A DNA stretch of 64,000 nucleotides. Origin: Branchiostoma floridae (Eukaryota; Chordata; Leptocardii; Amphioxiformes; Branchiostomatidae). Of this stretch, positions 1 to 64,000 are shown in pieces; position 1 is the stretch's first letter; each line of letters opens with the position of its first letter. Below the pieces are notes generated by a model. It was not told the origin of the DNA, made no database searches, and was given only the letters and a program-made list of their open reading frames with translations. The stretch is from positions 13,358,599-13,422,598 of the forward strand of contig NC_049990.1 in the NCBI RefSeq assembly GCF_000003815.2. The letters run 5' to 3'. The position numbers were made by a program, and so were the translations under genes.

Positions 1-539
1 GGAATATCCCGTTGGAGCGTTATCGTTCAGTTGTTAATCGACGATATGTGATACCCTTCCACCGTCATGGTTTAACGGTGCTAACTGACGTCATCCGACG
101 ACTTCCGGATTAGTGCAGCGAATCATTTCATCTGAAGAAGGTCGGAGTGCTCGACCGAAAATTTATGGTGAGTCCCTTCTTTGTGTTGGAACAAAGTTTA
201 AACTTTTTCAATATGGAATTTACCAACACAGATGAGCTTTCATTCGGACTCTTAGTACTTATTGTAGTGTTGTTAAAAAAGAAAACTTAGTGTTTCTTGC
301 GTACAGACGTAAGATTGTGACTTGGAAAGTAAAAAAAAAGAAAAAATTGGCGTCGCCAGAAATGGGAATTTTGATGAGGTATTACATCCATCACCTATAA
401 TAGTTAACGAAAATGACTGATATTTTCGGAAAGAGAATAGACTGGCTAAAAACAATACCGCAAAGACTAGATTCCTAATGCTTCGTTCCTTAATGCTTCA
501 ATGGGAAAAATCAAGGGTTGCTGCTGTGCTTAGGTGATC
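1..539. other. Intergenic, no gene seen
   Basis: Only short reading frames without splice or family support. No repeat of this stretch was recognised elsewhere in the window. Confidence 0.4.
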
Positions 540-1614
540 ACTAAAGCCCCGGTCACAAAGCGCGTACGATTCCTTGCGATGGACTATTCCGCATATCGTA
601 CGATGAGCGCAGTACATCGCAAGAAAATCGTAAGCATCGCAAGCCATCGCAACGCATCGGATGGTGTTCAAAATTTTTCCAGCGTCGCACGATTTTTCAC
701 TTGTGTCTCTTCTGTATAGCCGTCTGACCGCTTTTGTGCTTCTTTAACCAACAAAATGTGGACATAGCTGTTTAATACCTTCCTATAATATCTTTAACTG
801 TAAATATAAATTTAAAAAGACCATGACAACAAGAGTATTACAAGCAAAAGTTCAAATCAAGCGTGAGTACTGGTATGGTTATCTCGGTCTGCTTGCCGGC
901 TCTACGTGTCAGGCTCTTTCGAAGATCGTCATGATCATGATATGCTATCAACAAAAAGATGCCATCATACAAAAATCAAATGATAAGAATTATATCATAT
1001 ATATTTCCGACTCATAGAGCCTGCCTTTATGTTCGAGTTGTCCCCATGGTTATTACGATTATGGTAAACTGACCCAAGACCGACGAGAGCTGAGATTTGA
1101 TCTAATTATAAACTCACGTGCATGAAGCGATCAAACAATTTGTCTGCATCACCTGTGCGTGGCGCGCTGTTCTCTGGTTGCGACTGTGGTAGTTGCGACT
1201 GATATATTTCCCCTTTTCGTCAATATCGACAATCAGGGAAAACTGAAACCATCACAACATGCTAAAAAATCATAAATCTATAACCTCATCAGTAGACAAA
1301 AATTGCCGTAATGAACTCTGCTATGGGGGCAAATAAAATCTTACGACGATAGCGAAATTTTGAACATGTTCAAAATCCATTTCAGTACTATTTTTCGCCA
1401 TACGACGCTCCCCGATTTACTATGATCCACTGCGATTGACGCAGGCACGCTCTTATGACCTCATCGTACGATCCACTACGCGCTTTGTGACCACGGCTTT
1501 ATATACTTAAACCATTGCTTCCGATTTTCTTCCGACTTACGTCGCACTGCGATTATCCTGCGCATCGGAAGGAATCGCAAGGAATCGTACGCGCTTTGTG
1601 ACCGGGGCTTTAGT
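540..1614. mobile_element. Foldback DNA element with about 40-bp inverted ends
   Basis: The left end ACTAAAGCCCCGGTCACAAA is mirrored at the right end (1575-1614), and the match continues through GCGCGTACGATTCC. A partial copy of the right end lies inside at 1466-1500. Subterminal DNA is rich in short ATCGCAA/CGTACGAT motifs. No transposase is visible, so it is probably a non-autonomous element. No convincing target duplication was found. Confidence 0.75.
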
Positions 1615-1654
1615 AAACACAGATTTGACTGGAAATTAAAAATAAATGAAACCT

Positions 1655-2043
1655 CGCATTTTTGACGACGCCTCAGGGGAGTCGTCAAGTGGTATATATT
1701 GCATTCAGTCTGCAAAAATTCTAGGAATTGCACAGGCATTTTTCCAAGACTGCTAGTACTCCACAGTATGCTGGGTATGCAAGTCAACCCCCCCCCCTAA
1801 AGCTGTTCCAGATGTATCTCTGGTATGCAATGGTGGAATGTAGGTCAGACCATTGTGCTGTACCGGGGATAATACATTTCTGCTGGCTGTAGGTTTATGT
1901 TAACGTTACAGGTGGGCTAGTATATTGTGCCAGGGATAGTGCGACAGGGAAGTTCCAGTCTATTTCTGATTTGAGCTGTATTGTTGTACCCTCAATCGTC
2001 GTCATGGCAATAATACATTTTTATTGCCAGTCTTGTTAAAACT
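1655..2043 (+). repeat. Dispersed repeat, internal part of the 51.1-52.0 kb element
   Basis: Closely matches the reverse complement of about 51,432-51,985, including the segments around TTTTGACGACGCCTCAGGGG and GGCAATAATACATTTTTATT. The inverted termini of the other copy are missing here, so this is a truncated copy. Confidence 0.75.
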
Positions 2044-4129
2044 AGTGTCTATGGTAAATAACGTACAACACTTCCTGTAGCTCCCAGATTTTTATTCCCA
2101 TCTCCACACCTACAGTTTGGATACAATATTTTACATCATATTGGTAAAACTCGTGACTTCATATTGTGTGCGGATCATTGCTATCTGTACATGGTTATGG
2201 CAGTTTATACATTGCAGAGTTATTGTTGTTGAATGCACAAGGGGTGATCAATATGTTCTGAGCCTCAACAAGAAACCAGGCGCACAACACAAATTTTGGA
2301 GCATGATTATATACTAGTATATAGTATATTTTATATGAATCCTTCAGCACTATACACCAAATTTCAAATACATGCAATAGCGATCATTACTTTCTAGTCA
2401 ATATTCTTTCAAAAACCAATAGGTAAGTGTCGAGAAAAACAAGGGTGAATCAGAGTTGCTTGGGTCGAGTTCTTCATGCCATGAAATCTTCAAGGACATT
2501 GTCAAAATGTTAAGTCAGGATTCCATTTTATGCAAAGTAGGTATCTGATCTTCAGCAGAGCAAGTTGTTCTGCATACACTCACCTACATCAATGGGTGTT
2601 GCTTGGAAAGTGATAATCATAAATCGTTGAAGAGGTTCATCAGTCACGTATGTTTAAGTTAATATCAATTTTCTTCGAACAATGACTGTTTATTAAAGGT
2701 AGAGAACGTACCTCCAAATTTTCGATGTCTGTCAGTACATCTTGGACGATATTAAGATAATCATAAAGATTTGAATATTGTTTGACATTCATTAAAGGCT
2801 TAATAGTTTTGAGTTGTGAACCTAGTTCCCAGTGAGGTGCATAACTCACTCATCACCCCTCGTATAACTTATATGTACATGTAGCTATAACAGTAGTCAT
2901 ACAGAACAGGCAAATACACCAATTTGAAAATACAAACTACATGTAAAACTTCCATCACGGTATAATTCATGGATACAGTTCTGACATATTGCTAACTTTG
3001 TTTGCCAAAGATTATTGCATAACATGATGGAAACCAGTTCTTTTCTCCAACACAAAAATTAAGACTTCTCTACATAATACGATGCTCACCTGAGACTTTG
3101 CAAGAACATTACCCTTGAGAACTTATTCAGCTGAACATACCAAAGCAGCTACATACAATTGTTGCTTCATCAACTGTGCGGTCTCTCCTGATTAGGTCCT
3201 CATTTGCATTAATCATATTAATGATAAGCCATTATATAGCATGTTCAAAACTCAAGCTATCAAAATGCTACAATACAGTAGAAAGCTGCCATGAAAACTG
3301 ACCACAACCTATCAAGATATGCTGTCCACTTACCGTAGTAAACATACAAACACACAGACAAATGGGACCTAGAATAACCTTGGCTGAGGCATGTCATAAT
3401 GCCACGGTTGTACATGCACTACAAGTACAACCCTCACAAATGGGCAGTCTATACCAGCTCCCATGTCTAGGTCTGTGTGTCCAAGTATCAGGTCTGTGTG
3501 TCCATGTGTGTATGTTTCATTGTCAACAGCATAGCTTAAGATGTTGTGGATGGATCGTAACAATATTAAGTTTTGGTATATTGATAGATGTTGGAAAATC
3601 AAAGGAATGATGTAACATCATAGGCTCCAAAGCCACTTTCTGAGGTACTGATGCAGGACTTCTGATATTTGTGTTCTGGATCATTGTTTTCTAATAGTAA
3701 TACGCTTTGGACTTGTAAAGAGGCAAAGTAGGGTTTGGCCCCCTGGCAACATTTTTGGAACTGCAGCTGCCATTTTTGTTCGAGACTTTTAAGAAGATGA
3801 GTTTGATGGATAATGTCATGACTCTTGGTAAATAGAGAGCTCAAGTGACATAGACATCAGAGCTTATCATGCAAATAGGAGCTACTTTGCATAATTGATG
3901 AGGAAAAACCTGCTGCATTGAATTTCCATTAAATCATTTGTAACATGTGACTGAAACTCATTTATGTAAATTTATAGAAAGTACTTTGGCAGGAAATAAC
4001 AAGAGTTCAGAGACATCATATCTCTGTAGGACATATCTAGAGTCTATTTGTTTAATATTGTCATTAATTATGCAAAGAAGTTAGTAATAAGCATAATCTA
4101 TTGAAATTGATGAGCCCCACTACCTAAAT
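2044..4129. other. Intergenic stretch, no gene seen
   Basis: AT-rich sequence downstream of the USP gene. No exon with splice signals was found on either strand. It contains one arm of a dispersed repeat (2626-2770). Confidence 0.4.
2626..2770. repeat. Single arm of a dispersed foldback repeat
   Basis: Begins GTTGAAGAGGTTCATCAGTC and runs into ACCTCCAAATTTT. The same sequence forms the left arm of the foldback at 32,172-32,530. The short minus-strand reading frame across it is therefore repeat sequence, not an exon. Confidence 0.6.
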
Positions 4130-4679
4130 TAGGCCACAGCAAGTAAATTTTATGGATGACATCAGCGCGCGCATTAATTTTTGCCTGATTTCAGAAGAAA
4201 AAAAACAAGATTTTTTTTCTTCTGCAGGGATGGTCAACATGACGATAAAGTACCAAAATGAGCAAATATGTTGTATTGTAGCCTAATAATTGTACTTTCA
4301 GAAGTCACACTTGCGAGGTACCCAGGGCTGTAGTTGTAGAAATGAAACTTATTGGATAGTTGTAAAAGTGACACCAATATGGAAGCTATGAGCCTCAGTG
4401 TGGTTACCAACTTTGATGGTGATGCCAGTCTACCACACTAGTGTCACTTTTACCACACCAGAACATGTCTTGAATACAGGAATGAATGCCTTGTTGGCTC
4501 TGATACCATGTTTTGTCCCTTTAATTCTTGTTACAACATTCATCACAACTGTATGGTACCTATTTTTGAATATGTAGCCATCTTGTTTTTTCACCCATCT
4601 TGTTTTTTTCCCGCCCTATCGCACTATTTTTGCAGTCTGCAGAGGATGTCATCCATAAAATTTACTTGCTGTGGCCTTA
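4130..4679. mobile_element. Foldback element, TIR with TTTTATGGATGACATC
   Basis: Arms of about 35 bp: TAGGCCACAGCAAGTAAATT continuing into TTATGGATGACATC at the left, with its reverse complement at 4645-4679. The same TATGGATGACATC end occurs at 10,011-10,271 and as a half site near 36,587, which defines a small family. No coding capacity. Confidence 0.75.
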
Positions 4680-5045
4680 CATTGTATAAGAATAAGTCGT
4701 ATCCTTTGGCATTCCATGTTCATATTAGTTATGCAAATGACTGATCTCACCTGACAAGGATCAACAGACAAGAAACAGGACTTCATACAAATCAAATGTT
4801 CACCTGTAATCTGTACGTACCACAGGTAGGAACTTTATCAGCTATGCCTACGGTTCATCAAAATTCATAACATTAACAATCCATTAAAGGGATATTGAGT
4901 TATGCCTGCGGGCACACAAATAAACACAGGCTAGCCTAATAACAGTGCCTCCTTTACAGACTGAGGTAATAAGTAGAGTTAAAGGGCCACTTGTCATTAT
5001 AATGCCTGTTTTGAGTGTAAGAAAAATTGGTTATGATGAATAACA

Positions 5046-5332
5046 TTACAGATCAAATTTCAGCATCTCTTCTTGTTGGTCAGGGAAAGGACTTTCTGTG
5101 GCCTGGTTGTTATACAGACCTTCCCTGTCTGCCATATTGACTGCACCAAAGAACGGAGACCCGTCATCCTGGGGGTCCCCCTGTGTGGAGCTGTAGTCCC
5201 TGAGCATGTCGTTGATGTCTTCCATAATGTTGGGGCTGCCCAGGTTGGTAAGACAGGGGCTCTGAGGAGGGGAGGGTGTTGGGAAGTGGTCCACTGGTAG
5301 AGGAGATGGGGGTCTAAAGCTCACGGACGTTC
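5046..5332 (-). CDS. USP exon 17, C-terminal tail and stop
   Basis: Acceptor TTTTCAG before GAACGTCC, entry phase 1, stop TAA at 5046-5048. The tail is Pro/Ser-rich (SFRPPSPLPVDHFPTPSPPQ) and ends in an acidic segment with EEMLKFDL. Confidence 0.85.
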
Positions 5333-8300
5333 CTGAAAAGAAGAGAAAGTTTGCTTTAGATATGGCATTTCTGAATAATGCAGATACAGTCAAACCTGTC
5401 CGAGCGACCACCTCTTCTCAGCGACCACCTGGCCATTTCGACCGCTTTTTCTCGGTCCCGATTTTTTTCCCCATTGACGTAAGCATTAAGCGACCTTTTC
5501 TCAACGACCACCTGGCCAACGCGACCGCGACCGGCCCAAATTGGGACCCATAACGACCGCATCATTTTCAAAATTGAGGTTTTCGTCGATTTTTTATGAT
5601 TACTAGCGCGATTCTGTGCCGAAATAGGCCAGTTTGCGTCGGATTTTGACTGCCATTACAATGTTATGTTTAGAATAAGGATGGCGGTGGTCAATGGGTG
5701 GGTCAATCGGGCAGTCTACTGTAATATGGGAGGAAATTTCGTTGTAAGAAAATCCGACTTTAGTTGTTACAGAAGTTTTTTTGTTTTTTTTAAATCTATA
5801 TCATTATGAAGTGAACGACTGCTGAAACGTTTATAGCCTCATACTTTTTAAAGAAAGATCTGTGTTATGCTTTTGTCCAACTGTACTGTACATAAACCCG
5901 CGTGGGTTAAAGTACGCTATCGGGACATACCGGGCATCGAATTCGAAAGGTGCACCGTAGTTATTTCAGATATGGCGATCAAGAACACAGCGACGCATGA
6001 AGGCTTGTATAGTAACTGACAGCATCAAAGTTCCCTTACTGTCTAAAACGTTAGTGTACAAATATTGAGCTTTAAAACACTGTATCGCATAAAAGCTCGA
6101 TAAAAGCTTGGGGTTAAATTTACAATTTACAGTTGGCATCGGGCATGTTTTAAGTCGATACTCTTCTCAGCGACCACCTGCCCAAATCGACCGTTTTTCC
6201 CGGTCCCCCGGTTGGTCGTCTTGGGCAGGTTTGACTGTACAGTTATGTGAACATAGGACACCTACATGTATCACATTAAAGGCCACACTAAGGCTTCTAC
6301 AGCCACTTGTGAAAGACAGAGTAAACCATACAGCCAGGCAAAGTGACAAACATGAAAACAAACAGATAAAGATGGTGCAAATAAAGGCTACCATTTATTT
6401 ACACTGTAAGGGCAATACATAATCATCATTATTTGTCATCCTCTACGAGGTGCAGCAAGTAAAGTTTGACTTCCAGTACAGTCTGTCATACATCGCTTCA
6501 AGGAGTTCCAGACCATCCAGTTCAGTTTCTAATTTAATAAGACAACCAACGACCGAACTAGGGCAACCAACACATTTCTTAGAGAAAACAGGTGTCCACT
6601 ACTTCTGAACAAGAGTTTTCCAGCTGGCTCTCTACTACGAGCCACATGACCGGCAAGGAGTAGTAATTACATTATCATATCAAGCTCAAGGGTAAAATAA
6701 TACAATGCAATCAATAAATAATTAATATCAAGAATATATGTCTTTAATTTTTTTAAGTTCTGAACTTTTCTAAGTGTATAAGACATATGTCAAAACATGA
6801 GAACTTCTATCTGTACTTTGGGCTGTTGTGCGGCTAGAACCCAGCACCTAGGTTCTGTAGGTGAGATTTTCCTTCCAAGACATGATATTTGGGTTTAAAC
6901 CTTACCCTTTCTCTGATAGAAGAGTACGTAAACATTTTTGGCATCTTCTTCTGAAGGCTGTAGCTGAGACACAGTCTCATCGTTGTAGTATCTCCAACTG
7001 GAGCTGAGCGGGTGCTTAGTGAAGCAGGTGTAGTGCCCAGCATTCACTCCTGCACAAACAAGGTACACATCATCACAGACTAATTTGGTAAGTCATTTTT
7101 TAGCTAACGTAGTGATTAGTGGCCTTGCTATCTCACTCACCTGATATGCAAGATCCCAGAAAGGGTTGCAATACTATTAAAGGATAGACTATGAAGTGCC
7201 ATCATGGCCAACTGTTGTTGCAGAAATCTGTGCTTGCAGAAATCTGTGCATACAATGTAGCTCCTGTCTTCTTTGTAAAGTCCAGTAAGCTGGTCATCAG
7301 TGAAACATTTACTTCTTTTACAGGTGTGCGTACAAAAAGTCTGTGATTTCCTTCAAAACCGTGAACATAAAAGTACATCGAAAAATAAGGAATTACAGTA
7401 TACGCTGTGTATATATCATGGTGAGATTATTGAAGACTGTGAGATCCTTAGAAGACCATGGAGGTGATCACTGAAAAAACACTGAGAGGTCTGTCAAAGT
7501 TATGGATGAACTGGTGGTATTCTCACTTAACTGGACAAATTAAAGTGGCCATAGTATATGATATACAGAAAATTTTGGATCATCAGCATAAATCAGGCAT
7601 GGTGACATGTACAGAAAGTAATTATAGTAAAATCTATACCTCCAAAATGAAGGATGCAGCTCTGTAAGTCATATGTGGGAGGACAGCTGGTACAGGAGTC
7701 ATCTTGTAAGGCTGAAACATCCAGAGTTTCCAGTGGGTAGTGTACCTGCAGCACACACAAACACAGGTCTGAAATATATGCCAGTAAGGCAACTATACTT
7801 TGTATGGTGCAACTTAGTTTCACACTTATAGGTAGTGCAGTGCAGTAAACTGCCTAAAGCCATACATGTGCACCAAGGTCAAAAATAAGTATTGCAACAT
7901 CAGATCAGGCCTAACATCTGGAGTATTGACTTTCAAATAGAAGATCTTTTCAATTATCATCGTGATTTTCAAAGATTTATCCACATTCACTGGTTCACAG
8001 CCATTTGGCTAATGGGCTTTTTGGTTGAATTGGTGTTTTTGATCTGTTTCGCTTACTCTAAACATTGGTTTTGTGGTACATTTGGACAGGTCTTTTAAAA
8101 TATCTGCACAATCTTACACATGTAAATAACTTGCATAGTTTCAGTTCATGTCAATAATCATAGCAAATACAATGCATGACAACACTCATCCCCCCAGCCC
8201 CAAAAATTCTTCCCCCAAATTTTCTTACCATGAACGATCTTTAAACATTAGACTGAAAGCCTTTAGTATTGGAATTTACTTGCTGAGCTCAAGATTAGGG

Positions 8301-11300
8301 CCTTGCACTTTATGGCAACCTGAAATGTAAATGGGCAACCTAGAAATTGGCTGAGGTTGCCCACTGGATGGTGTTAATAGTGCCTGTAGTGGTATTCCAG
8401 CAAATTCCTAATTATAACGCAATTAACTTAACATACAGTCAATGTAGTTAGTCGATCTAGTTATATCTCCTCTGACATTGGATATCTCAAGACAAAAAGG
8501 CATAACTGAAAGATGCTAAATAACTTACTTTACTGTCAATCTTGATCCCAGTGAGTTGATGAAACACAAATCTCTTCAGGTACACCACAAGGGTTTCTGG
8601 GAAGCGGCACACCTTCAGTGTTTTCCTTGCAGACTGGTTCTGCCGACACTGCGAGCAGTACCAGGGGTTGTGTTCATCCAGCTCCTCACTACAAACACAA
8701 CGGGGAAAATTCAACATTGTCATATTGTCACTCATCAAGTACTAGATCATACAAAGTCATGTGTATACCTGTGTATACATGTGTAACAAGTAGCTTACAC
8801 ATACAGGGCTCGGAATACTTTTTTCTGCATATCTGCACTGGTGCAGGTAACACTGGAAATTGCCTGCACCAGACAAATTTTACCTGCACCACTCTGAACT
8901 TATGAAGTATGGATCCTACTAAAATTGTTCAGGAACCATATTTTTTCTTCTATACTTTGTAGGTGGTAACAGTCAATGCAGGTAACAGTCAATGCAGGTA
9001 ACAATCAACATACACCTACATCATATGACATTTATGTATAAAATCTAGTACATGGACCAGTGTAGGTAGACACCAGAAATACCTGCACAGCTCTAATTTT
9101 ACCTGCACTAACCTGCATAATTTTATGGGTGGTATTTTGCGCCCAGGTGCTATAAACATACATGTACACAATGTCATGCAGAATAGATATCAGTATAAAT
9201 CATAGCTGTGTTGTCATACAAAGCAACAGTATTTTTTATCATAAAGTCCAGTTTAATGACTAATTAAAGGCTCAATGTTTTGCAGTTCTCTTGCAGACCT
9301 TTCAGTAAAGGCCTTGAAACTTTCTTCCAAGGTGAGCACATGTGGGGTGCTGCTGAAGTCCTTCATGGAGCAGTGGTCCTGGACACTGTCCTGGTCCTGG
9401 TCACACCGCCCGGTCAGCCTGACGGTCAGGTGGTCACCAGGCTTCAGACTGGTGGGACCTTCCCTGGGGACCTCACACCCACTACAGTGGACAGTGAACA
9501 TACAGCGAGAGCAGTGGACTCCCTGAGGGGGGGGGGGGCAATAGTAGAGAAAACCAAGAGTTTAGTGATTGAAATAATTATACAGGGCCAGAGTATTTTG
9601 TGAATAGTACCTACCCTTCAACTTCAAGTGCACAAAACAAGTTTGGGTGAAGTGTACACATAGATGAAATAGAGCTACTGTAGAGCATACAGTAACAGTT
9701 ATGACTCAGCAAAACATGCAATGAGCCCAGATTCTATAGCAGCTACATGTACAGTATCTTCAATATTTGTTGTACAAGAAAAATGTGAAGAATATGTTAC
9801 ATGTAATACTAAACAAAAATTAGGTGCACAGCTCCAATTTAGTTTTACAAAAGTGCACAATTTACACACCTAATATTTCCAGATCTAATTACAGTTGCAA
9901 CAGATAACTACAAAATTTAACAGATGTAATTCTAATGAGAAATAATGCTTTTGCAGGTCTACTAAAGAAATAATTTTAAAATTCATAGGAAGGCTATAAT
10001 GTTTATTACATTATATGGATGACATCCTCTGGGAACTACAAAACTGAAAAAAGTGGTCAGGAAGGTTGAACAAAAACTACAGTACGTTAAATTTTGTTCT
10101 TTCATATCTGCTTCAACTTCACATATTGTAATTGGAACGGACTTTGAGATTCTACGACTATCACTTTCATATACGCTTTCCAATATTTTTCTTGCAATTG
10201 TTTGTACCATTTATGACGTCAAAAACTTTATTTTTGGAAATGGATAAAAACTTCAGACGTCATCCATAAAATGAAATGAACATGGTATAAAATTGGAGAC
10301 CCAACCTGTCCATTGGTGAGATGTAGAGAATAGGAGGTGCCCAGGGGCAGAAACTGTTGTACTGAGCTGTACATGTCAGGTCCAGTCACCTCACTGGGTG
10401 CATACAGCACTCGGGGATACCCAAACAACCTCATCTGTGTGATGGGAGTCAAAACACACAGCTTTTATTCTAAGGTCTGTTTATACATTTAGGGCTTTCA
10501 ACAATTGATGCAAGTGGTAACATTAAAAATTTGTATTACTCTTTAATACAGATAAATGCCATATCTGTGACTGTGACTGTACAATGCAAATCTGATGGTT
10601 ACTTAATAAAAATAAGATAATATGGCCTCCTGCACATCAGTTTTAATTCCTAAGTTGTGTTTGTTGGATGACCAAGACTGGGATTATAAAAAAAATAGGT
10701 AGAATAAGTCACAGATGATGCTGATGATGAAAACACACAGACCTGTTCTTGTCCAGTCTCCATGTAGTCATAGCGGAACATGACCGGAATCTGAACAATC
10801 CTGCAGAACAGAGACTATTTAGAAAGTGGTGGGTGATCCTGTGTGCCTTTCTTGGCCTGATCAGGGCTCTGGCCAGCTCCAATTTTTTATCCATCAGCCA
10901 ATTCTCATTGTCACGAAAATTAATTGATTTCGCTATGACACTACAAAGTAAAATGTTTATGAGAGAAAATAAGACGCCATGCTGACATTTTGCAAAACAA
11001 TATTTGACATTGTCAAGATTCCAATCAAAGTTCGTAGAATGCACTATTCTGACTAGGAGTTAAAGGGACTGAACTGAGACCTTAATGAGACTATCGTATG
11101 CAAAAGGGCACTGAAACATATCATCAACAATGAAAAGAATAGCAAAACAAACAGTGTATGGCTTTCCGACCGTGGACGGCGTCCCCAAGCCGCCTGTAGC
11201 TTCCACCAAGGATTTTTGTCCATCAAGCCAAGGTTGACGGATTGGTTATAAAAGTTTTTCCATCACACGCAGCAAATTTCCGCAAATTGACTGCTGGCTA

Positions 11301-14300
11301 GAGCCCTGGGCCTGATAGATCATACCAAAATATGCACTCACCAAATGGGTGTAAGTCCATATGATCCTATGTATGTGGCATTCGTCAAAACTACATGTAA
11401 CTAGTACATGCATTAAGACAATGTCATTGACTGATTTTTTTTCTTAAATGGAGAGAAAAGTCTAGTCAGCACATACAAATGTATTTGCAACCTACAAAAA
11501 GTTCATTTGGCTGAAATATCATTAACAGGACAATATGAAGAGGGAAGAAATGTACCCCAATATCCAAATGAACAAGTTTTTCAATATACATGAACAAAAT
11601 GAGGATTAATAGTAATCAAAATGTTGTAACCAAGCTGCACAGAGCATTCTAGTTCTCTGTTTGCACTAAGAATCATGCTACCATAAAAACATCTGGCTAG
11701 AATAGAAACCTGAGGTCAGCTTTGGCCCCTTCACAGCTGACCAGTCGGCGAAACCCAAGGGATGGGTCAACAAGTATACAGCACACCTGTGGATACAAAC
11801 AGGTACATATGCACATACAGCACACCTGTAGATACACACAAGTACGTAATTACTGACAGACACTGTCACGTTCTTCCAAACTTAGCATGTCTTTGACTAG
11901 TCTAAAATCTATTTTTCAGAGATACCATTTTTAATTTTTAATCTCATAAATTTAATCCACAAAAATTGTACATGAACCATCAAACCTGCCCTACCCAACA
12001 ACCCTGGTGTCCTAACAGTATTAGAAACCGTTATAAATCAATATTCTAGATTTTGTTGTTACAGTTACAGTGTAGCTTAATGAAGAGAACAGTTACACAG
12101 CAGCAATGTTTCCATCCATAATAGACTGCATCCGAGCCAAAAAGACTCTATAGGCAGCATTTTGCCATTAAAATCCAAGGCAAATTGACCGATCATGAAA
12201 TTACTCACTAATGATCACAAAAAAAGCTGGCACCCTTTTTTAAAAAGAGTTGGTTGTCATGGGTATGGTTCTTGCACTTCCTGATTTGGTCACTTAAGCA
12301 GGTTTGACTGAAATGATTCTCGTAATGCTTTACTATTAAATCACTATGTTGGATGAGCATAGGAAAGCACATACCGGGCACTGAAATCCACTGTTCAGGT
12401 AATGCTTGGATGTTAGCTGGAAGGAAAGAAAATCATTTTAACAAAGAAAACATTCTGGAGGAAACAAAATCATGACAGGACATAAGTATCACAATTATGT
12501 CATGTCAATACTAATTAGCAGGATCTCACACTTTTGTAAATGATGTTAACATTCAGAAAATTACTCATACAGTACCAGTTGCCAAGGGAAAGTGAAATGA
12601 AGATTGGTCAAATGTTTTTTTTGAGTATGGTTCTCCTGTCAATTCGACAGATGAGCAGGCAGACAGGCATTAACCTGTTTTGCCTGACCTGCACATGACT
12701 TTTAATGTGAAGGAGGGGTGTGCAATTCCTTCTCCACCCTCTCGTCTACTGGAGCACTAAGTCTCACAGGGACAGAACTGTATGACACGTGTGAGACGGC
12801 TTCAGTAGATGCAGCTTTGTTATTCGGAGTATCCGTCTCCTGGGAGGACTTCCGACCAAGGATGTAAGGGGTTCCTCCTACCCCCGATCGCACGACTTGT
12901 GTGTCATGGCGGGTGCATCATGCCCGAACATGCCCCTAAGCCAGGTCAAATGTACATCCTCCTGTACTCGCCTGATGGGCCTAGTGAGAGTTTTTATGAG
13001 TGATCATGAGTGTTTCATCATGGGAAGATGTGGGCAGATATTGGTTCAGTAGCCTGGCTAAATCCTCCTCCAAGCTACTGCACATCTACACAACGAAAAA
13101 ATTAAGCAAGAAGGAAGAGTCCTTGGTCTTGCAGCTTTTTAAGAGACAAAATTGAATAAAGAAGTAGGATTCCATGAACACATACTGTACCTCAAATGAT
13201 TTGGGCTCATTGCAATGGGATTTATATTTTTTTCAATACAACCCATCTTTTTGTACCCTTGTTATTGAACAGAAGAGACAACTTTCTTAGTCGCAGACTG
13301 TACCTAAGCTGAATTAGCAAACTATGGAGCTCAAACAGACTGGAATATACACAACAATGTGAATGAGCCTTTAGTGATCCAGTCATCAACTCCAGCTGAA
13401 CACCCATAACAGGGCTTGAAAACCACCTGCATATGCAGGTTAGTGCAGGTAAAATTGGAGCTGTGCTGGTATTTCTGATGTCTACCTGCACCTAACCTGC
13501 ACTGGTCCATGTACTGGGTTTATACATTTCACATACTATGATGAAGTATAAAAGAAAAAAAGCAATTTTTCCTGAACAATTTTAGTATGATCCATACTTC
13601 TCAAAGTCAGAGTGGTGCAGGTAGAATTTGTCTAAATGCAGTGCAGGTAATTTTCAATGTTACATGCACCAGTGCAGGTACGCAGGTATAATAACAGATG
13701 AGTGGTACCTCCATGCAGGTGTCACACAGGCAGCAGCCGCAGCCGGGGTCGTGAGTTAACAGCTGGTTGTCCGCCATCTCCTCCAGACAAACAGCACAGC
13801 TGCGCCAGGTGCTGACCAGCTTCAGACTGCCCCAGGCCTGGTCCTGGCTGTCCGCCATACTGTGGTCCTGTGAACCACCTGTGTACCCGGCACCCAGGGT
13901 ACATGTACTGCTGGTGTTGGTGGCCTGGTGGTCAGCAGGTCGGACCTGGGTCACCTCAAACCCACAGATCTCCCTGTTGGTTGCGTTGACATATCTCAGC
14001 AATGTACCGTCATCCTGATGGTAGGCAAACAACTGTTACACATAGCATGAAATTTCATCTGTGTTGGTAGAAAACATTATAGAAATTACTAAACTTTGAA
14101 GGAGGCAGTGTACATTAGAGCCCACAGGCCCACACTCAACAGAGACGGGGGGCGACATAGACTTTCTGATACTTATGACCCCCTCCTGCAAAAGTGGTGT
14201 GTTCCTGACATCACTGCTGGAGATAGAGAGGGCCGTTCTGTGTACAAGGTCGACAGAGTTTGACCGAAAATTTAGGGTAACTCCACCACACAGATTCATT

Positions 14301-17300
14301 TGGTATGCTAAGTAGCGGAATGGACCATGGTGGTCAGTATCGCCTACTCACAAGTTCTAACATTCAGGTCTAGGTTCAGGTCCGGAACCCACGCCTAATC
14401 ATTCTATGAATGAAAATGTTCTCTTCTTGGCAAAGGCAATGAAGAGTTGCCAAAGGGGTGCACTATCATCAGTATGTGCTTTGGCTAGATTATAGGCTAA
14501 CAAAAGGCTACTTTGTAGCACTACAGATTAGAAACTCTTGAAAATCCTTTTGTGGTAAGTTAAAGATCCAAAATTATATAAAACAACTTAATACCAACGT
14601 AATAATGTAATAATGGACAGGTTTATATGTTTTGTTTGTGTCGTAAAATTCGGCCAAAAAGGTTTGATTTTTAGATGCTCCATTCTCTTATGCAGAGACA
14701 TTCAACAGCGCCAGCAAATTGACTCTTGTCTGTACCCTGCTATCTCAACTGTCACCATCAGTTTCTCTGGGAGTAGCCACAAACCAGCTGTCAGTCAATC
14801 AGAGAATAGGCCTTTCAGTTTTCAAAAGGGATCTCGGATAAGCTCATTAATATTCATATGCAGGGCGGTAAGTAACTGATGGTGACGGTTGAGATAGCAG
14901 AGTACAGACAAGAGGCGGTTTTGCTGGAGCCGTTGGATGTCTCTGCATAGGAGACTGAGATGCCCTATCTGGGTATGATAGCTGTACCCACCAGTGTCCT
15001 GGAGATGTGATGGTCAAACACTTCAGCCAGAACAACCATGTCCTGGTCCTGTGGTCCACCAAGGACAACTTGCAGGGCCATCTTCAGGTCAAGGACCTTG
15101 CCATAGTCCTGGACTGTCAGACAATAGCGGACTGGGGTGGAGTGATCACAGGGTACCCAGGTCACCACTGAAAACATAGCAAAAATTCTTTTAACCTAAA
15201 GATAACTTTTGCTTACACTACATACATCATGTACGCCTCCAACAACCCTTCATTTGGGAACATAAACAGTTATTCAAATGATAATATTAACAAGACAATT
15301 AATAAAGCTAACTGAATGACAATTTCAAAGAGGATATGGGGACCAAGATTTCACTTAAATAAAGATTTTCCCTATGATGCAAGAAAATCTTTCCCTCCAA
15401 AGGAAAAAACAAACAGTTTTGGTAGCATGTGCAAGCATATATAAGGAAACAACAGCATGTAAACTGGATAGTTGGTGAGTGTGAGTAAGTTTATCTGATA
15501 CAGCTTAGTAAGATTCTGGGTTAATATTATAATAAGTAACCTGAGCATTACTCAACCATCATAGCACTACTCTCACCTCTCAAATAGAAGTACCCCCTGG
15601 AATAAAAGTACCCCCCGGACAAATCCTCAAAATCTAATAAAAGTACCCCCTGGAATAAAAGTACCCCCCGGAAAAATACCAAATTGACAATGTAAACTGT
15701 GTCCATGCTACTTCAGTCCGGAAAAATACCAAATTGACATGTAAACTGTGTCCATGCTACTTCAGTCACAAGCAGGTAGGCTCTTTTTATTCATTTATGC
15801 CTGAGTACCATATCAGTTAATTGTATATAAATAATGAACAGAATAATTCCTATGTTATTGCATATATTTTCTTTATCTGAGTGTCACAACATCAACAAAG
15901 ATTAAAATAAAAGTAAGAAATGAATGAAAATAAAAATTGAAGAAATGAAAAAAGAACTTTTGATTTCATAATCATTGTTACAAAATAACATTTTGAAGAA
16001 ACATTCCAACTTAGTAGAATACCTTTCTCAATTCACCACTTGTGCTATTTTCAATGTTGCAAAAACCAAGGAGGTCATAGACACTGCCCCCTATTGAACA
16101 ATAACGGTACTGCAGAAAATATTCATTCTCTCGCGCATTACCGCGAGATTCGGCGTGAGTTGATGAATCCAACATGGCGGATGTTTTCGAGCCGATTGAA
16201 CGCTGTGCTTTATTTTGGAAGGGTTTTTTTCTTTGCTGGAACATTAAAACAAGTAGACTACGGGTGAAAAACGGTGGAAAAGTATTGGTAACTTTTAAGT
16301 TTGTTTATTTGGTGGTTAATTTCTGTGTTTTGATCGAGAATTTACGGATCTGAGTGACTGTGTGTGTAGCATGTGTTTGAGCTCGGCCTATGGACCTTTG
16401 GCGATGTTTTCGTCTTTGTTCAGCGCAAATTTCAAGATTTTTGGAAGGTTAAATATGGTCTAAAACGAAAAGGATATATGTGAGTGCAGCACCGAATCAG
16501 TTATTTTTGAACCTGAACCGAAAAGTTTTTGCAAATCCAGCACCGATCCGGCGTACCGGTACGCATCCCTAGTTAAGATGTTTGGGTCATACCGTTAGCG
16601 GCAGGGAAATCCGCGCTGCCTCGTCCGAAAAATAGTGAATTTTAAGCAAAAATACCGCGGAAATATGGGCAGAAAATACCAAACTTTCAATATTTTTGGG
16701 GTCCCTGGTTAGTAAAGAAAGCCCCAATTTGAAAAAAAAATAAACGTACCGTCTAAAATAAGGACGTACCGAGTGGATTTTGAGGCGGAAAAAAATAAAC
16801 GTACCGGTACGTTTATTTGAGAGGTGAGAGTAACTAAAACATGAGAAATACAAATACTTTATCCCTAGATTTGTATGTACATGTACATACTTACCTATTT
16901 GTCTGTCAGTGGCCCTGGGCAGAGGTACAGACAGGTACATGAATGGTTCATAAGTCACAGAAGGGTGGTGACATACAGAGCAGGTCACCTGAAACACAAC
17001 AGCATCACAACTTTCTTCATTAATGCTTAATATTTTGGGATGGTAAAAAGGTAATTATTATGTCATACCTGGGCTGTATACTAACGTTAGATATGGGTGT
17101 TCCAGACCAGGTGATAATTTTCCGTAACACAGGCTTCCATCAGTTAAACAGAACGCACTCCACACTACAAGCGAATAGAGTTATTTTGTTAGAATTTTTC
17201 TCCAATTGGCACAGGTTGAAACAATGTTTGGTGTCAAATTTTATCCCTTTTATGAGTAGTTTGGCAATTAAATCAGTGTTTTCTGACCTGGATATGACAT

Positions 17301-20300
17301 AAATAAAATACAACACGGTATATTCCTTATCACCCTTGGTCCTGCGAGTCGGGCTGGTACCTCGGGTGATATGGAATACACCGTGCTGTGTTCTTTATCT
17401 ATAGGTTATAGTACTCCAAAAGCCTTTGCAATGATGCTACAAATGTATCACTTATAACTTGTGACTTATAGAGGAAATCGTGCCTCACTTCGGTGGCATG
17501 ACCATGGTCAGTTTTTAGACAGTTTTCTTAGTAACGTAGCAGGGCTTCGTCCTCGGTCTTTAGTTCCACAGCTCAGAGTGGCACTGATACAAAAAACACA
17601 CAAACATGGTGGCAATACTTACTGTACTTTTGAACTGGCCCTGGAATGTGTCCACCACTACAGACTGGTTGTCTCTCACATACATCTCCCACTCCAGGTC
17701 GGCTTCACTCTCCCCTGAACACTCCTCCATTTCTAACTTCGACACATCCTCCCCAGCTTCTCCCCCTTTCACACCCTCAACAGCCTCTTCCCCTTTCACA
17801 CCCTCCATGGCGACTCCCATCCTGTTCAGCACTTTCCGGGGGGGGTTCAGTTCTTTTTTGGACATGAATAACTTGGTGACCTTGCACTTGGGGCCCTGGA
17901 CATCCCGGCAGTGCAAGCTGGTTATTGCTGATGTTACTGATGAAATCTGTGGCTCTTCTCTTCTGCTCATCCTCACTTGGCCCACACTTTAAGGATAAAG
18001 CACAGTCTACTTTCAGTCTCTGTTGTGCGATATTCTGTCCTTTCACCTGTAGCTCCTCACAGCATGCACCCTGTGTAACACAGTGTCCCTGTTTCTCTGC
18101 CATCACATTTGTGTCCTTGTTGTTAAGTTTCACGCTCTCGTCTGCGGTATTGTGGACCTTTCTATGACACAGGCTCTGTACTCTGGGCGGAGACTTGACA
18201 GACTTCTCATTATTCAACGTGTACGTTGTCTGCAAGTTTGTGTTCAGAGTTTTAGTATCCTTCATCAGGTATTCCTCAAAGTTGGGAAGATTTCGGGCCG
18301 GACTTTGTTCTGTGTGAAATGAGGGACTTCCCTCTAACACCAGCAGGTTGGAAGTGGGGGAGGGTACGTCCATACTGGTTACACTGCTCTTAGATTCCTC
18401 ACTGTTGTCTTCATATATGGCACATTCCTGGTCACCGGGGGCAGCCAGGGGCTGGTCTGGCAGGACTCGATGCTTCTGTACAAGTTTGTGACTCTTGTTC
18501 AGCTCCTCATGAAGACTATCCAGAAGCAGAGCAAGAAACTCCTGCCCATCGTGCTGTGTGAGGAGACAAACAGCCTAGTTAGTACATACAATGTCATACA
18601 GGTACATGGAAGAGGCTCCACAATAACTTTGGAATTCCACTTTTCCCATTTTGAAATGGGCTTATATTTTCAATATAAAAGCACTTGGTGAAAAGTCTTT
18701 ACATGTGATTGACAAGTATGATGTACAGTTGTGAAATATGACAATAACTTTCATGAATATTCATTTTGAAAATTTTCTTCCTGCAGGGATTCCTGCAGGA
18801 ATTCCTGCAGGAAGCGTTTTTCCTGCAGGAATTCCTGCAGGAAAAACTTTTTCCTGCAGGAAATCCTGCAGAAATTTCCTGCAGGACAAAGGTAAATTCC
18901 TGCAGGAAGAATGTTTTCTGCAGGAATTTCTGCAGGAATTCCTGCAGAAATGACCTTAAAATTAATATCTAAAGCAATGACAGGAAGAGTTCTGTATGCA
19001 TTTCATTTTGTTTTGAAACTGTTAAACTGTGCCAATTTCATTAGCTGTTTTAGCCTTGACTTTCAATGTCTAAAATAGATATATATTGGATGCATTGTTT
19101 ATTGTTTCATTTTCCTAATTTTATTGATTATGTTGCCGGAGATGCCTGAGGCATTAGAAGAAAAAAAACTGCCCTATGAATTAACTTGTCTTTAACAAAA
19201 TGCCTGTCCTGCAATGGTTACTCATATTTTTTCAGAGGTACTCATATTTTTCAGAGGTACGGAAGCTGTGGCAATTACTATTAGTTACCTCTTCTATTTT
19301 TTCTTTAACCTCAATACTGACGTTTTATGAGTATCTAAGCCAATTTGAGTGCCCAAGAACTATCCATTTAGCATCCATAAGGTAAGTAAAAACATTTAAA
19401 GGATCAGAAGTCAGCAAAGAAATGGATTTACATTATTTTTTGTAGTACCTCCATTAGCACCTGTACCATGTATAAGATAGAGTTTAAGCACTGAAATTGC
19501 CAATATGCATGCTGACGAAATTGTTACCGCAGCAAGAGGATGATGGTTTCTACATGTTTTTGGGTAATATTCGGTGAGGCAGCGATCGCCCTCTACCCAC
19601 AGTTCCGTTTAATACTGATCACAAAATTAGTACCTTATTCTCAGTTTGACGCAGAACCGGACGGACAAACCACCCTGGCATGGAACGTTGTGACGATAGC
19701 ATCGGTCACGAATAGGACTTGCCTTACTTAGAACAAGATTTCCCTTTAGAAAACTGAAAGGCATCTTCTCTGATTGGCTGAAAGCTGGTTTGTGGCGAAG
19801 CCCAAAGTAACCGAAAAGCTAACGTAAGCAAGCAGAGGGACCAGACATTTGCCAGAAGGAGTATGTAATGGGAGTTGTTCCCTCTGCATAGGAGTATGCG
19901 GTGTTGAAAATGATGAAAATATGCCGGGAGTTGGGGGGGGGGGAGGTGTGCTTGCTCCCAGCAACTTTAACTATGTGTAATTTTGATGGAAATGTCATTA
20001 ACTTATCTTAGTTAAAATGCAAGAAATACCATTTCAGAGGGTCAAGATTTTCAGGCCTCTGGTGCGATGCGTTGTGCCTTCGGCGCTCCACATGCATGCT
20101 GAAAATTTTGTCAGCAAAAGTTCACCCCTACCCCCACCCCAAAATGGATTTACTGCCGCCCGCATAACCTCTGTAGTGGGAACTCTGCCCAAGCTAAGCA
20201 ATGTCATGGAGGCAGCTGACATTGCCTGTCATTCCTCCGGGTTCTGGACATCTTTTTCTTCTCACATTGTCATTAGCTAGTCAGCTTTTCGTACAATAAT

Positions 20301-23300
20301 CCTAGCATTGCACAAAAGGATTGCGCGTTATGCTTTGCAACTCCTCCTGAATTTACCGTTTAGCATTACTAGCCCTCCTGAATTTATCGTTAAGCGTTAC
20401 TCCGCCTTCTCAATTCACCGTTAAGCATTACCTACCAAGACAACCCCCTCTCTTGCAGACCCTCATGTAAGGGTGCCCACATTAACAAGAAAACTTCTCA
20501 GAATGCTACTGACCGTATACACTTTTTCTAGATGAAAGGATTTGTACTCCTATCCTATGGTCTACCAACCTGATGAAATTATTTTGGGGACTTCCAGTAA
20601 CTATTTACTGAATTCTAAACTATAGTAAAAAATTTTGCTCATCTTCTGGACAAGTAAATCATGAACCACTTTGTTAGCCATGCTGATCGCTGGTATCTTT
20701 GGGTTATAGAAATCAACCAGGCTTTATAATAAACCCCTCAGGGTGCAACATTGATCATATATTATCATATATGTGGCATTGACCTGTCATGCGATGCCAT
20801 AACACATAGAAGTGTCCCAATCCGGGTATGTGGACACCTAGAAATTCATTCACTGGTGTTTTAATGAATCTCTATTTAAACAGCTGTTTTTAATGCATTT
20901 CTAGGTGTCTAATTGAAATGATATATCACCCATCACCAGATCCGATCAGTTAAAAGAACAATTTGACCAGTAACACCCTTTCCTCAGCTGTAACTCTTTT
21001 CATGCTTTAAAGTCCTTGAGACTGTGACAAAGGCCTTTTTATAACAAGAGTGTGATAATCACTTTCCCCTCCCCATTCTCACCCATCTTTAGAGAAGCCA
21101 TTCTCTAATCTCCTTTACACCTACATGTAGGTGTTTAAAATCCAGCAACAACAATGCATGCACTAATTTATAATGACAGGTAATTAGAGAAATGAATGGT
21201 AGTTGCAACTTGGTAATTAAGAAGTAGACTAAGTTTACCCAAGGAGGTTTAACTTCCTTCCTTTACCTTGCATATCACAAAGGAGTTTTAAAGCTCTGAG
21301 CTCACTGACCTAACCTAGATTTTCCAACAGCAACCTAATGGAATAGATTTTTAGTCTTTACTATTTGCCTTTGGTAATCTTTACTCTTGGCTACCCCAGG
21401 CCTAGGTCTCTTGTGATTTTATTATTGATAAAAGCTCCTTGGTTTAAGACAAAAAAATTTCCTGATCATTTAGATGGTGATAGGTTTGAAGGCTGATATC
21501 AGATACTGATAGCCAGAATAAAGCTACCAAACCAGAATGGCTGTCACATCAAAATATATGCCACAGGCCTTCTACTACTTAGAATAATAAGAATTATTTG
21601 CCACTGCAGTCCGCATAGGGTATTGATAGGTGAAATTTGGGGTCCTGGCCTATGGACTATCTTGCAGGTGCTAGCATGTGCTATAGAGAGGTGTTGAAAA
21701 GCTGAAAGGCCGACAAAGTAACAACAAAAATTTTTTGATAACCAAACTTAATGATAACCTGGGTTTTGATCTGGTACAAAGTACAGTTATCTTTTGGACC
21801 ATTAACAATTCAACATGAAGCCATGAATGCCATGAAGCTGTTACCGGTGATTCATATGAATAGAAACATCAGGCAAAAGTTTGTTCCAGAGATTATTTGT
21901 AGTTTAGGTTCCAAATCCTACTACATGGGCAGGCTGTATATAAGGTGCTTACCTTCCTCTTTTTGGTAATTATGCACATTGTTATGCGGGTTGAAAGGAG
22001 GTCAGTTATTGTCAAGGCATGCTCCCCAATTAGCAAGTTATTAGCAAGTCCCACAGGGACCTTCCCAAAACACTGTGAAATTTCTATACACAACTGCTTT
22101 ATAGAGCCTGGTGGACAGTCAGGCCAAGCAAGGAGGTTGAAATTATTTTTTTAACCTCCTTGGGCCAAGGATGTTTCATATATTAAACGTCCTTGGTCAG
22201 GCAAAGAAAATTTCAGATTAGAACTTTAAAGTTGAAGAAACCTGAAAATTCACTTCTGGATGGATTACAGGATTCAAGTCAGATCAAGAAGCTTTCGTCA
22301 ATAAAAGTTCCTTGATCCTCCTTGATCTCACCAACTTGATCGGGCTCGACACTTTTGGACTACCAGTACTAATGGCAACCTTTATTTGGAAAAATGGGAA
22401 ATTAGGCAGTGCTGTGCACTGCACTATAGCCAAACAACTTCTCACTTTATTATATACATGTACCATTAAAGCTTGGATCCAGGTTACATCCAGGTACGTG
22501 GGGTCATACTTTGTGGCATCACTGAGGAATGTGAACGTTTTCAGACATGAATCTGATATTTCAGCCAGTTTCTGAATCATAAAATCTTTTTTTTTCTGGC
22601 AGCCAAGTCTTGATATATATTTGGGATGATCAGGGGATCCAGAGGAAACCAAGGACGTTACATCAACGTCCTTGGAAACATGATGTGTTTGAAGGCATTT
22701 GAAAGTCCATGAAGGAATGCAGCTTCAGTATTATAAATAATAAAGACAGAGGTTCATAATCTCCAAGCAGATCTTGCTGTAGCATAAGATAGTATTATAA
22801 GCTGGGGAAGGAGTTGAACCAGCAGAGGAGTTTTCTGCCAGCTAAACTCCTTCCCTATCCTTATGACACCGCAAGATCTGCTTGGAGATTATAGAGGTTA
22901 AGTGCTGATCACAGACAAAGAATCACTGTGCAAAAGTGGGGTTCAAAAGGCACCAGTCTAACATGGTCTGGTTTGTCACCTTTTAGCCTGAGTGTTTAGT
23001 GTGTTGGGTTCACTGAGCTGGTGGGCCCGGGTTAAAATCCTGGGAGCCAGGAGACTACTACTTGCCTCTTGTGTTTCAAAAGTGCAAGATTGTGAAGGAC
23101 CTTGCACTTCTGTGTCAGTGGGAAAGATGGCCTCAAGCCGACTTCTTCCAAGCCAGTCCTCACGATGTGGTTCAGCATGTGAGAAGGCCTGTTAACCTTT
23201 ACTGCCTCCTCAAGACATTTAAGATTCATTGTTTGACATTGCCTGGGCTAGACCCTATTGAAGAATATCATACATCCAACATCTGCCGAAACTCTTCACC

Positions 23301-26300
23301 CAGCAGACGTGCTTTAGGCGTTTTTGTCGAACTTCCTATTTTGCACTTTTTTTTCGTGCAAATGGACAGGAGGAACACAGTATGAATTAAAAGCCAAACA
23401 AAAAGTTGAAAAATGCCTAAACTGTAGCCCAACCTCTGCTTGGAGAGTAACCGGCGTGACACAGAGATTCTATCTTTCCAAGCAGGTTGAAAAAAGATAT
23501 CTTTCATACTCTCCAAGCAGAGGTTCAGCTCCAGCTGTTTTTGATGTGTTAAAGGCCTTGGCCAGCAGAGATGAAGGAAACGGTACAATATTAAAATAGA
23601 AAACTTGACAAAAATGCCTAAAAGCATGCAAGGAGGTTGAAAACAACCTCCTTGAAGCATGTTAAAAACAGCCAGAGCCAAACCTCTGCTTGGAGAGCTA
23701 TTTTTCCATGTGCCACTTTTTGTTGGCTCTATGCAAATCTAGACAATTCACGCCTTGTTCATATCCACAAAGTCGGGTCTGGTACCATGAATGCTGACCG
23801 AAGGGGGTCTGATAGACACCAACTGACCAAGGAGGTTATATTCAGATATAACCTCCTTGAACTGACCAAGCAGTTGTTAATCTGTGCTGGTTGAAAAGAC
23901 ACAGCTTAAACTTTAAAGGGCTTGTTGGCAAGTGACAGATGGATATTGCTGGTGTTTCCACTATGGCTTACAACCATGCCTTTTTTTGGCTTGTTGACCC
24001 TCCTTTTAGGTGATTTTGTCAGGCCAGAGAGGAAAATCCTCAAGTAATTATTGTTATGCAGGTTCAAACAAGGTCAGCTTTTGTCCTTAATACAATTGCA
24101 AAGGATACATGTGCAATTATCAAGTATCCCACAGGGACTGTCCAAGAACCCCAGGTGGTGACTTTCTTCCTAACACGTGTCTTGCTCAGAGATAAGTCCT
24201 GGGCTTCAGTCAGCGCAACGAGGGTTTATCTACTCTCCAAGCAGAGGTTAGGCTCCGGCTGTTTTTTGACGTTTCACTTTAGTCGTTTTTATTGAGCTTT
24301 CTATTTTGTCATGTTTCTTGAAGTACGCCAGCCAAACAATACAAGATACAATACAAAATAGAAAGCCCAATAAAAATGACTAAAAAAAAAACGTTAAAAA
24401 AACAGCCGGAGCCAAACCTCTGCTTGTACTCTGTTGTAGAGTGGCTTTATCATGACAACCTTCCTTACTTGGTCAGTGGTATTTCAGAATGACAGAAACC
24501 TGAAAATGTACTTTTGGGATGGATTACCTTGCTCAGATGAGTCCCATTCTTCTAAATCTTCTTGAGAACTACATGTAGAATATTAAAAAAGAGACATTTT
24601 GATTTACGATAATTATCTAAGTCTGGCACCCCCTCCCAAACCAATCAATGTTCAAACCAAACTGGCCGGCCCGGCGTTAGTCAGAAAACAGTAACTGTAT
24701 GTAATATTGATTAGCTTGTTGTAGAGCACTCAGAGAACTGTCCTTTTCAACACATCCCTACAAGTAATCTCCACGCGTGGCCAATTTACTCCTCTGCCGG
24801 CTAAACTCCTTCCCCCAGCTTATGTGCTGTCTTATGCCATGCAGGATCTGCTTGGAGATTACCCTACATGTAGAGCCTCCTCTATATCTAGGGCAGGGCC
24901 TAGGGTATTTATTTTATTGGTTTGGCTGCAACGAACACACAGCCAGGGCTGCCCAACTAGCCTATGGCTATTACAAAGGGCTAGCCCTGCTGACAAACAC
25001 ATAAACAATACATATTAAAAAAGAACATTTAGGCCTAGGGTGACAACCCTTCCATTGGCAAACTCACTTGAGTCACTTCCCTGGCATTTACATTAAGTAA
25101 TAGGGAGTTTGGCAACTTTGAAACTAGCATAGCAGTTCCACAACTAGAAGGACCAGCTTTTATTTTCGAGCTCGGGTCTGATTTTATCATGGTCATTACT
25201 GACAGAAGGGGGTCTGATAGCCAGCAGCAGTTGTTTACTTTTAACACAGCTTGAAGGGCAAACTGGCAGCAAGGCACAGCTGGATTGGAAAGGCACAGAG
25301 GTGCTGACTTCATTCCCAAACCTCCTTGGTTTGAGCAGTCTATTAGCTAAAGTGGACATATTTTTAAGCTCTTTAAAAGGACCATCAAATTTTCACAAAA
25401 CTTTAAGAAACATTGTTCATAGTTTAGCCCTAAATTGAAGACAACCTTGATTTACCCTACTGGTTTAACAATTTTAAATTCAAATATTAGTGTTAAAGTG
25501 AACTTAGGTTTCTGAAATTCTGTAATTCTTCTGAAATTTCTTCTATTAATAATGGACCGCTGAGTTCCAGGGTTCGAATCTCTTTGAAAATTGATTCAAG
25601 GCCTTTGATCCTCAGCACTATAAGTTACAGGTAGCCAGGATGTTTGGACCTGGATTCTTGCTAATTGTTAATTGGACACCAGCATCATTTGCATATCTTT
25701 AGAACAATAGCTGACCTTACTTTGAACCCGCATTACAATAGCGCATACTTACTTGAATTTTCAACTAGAGGAAGCAAGCTCCTGGCTAATGTTACAAGGC
25801 CCAATTTTAGATTATGAAATATTCTCTGGAACAAACTTGCCAATGAAGCATAACAACTTCATGGCATTCCATCCCATTTATACTCAAGTGTTAATATCTT
25901 ATGATGATCAAAAGATGACCAAGGAGGTTAAAAAACACCTTGACCAGATCAAGGAGGTTGAAAAGAGGGACCGTTGGTACTGTATTTCAATGCATGTATG
26001 GAAGGAGCATTCAAACAGAGCAAGGAGGTTGAAAGAGAAAAGAGGAGTTCATTTGATGAAAACACCACAGCCGTGTAAGCACAACATAGGCTGTTAAACA
26101 TGTCATGGCCAACTGACTCATACTTTGTGTGTAACTTTAATTTGTGAGTTATCTATACGAAGATGAATCAATTATGTTATTTTGTTGGTCTTTTGCAACC
26201 TTTTCTGTAAAATTTCTACCCCTCGAGCCTCCGCACCTCCTACCCCCTATATATAACTGGCATTTGCAACAGGCCAAGAATAAATGCAGGACTATCAAAT

Positions 26301-29300
26301 AGTAGCACATTGACTATGATTGAGAAGGGAAGTTTCTGATGAGAGAATTTTACTTACCAGAGTTAGAGAACAGTTTTTCCCTTGTAATGTAATGTACAAA
26401 CTCAGATAAACTTTTATGCTAAATAAAAGCTTATCTATCCTGAGGTTTCTGCAATATTAAGATCAGGTCAGTCAATTCCTTATAACATCCTTGCTCAGAA
26501 CTTGTTTAAAAACTCCCTTGTTGTAGTCTGGAAGGCATATACTAGTATGAGATCATTAACTATACTTCTCACCCAATTGAGACTGTCTTTCACTTCTCTA
26601 ATGACCTGAATTACAAATTAGTACATGCATTGTACGCTAGTTTACACCAGTAGATAATCATGGCTTCTTTAGAGATGGGCAGGAAAGGGCAGGAGAGGTT
26701 ATTATGACACCTATACATGAGCCTTTTGATGAATCTTACAGCATGTACCTCAGGAGTTATGGATGAGGAAAGGGCCCGTATGTCTGTGGTCATACAATTT
26801 TTTCTGTGTGTAAAGAGGACATACAATAGATCCTGGGTAAATGTATGACCGTCCAGCCTCGTGTAAAATAGCCGCTGTCATGGGCACCCCCCTTTCAGTT
26901 TCAGGCGGATTGCATGATGGCTGATGGTTACATTACAGCTTATGTGCCAGAAGGGAACACATTTGTTGAAACCAAGTTCTAGTTGCCTCTTCTCATGCAG
27001 GCATTGTTATGGCCGGTGTGGGAATTCCTACCAGAAAATTCTTCTTGGCTGGGAGTGCTTTTAAGTTTTATATTGAAAATGTTAGCACTTGACAAAATGG
27101 GAAAAGTAGACTTGTAAACTTCAACTGAAGAAATTGTTTATATATTGAAGGCAGTCTACATGTAATTATGGGGAGGGCACCCTAACATACCAGGCTTTTT
27201 CATGCCCTTGAAGTTTAGTTGCCAGAGAGTTGTCAAGTTCAGAATGCGATTCAATGAATTCTTAACACATTCATCCATGGAACATACTTGGATCAAAAAA
27301 ATGGATTTATCTTAGCTTGTTCATGCCCTGCGGATACAAGGCCCTCTATTATGTATGAATATATTTCACTATATATTCACAGTCAGGTTTGATAAACAAC
27401 TAATGCAATAGGCACAGTTTAACAGTTTCAAAACAAATGAAAATAATCAAATTGATAAGAACTCCTTGGTGTTATTGCTTTAGATATTAATTATAAGGTC
27501 ATTTCTGCAGAAATTCCTGCAGAAAACATTCTTCCTGCAGGAATTTACCTTTGTCCTGCAGGAAATTTCTGCAGGAATTCCTGCAGGAAAAAGTTTTTCC
27601 TGCAGGAATTCCTGCAGGAAAAATGCTTCCTGCAGGAATTCCTGCAGGACTTCCTGCAGGAAGAAAATTTTCAAAATGAATATTCATGAAAGTTGTTATC
27701 ATATTTCACAACTGTACATCATACTTGTCAATCGTATGTAAAGACTTTTCACCAAGTGCTTTTATATTGAAAATATAAGCCCATTTCAAAATGGGAAAAG
27801 TGGAATTCCAAAGTTATTGTGGAGCCTCTTATGACAACAACAAACCCAATCTATATACATGTGACTAGGGCTGGGTATCGGTACAGAAAATTCAGGTCCA
27901 GGTCCAGAACCTGAACTTAGACCTGATCCAGTATGTGAAAACATGTGAATGGACGATACTAAAAAAATGGTCCATTTTGCAACAAAGAAATCTGTTTTGT
28001 GGACTATTCGACTCCCACTGGCATTTTAAATCTTATAAGGCTAACTGCCTCTAAACAATTGACAGTGAAACTTGGTAGAGATGACTATGGAATCTACTCT
28101 ACTTTGCTGTTGTTATTTTCTTCAACAAGTAAGCCATAAAACGTGTGAATGCCTGATCATACAATATGTTCATTTTCCAATAGGTCCAACATCAGGTCCT
28201 CCGACGAATTTTTTCAGGTCCGTTTTTTCCGGACCGGTCCAATAAGAAAAACGGTTTTGTGCTGGTACCCAGGCCTACATGTGACTATAGGGGAATCCCT
28301 GGTACATAGAGTACAGACATAACATTGTGACCCTGGGAGGGAGAGTACGGACATTGTGACCATGGGAGGGAGAGTACAGACATGACATTGTGACCCTGGG
28401 AGGGAGAGTACAGACACTGTGACCCTGGGAGGGAGAGTACAGACATGACATTGTGACCCTGGGAGGGAGAGTACAGACATGACATTGTGACCCTGGGAGG
28501 GAGAGTACAGACATGACATTGTGACCCTGGGAGGGAGAGTACAGACATGACATTGTGACCCTGGGAGGGAGAGTACAGACATGACATTGTGACCCTGGGA
28601 GGGAGAGTACAGACATTGTGACCCTGGGAGGGAGAGCACAGACATGACATTGTGACCCTGGGAGGGAGAGTACAGACATGACATTGTGACCCTGGGAAGG
28701 AGAGTACAGACATATAAGAATACCATTGAACAGAATATCTTACCTGTCTAAAGCCCTTGAACTGTGGAAACTGATGGCCCAGTCTTTCCTTAAACTTCCT
28801 TGGCTTTAAGTAAGAGTATCTTCCACTCCAGACCTTGTGTACCAGGGCAGCAAACAGGCCGCACAAGCTATCCTCTGGTATAGAACCTACGGAAAACAAT
28901 GGGATCATACTGCACAAGCACATAGATATGGAAGGAGTTACGTTAATCTATTTTACTAAATAATTTGACATTAATGAACTTATTGTTGTCGGAAGATGTC
29001 TGACAGACATCTAAACATCAGCAAGTGAGAAAAACTCGTTGTGTAAAAGAAAATTTCAATGTCCACCTATTGTTGTCTTAAATCATTGATTTTCATGATG
29101 ACAAAAAATGGTGAGCTCATATTGGCAGTTGTGGAAATGGAAATGAGGATGACCTGAACTGAACTGAACTGGTTCCCCACAGTTTGAGGTGTATGGTCAG
29201 GAGCTCTTGGGAAGGATGTGTAACAACAGGACTCAAAATACCCCTGCATATGCAGGGTAGTGCAGGTAAAATTGGAGCTGTGCAGGTATTTCTGGCGTCT

Positions 29301-32134
29301 ACCTGCACCTAACCTGCACTAGTTCATATACTGTTTTTATGTAAATAGCATGCAGGTGTTAAGGATTGTTATTAGCTGCATTGACTGTTACCACCTATAA
29401 AGAATAAAAGAAAAAAATAGCAATGGTTCCTGAACAATTTTAGTACAATCCATACTTGCCAAATTCAGAGTGGTGCAGGTAAAATTTGTCTGGTGCAGGT
29501 AACTTTCAATGTTACCTGCACCTGTTCAGGTATGCAGGAAAAAGGATTCCGAGCCCTGAACAGGTTCTACAGTTGCATGTACCTGTCACCCTCATAGTCA
29601 TACTCAGGGTTGACAATCGTGGCAAAGCCTAACGATATCACCCCTGACAACTCAGCCACAGAATTCAGTTATTAGGGGTGTGGCTTCTAATCAACTGTCA
29701 GCCCATCGGAGAGAGGGCATCACCGTATACCGACCTAGCATACGAAAAAAAACATTATCGTCACTCAACAGATCTTTGTGCACACGGCGCAGGACCATGC
29801 GTACGCTGTTTGTCCGAAACTTACAATCCGGTCGCTGATTGGCCTGCGACAAATCAGGCAAGCTCATTAATATTCATAAGCAAGGCACCCCTAATACCCG
29901 TTTTCTGTGGCTGAGTTGTCAGGGGTGATATCGTTAGGCTTAATTTGCCGCGATTGTCAACCCTGAGTGTTGAGGGTGATATGTGTTGGCCCTGACATAC
30001 CTGTTGGTGCATCCAGGATGAAGCTACAGAGCTGTGCATTGCTGAGCAGACACTGTAGACCTGCATTCATGAAGCAGGTATTCCCCAGGTTGTGCAGACC
30101 ACATGCACCTTGTTCCCACTCCACATCTGAAATTAGACAGAAAGGACTATTGTTTACTGTGGTCTGTAATATACCACCAAATTTTAGTTCCACAAACTTA
30201 CACCAATTTACAGTGCAGTGAAATCTGTCAAGGGAATGGCCTAATGTGACCACTATAGACAGGTGCTATAGACAATATGCTGATTAGTTGACTACGAGCA
30301 ACTACGTGACACATAATTTCACCGGGCATTTCATCTTAGGTCTAGAACATTGCCTTTGAAAACTTGTGAATTGGTGATACTCAAAAAATGGTCCATTGCA
30401 CTACCATGGAATTTGTTTCGTGTGTCAAAAATACTTTTTTACTGTTACAATAGATCTTGAAATGACTATAAACACTGTTCTCCTTTGCTGTTGTTATTTT
30501 CTTTGACTGCGCCACAAAACGTGTGGATACCTGCCAATGCAGTGTGTTCATTATATAATCGGTCCAAAATTCAATAAATAGAAATTTCTTGACTGGGGAA
30601 GATATAATATATCAAGTGATACAAATAAGCAAAGATTTATCAAACAAATTTATCATATAATAAGCTATGTGGATGATGTTGATCAACTTATTTATAGATC
30701 CTACCAGAGCTTTAAGAAAGATAGAGCTCTGTTTGAGGTTATGTATGTAGATATACATATAGAACTGCTCATTTACCCTCAGGGGACATGAAAAGACTTC
30801 AGTGAGAAGGGTAGTTATATGGCATGTCCACGTATATCAATAACTTGCAAGCCCTGTTCACACTTGTGCCTAGATTCAAGTCCATCTGAGTTGCATTTTG
30901 ACATTTTTGGTTATTTTGCACTTAAATCCACAGTTGTGCAGTCTGGTTATTATACAAAAAGCTTCTGCTCAGACCTCAAACTTTAAGTTTTATCTACAAA
31001 AGTCAGTGTGCAACTTACATGGACTTAAACGTACACACACGTTTAAATGAGCCCTTAGTATTGTCCTTGGTTATCTGACCTAGGTTTGTAAAGACAGATG
31101 AAAGTGTAGAAAACAGGAAGTTTACCAGAGACATCCTTGTTGCAGGAGGGATAGGTGGATGGTCCGGCTATCATATCTGGGGCCGATGAAGCAGCCTCCA
31201 CTGTACAAGACATCATAAAACATTATATAATAATTAGTGTTCAAGATTGTCAGTGTGTATAACAGATTCTCATGCTCAGACTCAGCAAAATACTGTAAAT
31301 GCAGAAACTTTTGTGGTGGATTAATGTTCGCAGTTTTCGCAGCGGCCGCTTCACCGCAAATTTAAAACCACTGTGAACATTTTTCCATAACAGTAAGAGA
31401 CTACAGTGTATGATGCTATCGCGAAATTAAGAGCTGTGTACCGGTACAGAAAACTCATGTCCAGGTATGTTCCAGGTCCAGGGGTTCAGGTCTCAGTCCG
31501 GACCTGAACTTTGGACCTCATTATTTGTGACAACTTATGAATGGGCGATACTCAAAACAATGGTCCTTTTCGCTACAAAGGATTCTGTTTGTTGGAGAAG
31601 ACGACGTCCATTTTGAAATTCTATCTTCATGCAAAAAGCACTAACTGCCTCTGTTTTAGCCCAGGTTTGACTGTAGAAACTCAGTAAAAATGACTGTCAA
31701 CTATTCCCTACTTCGCTCGTTATTTTCTTGGAAGGGTAAACCCCAAAACACATGAATGCCTACTGATATAATCGTTCATTTTCGAATCGGTCCAACATCC
31801 AGTCTACCAATTTTTTTGCAGGTCCAGTTTTTCTGGACCGGTCCAACAAGAAAAAACGGTTTTGTACATCATACCGGTACCCACCCCTAGCAGTCCCCCA
31901 TGTACATTATGTATAAAGTAATCCAGCCTAACCCCTTGTTTCTCCTGCATGTCCATCCTCAGGTCCAGTGCCCTGGGCTGGGGTGGGACTGTCCAGTACT
32001 GCAGCAGGCATGTAGTCCATCAGGTCCATGGGCTGGTCAAACAGACTGTCTCCAAAGTCCCTCACAATGGCAGGCATGGTGTTCACTTTCTGGTCCCCGA
32101 CCTCCTTCTCAAGCATGTGCAGGGCAAACGTCAT
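5046..32134 (-). CDS. USP-family deubiquitinase with embedded RING finger
   Basis: Predicted C19 cysteine protease that removes ubiquitin, about 1,098 residues from 17 exons. All intron phases agree if one base is removed from a C8 run in exon 5. Domain order: N-terminal leader (1-92); Cys box GLHNLGNTCFMN with nucleophile C110; QEF motif HDGQEFL near 183; first zinc knuckle C495/C498; ubiquitin-like insert (about 524-600) resembling that of USP4/15; RING-type finger 661-706; second zinc pair C796/C799, C805/C808; knuckle C878/C881; VVYLKRF; His box NAGHYTCF with H961; YYND near 977; Pro/Ser-rich acidic tail. All catalytic motifs are present, so it should be active. The subfamily resembles USP4/11/15/19 but I cannot assign an orthologue. 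The start ATG at 32,134 is the first in an exon that begins four codons upstream at an AG acceptor, so an upstream exon is likely. Host introns carry many transposons. Confidence 0.93.
5387..6237. mobile_element. TA-flanked foldback element, CAGTCAAACCTG ends
   Basis: Starts CAGTCAAACCTGTCCGAGCG and ends with CAGGTTTGACTG, with TA on both sides (5385-5386, 6238-6239). The arms contain repeated CGACCACCT motifs. TA duplication suggests a Tc1/mariner-type mobiliser (inference). It lies in the last intron of the USP gene. Related debris occurs near 12,295 and 49,815-50,030. Confidence 0.75.
6906..7049 (-). CDS. USP exon 16, His box
   Basis: Acceptor TTTGTGCAG, donor GTAAGG, phases 1 to 1. Encodes GVNAGHYTCF with the general-base histidine, WRYYNDETV, and the domain-closing NVYVLFYQRKG. 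Confidence 0.92.
7640..7745 (-). CDS. USP exon 15
   Basis: Acceptor TGCTGCAG, donor GTATAG, phases 0 to 1. Encodes VHYPLETLDVSAL and YDLQSCILHFG, the strand before the His box. Confidence 0.9.
8529..8688 (-). CDS. USP exon 14, second zinc knuckle
   Basis: Acceptor TTTGTAG, donor GTAAGT, phases 2 to 0. Encodes the YCSQC knuckle and the USP signature LVVYLKRFVFH. Confidence 0.92.
8804..9145 (+). mobile_element. CAGGGCTCGAAATAC-family element, copy 1
   Basis: Starts CAGGGCTCGGAATACT and contains repeated TGCAGGTA/TACCTGCA motifs near both ends. The right end is eroded (TTTTGCGCCC). Same family as 13,411, 29,227, 42,618 and 44,789. Confidence 0.7.
9299..9522 (-). CDS. USP exon 13, extra zinc pair
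   Basis: Acceptor follows a C12 tract; donor GTCTGC; phases 0 to 2. Encodes CSRC-x5-CSGC followed by LKPGDHLTVRL. The cysteine spacing suggests a small zinc ribbon inside the catalytic insert. Confidence 0.87.
10011..10271. mobile_element. Foldback element with TATGGATGACATC ends
   Basis: TTATATGGATGACATC at the left pairs with GACGTCATCCATAAAAT at the right. Same family as 4,130-4,679, non-coding. Confidence 0.55.
10306..10434 (-). CDS. USP exon 12
   Basis: Acceptor CATCACACAG, donor GTTGGG, phases 0 to 0. Encodes MRLFGYPRVLYAPSEVTG and downstream residues, similar in position to the USP4/15 segment after the catalytic insert. Confidence 0.85.
10743..10800 (-). CDS. USP exon 11
   Basis: Acceptor TTCTGCAG, donor GTCTGT, phases 2 to 0. 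Encodes IVQIPVMFRYDYMETGQEQ. Confidence 0.85.
10862..11308. mobile_element. hAT-like non-autonomous element, copy 1
   Basis: Ends CAGGGCTCTGGCCAGC and GCTGGCTAGAGCCCTG, flanked by an exact 8-bp duplication GGCCTGAT (10,854-10,861 and 11,309-11,316). CAGGG ends plus 8-bp duplication are typical of hAT transposons. A reverse-oriented copy is at 44,097-44,445. Confidence 0.85.
11710..11786 (-). CDS. USP exon 10, end of RING finger
   Basis: Acceptor TATCCACAG, donor GTTTCT, phases 0 to 2. Its first codons supply V-C, completing the final CPVC pair of the RING-type finger, followed by CILVDPSLGFRRLVSCEG. Confidence 0.85.
12375..12416 (-). CDS. USP exon 9, 42-nt RING linker exon
   Basis: Acceptor TTCCTTCCAG, donor GTATGT, phases 0 to 0. 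Encodes the 14 residues LTSKHYLNSGFQCP, the loop between RING cysteines 6 and 7 plus the start of CPVC. Confidence 0.85.
13411..13690 (-). mobile_element. CAGGGCTCGAAATAC-family element, copy 2
   Basis: Starts CAGGGCTTGAAAACCACCTG followed by CATATGCAGG. The far end is truncated 19 bp before USP exon 8, so transposon sequence nearly abuts that splice donor. Confidence 0.65.
13709..14032 (-). CDS. USP exon 8, RING first half
   Basis: Acceptor GTGTAACAG, donor GTACCA, 108 codons, phases 0 to 0. Encodes the end of the ubiquitin-like insert (LFAYHQDDGTLLRYVNA), then a Ser/Asp/Gln-rich linker and RING ligands C661, C664, C680, C682, C685, C688 (CAVCLEEM to CLCDTC). Confidence 0.88.
14685..14956. 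mobile_element. Foldback element with about 75-bp arms
   Basis: TATGCAGAGACATTCAACAG through GCTATCTCAACTGTCACCAT at the left is mirrored at 14,877-14,956. The short core carries AAGCTCATTAATATTCAT, also found in the foldback at 29,587-29,979. The element ends 36 bp from the donor of USP exon 7. Confidence 0.75.
14992..15167 (-). CDS. USP exon 7, ubiquitin-like insert
   Basis: Acceptor ATGTTTTCAG, donor GTGGGT, phases 1 to 0. Encodes VVTWVPCDHSTPVRYCLTV and DMVVLAEVFDHHISRTL, resembling the second ubiquitin-like domain of USP4/15. Confidence 0.87.
15570..16830 (+). mobile_element. TA-flanked CTCTCA element, copy A
   Basis: Ends CTCTCACCTCTCAAATAGAA and TTATTTGAGAGGTGAGAG, flanked by TA (15,568-15,569 and 16,831-16,832). 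Subterminal GTACCCCCTGGAATAAAA units are repeated. The interior has an ATGGCGGATG start with a short frame that is broken by one extra T relative to copy B. It sits between USP exons 6 and 7, 65 bp from exon 6. Confidence 0.85.
16895..16988 (-). CDS. USP exon 6, first zinc knuckle
   Basis: Acceptor GTGTTTCAG, donor GTAAGT, phases 0 to 1. Encodes VTCSVCHHPSVTYEPFMYL and SVPLPRATD, the typical USP zinc-knuckle and strand motif. Confidence 0.92.
17623..18553 (-). CDS. USP exon 5, QEF box; C8-run frame change
   Basis: Acceptor CTCCTCACACAG, donor GTAAGT. Starts HDGQEFLALLLDSLHEELN, then a long low-complexity Ser/Lys/Asn insert, and ends DNQSVVVDTFQGQFKST. The exon is 931 nt although both borders are phase 0 (a multiple of 3 is needed). 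The frame switches at a run of eight C (plus-strand G8, 17,838-17,845). Either one base is extra in this sequence or the allele is frameshifted. Confidence 0.88.
18780..18955. repeat. CCTGCAGG palindrome array, left arm
   Basis: About a dozen overlapping TTCCTGCAGGAATTCCTGCA units within the left inverted repeat. The same array in inverse order lies at 27,500-27,665. Confidence 0.85.
22118..22202. mobile_element. Nested pair of micro-palindromic insertions
   Basis: The inner 34-bp unit 22,129-22,162 (CAAGGAGGTT ... AACCTCCTTG) is flanked by GGCCAAG repeats. Removing it and one repeat leaves CAAGGATGTT ... AACGTCCTTG flanked by GTCAGGC on both sides (22,118-22,124 and 22,196-22,202). The inner duplication straddles the outer insertion junction. 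Confidence 0.85.
22650..22674. mobile_element. Micro-palindrome CAAGGACGTT/AACGTCCTTG, 25 bp
   Basis: Variant of the CAAGG micro-palindromes with perfect 10-bp arms. The flanks share only GAAAC, so the duplication is degraded or shorter here. Confidence 0.55.
22756..22893. mobile_element. Foldback element ATAATCTCCAAGCAGATCTTGC
   Basis: Perfect 22-bp arms ending in ATAATCTCCAAGCAGATCTT, with inner mirrored CTCCTTCCC and GGGAAGGAG segments. A diverged copy lies at 24,768-24,863. Nested in the 9.2-kb segment. Confidence 0.7.
23432..23700. repeat. CTCTCCAAGCAGAGGTT repeat cluster
   Basis: Several direct and inverted copies of ACCTCTGCTTGGAGAG occur at 23,433, 23,511 and 23,682. These are ends of the same foldback family as 24,232-24,432 and 35,799-35,972, rearranged here. 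Confidence 0.55.
23629..23654. mobile_element. Micro-palindromic insertion, 26 bp
   Basis: CAAGGAGGTTG AAAA CAACCTCCTTG, flanked by perfect 7-bp repeats AAGCATG (23,622-23,628 and 23,655-23,661). Confidence 0.85.
23828..23859. mobile_element. Micro-palindromic insertion, 32 bp
   Basis: CAAGGAGGTTATAT mirrored as ATATAACCTCCTTG, flanked by perfect 7-bp repeats AACTGAC (23,821-23,827 and 23,860-23,866). Confidence 0.85.
24232..24432. mobile_element. Foldback element CTCTCCAAGCAGAGGTT, copy 1
   Basis: The left arm ACTCTCCAAGCAGAGGTTAG continues through GGCTCCGGCTGTTTTT. Its inverse AACAGCCGGAGCC-AAACCTCTGCTTG is near 24,402-24,427. A homologous copy lies at 35,799-35,972. Confidence 0.7.
27500..27665. 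repeat. CCTGCAGG palindrome array, right arm
   Basis: Mirror image of the array at 18,780-18,955, inside the right inverted repeat of the 9.2-kb segment. Confidence 0.85.
27865..28276. mobile_element. Element CTAGGGCTGGGTATCGGTAC with 8-bp duplication
   Basis: Left end CTAGGGCTGGGTATCGGTAC, right end GGTACCCAGGCCT, flanked by exact ACATGTGA (27,857-27,864 and 28,277-28,284). Relatives at 31,430-31,890 and, partially, about 30,330-30,570. The 8-bp duplication suggests a hAT-type element (inference). Confidence 0.75.
28286..28720. repeat. 34/28-bp minisatellite in USP intron 4
   Basis: About 13 copies of units such as TGACCCTGGGAGGGAGAGTA plus CAGACATGACATTG (34 bp, with 28-bp variants). The array ends about 24 bp downstream of the donor of USP exon 4. 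On the minus strand each unit contains a pyrimidine-rich CTCTCCCTCCCAG acceptor-like motif. Confidence 0.92.
28744..28886 (-). CDS. USP exon 4
   Basis: Acceptor TTTTCCGTAG, donor GTAAGA, phases 1 to 0. Encodes GSIPEDSLCGLFAALVHKVW through KFKERLGHQFPQFKGFRQ, which leads directly into HDGQEF in exon 5. Confidence 0.92.
29227..29558 (-). mobile_element. CAGGGCTCGAAATAC-family element, copy 3
   Basis: Starts CAGGACTCAAAATACCCCTG and ends GATTCCGAGCCCTG. TGCAGGTA motifs occur near both ends. Flanks AACAA/AACAG suggest a decayed 5-bp duplication. Confidence 0.7.
29587..29979. mobile_element. Foldback element with about 80-bp arms
   Basis: The left arm runs CACCCTCA, CTCAGGGTTGACAATCG, CCTAACGATATCACCCCTGA, CAACTCAGCCACAGAA. 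All are mirrored at the right up to TGAGGGTG. The core includes AAGCTCATTAATATTCATAA. It ends about 20 bp from USP exon 3. Confidence 0.8.
30001..30126 (-). CDS. USP exon 3, catalytic Cys box
   Basis: Acceptor CTAATTTCAG, donor GTATGT, phases 1 to 1. Encodes GLHNLGNTCFMNAGLQCLL; the Cys of NTCF is the nucleophile. Confidence 0.95.
31126..31200 (-). CDS. USP exon 2
   Basis: Acceptor TTGTACAG, donor GTAAAC, phases 1 to 1. Encodes VEAASSAPDMIAGPSTYPSC, a linker before the catalytic domain. Confidence 0.75.
31430..31890. mobile_element. Diverged relative of the 27,865-28,276 element
   Basis: GTGTACCGGTACAGAAAACTC at the left and TACCGGTACCCACCCCTAG at the right. The interior shares CTGGACCGGTCCAA-type segments and the CTTTTCGCTACAAAG region with the other copy. 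It ends 43 bp from USP exon 1. Confidence 0.65.
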
Positions 32135-32146
32135 GACAAGGAAAGC
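31933..32146 (-). CDS. USP exon 1 seen (N-terminal leader)
   Basis: Acceptor CCTTGTTTAG before GCTTTCCTTG, weak donor GTTAGG, exit phase 1. The frame is open from the acceptor (AFLVMTFALHMLEKEVGDQK), with ATG at 32,132-32,134. Either this ATG is the start after a non-coding exon or coding sequence continues upstream. Confidence 0.7.
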
Positions 32147-32171
32147 CTAAACAAGGAAACATGAGTTTTGT

Positions 32172-32530
32172 TGAAGAGGTTCATCAGTCACATATGAATA
32201 CAGTTACTCCAAATTTCCTTCAAGCAATGATAGTTTTTAAAAGTAAGGTACATACATACCTCCAAATTTTTAATGTCTGACATCACATCTTGATCTTGGA
32301 TAACGACCTAGTCTCGATCTCACGAGAGAACACGAGGGGGGGGGGGGGCATGATCTACGCAAGCCTGACCTAGTCTCGATCTCACGAGAGAACACGAGGG
32401 GGGGGGCATGATCTACGCAAGCCTGACCTAGTCTCGTGTTCTCTCGGGAGATCGAGACTTGGTCATTTTGGAGGTATGTACCTTACCTTTAAAAACAGTC
32501 GTTGCTTGAAGAAAATTTGGAATAACTGAA
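32172..32530. mobile_element. Foldback element GTTGAAGAGGTTCATCAGTC
   Basis: The left arm runs from GTTGAAGAGGTTCATCAGTC to ACATACCTCCAAATTTTTAA. The inverse TTTTGGAGGTATGTACCTTA is at 32,465-32,525. The core holds two tandem copies of CTAGTCTCGATCTCACGAGA with poly-G runs and one inverted copy. Confidence 0.65.
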
Positions 32531-33423
32531 ACATGAGTTGCAAAGTCAGGTTTAAAGTATTACATGCATATCAGGATTAGACAAGTCCATCGGCAAGTGA
32601 AATCTACTGAAATACACTATGTTTTGATACGTAAACATTGCGGGTTGCTATATTTTTGCAAAGAATATTCTACATATGGACCTGGAATAAAGAAAACGTC
32701 AGAAAATACCTCAGCAACCCTACCATGCCCAGCCCCGATCATATCGCGAATCAGCACTCTCCCACTCAACAATATTTTCTGCATAGTGATTTCTTGTACA
32801 TGCATATACAGGAATGGGATTTTGTGCGAGTGAAAAATCTGTGCATGACAATATGCAAATTCACTGATTCCCAAGAGATTTTAAAACTTTTTGTAGTTTT
32901 ACACTTAAGATCTTAAAAATGGGCTATTAAAAAAGTTTTATTATCATATTGAACATAACATTCTAGAGTTGACAAACTTTGTTTGTCAATATTGAAGTTA
33001 TCTTTATGTTAAGTTTGAAATTTGCATGTGAAACAATCTGCTTGAGAAAAGGTTGAATGAAGCTTATAAAGAAAGACAAAAGCCTCAAGTTGTTATAATG
33101 TACAATCATACATAACCTTATACTAGTAACCTTTCCTTGTATTTCTGACAAGTTTGAGTGATTTCAAAATATTCCTGATATGTAATTTAGGTCCAACGGA
33201 CATAAAAATCAGGAATTTTTGAACAAAAAAATTCAGTTTACAGATAGAAAATCATATCAAGTGGTCACATTTTTCTGCCTTAAAGTTTAAACTTAAGTCC
33301 TCACTGCACATTTTTTCAACATGTTTTGAGAACTTTGTTTTGTCACGTGCAAATTGTCCATGCGCAGAAAACCTGTACCCCATATACATGTTATTAACTA
33401 TGTCATCATGTACGAAGGTGTGT

Positions 33424-33752
33424 GGGGCCGCGTAGCACAGTGGTAGTGTATTCGGCCCGTGACCGAGAGGTCGCCGGTTCGAATCCGCCTGCCGTGTTGC
33501 CGGTCTTTCCTCACTTTACTCAAGTGAAAAATGAGTCGTCCCTCGGATAGGACGTTAAATGGAGGTCCCGTGTTTGAGGAGAGCCATACCCCATGCACCT
33601 TAAAGAACCCCCATACGTGCGATGGTGCAGTGTGAGTGGATCAAAAACTTACAGTCTTGTGTACGTCTTACGTACCGTGCTTGCAGTCCTCAGCCTAATG
33701 AGGTTAAGCACGTATAAAGAAGAAGAAGAAGAAGAAGAAGAAGAAGAAGAAG
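33424..33752 (+). mobile_element. tRNA-derived SINE with (GAA)n tail
   Basis: The head carries pol III A-box-like TAGCACAGTGGTAG and B-box GGTTCGAATCC. It is followed by an unrelated body (GGACGTTAAATGGAGGTCCC) and a 3' (GAA)n run at 33,718-33,752. The body is shared with 50,395-50,560, which lacks a recognisable head. The 3' tail rules out a plain tRNA gene. Confidence 0.82.
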
Positions 33753-34175
33753 GTAGCTGAGCGATGCTCAACACGATGAACTTATATTAGTCAACTCGTC
33801 CGTAGAGCAACGACCATTTAGAAAAAATCGATCCCTATAGACTAGAAAATCCTGTAGCTATTGGCCGCTGCTAAACGACAGGATAAAAAGGCAATCAAGG
33901 AAGCCCAAAAAGCGAAAATGTCATCACAGTCCGACACACAGTTATATGGATGTATACAAGATCTAAACTTGTTTTTGATGAGTTCACTGTAAGTTGTACA
34001 ATGACAAAAGCCATGGGCATCCACCTAGATAAGGGTGAACTCTCACTGCTCTTGGGGCACGTTATTTGCGTGATTTTTTAATAAGTTGGATATTGCATAA
34101 TACGTAAAAGTATGACTTAGAAGATACCGAAATCCAAAAAAAAAGGAAGAACATTTGTTCTTTATCTCTGTAATT

Positions 34176-34370
34176 CGTTGATTCTGTAAGAATTCAGAGG
34201 GGCGAGTAAGAACAGAAAGAAACAAACATGCCGACACCCAAGATCAAACCCAGGTCGGCGGATTACAAATCATGACCGCTATCGCTGTCGGCACAAAAGC
34301 TCAGAGCTCCTTGGCCTTGGCAAGGACAGTATCGACTGTACTTGAACCACTGTTACACTACTCCCCCTTT
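34176..34370 (-). repeat. tRNA-like SINE segment, copy 1 of a local duplication
   Basis: On the minus strand a B-box-like GGTTTGATCTTGGG sits within a tRNA-like stretch, preceded by AAGGAGCTCTGAGC. The same arrangement recurs at 34,536-34,863. Confidence 0.5.
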
Positions 34371-34447
34371 TCTTTACAGGATTCGTCCTCAAATCTCTGA
34401 GATCGATATCCCTTTGTGGCACATCTTAGCCTGTTACTCACTGTGTG

Positions 34448-34482
34448 CAAGGAGGTTAAAGAAAGATTCTTTAACATCCTTG
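34448..34482. mobile_element. Micro-palindromic insertion, 35 bp
   Basis: CAAGGAGGTTAAAGAA mirrored as TTCTTTAACATCCTTG, flanked by perfect 7-bp repeats CTGTGTG (34,441-34,447 and 34,483-34,489). This copy lies outside the 9.2-kb segment. Confidence 0.87.
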
Positions 34483-34535
34483 CTGTGTGGCACATTTCTA
34501 GCCTGCTACTCACAGGGCCGGCATGGAAACCAATG

Positions 34536-34863
34536 TAAGAATTCAGAGGGGCGAGTAAGACCAGAAAGAAACAAACATGGCGACACCCGGGATCGAACCC
34601 GGGTCGGTGGCTTACAAATCATGAACGCTATTTTTCTTTTATTCTGTTTTCTTGAGCCAGGGTAGCCCAGCTCAGTGTATCACACTGCTTTACAGTGGGC
34701 CCCTGGAACACATAGTACATGACACATCAACACAATACATAACATACAAATATTATATACACAAAAGACCGTTTTCCATAATCATACTTCAGTCCGGACC
34801 TTTGCCACAAAAGCTCAGAGCTCCTTGGCAAGGATGGTAGAAGGTACTTGAACCACTGTTACA
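34536..34863 (-). repeat. tRNA-like SINE segment, copy 2
   Basis: Repeats GAATTCAGAGGGGCGAGTAA and a better preserved B box (minus-strand GGGTTCGATCCCGGG). It ends with the same GTACTTGAACCACTGTTACA as copy 1. Confidence 0.5.
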
Positions 34864-35329
34864 ATTCATCTACGAAAACCGCAGTGCCGCACCGGTGCCG
34901 CAAGTGCAGTGAGAGTCCACCTTTACTTTAGAACGGCTGTCAAAGAATGGATCCTTCCCATTACCCACGTTAATATTAAGGTTTAGCTCGGTGAGGACAT
35001 CGGAGGGTATGTCTATGGTATCATCTATCGTGTATAATAACTCCATTCGCCCTCAGGTAGTTAAGGGTAGACATATTTACTTCTCTCAAGTAACAAACAG
35101 AACAATAGCATAACAAAACCGGCCAACAACGTGACAGCGCTCACGGTCTAACTAGAAGCTAGGTCCTTCGTGTTTTTTAGAAGTAAAACAGAGCCAGCCA
35201 ACATTTCTACTTGTGACGTTGACTTAATAATATCTACTACATGTTATAGCAAACATCCTAGTGTCCTTAGAACTCATTATCAAATGATTTTATAGATAAA
35301 GAAAAATGTCTTACTGTGCGCCAGTGTCA

Positions 35330-35380
35330 TCTGTGTTTCACACCGCCATGATGGGTGGCACCAGTGCGCATGCGCCGGAC
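35330..35380 (-). promoter_or_regulatory. Candidate upstream promoter of the USP gene
   Basis: A GCGCATGCGC palindrome (NRF-1-like, one base off consensus) lies near 35,365-35,375, and a minus-strand CATGGCGGTG (YY1-like) near 35,350. A minus-strand GCGCACA/GTAAGA donor-like site at about 35,325 could end a first non-coding exon. The ATG in that piece does not join exon 1 in frame. The link to the USP gene is inference. Confidence 0.35.
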
Positions 35381-35798
35381 TGGGTCATTACAGGTTTGGA
35401 GATTTTTTGGCTACGCCTAAAGGGAGGAACGTTTTTCATTGTCTCACAATCGATATAGGATTTGACTTGACTTACTTAACTTAGTTCTTCTAATATGCAT
35501 TTCCTAGTGAACTGGTTTTGAGGTAGACTTCGGCTGTTTGGTCTTTGGCGGAAAAGAAAGGCCTTTGTTTCTTTGTAACGTTATGTGAAAGAAAAAATTA
35601 TGTTATGTTGAGAAAAAAATCACCTCCAATGAGGCTCCACGCAAGTCCGGAAATTGCCGACCCAAAGGGCCAGCATAGGTCTGTTTGTTGTAAAACTCTC
35701 CATAACGTGCTAATTTTGTAGTAAATGGTGCTTCTGCACATGCGTCTTGCTTTGCCGCGAATTCGATATCTGGCAATATGACCATGGTATGATATGAC

Positions 35799-35972
35799 TA
35801 CTCTCCAAGCAGAGGTTACGCTCCGGCTTTTTTTATCGTTTTCATCGGATTTTCTATTTTATGATGTTTTCTTGATGTCTCGCAGCCGAAAAGAGAACAG
35901 TAAAAAAACATCCCAACAAAAAACGCTTAAAAAAACGTCAAAACAGCCGGAGCCTAACCTCCGCTTGTATAG
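35799..35972. mobile_element. Foldback element CTCTCCAAGCAGAGGTT, copy 2
   Basis: ACTCTCCAAGCAGAGGTTAC and GCTCCGGCTTTTTTT are mirrored by AACAGCCGGAGCC and AACCTCCGCTTG. Same family as 24,232-24,432. Confidence 0.7.
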
Positions 35973-36404
35973 TTTGATACGAAAAACACATATACACCAT
36001 CAAAACGCGTCAGCATCAAAGGAAGGCATTATTGTGGATAGGTTTACAATCGGCGAGGGGATGTTACGTTTGCACAGTTGTACTAAAGACTGTTGACAGC
36101 CAGCGAGTATTTCCCAGACAGCTTCGAATTCAAAGAGTTAGACGTTCTATCCAGAACGATGAGAGAAATTAGTGGGAGAGGGGGTGTGGTCAGTTCGATT
36201 GCCAAACCATGTAATGTTGAGACTGCCCTTTAATTTATTCTTATACAGTCATATATCATCCACAGTCGTTGGAGCCATATAACCGTATAATACAACCTAC
36301 ACGTCGTGCCTCCTGCAAATAAAGATTTGTTGTTTCCTTTGATACACTGTGTTCTGTGGTTCAATTCATAATGAATGCCAGCTTTGTGGTCCTGTGCTTT
36401 GGTA

Positions 36405-36510
36405 GCCTGGTATCCAGCCGTAATATACCTCCCGAGTCTCTTCTCTTCTCTTTGTAAAGAGAAGAGAAGAGACTCGGGAGCTATCACATGATTACGGTTG
36501 GATACCAGGC
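36405..36510. mobile_element. Hairpin element GCCTGGTATCCAGCCGTAAT
   Basis: The outer arms GCCTGGTATCCAGCCGTAAT match at both ends with one mismatch. The inner 25-bp arms (36,429-36,453 and 36,456-36,480; CTCCCGAGTCTCTTCTCTTC...) are perfect with a 2-nt gap. No coding capacity. Confidence 0.8.
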
Positions 36511-36519
36511 AAGTGCTTT

Positions 36520-37560
36520 AGCAGTATGTTTTTTATTTGCTGGATTTTTTTTTCGCCCATTAGTTTTGGGGTATCCAGTGAATTCCATCCATAAAATTAA
36601 GTCAGTGTGGCCTAAAAACTCCTTTTCCAAATCGTCACCGGCATTCACTCGTGGCCACCTATCCACCAAATATCATGCAAAACCGTCTACAACGTGAGTT
36701 ATGCTGTCCGCAAACAAACGGACTCACACACTCGCCTCGCTGCAGTGCCGGCGGAAAGTGCTACGCCAATCATTTTCGAACTCGACCTTCCAAAGTTTCT
36801 GCAACCGCTACTCAAATACCAAATATCATGAAAGTCCATCCACAGCTACTCTCTAAAAACAGCTGTCTTTATGGACTTGGTTTATTTACCTTTCTAATCA
36901 TCATAGTCAGTGGCAACAAACGCGGCGTACTTATGCATAATAAGATCAGCAAAAAATTAATGCCATCTTAGAGTGGGTGCCATCTTAGGGCATCTCCCGT
37001 TACATACATACAGACAAGCGCTACCCAAAACATAACCCTCTGGGCGAAGGTAATATAAGAACAGATATTGTCTGTTAGTTATCTGTACATCGTTTGCTTG
37101 TCAGGAGTAGACCTTTCTCTGGTCAAAGTACGATTAAATTCGTTGGAACTTTCACACACTTGTGTGTTATTATTGTTATTTTGTGGAATTCTTGTTTGTT
37201 ACTGCGTGTATCCTGAGCGGGAAGAATCTACTCTCCATTTTAACCCATTTTACCACAACATGGTTTGGAAAGTTGTGGCTATTTCGCGCCTAGATTGCTC
37301 TAATTCTATCGTAGATGCCCAGTATTTGTTGTCTGTATACTGATCCGTACATATCTAGTATTAACATACCATTTCCTTTCATAAACATATAAGTCCATTC
37401 TTTTCAAAGTTGTCTTCTCTTTTGGTGGTAAGTAATAACAAATAACCATTGTCAGACAAGTTTCGTTCACAAACGTGTGATTGTCTTTTTTTTCTTCAAG
37501 CGGGTACGCGGGTGGACACGCCCATGGTACCGTTATTGACAGACACCGTGAGACACGTAC
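36520..37560. other. Intergenic, no gene seen
   Basis: Contains a half site of the TATGGATGACATC family near 36,587 and generic AT-rich sequence. No exon supported. Confidence 0.35.
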
Positions 37561-37570
37561 AAGTCTACAA

Positions 37571-37612
37571 TGACTCATTTGCATACTTGTCTTACACATT
37601 GGAGTATATATT
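37571..37612 (+). promoter_or_regulatory. TATA promoter with AP-1 and octamer motifs
   Basis: TGACTCA (AP-1 type, 37,571-37,577) overlaps ATTTGCAT (octamer type, ending about 37,584). A TATATATTT box follows at 37,605-37,613. A start site is expected near 37,635 (CTCATTC). It lies upstream of a GTAAGT donor at 37,699 that can join the acceptor before the peptide-coding exon. Confidence 0.6.
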
Positions 37613-38194
37613 TCCATCCCCGCGAGCCCTCCTCATTCATTCTGCCAGCCGTGACCTCAGAGTGACATCGTGCCGTGATCTACGTGACCAGGAATTCTGT
37701 AAGTATCAAACTCTTACCCCACGTTCTTTTGGAATCACTCTTCTGTTTTTGTACGTACCATACACACCATATTTTCTTGGTGTTTCTGGTTTTATTTTCA
37801 TGATATCGGGTCTTGATGGAAGATGAACCTGTTTTGTGAGAAATTGTTCAAAACGTGCAAATTAAGTGACTGATGAAAATTATTTAACACATTGCCTGAT
37901 CGTTGCCTAAATCATAGTAAAGCTTATCGTTTTTCGTCGAATAGTTTGCTGTTGGCCCAAACGGAACCGTTGTGAGGGCCAGTTTTTTAGGTAGCTATAT
38001 GGCCATATGAGAACTTCAAGTGATATTCTTGTCTTGTGGATCTGAATGAAGTCAAAGTAAAAGTCAGTTTTGTCAATTTGATTCCTACAGTTTGTTTGGC
38101 AGATTTGTAATGAGTTTGTGCAGTCTTAAGCTTGCCACAAGGAAGAACTGATTTTCATTTTGTTTCCCCTTCCAACATCAGCTGAAGCTACACG

Positions 38195-38318
38195 ATGAAG
38201 CTGTTTGTCTGCATGATGCTGGTAACGATGGTTGTCATGGCAACGCTGATCGACGACTCCGAAGGATGGAGGCGTCGGCGCAGGCGCAGAAGGGGTCGTC
38301 TGGATGTGGATGCAGATG
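38195..38318 (+). CDS. Arg-rich peptide, coding exon 1 (signal peptide, Arg8)
   Basis: ATG in context CACACGATGA, 13 nt after a good acceptor. Encodes the signal peptide and the R8 cluster; donor GTACGT after phase 1. Confidence 0.68.
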
Positions 38319-38763
38319 GTACGTTTGGTGATCACAAGTATTCCGACGGACGCCTTGGTTTTGCCTAAACTTTTAATTTGGCATGGGTTTAAGTAGATAA
38401 TGTTCCTACGTAGCTAATAGAAAGTGAAAATGGCTTTATTTTAGTACTGATGCATTCTATAACAAAAATTTGGTCTTTCAATGTCAACGTTTTTCAAAAG
38501 AATGAATTTCTGCGCTTCATATCGGCGCCGTACCCCAAGTCACTGACTCGATGTACTATAATTATTTTTTACAGCTGTCTCATGATATTTGTCTTTCTTT
38601 TACCCGTCCAGCTGACTCCGAGTTGAGGGAGGTTGTGGAAGAGGCGAGGTCGCTCCTGGAGGAACTTGATGAGGCCAGTGAACACTTGGATACACGGGAA
38701 CTACAGAATGGGGAAGTGGTTATGGTTTCTGAAGTGTTACATGCATTTACATGTAGCTCTTGA
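38195..38763 (+). CDS. Small secreted Arg-rich peptide precursor
   Basis: Predicted 91-residue secreted protein of unknown family from two coding exons, 38,195-38,318 and 38,612-38,763 (donor GTACGT, acceptor CTTTTACCCGTCCAG, phase 1, total 276 nt including the TGA). Residues 1-18 are a signal-peptide-like hydrophobic start (MKLFVCMMLVTMVVMATL), followed by DDSEGW, an R8-G-R cluster (residues 26-35), then LDVDADAD and an acidic helical segment ending FTCSS. The Arg cluster is a plausible proprotein-convertase site or a cationic effector region; which one is inference. An upstream 5' exon (about 37,635-37,698, donor GTAAGT) would splice to the acceptor CCTTCCAACATCAG at 38,181, 13 nt before the ATG. 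The gene converges with TTC14. No family recognised. Confidence 0.68.
38612..38763 (+). CDS. Arg-rich peptide, coding exon 2 (acidic helix)
   Basis: Acceptor TTACCCGTCCAG. Encodes DSELREVVEEARSLLEELDE with heptad-like Leu/Val spacing, ending in a single Cys and TGA. Confidence 0.65.
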
Positions 38764-39240
38764 GGCAGAGAGTAATGAGACTTCATTTGCATATTAAGTG
38801 ACCAGAAAATGCCACTACACGTATCTTAAGATACTGCTGTCAACTTTTGATATCTGAGTGGAGATGATCAACTAATACAATTCATGCAAATAAGTACCTT
38901 ATTTACATAATTAATGAGAAACACATAAGTCATAAAGGTTAAAACCATTTGGCAAAGGTATGGAGTTGTGGAACTCTAGTTTTTTCATGTCAATAGTGAA
39001 ACATGCACTTAAACTACAAATAGATATTATTGATGGACCACATCTTGCATCATCATTGCTGTGTATGAAATTTATTCTGTAATATGTGGCAAGATACTGG
39101 AGATGGATAATTCATTCAGTCCATTAGCTAATATTAAGCATCTATTTGTAAATAACTAGTTCTTATGGACACAACTCCAAATTTACATACAAAATGTTAC
39201 TACAGTTCATAATCATTTTACTTATATCATATATGATCCT

Positions 39241-39246
39241 AATAAA
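39241..39246 (+). terminator. Candidate polyadenylation signal AATAAA (plus)
   Basis: First AATAAA downstream of the peptide stop codon, giving a 3' UTR of about 500 nt. Confidence 0.45.
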
Positions 39247-39780
39247 ATAGTAGAAAGAACTGAGAAAACAGAACTGAATTACCGGTGATAATATCAGATG
39301 ATATATAATATTTTACATTCTTTGAAATATGTAGATTGAATTATGGCTGACATTGCTTACAAAGCGGTCCTCATCCACTGAAAGATGACTGGCATGACTA
39401 ATAATGATATGGTCAGACGATTAAAATGTGAAATGAAAAAAGAAAAAAAATTCTATATGTAACTACTGTAAACTAAGCAATTATATACATTCAAATGTAA
39501 TGGCACTTGGATTATAAAAGATTGCATACATTTCGTAATATTTGAAATAACTCCCCTAAAGTTTCAAACCTTACCCACTGCCTTCCCAAACTATTGATGT
39601 CAATATATTAGGTACCATATACAGAGGATCTAAGTTAACTTTACATAAAGTGATACAATGCTGAACCACAGATCTAGATACTTCCTGGATGTGGCCAAAA
39701 CAATGCAGCAATGCCTTTGGGAATACTCCTTTCCACTGAAGCATGGCCACTGAGTCTCCAAAAATCTACTTTAAATTAAT

Positions 39781-39786
39781 TTTATT
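39781..39786 (-). terminator. TTC14: Candidate polyadenylation signal of TTC14
   Basis: Minus-strand AATAAA about 0.67 kb beyond the TTC14 stop codon. The 3' UTR would then include an antisense LINE fragment. Confidence 0.4.
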
Positions 39787-39944
39787 GAATGAAGAAGTGT
39801 ATTTTGTAACCCTTTTCTATGCTTGGTTGGCTTTCAAATCAATGCTTTTATATCATGGATCATCTTCAATTGATAAAATCAAGAATAGAGTCTACTTAGC
39901 ATCTTCACTGGCCCTTTCTGACGAGACAAAACTGACTTACAGCC

Positions 39945-40405
39945 TTTAGAGGTATCCAAGGGTTACCTTGATATCATCATCACTGTTAACTTGCAAAACG
40001 TACCTACTGCAAGTCGACCCAAATGACAAACAAGACGTCTTCCCCCCTTTTCCTACAACATTTCTTCTGCACTGCAAAATAGGAATGGGGCAGATGTCTT
40101 TATTCCACAAACAATTCCAGGGTGGAACTCCCTGCCTGCAGTGACAGTAGCTGTGGTCATGGCTCCTAAGTACAACTAACCACCTACAGCAGCAATGCCA
40201 ACCCTCTCCCCTTCTACTGAAAATCATTAGCACATGGAGTCACCTGTAAAAGATTCCTCAACAGGTCAATACTGAAAACGATGTAAACTGTATCTCTGTT
40301 ATATACTTTGTCTGACCTGTGCCTCTTCCCTTATGACTTCAATGAAAAGAGGCCTGCAGGCCGATTTGAGCTTTCATGAATAAATGAAGTTTCAAACAAA
40401 CAAAA
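39945..40405 (+). mobile_element. 5'-truncated non-LTR retrotransposon 3' end
   Basis: In one plus frame it reads ADVFIPQTIPGWNSLPAVTV, the typical C-terminal end of LINE reverse transcriptases. It is followed by a short UTR and an AATAAATGAAGTTTCAAAC-type end with an (AAAC)n tail. Frames are broken upstream. It ends about 45 bp from the TTC14 stop codon. Confidence 0.7.
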
Positions 40406-40448
40406 TGTTTTATGCTACCTGTCGTTGTGGTGTTTGACAGTTCTGTGG

Positions 40449-42339
40449 CTATGACTTAAAATCTTGTGCTCTAGGAGATTTAGACCGATAACCTCCATGC
40501 TGACTCATTCTCCTGTCCGTGTTCCTTACTGACTTGCTGTCATGAGTTTGTTGCTGTTGATGGTATTCCCTACTGTAACCTCCACTACTGTCACCTTCTT
40601 TAGATCTGGAGTGTTCTGTCCTGCATCTTTCCTGTCGACCATGTTCTTTAGCATGGAGATTTCTGCCCTGTCCATCTGCATGTGTGCTGTCTTTTTCTTT
40701 TGTTCTGCCCCACCTGTCTGTACCTAGCCCTTTCACATGTTCACTTTGTGATTCAGAATAACATTCTTCTGTTGGCCTGTTTTGTCCTTTGGTATGTCTG
40801 TCTTGTCTTTCTACATGTCTATTTTGTCCTTCCAATATCTGTCTGTCATGTTTACTTGGTCTTTCCTTCTGTCTGTCCTGAGTCTCTGTATGTCTGTTTG
40901 TATGTCTGCTGTGTCCTTCTGCGTACCTGCCCTCTCTTCCACTGCGTTCACTTTCTGGTTCCAGATTTCTGTCCTGTCCCTTTCTCAGCCCAGTTTGTTT
41001 GTCCAGATCACTGTAACTTACAGAATGGCTTGTCTGTTCTTCTACACTTCTCTGCCCTTCCAAATACTTACTCTGTTCCCTCATATGACTCACTCCTACA
41101 GACATGTCCTGTCTCTGCTGTCCTGTGTCTGCTTCTCTCACATATCTGCTATATGTGTACTCTACTGAGGTTCTTCTTTGTCCTTCCCTTGCACTATGAT
41201 TATGTTCTGTCCTTGTACTTCCCTCACCACCATGACTATGTACTGTCTTTGTACTTCCCTCACCACTATAACTATGTACTGTCCTTGTACTTCCCTCACC
41301 ACTGTAACTATGTACTGTCCTTGTACTTCCCTCACCACTATGACTATGTACTGTCCTTGTACTTCCCTCACCACTATGACTATGTACTGTCCTTGTACTT
41401 CCCTCACCACTATAACTATGTACTGTCCTTGTACTTCCCTCACCACTGTAACCATGTACTGTCCTTGTACTTCCCTCACCACTATGACTATGTACTGTCC
41501 TTGTACTTCCCTCACCACTATGACTATGTACTGTCCTTGTACTTCCCTCACCACTGTAACTATGTACTGTCCTTGTACTTCCCTCACCACTATAACTATG
41601 TACTGTCCTTGTACTTCCCTCACCACTTTGACTATGTACTGTCCTTGTACCTCCCTCACCACTATGACTATGTACTGTCCTTGTACTTCCCTCACCACTA
41701 TGACTATGTACTGTCCTTGTACTTCCCTCACCACAGTGACTATAACTATGTACTGTCCTTGTACTTCCCTCACCACTATGACTATGTACTGTCCTTGTAC
41801 TTCCCTCACCACTATGACTATGTACTGTCCTTGTACCTCCCTCACCACTATGACTATGTCCTGACCATGTACCTCCCTCATGATCACCGCTAGTACTATG
41901 ACCATATCCTGTCCGTGTACCTCCCTCACTACTGCGACCATGTCCTGTCCATGTACCTCCTTCAGTACTATGACCACGCCCTGTCTGTGTACCTCCATCA
42001 CCTCTATGTTCTGTCCGTGTACCTCCCTCATGATCACCACTATGACCCTGTCCTGTCCATGCACCTCCCTCACCACTAGGACCATGCCTTGTCCGTGTAC
42101 CTCCTTCAGTACCATGACCATGTCCTGTCCATGTACCTCCCTTACCCGTATGACCATCTCCTGGCCAGGTACCACTTTCCCTGGGTGTACTGCTACGACT
42201 ATTCCTTCTACTGACACCTGATTCTGAACCACTGTCTGACTTCCGTTTCGGTGAGGATTTTTGCTTTTTCTTTAGTTTGGTTGTGTTTCCTTCATCTGAG
42301 CTGGAGCTGGACCGCTTTCTCTTTCTTTTCTTCCTTTTC
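40449..42339 (-). CDS. TTC14: TTC14 exon 14, basic/RS-like tail with 12-aa repeats
   Basis: Acceptor CATTGTAG, entry phase 2, stop TAG at 40,449-40,451; 1.89 kb. The basic Lys/Arg/Ser start matches vertebrate TTC14. The repeats [12 protein letters not shown] follow, then a Gln/Arg/His-rich region. Confidence 0.92.
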
Positions 42340-45300
42340 CTACAATGGGACATAGAGCAACAGTCAGAATTGTTCTACGGCAAAATCTGATAAATCTGTA
42401 ATTGTACATCATCATCAAAGTTCACAAGAAGACTGTAGCATACAATGTAAGGGAATTGAGATATAATGCTGACTGAAAGAGGATCAGGCCACTAAAACAT
42501 TCAGCTGTCCCTTGTTTTCATGTTTCTTTACAGGAATACAAAATACTTCTAAAATAAAAATTTAAAGTAACAAAGACATAATGCTTGATTGATACACCAT
42601 ATTCTATTATTGAATTACAGGGCTCGAAATACTTTTTTTCTGCATACTGCACTGGTGCAGGCAACATTGAAAATTACCAGCACCAGACTATTTTTACCTG
42701 CACCACTCCAAGTTTAGGAATATTAGATCATACTAAAATAGTTCAGGAACCATTGCTATTTTTTCTTTTATACTTTATAGGTCTGCAGCTAATAACAATC
42801 CATATACACCTACATCATAGGATATTTATGTATAAAACCCAGTATTTGGACCATTGCAGGTTAGGTACAGGAGGACACCAGAAATACCTGCACAGCTCCA
42901 ATTTTACCTGCACTAACCTGCATATGCAGGTGGTATTTCGAGCCCTGAATTAGTATTCCAGTGTGTAGTTTTGTAAAGTAACCTGCTCTTGTCCTTGCTG
43001 CTTCCCTCCACCCCCATCAGCTTCTGCAGCTTTTCCTTGGAACTTTGTGCAAAGGACATTTCAGCAGGCAGCTCTTCCGTGTCAGTGGTGAGGTCCACCT
43101 GACTCACAGTCTTCATGTTCTACCACAGCCAGTGCAGTAGCAACATAGGGCCATGTCCCACACAGGAACAACAAAATCAACCACACCCAAGCCATAAACA
43201 ATTTTTAGCCATCAAGAAGTAAAGTTTCAACAATCACATCATATTGCAATAGAAAAAATAAAAAGCAGGACGACTCAGTCAATAGTAAGTAGAATTCAGA
43301 CATCAACGATTAATGATAAAACATATATATATCAAGCATTCCAGTATTGAGAAGAGATGTGATTAAAGATAAGTAAAAGATGTAGGGAAAATAGTTTAGA
43401 ATGAAGATTTAGAGGTTTCAGGTAATTATGAAATATCATTACATTGAAAAAAAAAATGCCAGACATTTTAGCCATATGCAGTAGTTTGTGTGAGATATTT
43501 GACATATATACATATATATGGATAGCAGGAGTTACAAATAAAGAAGGTTGTATTTTGATGTTTATTTTATGTACATTACCACCGGAGATGGCAACATGAC
43601 AGTAACCCACAGTCCGGTAAGCAGGGTCATGTGTCGATAACAACAGCAACGTTACCCAGGGTGCCAGTTGATGTAGTGCCAATTAACGGGAGTAGTCCAA
43701 ACAGGCAGTAGTTTCCAGGGTTCACGGAAAGAGAAGGCACATTTAGATTAGTTAGTGGCCCTGAACAAGAACAAATGGTACGTCAGAAAAGTGGGGCCTG
43801 CTTTACAATCTCTGATCCTCTCAATCTTAACATGATGTAACAGCAAGACTTGACTCACAGCAGGAGTCTTTAGTTTAGATTAATTTATTTAATTCATTCA
43901 TTCACGCATAAGGAAACAATTCTAATAGTAAAAGTAAAAGTTAAGCATAAAGATGTGCAGGAGGAAGGAAGAAGCCTACAAGGCCCCTCCTTCAAACTTT
44001 CTCTTAAAGCATCAAGAATGGCACACATCATACATCCAGTACAAATTCAGTTTAGTCGGGATCAGGCTTCATACATATTTCCGTTTTAGTCCAAACCAGG
44101 GCTCTAGCCAGCGTCTGTTTTTCCGTCAATTGACGGAAATTTGCTGCGTGTGATGGAAAAATTTTAAAGCCAATCTGTCAACCTTGACAGACAAAAATCT
44201 GATAAAAGCTCCTTGGTGGAAGCTACAGGTGGCTTGGGGACACCGTCCACAGCCGTAAAAGCCACACACTATTTGTTTTGCTATTGTTATGATTGTTGAC
44301 AATGTGTGTCGGTGCCCTTTCGCATACGATAATCTCATCAAAACCCGTTTTTCAAGGTCTCAGTTCAGTCTAACTCCTGGAATAGTGTTTTCACGACGAT
44401 GGGAATTGGCTGAGATAAAAAAATTTCGAGTAGGCTAGAGGCCTGGTCCAAACCAGTAAACTGAATAGCTATCACCTGTACCAAGCTGAGCTGGGAGAGT
44501 TGACTGTTTTTCCTCACCTCTAGTTTGGTCCTGACTTGCTCCAAAGCCTCCTTAGCTTCCTGTAAGTCTGGGTTGATGAGGAGAGCTTTCCTGTACAGCA
44601 TCATGGCCTCCTCATCCTCTCCATCTTCCTGCAACCTTTAAACAACATCATCTGTCACCATCAAGGACTTCATTCCCCTACTATACCAGTCCCCACAGAA
44701 AAACAGCACTTAAATAAATGTTCATGATGCAAAAACCAAAAAAATAAACTTTGGCTTGCCCTCAAGGCAACATTTGCCACAATTGAGATCAGAAATACCT
44801 GCACAGCTCCAATTTTACCTGCACTAACCTGAATATACAGGTGGTATTTCAAGCCCTGCATGATGCAAACTTGCATCCAAGCTTAAACCATTTCAGTTTC
44901 TAGTGATTCTGCATCAGATTCTTTGTCTTTAATTGGCACTGAATTGCTGTTTTGCTGTCTGTGGGAGATGCAGCCTAGCAAAATCTTTGAACACATTCTG
45001 ATTCTCATATATGTCATTGTTTTATATGTTTCCTCCAGATCACCTGATCCCCAAATTCATTTCTTCAGTTGACCATAACAATTTATGCCAACATTCAATT
45101 ATACAATCATGTAAACTAAAAAAAAAGGATTTCCAGCACAGGCACATAAACGTCCAACCCTGAACCTGAACCTCTAGACCTTAATCTGAACCTGAACCTA
45201 AACTTGAGTTTAGGTACACCACCAGACTAGTGAAGTAAGTTTAGAAGACTTACTGCTGTCCCCTGGCCAGTAGAGTCTCACACATGTACTTCCTGGCATT

Positions 45301-48300
45301 GTTGTGGCCTGGATTCACCTTCAGGGCCTCAGCAAAATCCTCCATGGCTCGCAGTAAGCTGTTTCTGTTGGCATACCTAACAGTACCAGAAATCATTATA
45401 TAAAAGGAAGAAACTCAACCCATATACAGTATACACAGCTTAGAGTACTCACAAAAGCTAAATGTAATACAATTCCCCAAAGAGAAAAGTTTACAGTTTT
45501 GTAACTAAAAACTTCAATAATAAAGGCCTAGGACTAACCTATATCATCAATGTAGGTTAGTGTACTGGCAATATTAGAGTTATGCAGGACAGTCTTGAAG
45601 ATACATTCAACTCACAACTGATGATGATGATGGCCAAAAGAAGTACAAAATTCATTTTATGGTACATTTGTACAATTTGTCCTATAAAGCTTTAATCAGT
45701 TAAAGATCCAATATTAGAAGGCAATTTTTGCAAATACAGAATAATTCATTCTGGATCCATCCTAATGCAAAAAAAGGACTGTTCCAAAATCAACCTTGTG
45801 CAAAATTGTCATCCTAGTCCAAAATGCCCCCCCCCCCCCATGTAAGAATGGACCCTTCAACAGGCATCCTCATGCATAATGTATCCAAATACTCATACAG
45901 TTTATGTGCCTTTGGTGTGGCAAAATCAAAGGTTCTAACAACAAAACAGTAGATTACATGCTGGCATCATTCATTCAAGTGTCTTACTACAGAGAAAAAC
46001 TACAGAGAAAATTTTGATCAACATGACACTGTTTGTTTGCCCAGTCATTTCTGCCATAAAAGTTAAAACAAATTCATTTAGAAGTCTCATGACCTGAATA
46101 ACTATCAAATTTTCAATTTCTATGATACATGTACATGCATATCATATGGAACATACAGTATTGTTACTAACTTTGTTATGCTTCTTCTTTAGGCAGTACA
46201 ATCAGTAACACACAGAGGAGAGCAAACATCTTTACTCACAATGCACCGCGGACAACCAGGGCTTCCACATTTGAAGGGTCAAAGTTCAGGGCCTTCTCCA
46301 GACACTGCATGGCATCCACATGCCTTCCTGCCTTAAAATGTTGTACTCCAGTCCCAACACTGGAAAATAATAGACATGTTCTCACTCCAGTCCCAACACT
46401 GGAAAATAATAGACAAGTTCTCACTCCAGTCCCAACACTGGAAAATAATAGACAAGTTCTCACTCCAGTCCCAACACTGGAAAATAATACACAAGTTCTC
46501 ACTCCAGTCCCAACACTGGAAAACAATACACAAGTTCTCACTCCAGTCCCAACACTGGAAAACAATACACAAGTTCTCACTCCAGTCCCAACACTGGAAA
46601 AAATACACAAGTTCTCACTCCAGTCCCAACACTGGAAAACAATACACAAGTTCTCACTCCAGTCCCAACACTGGAAAACAATACACAAGTTCTCACTCCA
46701 GTCCCAACACTGGAAAACAATACACAAGTTCTCACTCCAGTCCCAACACTGGAAAACAATACACAAGTTCTCACTCCAGTCCCAACACTGGAAAACAATA
46801 CACAAGTTCTCACTCCTGTCCCAACACTGGAAAACAATACACAAGTTCTCACTCCTGTCCCAACACTGGAAAACAATACACAAGTTCTCACTCCAGTCCC
46901 AACACTGGAAAACAATACACAAGTTCTCACTCCAGTCCCAACACTGGAAAACAATACACAAGTTCTCACTCCAGTCCCAACACTGGAAAACAATACACAA
47001 GTTCTCAATCCAGTCCCAACACTGGAAAACAATACACAAGTTCTCAATCCAGTCCCAACACTGGAAAACAATACACAAGTTCTCACTCCAGTCCCAACAC
47101 TGGAAAACAATAGAAAACAATAATTTCTCACTGTCCATAACAATATCAATTAGCAGTTCAACCAGTCATAATTAGCAGTTGGACGCCTGCATGTCTGTCA
47201 AACATTTTAACATGCATTCGATTTCTAAAAGAAGTAAAAAAGCTATGAAAAAAAGTAATTTAAATTTTGGCAAGTGAAAGATAGTTCGGGCCAGTAAATC
47301 TCTTAATGTTCTTGCCCTACGGTTTTCAAACACATCCAAGCCTGTGTGTGTGTTCTGTGTTGTCCATGTATTGGTTGCCATGTCAGTGGAACGGGTGTGT
47401 TGATGACAACAGTGGAGATACTTGTACATGTACTTACCAAGTCAGCGCCCATTTGGATGACTGGTGCTGCCTTAATGATTCAGCAAAGTCCTCCTGCGGA
47501 AATGGGCACCTGGAAGGTTTCAACAAGGGGTGACCAACAGGTTATGAGCCTTACAAAGAAATGCACAAGGTTACAATTACACTGACTTTTGAATTGAAGA
47601 CCTTCCTGAAAGTTTTCAATTTCTCTTTGTGATATTGTTACATTCACTCCTTTCCAGCCAGATTGGGGCCTTAATATAATATAATATGATATGATGATAA
47701 TATGATATGATATATGATATGACATATGGTATGATATGAATTATATGATATGATATGATATAATGATATGATACAATGACATGATATGATATGATGATAT
47801 ATGATGTGATACAATGATATGATATGATATGATATTATGATATGATATTATGATATGATATTATATGATATTATGATATGATATTATGATATGATACTGT
47901 GATATGGTATTCTGATATAATATTATGATATGATATCATGATCTGATAAAAGATATGATATGATATGATATGTGATACGATATGATATGATATGATATGA
48001 TATGATATGATATGATATGATCATAGGCAACTTGACACTTGGATATCAAAAGTTTCTGGAACCCTGCTATATGCCATGGTCCCTACCTGTGCAGTCCCCT
48101 CATGAGTGTAGGTGGTTGTTTGTCCCCTATGTGCAGCAGCCCCCCGAGGTATGGCACATTACTGGGGTTACTGAAGCCCCACACTCTGTGTAACAGCAGG
48201 TCATAGCTGGCCTGGCTGGTCTTCAGGTCCTGACTCCTCCTAACAACACAAACACAAAGTCATTTTCTTCGCTCTGGCAAATTTGTGAGTAAAAATTATC

Positions 48301-51300
48301 TGGAGAACAACATGAAAACAGAGGGCTGGGATCAAAAAGTACATGACAATCAAAGCTACTAAATACTAACTAAAAGGAGCTTTATGGTATATGACTGGTT
48401 TATTTCGAAATGACAATGACATTGCAGCCACACGGCTGAATTACGACTTGTCATTACAAACCGTTCACATCACAACATCAAAGTGGTTAAAATCGAAGCT
48501 TATAAACCATTGCAATAACACAGTTCTTAAAAAGCGTAAATGGTGGTACTCTCATGTCCCTAATAAACGTACCGGGACGTTTATTTTTTTCAGCCTCACA
48601 ATCCACCCGGTACGTTCTTATTTTGGACGGTACGTTTATTTTTTTCTGAAAATTGGGGCTTTGCTAAGCCAAGACCCTCAAAGAATTGAAATTTTGGGGG
48701 TTTCTGTCCATATTTCCGCGGTATTTTTGCTCAAAATTCCCTATTTTTCGGGCGAAATTGCGCGGATTTCCATGAGCGTATATGCGTACGCGGTACTCTT
48801 TCGGTGATTTCGGTCGATCTCACGCTACGAAGTAAATGTTGTTCTTGGGGGAAAATAAAACACCACACTGACGCTATGAAATACAATTTTTACATAAATA
48901 ACTTTTAGTTTTAATTTAGTAGCAGTTTATAGTCTCTGTTCACATCGTAAACCAGCACCTTGCACGAGGAATTTCCGGTCTTGTGGTTCCATGCGCTTCG
49001 GCAGCGAGGCGGAAGAGTGATTCGTTCACATAATAAATGCTGGACGTAAAAATAACAACTATAACTTCGTTTCCCTTGTGATATGAGTTTTGACGCCGCA
49101 AATTCTCACAAACGACAGGAATTCGTCGGTAAAAACAGCAAGTTCATGATCATTTCTAAGCCACAGCTTTCCTTTGTAGATGCATGTGCCATTATGCCGA
49201 GATGGTCACGTCGAAATAAAACTTTCTCTACGTAGGCTTATTTCTTTGACAAAAATCAACTTTAGTCTAGTTTTCACATAAATAACTTTCATTTAATAGA
49301 TTTTAATCGTTTTTATACCGTAATCACTGTATTTTATGCTACACATCAGAAATCTTGCTGCGGTATTTTACCTTGCTAAAAGTGGAGTCGTCCACTGACC
49401 CCTAGTGACCTTGTTTATCAGCTGCTGCGACGCCATGTTCGAGAATAACGCAAAGACGGAGGTTTCCATTTTTGGCCCGCGGAATACGAAAATTGGGACA
49501 GCTTACATGCATTTGAAGAACATAAAACATCAGATACATGAACGGACGGTCTATTTGTAAAATCTGCCCATACAGCCTTCCAGTCTGCACAGAAATGACG
49601 ATGTAGAGAAGGGTAGAAGTGCAAAGAGTCTGAGATGAGAAAAAAACGCCACGTAAATTCAACAACACTTCGCATAAAAATCACATAATTTTGTACAATG
49701 TTTCCTTTATTCAATGTCTCCTTCATAAAAAGTCCGAGTTGAACCGACATTTTGCTGATGTAGTACAGAAAAAAAAGTGATCCCCTCGTGGATAATTTAC
49801 TATTTAGCGCAGCGTAACGCGGCCGGCCACGCGCCCGTGGCGGCCGCGAGTGTTGGCATAGCGGCCGGACTGAAAATCGTCTGGCCGCGACCGCATTCGA
49901 CAGGTGACCGCTATAGACTATTTCTTAATGCTTAGGTCAACGGGAAAAATCCAAGGGACCGACGAAAACTGACCGAATGGCCAGTTATCGGCCCCTATAC
50001 TCAGGTGACCCCTATTAAAGGCAGGTTTCACTGCGAATTTTTACCTTTTATAAAAAAATTGAGAAAACATCACGATTCGAACAAGATATCTATAGTTCTT
50101 CTGCTCATCATTTATAGAACTATCAGATGTGGTTCTTAGGCATAAATGAATAGAAAGACCTACCTGCTTACCTGCTACAGAAGTAGCATGGTCACAGTTA
50201 AATACATGTCAATTTGGTAATTTTCCGGGGGGTATGTTTATTCCGGGGGGTACGTTTATTAGATATTGACAATTTGTCCGGGGGGTATGTTTATTCCGGA
50301 GGGTATGTTTATTAGGGACATGAGAGTATTTGACTCATGTTCTTGGGTTGAGTCCTCTGATGTGCTCTGATGTTATGCCCATTGAAAAGGCAGAATTTAC
50401 ACTTTCCTCACTTCACTCAGGTAAAAATTAATCCCTAGCTTCCTTTGGTTTAAGAATGTCGAATAGGGAATCGTTAAATTTAAAGGTTAAATTTGATGGA
50501 AGTCCTGTGTTTGAGGGGAGCCACACCTCGAGCATGTAAAAGAACCCACCACACTTATCGAAAGGGTAGGGTTTCTTCCCAGTGTGTCAAATCTGTCCAG
50601 ATATGCAGCTTGTACTGTTTAGTACAAACCTGATGTGTTCGTTACCCCATGTTGTGGTTTAGAGTAGAGGAAATAAAGTCTAAATAAAGGTTCTAAACTA
50701 GAACTATGCTGCTTCAGATGTCTTACTGAGAGATGACAGTAGTGCAATAAATGTCAGTCAGCTGAGGGACGAGTCCACTGTTACCCCATGTTGTGTTTTA
50801 CCGGGTTATGCAATGCAAACAAATGAAAGTTTGAAACACACACAAAAATAAAAGTGCCTACCTGAAGTGAACAGGTAGATCCTCACTGGTTATAATTCCC
50901 TTACGACAGTAGAGCAAACAAAAGGTGCACATGTTAACATGGAACATGTCCACAAGTTGTTGTTCAACATAACAATCTATGAATAGTTTCATCAGGTTGG
51001 TGAGTCACTGAATAACAAGATTATCAATTGTTTATTCAACTGACGTTTTCAGTGACACTTTTTAATGGTTTCACGTTGTACTGCAGATAGGTGTCATTGC
51101 TTACAGATGCAAACCCAACCCTAAACAGGGCTCGAAATACTGGGTGCATGTGCACCCAGGTGCACCCAAAATTGGAGCTGTGCACAGGGTGCACCCAAAT
51201 ATTTTCTTAGGTTTATGTATGTAAAGATATCAAAGTATACAAGTATACATCATATTCTTGACATCTAAGTGTTAGAAAGATAATAAAAATGTCTATCATG

Positions 51301-54300
51301 GTACTTGTTTAAGAATTTGATAGCTTGTAACTTAGTTTTATTACTAGGTTATTACTTCAATTTATTAAATAAGTGTTGCACCCAAAAAGTTTTTGGTGCA
51401 CCCAATTTCTTAAGCTGGGTGTACCAGTGCGCCTAATTCCAACAAGACTGGCAATAAAAATGTATTATTGCCATGACGACGATTGAGGGTACAACAATAC
51501 AGCTCAAATCAGAAATAGACTGGAACTTCCCTGTCGCACTATCCCTGGCACAATATACTAGCCCACCTGTAACATAAACCTACAGCCAGCAGAAATGTAC
51601 TATCCCCGGTACAGCACAATGGTCTGCCAGTGACCTAAACCTACAGCTGAGCACTACAGAAGTATTTCCTGCCGGCTTGTGGCCTATGGCTTGAACAAGC
51701 TCTAGAAAAGAAAATGTATCCTTCATAACATAACATAACAACCAAGACAACGTAATCCATTGTGCAGAGTTCCCTGTCTAGTTTCAAAGGACAAATTCCT
51801 CCAGGGAGCAGGTGTGACCTAAATTCCACCATTGCATACCAGAGATACATCTGGAACAGATTTGGGGGGGAGGGCTTGCATACCCAGCATACTGCATTCC
51901 TGTGGAAATGCCTGTGCAATTCCTAGAATTTTTGCAGACTGAATGCAATATATACCACTTGACGACTCCCCTGAGGCGTCGTCAAAAATGAATTTTGAGC
52001 CCTGCTAAATCTACCATCTGGAGCCGCATCTGTAAGCACTGAAGTACAAAGTGAACCATTCAGAATTGCTCTGAGGAAGTTGACAGACGGTTGGTTTAAG
52101 ACAATTAAATGTACGTGCAAAACATGTTACCAAAGGAACAACATTGTTCTTCAATTCATAAGCATATAACAAAATTACCATAAACATACATTAGTAACAA
52201 TATATACAAAGCACCATATTCACGCTAGTTGAAAATAAGTGTAATGGTCCTCAATCAAGCATAATGATCATAAACAAAAGCATGAATCCTAAGACCATGA
52301 CACACATTTGATGTCAGGAGTGTACACAAGCAACACACACACTATGGTTACATATAGCTTACCAAATAGACTTGGGATGCCAGCTCTGGTAAGTGGTTGT
52401 GTCGGAGGGAAATGCTAATCCTCTCATCTACTGGAGACACTGTCTTCACAACAGCTGGAAGTACAGAAGAAACATTGCAATTGTAGAATTTCAGCATTAG
52501 TTATGCAAATTATGTCTTAAATTGCATACTTTTATGTCGTTGTGATTGTTATTACAAAAATTCTTGGATATCTTTCATTCCTTTGATGTTCAGTTATCGT
52601 TCGATGATAGCAATCCGTCCAGAAGTTCTTTAGGTTTAGAGGTTACGCTGACCACAATGTCCAGAAAAACAAACAGTCAAACGAATCACAAATCAGACGT
52701 ACCTTGGATGATGTTGTTATTGTGGTAATACTCTATAGACGTACCTTGGATGATGTCGTTAGTGTGGTAATACTCTATAGACGTACCTTGGATGATGTCG
52801 TTAGTGTGGTAATACTCTATAGACGTACCTTGGATGATGTCGTTAGTGTGGTAATACTCTATAGACGTACCTTGGATGATGTCGTTAGTGTGGTAATACT
52901 CTATAGACGTACCTTGGATGATGTCGTTAGTGTGGTAATACTCTATAGACGTACCTTGGATGATGTCGTTAGTGTGGTAATACTCTATAGACGTACCTTG
53001 GATGATGTCGTTAGTGTGGTAATAGTCTATAGACGTACCTTGGATGATGTCGTTAGTGTGGTAATACTCTATAGACTTACCTTGGATGGTGTCATTAGTG
53101 TGGTAATACTCTATAGACGTACCTTGGATGATGTCATTAGTGTGGTAATACTCTATAGGCCTCTGGTGAGCTCCATGAGATGGCAGGTCTGAGGACTGGC
53201 ATAGAGCCTGGACACATAAACAAACAAACAAACAAACAAACAAAAAATGATCACTCTGTCCTACTCTGCAAAAAAAATCAAGGTCTATATCTTCCAAACA
53301 TATTCCAGATGACTTCCAAACATTTGTAGTGACACCGGCATAGCACTTTCTCTTCGCATGCAAATTGTGTTAAAGTCATTTGATGGAAGTCTGAGCAATA
53401 AAACACCTGGCCATGGGCCATACTGTACAATAAGGAACCATAACACCCATGTGGACCATTATTTCAGCCAAGATATAACATATAAATGTATCTATTACTA
53501 CTGTATCTGTAAATCAGATATTGCTACTTTGATACCAATAATATGCAATCATGTACATTAATTTTGTAGATTCAAACCTTGAATCCAACCCATTTGAAGC
53601 AAGGCCCAATAAGACCCTAAATCATAGGTAGACCTACAGTGATGTCCATGTCCTGGATGTCTCTGGCCATGCCACCGGTCAGACACAACAGCTGGACGAA
53701 GAAACCAAAATCCTTCACACTGACGATCTTCCCAACCACTGTGTCCCCGGACTGCACCAACTGCAATAGGGGAGGCAGGCATTCTTCTAATATCGATATA
53801 CCCAGTCATGAGTAGTTGCCAAATTGTAAGTGATACTAGCTAGGTTACTACATTTTATTTAGCATCTCTTTGCCAACCTTTTGAATAGTTAAACTCATTC
53901 CACACCAGGAAAGCACCCATCTCCATTTCTGTAGCCCTGGTCCAGTGGGCCACACAACTTTTGTGCATTCACTACAAGTTACAACAGGGGCATGACCACC
54001 AATAGTGGTTTTCGTTCATCTATACCATAAATGTTGAGTTCTAAGCAGAGAAATCAAAATGGACCCCTTGAATACAGGAATAAAAGACTTGTTGTCTGTC
54101 ATACCATATGCATGTTTTGTCACTAAAGATTTTATGTTTATAGTGTCTGTTTTTAAAATTTAGGCATTTTTAACCCATGCTGAGTCTTTCTTTTGGCAGG
54201 GACCACATTGAAGTGCGCACCCTCAATCTGCATATTGGACAATTCATGACTAATATTCTTCTGGCCGTAGGTCATTTAAATGCCAAATATTCATCATCAC

Positions 54301-57300
54301 AATTACAATATAAGTTTTAGAAAGTTGTGCCTACCTTGTAGAATCTCTCTTTGGCAGGGAGTAATGGGACACCCATAAACTGCTCCAGGGGTGGAAGGAC
54401 AGCATAGTAGTCTGGACAGAGGATACAGACATACAATGTACATGAAGTCCATGGAAACTTTGATAGCATAAAGCATCATATGTATCATCTGTCACAGTAT
54501 CACTTTCCTCACTCGTGGGAAGGGACTAAATACAGGTAATCAATTATTATTTATTTGTCAGCTCACAGCCTTAGCAACCTTACTTCACACTGAAATCCAT
54601 AGTCAAGCCTGAAATAAGGGCCTAATGAGTCTTGTGAAATCTAGGGAAAAATCACAGAAAAAACAATGTGAGCCGTATGTAACTTGTTATCAAACGATAT
54701 CACTCTCTTGGTTCCATAGCTTATAAAGATTATCAGTACTATGTAAATCCTGACCTTCCTCATCCTTCCCTGCGTGTGCCTGGTGCACATGTGAGGCAGC
54801 TCTGGTCTGGAACAGGACGTCAGCTTTCCTCACTATAAAGGACTCTATCCTCTGCTGGAATGACGACCTTGCCCTGTTGTGGGATATCATCATCATCATC
54901 ATCATCACATTCACAGTTACCACTAACGGTACATAGTGTTATTGTTAAACTTAAAGCTAGGATACTGGTAGCTAAATCATAGTAAATGATGTCTTTAAGT
55001 TGATTTTTTCAAAACACACCTGTATGTACAGTGTATAACAGCCTTCATCATACTACTGCCACATTTACTGCTATTTCTCAAGCAATACTTACATAATAAA
55101 TGATAAACACATCATTTTCTCCAGTAACATGTTGCTGTTGCAGCATACCTGGGCCACTTCTGATGTGCATGTTTTTGTCTGTCTCGTCTTGTCTGTTTTG
55201 TCTGTCTTGTCAGTTGTCATGCTAAATTGTAACATCATCATCAACCAGTCATGCTGGTTGCACGGATGAACATGACTCTCTCAATCATAGCACACCACAG
55301 AATTGCGTGAAGAACAGGTGCTTATAAGTTATTGTACTGTCAATTACTGATAAAGTTCTCCAGGTAATACATACATACCATGCATGTATAGTTAGAGGTG
55401 TACCATCTTAAGAGCAGGTACAGGTAGAGGTGCAGAGGTTCAGGTATACCTAGTACCTTAACAGCTTACGTACTAGTACTCTCACCTCTCAAATAGAAGT
55501 ACCCCCTGGAATAAAAGTACCCCCCGGACAAATCTTCAAAATCTAATAAAAGTACCCCCTGGAATAAAAGTACCCCCGGAAAAATACCAAATTGACATGT
55601 AAACTGTGCCCATGCTACTTCAGTCCAAGAGAAGATGATAAGCAGGTATTTATTTATGCCTCAGTACCATATCAGTTATTTTTATCTTTTTTAATTTTTA
55701 TTACCATATCAGTTAATTGTATAAATAATGAACAGAATAATTCCTATATTATTGCACATATTTTCTTTATCTGAGTGTCACACCATCAACAAAGATTAAA
55801 ATAAAAGTAAAAAAATGAATGAAAATAAAAATTGAAGAAATAAAAAAAGAAGTTTATTTTATAATCATTGTTACAAAATAACATTTTGAAGAAACATTCC
55901 AACTTAGAATACCTTATTCACCACTTGTGCTATTTTCAATGTTGCAGAAACCAAGGAGGTCATAGACACTGCCCCCTATCGAGAAATACCGGTACTGCAG
56001 AAAATATATGATTCTCTCGCGCATTACCGCGAGATTCGGCGTGAGTTGATGAATCCAACATGGCGGATCTTTTCGAGCCGATTGAACGCTATGCTTTGTT
56101 TTGGAATGATTTTTTCGTTGCTGGAACATTAAAACAAGTTGACTACGGGTGAAAAAATAGTGGAAAAGTATTGGTAACTTTTTAATTTGTTTGGTTGGTG
56201 GTTAATTTCTGTGTTTTGATAGAGAATTTATGGAAGTAAGCGACTGTGTGTGTAGCATGTGACCTCGATGTTTTCGTCTTTGTTCAGCGCAACATTTCAA
56301 GATTTTTGGAAGGTTAAAGATGGTCTAAAACGAAAAGGATATATTTTTTACGAGTCCAGTGCCGAATCACTTGTGTTCCGGTATTTTTGGACCTGAACCG
56401 AAACGTTTTTGCAAGTCCAGAACTGGTCCTGCGTACCGGTACGCATCCCTAGTTATGTTTGGGTCATAGCGCTAGCGACAGGGAAATCCGCGATGCCTCG
56501 TCCGAAAAATAGTGAATATTAAGCAAAAATACAGCGGAAATATGGGCAGAAAATACCAAAATTTCAATATTTTTGGGGTCCTTGGTTAGTAAAGAAAGCC
56601 CCAATTTAAAAACAAAATAAACGTACCGTCTAAAATAAGGACGTACCGGGTGGATTTTGAGGCGGAAAAAAATAAACGTACCGGTACGTTTATTTGAGAG
56701 ATGAGAGTACCTGTATCTAAACAATTATAGTCAATTACCTATACTAGTACATTAACAGGTACAGATCTGTCTTTTTTAGTGGTAAATTGTCTTCGTTGTT
56801 TGAGAATTTACACATTAAGTTTCCAAGTTTTCTCAATCTTCACCTTTATCGAAATTGTAATCTTTAAGATGAGATTTACTAGCTTTATTCTGAAAAAATG
56901 GTGTCCAATTATAAATGGTGATTTAGTTTGTTTCAGTACACCAGCTGGCCAGGTCTGGACCTTTGCTTAAACAATATTAGTTACAAAATGTACATGGATA
57001 CTAGTAGGTCCAGGCACAGGGTTAAGGTACACATATAACCCTTTGTACACATAGTATAATCTGAATAATCAAGTTTGATAAAACCTCCTTGGTTAGGCAA
57101 GTAAATTGTTAGTATTTGCCCGATAGGACACATGAATTTTAGATAACTTGTCTAACCCTGTCCTTTGCTAATTTTCTCTCCCAATGGCTTGTCCGATGAC
57201 ACGTAAAGCAAGAATATGTAGAGAATATCAATCTTCATCGCCTACAAAAACATTGTACATGACACCCACATAGAGCATAAATTTAGCAAGCAGAAGACTC

Positions 57301-57830
57301 CTAACACCTCAGTCTTGTAGTTATCAAAGCGCTTTTCTTAACTAAAAAATAAAAGAATTTCCTTGCTGCAAATAAAGTTGCAACATCAATTAAATTTCGA
57401 GCCAGTGAAAAGTTGGTTAGTGTCAGTAAATTTCTATGTACCTGCATGTACAGGCATGTAAATAAATTTGTGAAAACTTGTCTCTCACTCACAAACTCAG
57501 CCCCCTAGCTAGTAGTGGCCGTAGGGTCAGTCTGTACGGCAGTCTGTATGGCAGGTAAAAAGTGAGTGATGCTCTGTCACTCTGATACTAAGTGATAGAT
57601 ACTTTATCTACATGCATGTACCTCTCTATGTCCCTTTGTCTCTCCACCACCGACAAGCCAAACTCCTCCTGTATCCTAGTTTTGAGCCAGCTTCCATGAA
57701 AAGCTGCGGAGACGTCCAGTAAAGTCCCGTCCACGAGGCGTTCCAGGGTGGGGGGAGACGACAGGGTGGGGGGAGATGACAGGATGGGGGGAGACGACAG
57801 GGGTCCATGGGATGAACGTCTCAGCTCCAT
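40449..57830 (-). CDS. TTC14: TTC14, S1 and TPR domain protein
   Basis: Orthologue of tetratricopeptide repeat protein 14, a predicted nuclear, RNA-associated protein. I traced 14 exons whose phases all agree, giving 1,118 residues with the shortest form of exon 5 (vertebrate TTC14 is about 770). The order matches the vertebrate protein: N-terminal leader; [24 protein letters not shown]1-type domain [20 protein letters not shown] (about 139-235); [39 protein letters not shown]; TPRs from [14 protein letters not shown] to [14 protein letters not shown] (about 325-443); then a basic [17 protein letters not shown] stretch and a long Ser/Gly/Thr/Arg/His tail. The tail holds a 12-residue repeat array that explains the extra length. 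Two other minisatellites sit exactly on exon borders (donor of exon 5, acceptor of exon 10). Introns carry TA-flanked elements B and C. Confidence 0.95.
41200..42170 (-). repeat. TTC14: 36-bp coding minisatellite in TTC14
   Basis: About 18 regular 36-bp units encoding [12 protein letters not shown] variants (41,200-41,870), preceded by 8-10 diverged units ([11 protein letters not shown] type). All indels are multiples of three, and a few units are 42 bp. Both strands stay open in several frames, which creates long spurious antisense frames. Confidence 0.95.
42618..42947 (+). mobile_element. CAGGGCTCGAAATAC-family element, copy 4
   Basis: Best preserved copy: CAGGGCTCGAAATAC ... GGTATTTCGAGCCCTG, flanked by AATTA on both sides (42,613-42,617 and 42,948-42,952). 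It lies in the intron between TTC14 exons 13 and 14. Confidence 0.82.
42983..43119 (-). CDS. TTC14: TTC14 exon 13
   Basis: Acceptor TGTGGTAG, donor GTTACT, phases 0 to 2. Encodes [20 protein letters not shown] and [19 protein letters not shown], matching the SAEKLRKLLKEEK region of the vertebrate protein. Confidence 0.88.
44097..44445. mobile_element. hAT-like non-autonomous element, copy 2
   Basis: Ends CAGGGCTCTAGCCAGC and GGCTAGAGGCCTG, flanked by exact GTCCAAAC (44,089-44,096 and 44,446-44,453). Inverted relative to 10,862-11,308. It inserts 65 bp from the donor of TTC14 exon 12. Confidence 0.87.
44518..44635 (-). CDS. TTC14: TTC14 exon 12, last TPR
   Basis: Acceptor GTTTAAAG, donor GTGAGG, phases 2 to 0. 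Encodes [20 protein letters not shown] and [14 protein letters not shown]. Confidence 0.92.
44789..44858 (+). repeat. CAGGGCTCGAAATAC-family fragment
   Basis: Right-hand 70 bp only, ending GGTATTTCAAGCCCTG. Confidence 0.65.
45254..45376 (-). CDS. TTC14: TTC14 exon 11, TPR
   Basis: Acceptor TACTGTTAG, donor GTAAGT, phases 2 to 2. Encodes [20 protein letters not shown] and [15 protein letters not shown]. Confidence 0.93.
46240..46359 (-). CDS. TTC14: TTC14 exon 10, TPR; acceptor inside a minisatellite
   Basis: The most exon-proximal acceptor TATTTTCCAG gives [18 protein letters not shown], matching the vertebrate protein. Donor GTGAGT, phases 2 to 2. Seven acceptor copies (46,359 to 46,593, every 39 bp) keep the frame; those further upstream do not. 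Confidence 0.92.
46360..47112 (-). repeat. TTC14: 39-bp minisatellite carrying the exon 10 acceptor
   Basis: About 19 copies. On the minus strand each unit reads TTTTCCAG/TGTTGGGACTGGAGT then GAGAACTTGTGTATTG, i.e. branch-side pyrimidines, AG and the first 15 nt of exon 10. One unit (between 46,593 and 46,631) is 38 bp and breaks the frame. Confidence 0.95.
47438..47509 (-). CDS. TTC14: TTC14 exon 9
   Basis: Acceptor AACCTTCCAG, donor GTAAGT, phases 2 to 2. Encodes [20 protein letters not shown], aligned with EDDFASALRKKQSASW of the vertebrate protein. Confidence 0.92.
47672..48022. repeat. (ATATG)n microsatellite, about 350 bp
   Basis: Degenerate ATGATATGATAT tract in the intron between TTC14 exons 8 and 9, ending about 65 bp from exon 8. 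Confidence 0.95.
48087..48239 (-). CDS. TTC14: TTC14 exon 8
   Basis: Acceptor GTGTTGTTAG, donor GTAGGG, phases 2 to 2. Encodes [20 protein letters not shown] through [11 protein letters not shown]. Confidence 0.93.
48549..50326 (-). mobile_element. TA-flanked CTCTCA element, copy C (1.8 kb)
   Basis: Ends CTCTCATGTCCCTAATAAAC and its inverse GGGACATGAGAG, flanked by TA. Opposite orientation to copies A and B and with a different interior, which contains minus-strand ATGTCGGTTCAACTC and ATGGCGTCGCAGC starts plus debris of the CAGTCAAACCTG family. It lies between TTC14 exons 7 and 8. Confidence 0.8.
50395..50640 (+). repeat. SINE-body repeat without head
   Basis: CTTTCCTCACTTCACTCAGG, GGAAGTCCTGTGTTTGAGGG and AAAGAACCCACCACACTT parallel the body of the SINE at 33,424-33,752. 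Confidence 0.55.
50862..50899 (-). CDS. TTC14: TTC14 exon 7, 38 nt
   Basis: Acceptor CTGTCGTAAG, donor GTAGGC, phases 0 to 2. Encodes [13 protein letters not shown], aligned with GVISSEELPLYYR in vertebrates. Confidence 0.87.
51126..52004. mobile_element. 879-bp element, CAGGGCTCGAAAT ends, CTAAA duplication
   Basis: CAGGGCTCGAAATAC at the left, AATTTTGAGCCCTG at the right, flanked by CTAAA (51,121-51,125 and 52,005-52,009). Subterminal TGCACCC repeats. Its interior also occurs at 1,655-2,043. No transposase is evident; the minus-strand 92-codon frame inside lacks family features. Confidence 0.8.
52363..52454 (-). CDS. TTC14: TTC14 exon 6, end of S1 domain
   Basis: Acceptor TACTTCCAG, donor GTAAGC, phases 1 to 0. 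Encodes [20 protein letters not shown] and [11 protein letters not shown]. Confidence 0.9.
52698..53165 (-). repeat. TTC14: 42-bp minisatellite carrying the exon 5 donor
   Basis: Eleven units. On the minus strand each reads ATAGAGTATTACCACACTAA, CGACATCATCCAAG/GTACGTCT, i.e. the 3' end of exon 5 plus its splice donor. The second unit has the consensus donor GTAAGT. All units keep one frame, 14 residues each ([14 protein letters not shown]). Confidence 0.96.
53123..53207 (-). CDS. TTC14: TTC14 exon 5 (shortest form)
   Basis: Acceptor TTTGTGTCCAG, first donor AAG/GTACGT, phases 0 to 1. Encodes [20 protein letters not shown] ending HTNDIIQ, aligned with the vertebrate S1 domain. Ten further donors downstream would each add 14 residues in frame. 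Confidence 0.93.
53638..53760 (-). CDS. TTC14: TTC14 exon 4, S1 domain start
   Basis: Acceptor CTATTGCAG, donor GTAGGT, phases 0 to 0. Encodes [20 protein letters not shown] and [18 protein letters not shown]. Confidence 0.94.
54335..54411 (-). CDS. TTC14: TTC14 exon 3
   Basis: Acceptor CCTCTGTCCAG, donor GTAGGC, phases 1 to 0. Encodes [20 protein letters not shown], nearly identical to the conserved vertebrate motif. Confidence 0.94.
54755..54873 (-). CDS. TTC14: TTC14 exon 2
   Basis: Acceptor CCCACAACAG, donor GTCAGG, phases 2 to 1. Encodes [20 protein letters not shown]. Confidence 0.9.
55479..56707 (+). mobile_element. TA-flanked CTCTCA element, copy B
   Basis: Same ends and orientation as copy A (15,570-16,830) and nearly full-length similarity. 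TA on both sides. It carries an intact 30-codon frame from ATGGCGGATC (56,060) to [22 protein letters not shown] plus 11 residues, with an AACATGGCGGA YY1-like context. Confidence 0.87.
57622..57830 (-). CDS. TTC14: TTC14 exon 1
   Basis: Starts ATGGAGCTGAGACG. Donor AGAGAG/GTACAT, exit phase 2. Carries a small 18-bp repeat (SSPPTL units, 57,745-57,800). The frame is open upstream to an acceptor-like TGTTATAG, so a 5' UTR intron is possible. Confidence 0.8.
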
Positions 57831-58195
57831 GTTACAAGGTTGTCCTGACTTTCCTATAACAGGTGGAAAAGATTTTAATAGAACGTGCAGTTCCAGAGCA
57901 AGCTGCTATGTGGCCCAAACATACACCACATTGGTGTCAAACTCCACTTCATTCTGACTACTAGAGCTATCTGCCATAAAAAAAAATGAAGACCAGAACA
58001 TGTCCAGGACAGAAGACCAGAAGTTCTGCTGCAGTACCAAGGTTGCACACCAGAGGGCCCAAAGTCTACTTTGACCATGACCAGTCGTTCAAGGTCACTG
58101 CTTGCAGTTGCATTGAATCTGATTCGAGTATATACGCAAATTGAATATCTCCGGAAGCGTTCGGGACTCATCAGTCATGTTTGCATGTGTTGCCA

Positions 58196-58377
58196 TGTAG
58201 AAATAACCCCCTTTATGGATAATGGGATAGTCCGAGCCGACACGCATGCGTCGGGGAGTAGCCGGGGAAAAGAAATAAAGATCAGTTCACGTCGTCTCAA
58301 CTCCAGTCTCCTAGTCGCTCTTGTGTCACCTCTGGGCTCCCTAAACATCATCTAAAGTGGACAGAACGAGGGTAACA
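58196..58377 (+). repeat. Putative 5' LTR of Ty3/Gypsy element
   Basis: Begins TGTAGAAATAACCCCC and lies just upstream of the primer site. Contains a palindromic ACGCATGCGT and AATAAA (58,274-58,279). Borders are inferred because the 3' LTR is outside the window. Confidence 0.45.
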
Positions 58378-58380
58378 AAA

Positions 58381-58398
58381 TGGAGGTTCCACCGAGAT
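58381..58398 (+). other. Primer binding site, tRNA-Gln
   Basis: TGGAGGTTCCACCGAGAT is an exact 18-nt complement of the 3' end of animal tRNA-Gln including CCA, from memory of the tRNA sequence. Confidence 0.85.
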
Positions 58399-58674
58399 CG
58401 TAAAACTTAGAGGAAAGGGAGCCGATCGGATGATCACGACAGGAGAAGTTTGACCGCCACTGGAACCCGACGTTGTGACAGAAAAGGATTCGCGCCAAAG
58501 AAGACACGTGACCACAGGTCAGAGAGGTCAATTTGTTGTAAACAAATAGTTCAGAGGTCAACAAGATGGCGCTGCGGTTGTAGAGGGGGAGGGCGGCAGT
58601 TCTTTATCGGAGGAACTAAGTTCAGGAGTGTTGTACTTTTTGTGTAGCGGGTAGATTCTTGACGTGAACCAACC

Positions 58675-59634
58675 ATGACGGACACGCTCATAGAGCAGGC
58701 CACGAAAATGGGCCTAGAAGGGCCGAGTATCCTCGAGTATGTCGAAAAACAACAGGCCATTGAGAGGGACGAGAGGGCAAGGGAAAGAGATGCTCAGAGG
58801 AAGCATGAGTTGGAGCTAGAGGCCCTAAAGCTGAAACAAGCTGAAATTAAAGCGGTACAAAAGCAAAATGCGGAGGAGGTCAAGGCGAAGACGCCAAGAT
58901 TACCAAGCTTCACAGAAGGCGAAGGAATAGACGAGTACCTCTTGAGGTTTGAGAGATTTGCACGTGCTAACCACTGGGCGGAAAACACGTGGGCGTCCCT
59001 ACTGAGCGCCCTACTCACGGGGAGGGCACTGGAAGTTTATAGCAGGCTATCGGATGATGATGCAAAAGATTACAAGAAAGTGAAGGATGCCATTCTTAAG
59101 AGATATGAACTTACGGAAGACGGGTTCAAGAAGAAGTTCAGGTCTGAAGTTCCTCAGGAGGGGGAAGGGCCGGACCAGTACATTGTACGTCTTAGGGGTT
59201 ACCTGAACAGGTGGATCGAGCTGTCTGATACCCCCAAGACATATGAAGGAATTTGTGACTTGATCATCCAGGAACAATTCCTGGATCTGTGCCCTGTGGA
59301 TTTGTCAGTCCACCTGCGGGAGAGGAAACCGAAGTCTCTGGAGGAGTTAGGGAAGATGAGCGGGCAGTACCTGATTGCACATGGCCGTGGTCTGTTTGAA
59401 GGGGCACGCCCGCGCAACCCACCCCGAACAGACCAGGTGTTGTCTGGTACAGCCAATGTGCGGGTTGTCACAACATCAGCAACCTCCAGGCGGCGGTGTG
59501 ACAGGTGTATCCAGAATGAGGCAGAGTGGTGTGGGCACTGCTTCCGCTGCGGCGGAAGCAACCATATTGCCAGACGGTGCTGGAAACAGGGAAACGCCGC
59601 GAGGACACCCCCAAGGGACGAGGGGTCGTCCTAA
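58675..59634 (+). CDS. gag: Ty3/Gypsy Gag polyprotein
   Basis: 319 residues; start ACCATGACGG. It has a charged coiled-coil segment (about 25-70), a capsid region with a SCAN-like stretch (about 140-240; [32 protein letters not shown]), and a CX2CX4HX4C zinc knuckle [14 protein letters not shown] at 289-302. The SCAN fold is known to derive from Gag of this retrotransposon class. The last 36 codons overlap pol in the -1 frame. No internal stop, so the copy is fairly recent. Confidence 0.93.
59589..59632 (+). promoter_or_regulatory. Programmed -1 frameshift signal
   Basis: Heptamer G-GGA-AAC at 59,589-59,595 with GGA AAC in the gag frame. A 6-nt spacer follows, then a stem AGGAC/GTCCT plus CCCC/GGGG (59,602-59,611 with 59,622-59,632) that reaches the gag stop codon. 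Pol is open in the -1 frame. Confidence 0.85.
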
Positions 59635-62600
59635 ACAGCTCAAGACAGTCCCACAAACAACCCCGTCAACAACGAAAGGAAGAAACAACAACCAACACCG
59701 ACAGTGACAATAATCAACAGCCAACAGGAACACCAACTAGAAATAATCAGCAAGTTCACATCAACGCCATGTCGGCTTCACATCTAACTCCAACTCAACG
59801 AACGAAGATCACCAAACTGATTGGAAATAAGTGTCAAGTAGCATGCCTCATGGACAATAAACCAGTTATGGCTCTGTGGGATACGGGAGCCCAGGTAAGC
59901 ATCATGTCAGACAGGTGGAGGGAGGAACACTTACCTGGAGTTGAGGTTCGACAAGTGATAGAGATCCTGGAGGACTCGACAAGTTTTAGTTTACAAGCGG
60001 CCAATGGCACTCCGATTCCCTACAGTGGCTGGGTTGAAGTGAGGTTCAGATTAAGTGAAGACCAGTCACCTGAACTGATTGTACCATTTCTGACAACGTC
60101 CGACAATAACCAAGTACAACCGATTATAGGGTACAATGTGATTGAAGAGATTCAGAAGTGCTGTAAGGATGACTGTCCAACATTGCTTACCAAAGTGATG
60201 CCCGTCCCACCACAGAAGGCAGCTGCCCTCGTGAACATGATTGAAGATTTCAGTAACGTGACTCCAGTAAGCATACGAGTGGGTCGTAAGAGAGTGAGAC
60301 TATCTCAGGGGGCTACAGTCCAGGTGAGGTGCAAAATCCCCAAGGGTTCCGTGGAAGAGAAGCAGCTGGTCCTGTTCGAACCAGACGAAGCGGGACATTG
60401 GCCCACAGGTTTAGAGGTGGGACCTGTCCTTACATCAGTCAGCCCATCTGGAATGGTCAAAGTACCGGTGACCAACACTAGCAGGTACGACATTCACCTC
60501 CCAGCGAAAACGGTTCTGGGTCGAGTTGAGACGATTAGGTCAGCAGTTCCCATTGAGCTGCAGAGAGTGTCTGAAGATTCCGAGTCTGAAAAACCTCCGC
60601 AGTCAGAGCCAGTTCAAGTGAACACAGTGAGGAAGGCGAGTAATGAGCTGGGGGAATTGTGGGATCCACCGGTAGACCTCTCCCACTTAGAAGAGGATCA
60701 AGAAGAGATCGTTAGACAGATGCTGAGGGAAGAGTGTCAGGCCTTTTCGAGGGATGACCAGGACATTGGCAGCATGGAGGGGCTCAAGTTAAACATCAAC
60801 CTGACTGATAAAGAACCAGTTCAGAAGAATTACGTGTCAATTCCCACCCCACTGTACAAGGAGGTTAAGGAATATATCGAAGATTTGATTAACCAAGAAT
60901 GGATCCAGAAATCCAAATCACCATATTCATCACCAATGGTGTGCGTACGGAAGAAGGATGGAGGAATGAGACTATGTATTGATTACCGGGCACTGAACGA
61001 GAAAACAGTGCCAGATCGCCAGCCCCTCCCGAGGATTCAAGATGTGCTCAACAGGTTGAAGGGAAACACATGGTTCTCTGTACTGGATCTAGGAAAGGCG
61101 TACCATCAGGGGTACATGGAGGAAGAAAGTAGGAAATACACAGCATTTGTAACGCCATACGGACTCTATGAGTGGGTTCGCGTCCCCATGGGATTAAAGA
61201 ACGCGCCTCCAGCATTCCAACGGCATATGGAAGAAGTACTCGAGGGCTTGAGCCATGAAATATGCGAACCGTATATGGATGACACCATGGTCTACAGCGA
61301 AGGCTTTGAGTCACATGTCGAGCGCATCAGGAGAGTGTTGCGCAGGTTCCAGGAACATGGCTGTAAGTTGAAGCCAAAGAAATGTGTGATGTTCCGACGA
61401 CAGGTGAGGTATGTCGGGAAGCTAGTCACTGCAGATGGGTACACGATGGATCCAGAAGATACAGCAGCAGTCAAGGCAATCAGAGACAAGAAGCCCACTA
61501 CTGTAGGAGATGTACGACGGGTGCTTGGGTTCCTCGGGTACTACAGGACGTACATCAAGGACTTCAGTAGAATTGCTAAACCACTGTACGACCTGCTGTC
61601 GGACAGTGCTGCGAAGCAACCAGTCCAGTGGACTGAGGAACACCAAGATATCCTTAATCAACTGACAGAACAACTGACCAGCCCACCTGTGATGGCCTAC
61701 CCTGACTTTGAGAAACCATTTATCCTGCACACAGATGCATCAGCCACTGGTTTGGGCGCAGTATTATATCAACAGCAAGAGGGCAAGCTCCGGGTGATTG
61801 CATATGGTTCACGGACACTGTCACCGGCAGAGAAGAATTACCACATGCACTCGGGGAAGTTGGAGTTCTTGGCTCTCAAGTGGTCCATTACTGAGAAGTT
61901 CCGAGACTACCTGTACTACGCCCCATCTTTTGAAGTATATACCGACAATAATCCACTCACCTACGTTCTGAGCACGGCCAAGTTGAATGCGACAGGTCAC
62001 CGATGGGTGGCAGAGTTGGTGGACTATAACTTCAGCATCAAGTACCGACCTGGGAAAGCTAATGCAGATGCAGATGTGCTGTCAAGAGTACCAGGTCCAG
62101 GAGATGCTGAGCAGTTTATGGCTACCTGCACAGAAGAAGTGAGTGGTGATGTACTGAGTGCCACCATCCAAGCCATGCAGGCAGTGGATCAAGGAGATGC
62201 CACATGGATAAGTGCTATCACTACGAACATTGACAGTCTACCACCTGAAGACAAGAGTGCAAGTATAGGACCATTGAGCAAGGAGGAGATCGGTGAAGCG
62301 CAACGTCGGGACTCGGCCATTAGAAAGGTGATAGAGCTGAAAGAAGAGGGGAGGAATCCCACTACCCGAGAGAGGCAAGACAACTCAATTGGTACAAGAG
62401 AATACATGCGGGAGTGGAAAAAGCTGCAGATCGATGATGAGGGCATTCTCCGCCGGAGAGCTGGTCCAGTACTGCAAGTAGTGCTCCCGAAGGAATATAG
62501 AAACATTGTGTACCAAGAACTACATGACAAAATGGGCCATCTGGGAGCAGACAGGGTTGTCAGCCTGGCAAGACAACGGTTCTACTGGCCAAAGATGCAG

Positions 62601-63485
62601 AGAGACATAATTGAATACTGTACCTCCAAGTGTCAGTGCATTAAGCGCCGGAAGCCAAACATTCCAGACAAAGCCCCACTTACTAACATCATCACCACTG
62701 AGCCGCTACAACTGGTGTCCATTGACTATGTCCACCTTGAAAGGAGCAAAGGTGGCTACGAGTACATTTTGGTGGTTGTGGACCATTTCACACGGTTCGC
62801 TCAAGCATATGCAACCAGGAACAAGTCAGGGAGAACAGCGGCAGAGAAGCTCTTTAATGACTTCATTCCTAGATTTGGGTACCCTCTCAAGATTCACCAT
62901 GACCAGGGAGCAGAGTTTGAAAATAGGTTGTTTCAACGCCTACATCAGCTGAGTGGAGTGTCGCCCTCGAGAACAACCCCGTATCACCCCCAGGGAAATG
63001 GTCAGGTGGAGAGGTTTAATCGGACTTTGCTAGCGATGTTACGTGCTCTCCCAGAATCCCAGAAAACAGATTGGAAGGCGTCTCTTAACAAAGTGGTTCA
63101 TGCGTACAACTGCACCCGACATGAGAGCACTGGGTATTCGCCTCACTTTCTGTTGTATGGACATCACCCCCGCCTGCCAGTGGACCTTATGTTCGGGATT
63201 GAAGACAAGGAGAATGAGGTTCAATCATATCCTGAGTATGCCAAGAAATGGAAACGTGGCATGCAGGAGGCCTACAGGATTGCGAGTCAGCATGCCAGGA
63301 AAACAGGTGCAAAAGGGAAGAAGCAGTACGACAGAAAGGTGCACGGTCTCAGTTTGTCCAGTGGTGACCGGGTCCTTGTTCGAAATATGACGGACAGAGG
63401 AGGACCGGGCAAGTTGCGTTCCCACTGGGAGGACAAAGTCCACATCATTGTGAAGCAGAAGGGGAAAGATATCAGTGTTGCATAG
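59596..63485 (+). CDS. pol: Ty3/Gypsy Pol polyprotein
   Basis: Open frame 59,526-63,485 (1,319 codons), entered by -1 frameshift near 59,595. Numbering from 59,526: aspartic protease [13 protein letters not shown] (DTG at 119); reverse transcriptase [37 protein letters not shown] at 583-586; RNase [16 protein letters not shown] and [12 protein letters not shown]; integrase zinc region HDKMGHLG ... CTSKCQC; DDE residues D1067, D1126, E1162 (DD35E). RT-RNaseH-INT order is that of Ty3/Gypsy. The frame ends early at DISVA-stop, and the usual C-terminal continuation is found in another frame (63,475 on). Confidence 0.95.
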
Positions 63486-63996
63486 AAATATGCTACTACC
63501 GTGTGACGGACTGCCTCTAGAGGTTCCAGTGGACAACCGGAGCAAAGGGAAAACACCTCAAAGAGAGGACAAGAGGAGTGATAATGAGGAAGGAGAACTT
63601 GCAGACAACAGAGTCGAAATTGGAGCTGAACAAGAAGACCAGAGAGGAAGTACAGGTAGTGAAAGGGATGAAGAAACTGATGGTGAAGTTGAGTCTGAGG
63701 ACCAGCCCTGTGTGTCTCAGGGTGCTGAGGAGGTTCCAGAACCAGCAGAAGTAGAAGAGAACAGACCAAGACGAAATAGGAGACCACCACGGACTCTCAC
63801 ATATGATGTGGGTGGCCAACCAGGCTACTTGAGAGTACCAACGGTGAACACAGTAAATGCAGCAGAGTGGAATGTGGGGACACCATGGCCACTGAACATG
63901 TGGAACGCGGGAGCAGGGCATCCTGGGCAATTATATCAGTCGTGCCTTCACTGTGGACAGTTAATACCGATAATTCGCATGTACGCGCCCAGCTAA
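63475..63996 (+). CDS. Pol C-terminal continuation, shifted frame
   Basis: Open from about [18 protein letters not shown], then an acidic Glu/Asp/Gln stretch, [20 protein letters not shown] and a hydrophobic end with CLHCG. The LHRNMLLPC motif normally follows the integrase C-terminus in frame. Here it is in +1 after the pol stop, and the intervening linker seems missing. A separate env-like protein is unlikely: no signal peptide or membrane segment. Confidence 0.7.
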
Positions 63997-64000
63997 GGGG
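63991..64000 (+). other. Possible polypurine tract at window edge
   Basis: AAGGGG right after the stop of the last frame, at the window's final bases. If it is the polypurine tract, the 3' LTR (TGTAGAAATA...) should begin just beyond. Confidence 0.4.

Follow-up and report, generated by a model that had tools for sequence, protein, structure and literature searches.

The window, a 64,000-nucleotide stretch of the Branchiostoma floridae genome (NC_049990.1:13,358,599-13,422,598, forward strand, assembly GCF_000003815.2), contains four short palindromic units between exact 7-bp direct repeats, all lying where an earlier note had placed them. Each is a putative excision scar; no strand is assigned to the units, and all target duplications are given on the + strand. 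Unit A (22129..22162, 34 bp) reads CAAGGAGGTT...AACCTCCTTG and lies between copies of GGCCAAG at 22122..22128 and 22163..22169. Unit B (23629..23654, 26 bp) is flanked by AAGCATG (23622..23628 and 23655..23661), and unit C (23828..23859, 32 bp), which has the ends of an ATAT family and by eye resembles loci L018, L031, L035, and L038, is flanked by AACTGAC (23821..23827 and 23860..23866). Unit D (34448..34482, 35 bp) lies between copies of CTGTGTG (34441..34447 and 34483..34489). All four had been described as sharing their ends; this holds for A, B, and C but not for D, whose right end, AACATCCTTG, differs by one base.

We also identified an older fifth unit, E, which is interrupted by A. Unit E is bordered by exact 7-bp copies of GTCAGGC (22118..22124 and 22196..22202), and A separates its opening four bases, CAAG (22125..22128), from the remainder (22166..22195), which as now read is CAAGGATGTTTCATATATTAAACGTCCTTG; the CAAG of this remainder is that of A's right duplication, which overlaps the start of E. 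A's duplication GGCCAAG covers the left junction of E. The window holds two further candidates, both worn: unit F (22650..22674, CAAGGACGTTACATCAACGTCCTTG), whose flanks share an exact 5-bp GAAAC and match at 2 of 7 positions in register, and candidate scar G (21240..21260), which has a worn right end, AACTTCCTTC, and the flanks GTTTACC and CTTTACC (6/7).

The exact two-ended pattern occurs three times in the window, whereas 100 shuffled versions of the sequence averaged 0.00 matches. Among the 172 maximal hairpins of 18 to 60 bp in the window whose arms match exactly over 8 or more positions, the flanks matched at 7/7 positions in the three that start with CAAGG and at no more than 5/7 in the remaining 169, in which F was counted with a register one base longer. 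Units D and E fall outside this set because their arms are mismatched or split. A search of the whole host genome (513 Mb) for the end pattern, a check proposed in the earlier note, returned 1,535 exact-end units of 20 to 50 bp, while the reversed pattern used as a control returned none. We then read the flanks at 73 distinct sites and found the duplication expected on both sides of a scar exactly in 52 and with a 6/7 match in 12. The flush repeat was 7 bp long at the same number of sites (52/73) and 8 bp long at 3/73. On contig C1, the 50 sites among the matches listed, two of which are mutual copies, comprised 31 with exact 7-bp flanks, 12 with 6/7 flanks, and 7 with lower matches, the last including L004 (4/7) and one site with an 8-bp flush repeat. 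When right flanks were shuffled between sites, 1.2% of pairs were exact (53 rows including 3 repeats, self-pairings permitted). The earlier note was right about the transposon-type ends, the 7-bp staggered cut of the target, and the independence of the sites.

Some copies did arise by duplication of their surroundings. A 46-bp unit has been copied within a dispersed repeat (11/50 among the matches listed), and L053 and L054 have 3,231 bp in common at 99.5% identity. Nevertheless, the silent reversed-pattern control, the flanks that differ at each site, and the 7-bp flush repeat at 52 of 73 sites leave a negligible probability that the units are chance palindromes or segmental-duplication copies, and both ideas are refuted for the flank-read sites, except for the few copies just named. 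Three IMG/VR contigs that carry the pattern without a duplication (2-3/7) were set aside as unrelated.

The search for a longer relative with identical ends, likewise suggested in the earlier note, led to a set of transposons that we call the family-1 parents. Seven copies of 1,157 to 1,168 bp were read through; all seven have exact 7-bp duplications, and their pairwise identity is 98.3 to 99.8%. The left and right ends of these elements, which are about 1.16 kb long, have 16 bp in common. We collected 50 loci with a family-1 20-mer, 48 of them distinct, so that by design at least 20 nt of the searched-for end is present at each. Twenty loci were taken by hand: L093, L094, and L095 were chosen for a 20-mer at both ends, and the other 17 followed list order. 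The 48 distinct loci comprised 33 two-ended scars, 11 loci with an element body, and 4 one-sided loci; scars therefore outnumber elements in this sample by 33 to 11, a ratio that becomes 31 to 10 when L093, L094, and L095 are left out. The flanks of the 33 scars were exact over 7 bp in 31 cases and matched at 6/7 in 2.

In these 33 of 48 loci, the short unit consists of both parental ends, each retained over no more than about 20 nt and joined variably, mostly at 0 to 2 nt common to both ends. Unit D in the window has the same composition, with 18 nt of the family-1 left end and 18 nt of the right end sharing one G, apart from one substitution (by-eye comparison with the parent ends). The commonest scar length was 39 bp (9/33); seven of these nine scars were 20 + 20 nt minus one common G, and two were 20 + 19 nt. 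In a few long units, from family 1 and others, the centre appeared by eye to be filled with host flank or with flank plus end sequence (L004, L028, and L025/L039), the kind of filler that end-joining repair produces; the example of the 46-bp unit represents a single event multiplied by its repeat. Two ends of a known parent with variable joints were found for family 1 only, the one end family that was traced to its parents; for the other end families, the identical form of the units suggests the same origin.

The earlier note had taken the 26- to 35-bp units for transposed elements, which would make them ultra-short MITEs of 20 to 40 bp, moved and inserted intact by a transposase acting on their 10-bp ends. 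The exact 7-bp duplications (52/73), the many copies, and the nesting of A in E all fit this idea, but they are equally expected of scars, and the nesting needs only a second element landing there. The interiors of the units differ and include no common body. Moreover, a unit that had transposed would not be expected to contain, at its centre, sequence from the place where it landed. The variable joints of parental end pieces in family 1, the host-flank centres of some units, and the existence of full parents with a like duplication make mobile ultra-short elements very improbable, and we abandoned that reading once the parents and the host-derived fillers had emerged. Most likely, the tiny palindromes are scars of the repair that followed the departure of larger transposons, rather than miniature elements that are themselves mobile.

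We consider it highly probable that every unit is a scar from the excision of a larger DNA transposon of the cut-and-paste type, whose earlier insertion had duplicated 7 bp of target. In the proposed sequence of events, the larger element would insert and duplicate 7 bp of target, after which its transposase would nick one strand at the border between element and host and the other strand about 20 nt inside the element. On departure of the element, each host end would retain the duplication and a tail of about 20 nt of transposon, and the two tails would be nearly complementary because the ends are inverted repeats. Host end joining would then link the tails, either through 0 to 2 common bases, or after one side had been trimmed, or with filler copied from sequence nearby. 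The product, duplication - left end - right end - duplication, would resemble a small palindromic insertion.

The amount of end sequence retained bears on where the cut was made. The unselected end of the 33 family-1 scars was retained to exactly 20 nt in 11 (9/31 without L094 and L095), to 18 or 19 nt in 4, to 23 nt in 1, and to 0 to 16 nt in 17. Since 23 nt is kept in a few scars (L088 and L106), 20 nt marks a peak rather than a strict ceiling. Genome-wide, 136 of the 1,535 units are 41 to 50 bp long and, by subtraction, 1,399 are 20 to 40 bp long, which corresponds to about 67 units per length class at 20 to 40 bp and about 14 at 41 to 50 bp. Internal deletion in place, through interrupted gap repair or replication and with no transposase cutting some 20 nt into the element, would likewise leave duplications and both ends, and L093, a 314-bp derivative of the parent with an exact duplication, shows that such deletions occur. 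However, that process predicts a wide spread of retained lengths, in contrast to the 18 to 20 nt kept in 15/33 scars (13/31 without the two hand-picked loci), never more than 23, and to the roughly five-fold fall in units per length class above 40 bp; we therefore regard it as improbable. The peak at 20 nt would imply a long internal stagger at excision, although scars do not reveal which strand is cut at which position.

The transposase responsible likely belongs to the P superfamily, although membership is not proven. The symmetrised target motif over the 52 exact sites was TTnGTnnnACnAA, of the form GTnnnAC, with T and A at a frequency of 0.75 at positions 2 and 6 of the duplication; a 7- to 8-bp duplication with a GT...AC motif is what is expected of this superfamily. 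The profile PF21787, a TNP-like RNase H domain that from its name we take to be of the P/THAP9 type, matched three loci in the genome (C19:10311853, C11:17076605, and C6:14994104; best E value, 2.2e-20; controls silent). The 3,447 bases around the best of these loci contained no exact CAAGGAGGTT end and no pair of near-ends with matching flanks, and when the frame at this locus was compared with PDB sequences, no P transposase emerged, the top match being an unrelated protein (E value, 0.73). PF12017 and PF21788 gave no match in the genome, which is uninformative, as their controls were silent too. Within the window, a Pfam search of ten frames returned no transposase. Among 1,287 window end pairs (up to 15 kb apart, with at most three mismatches in total), which we searched for an autonomous element, exact 7-bp flanks occurred only in A, B, C, and D, and G had 6/7 flanks; for nine half-sites in the window, the potential partners within 20 kb were all weak and unconvincing (6/7 flanks and 5 to 7 of 10 end bases).

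No transposase is thus tied to these ends, which leaves room for a like scar mechanism driven by an enzyme from a different superfamily (hAT-like, MULE-like, or undescribed) whose cuts also fall inside the element. The terminal CAAGG is compatible with, and would presumably match, the hAT end consensus too. Excision by hAT transposases, however, takes place at the element ends and is not known to leave inverted-repeat remnants, and the duplication here is 7 bp at 52/73 sites and the 8 bp typical of hAT at only 3/73. The hAT element hobo also has a GT..AC target motif, but its duplication is 8 bp at 99.83% of 1,198 sites, according to the accessible text of PMC3276498. A 7-bp duplication with GT...AC is instead the pattern of 1360 and Galileo, and a long internal stagger is described as a hallmark of P in the available part of PMC7776569. 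We consequently judge another superfamily unlikely, though a P-type transposase is only the probable choice.

Comparison with known systems, based on the accessible portions of the sources cited, is in line with this assignment. The P-superfamily elements 1360 (7-bp duplication, GTTNAAC; PMC3276498) and Galileo (mostly 7 bp, GTATTAC; PMC4168063) share the duplication length and GT...AC motif found here. Galileo has very long inverted repeats, in contrast to the 16 bp common to the ends of the ~1.16-kb family-1 elements; this comparison concerns repeat length and not end sequences (PMC4168063). Repair junctions left by Drosophila P elements consist of an 8-bp duplication and as many as 17 nt from either end, with microhomology or templated insertions (PMC2895639, including its Table 1). 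Like the amphioxus scars, the P{wa} junctions combine a two-sided duplication with bounded inverted-repeat remnants, from 3' tails made by the transposase, and with microhomology, blunt, or filler joins, but they differ in having 17 nt and 8 bp in place of about 20 nt and 7 bp (PMC2895639). The P junctions come from marked laboratory lines, whereas those in amphioxus lie in a reference genome and number over a thousand by pattern. P-MITEs of Anopheles gambiae are also nonautonomous P derivatives with conserved ends, but their duplications are 8 bp long, their bodies run to hundreds of bases, and the accessible text mentions no scars (PMC1562414). Titles and abstract openings, a range outside which Repbase and most subscription papers fall, did not name these ends or genome-wide scars.

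Together, these results favor, with some reserve, the view that a P-like transposase lineage, cutting some 20 nt in from the element ends and duplicating 7 bp, has lately been active in this genome, where it has left more scars than surviving elements and a readable record of germline excision and repair, with filler synthesis, at over a thousand independent breaks. Earlier work examined excision junctions from laboratory lines in sets of some dozens, as far as the accessible text of PMC2895639 describes. The amphioxus genome holds over a thousand marks of the same form as these, all from breaks with known ends, so that the position of the transposase cut (~20 nt) may be read from sequence alone. 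These marks would form a natural catalogue of how germline breaks are mended, by microhomology, trimming, or templated filler. They also call for caution, as palindromes of 20 to 40 bp with target duplications can be mistaken for ultra-short mobile elements, and they suggest that the lately active P-like transposons with 7-bp duplications in this genome are worth isolating.

The short palindromic units A (22129-22162), B (23629-23654), C (23828-23859) and D (34448-34482) all lie where the earlier note had placed them, but the right end that it gave for D was incorrect, the real end being AACATCCTTG. In 100 window shuffles, the exact two-ended pattern gave a mean of 0.00 matches per shuffle, and chance occurrences are thus not expected. 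Among 172 maximal hairpins in the window (18 to 60 bp, exact arms of at least 8), all three that start with CAAGG have flanks matching at 7/7 positions, and the other 169, which include the worn candidate unit F in a register one base longer, reach 5/7 at best. An older unit, E (22125-22128 and the remainder to 22195), carries GTCAGGC on both sides and is split by A. The GGCCAAG duplication of A spans the final 3 bases of E's left flank and E's opening 4 bases, and in silico removal of A and one GGCCAAG restored E with perfect flanks. Unit F itself (22650-22674) has worn flanks, of which 5 bp (GAAAC) are exact, and in a second candidate, G (21240-21260), the right end is worn and the flanks match at 6/7. 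The 10-mer end occurs in 14 exact copies in the window, 7 of them within A to D. The other 7 stand alone, at 21240 (unit G), 25319, 25920, 25950, 26021, 57082 and 60857; by eye, those at 25920 and 25950 share one frame of an open frame, which may be a coincidence.

As had been claimed, one unit falls outside the 9.2-kb segment: D is outside, and A, B, C, E, F and G are inside. At its two borders, the segment has inverted repeats some 480 bp long (18610-19085 and 27354-27830; 88.6% over 490 aligned columns), which contain arrays of TTCCTGCAGGAA palindromes. A second inverted-repeat family with AACCTCTGCTTGGAGAG-like ends recurs within it at 23437-23528 and 24238-24426 (by eye and self-match). 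Elsewhere in the window, a dispersed repeat of about 330 bp is found at 42618-42947, 29227-29558, 8804-9152 and 13408-13691; its ends in the 42618 copy, CAGGG...CCCTG, resemble those of a hAT-type miniature element. Two open frames, 319 and 1,319 codons long, lie at 58675-63485 and by eye look gag/pol-like, of the gypsy retrotransposon type.

Across the 513,431,437-bp assembly, in which the window corresponds to C12:13358599-13422598, CAAGGAGGTT N(0-30) AACCTCCTTG matched 1,535 times and the reversed pattern 0 times; 136 matches are units of 41 to 50 bp, leaving by subtraction 1,399 of 20 to 40 bp. We read the flanks of the 50 matches listed, all on contig C1, and found exact 7-bp duplications at 31, 6/7 matches at 12 and fewer at 7, one of which carries an 8-bp flush repeat. 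Permuting right flanks among sites (53 rows, 3 of them duplicating a site, with self-pairing permitted) gave 1.2% exact, and so the proposed comparison of flanking 7-mers with a shuffle came out in favor of genuine duplications at these listed sites.

The interiors of several units are found more than once, joined at different points. The 20-mer CAAGGAGGTTAAAGAAAGAG is present at 103 genome places (reversed control, 0) and defines family 1, the one end family traced to parents. The 50 family-1 loci read cover 53 of the 103 places, 30 taken in list order and 20 by hand; of the latter, L093, L094 and L095 were chosen for having the 20-mer at both ends and the remaining 17 followed list order. 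Two were repeats, and the 48 distinct loci comprised 33 two-ended scars (matching flank exact in 31, 6/7 in 2), 11 loci with an element body and 4 one-sided loci without a clear flank. The longer relative with the same ends that the earlier note had suggested seeking was found among the body-bearing loci: the seven read end to end measure 1,157 to 1,168 bp, all have exact 7-bp duplications, and their pairwise identity is 98.3 to 99.8%. Their left end reads CAAGGAGGTTAAAGAAAGAG/AGGAGAGCG and their right end, as complement, CAAGGAGGTTAAAGAATCAC/AGGAGAGAGC. In L068, the sole parent copy translated, stop-to-stop frames do not exceed 153 codons. L093, a derivative of 314 bp, also has an exact duplication, and L098, L101 and L102 were seen at the left end alone.

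The short units are very probably scars of excised larger cut-and-paste transposons that had inserted with a 7-bp target duplication; internal deletion of the elements in place, instead of excision, is in our judgment highly improbable. In the 33 family-1 scars, the unselected end retains 20 nt in 11 (9/31 without L094 and L095), 18 to 19 in 4, 23 in 1 and 0 to 16 in 17, four of these short values (L088, L109, L111 and L112) resulting from strict prefix scoring of units in which one base is gained, lost or shifted at the duplication. The selected end, for which fewer than 20 nt was impossible by search design, retains 20 nt in 21, 21 in 8, 22 in 2 and 23 in 2; in the parent the following base is A, and this can be imitated by filler or by the other end. 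The commonest length is 39 bp (9/33), representing 20+20 minus a shared G in seven scars and 20+19 in L082 and L086, and the 40-bp scars (L078 and L095) are blunt 20+20 joins between two ends of one type. Scars of 21 to 24 bp have one side nearly gone and the duplication kept (exact in L073, L075 and L087; 6/7 in L066). In L106 (C6:19054248-19054293), 23 nt are kept on each side of an AGG/CCT join, and C3:27009732-27009776 resembles it by eye; such joins hint that cutting or trimming may also favor a second point, 3 bases deeper. Some long units have, by eye, a copy of the flank in their center (L004, L028 and the 46-bp unit L025/L039): the filler is 11 copied bases in L004, whose flanks match at only 4/7, and flank plus end in L028.

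Compared by eye with the parent ends, D appears to be a family-1 scar of 18+18-1 nt with one substitution. By eye, C belongs to the ATAT end family that is also seen in L018, L031, L035 and L038, and the form of A, B, E, F and G suggests scars of other end families. In form, the units match fly P-element repair junctions. The latter have a duplication of eight bases, at most 17 nt per end (the tails that the transposase leaves), and joins that are blunt, at small microhomologies or with templated insertions (PMC2895639), with cleavage 17 bp inside (PMC7776569); for the units here the figures are about 20 nt and 7 bp.

With copies collapsed, the C1 and family-1 sites amount to 73 distinct sites, 52 exact, 12 at 6/7 and 3 with an 8-bp flush repeat. 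The 52 exact sites yield the symmetrised target motif T T n [G T n n n A C] n A A, where positions 2 (T) and 6 (A) each reach 0.75, an equality that follows from symmetrising. A 7-bp duplication, as here, is reported for 1360 of the P superfamily (98.21% of 279 sites, motif GTTNAAC; PMC3276498) and mostly for Galileo (PMC4168063), whereas hobo, a hAT element (PMC3276498), and the P-like elements of zebrafish (PMC10983969) and Anopheles (PMC1562414) have 8 bp. Dada duplicates 6 to 7 bp, but targets RNA genes, and its U6 and U1 families are described without terminal inverted repeats (PMC3706591).

The genome does contain a P-type transposase domain. A profile search with PF21787 (TNP-like, RNase H N-terminal domain) matched three loci and nothing in control genomes: C19:10311853 (E = 2.2e-20, open frame of 767 aa; hmmscan, 7.3e-22), C11:17076605 (3.4e-19, 678 aa) and C6:14994104 (3.7e-9, 123 aa). 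PF21788 and PF12017 had no match in the genome or in the controls, and comparison of the C19 frame with PDB sequences found no transposase. Exact CAAGGAGGTT or AACCTCCTTG was absent from 3,447 bases around C19:10311853, where the nearest ends have 2 mismatches and unmatched flanks; a link between this domain and the scar ends is one that we infer. By eye, the P-type frame of L113, on C19, has about seven 13-residue repeats (PACTSEEDAPLPT) ahead of the catalytic domain.

The 46-bp unit of L025/L039 accounts for 11 of the 50 listed places of 41- to 50-bp units and sits in a dispersed repeat, as shown by L053 and L054, which share 3,231 bp at 99.5%. At L053 5836-5855, CAAGGACGATAACGTCCTTG has GAACTTGC on either side, and these 8-bp flanks may mean that the CAAGGACG end family uses 8 bp or is worn. 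Positions 2287-6362 of L053 form a dispersed repeat, recent and about 4 kb long, that carries a fossil scar along; this could help to date both the repeat and the scar.
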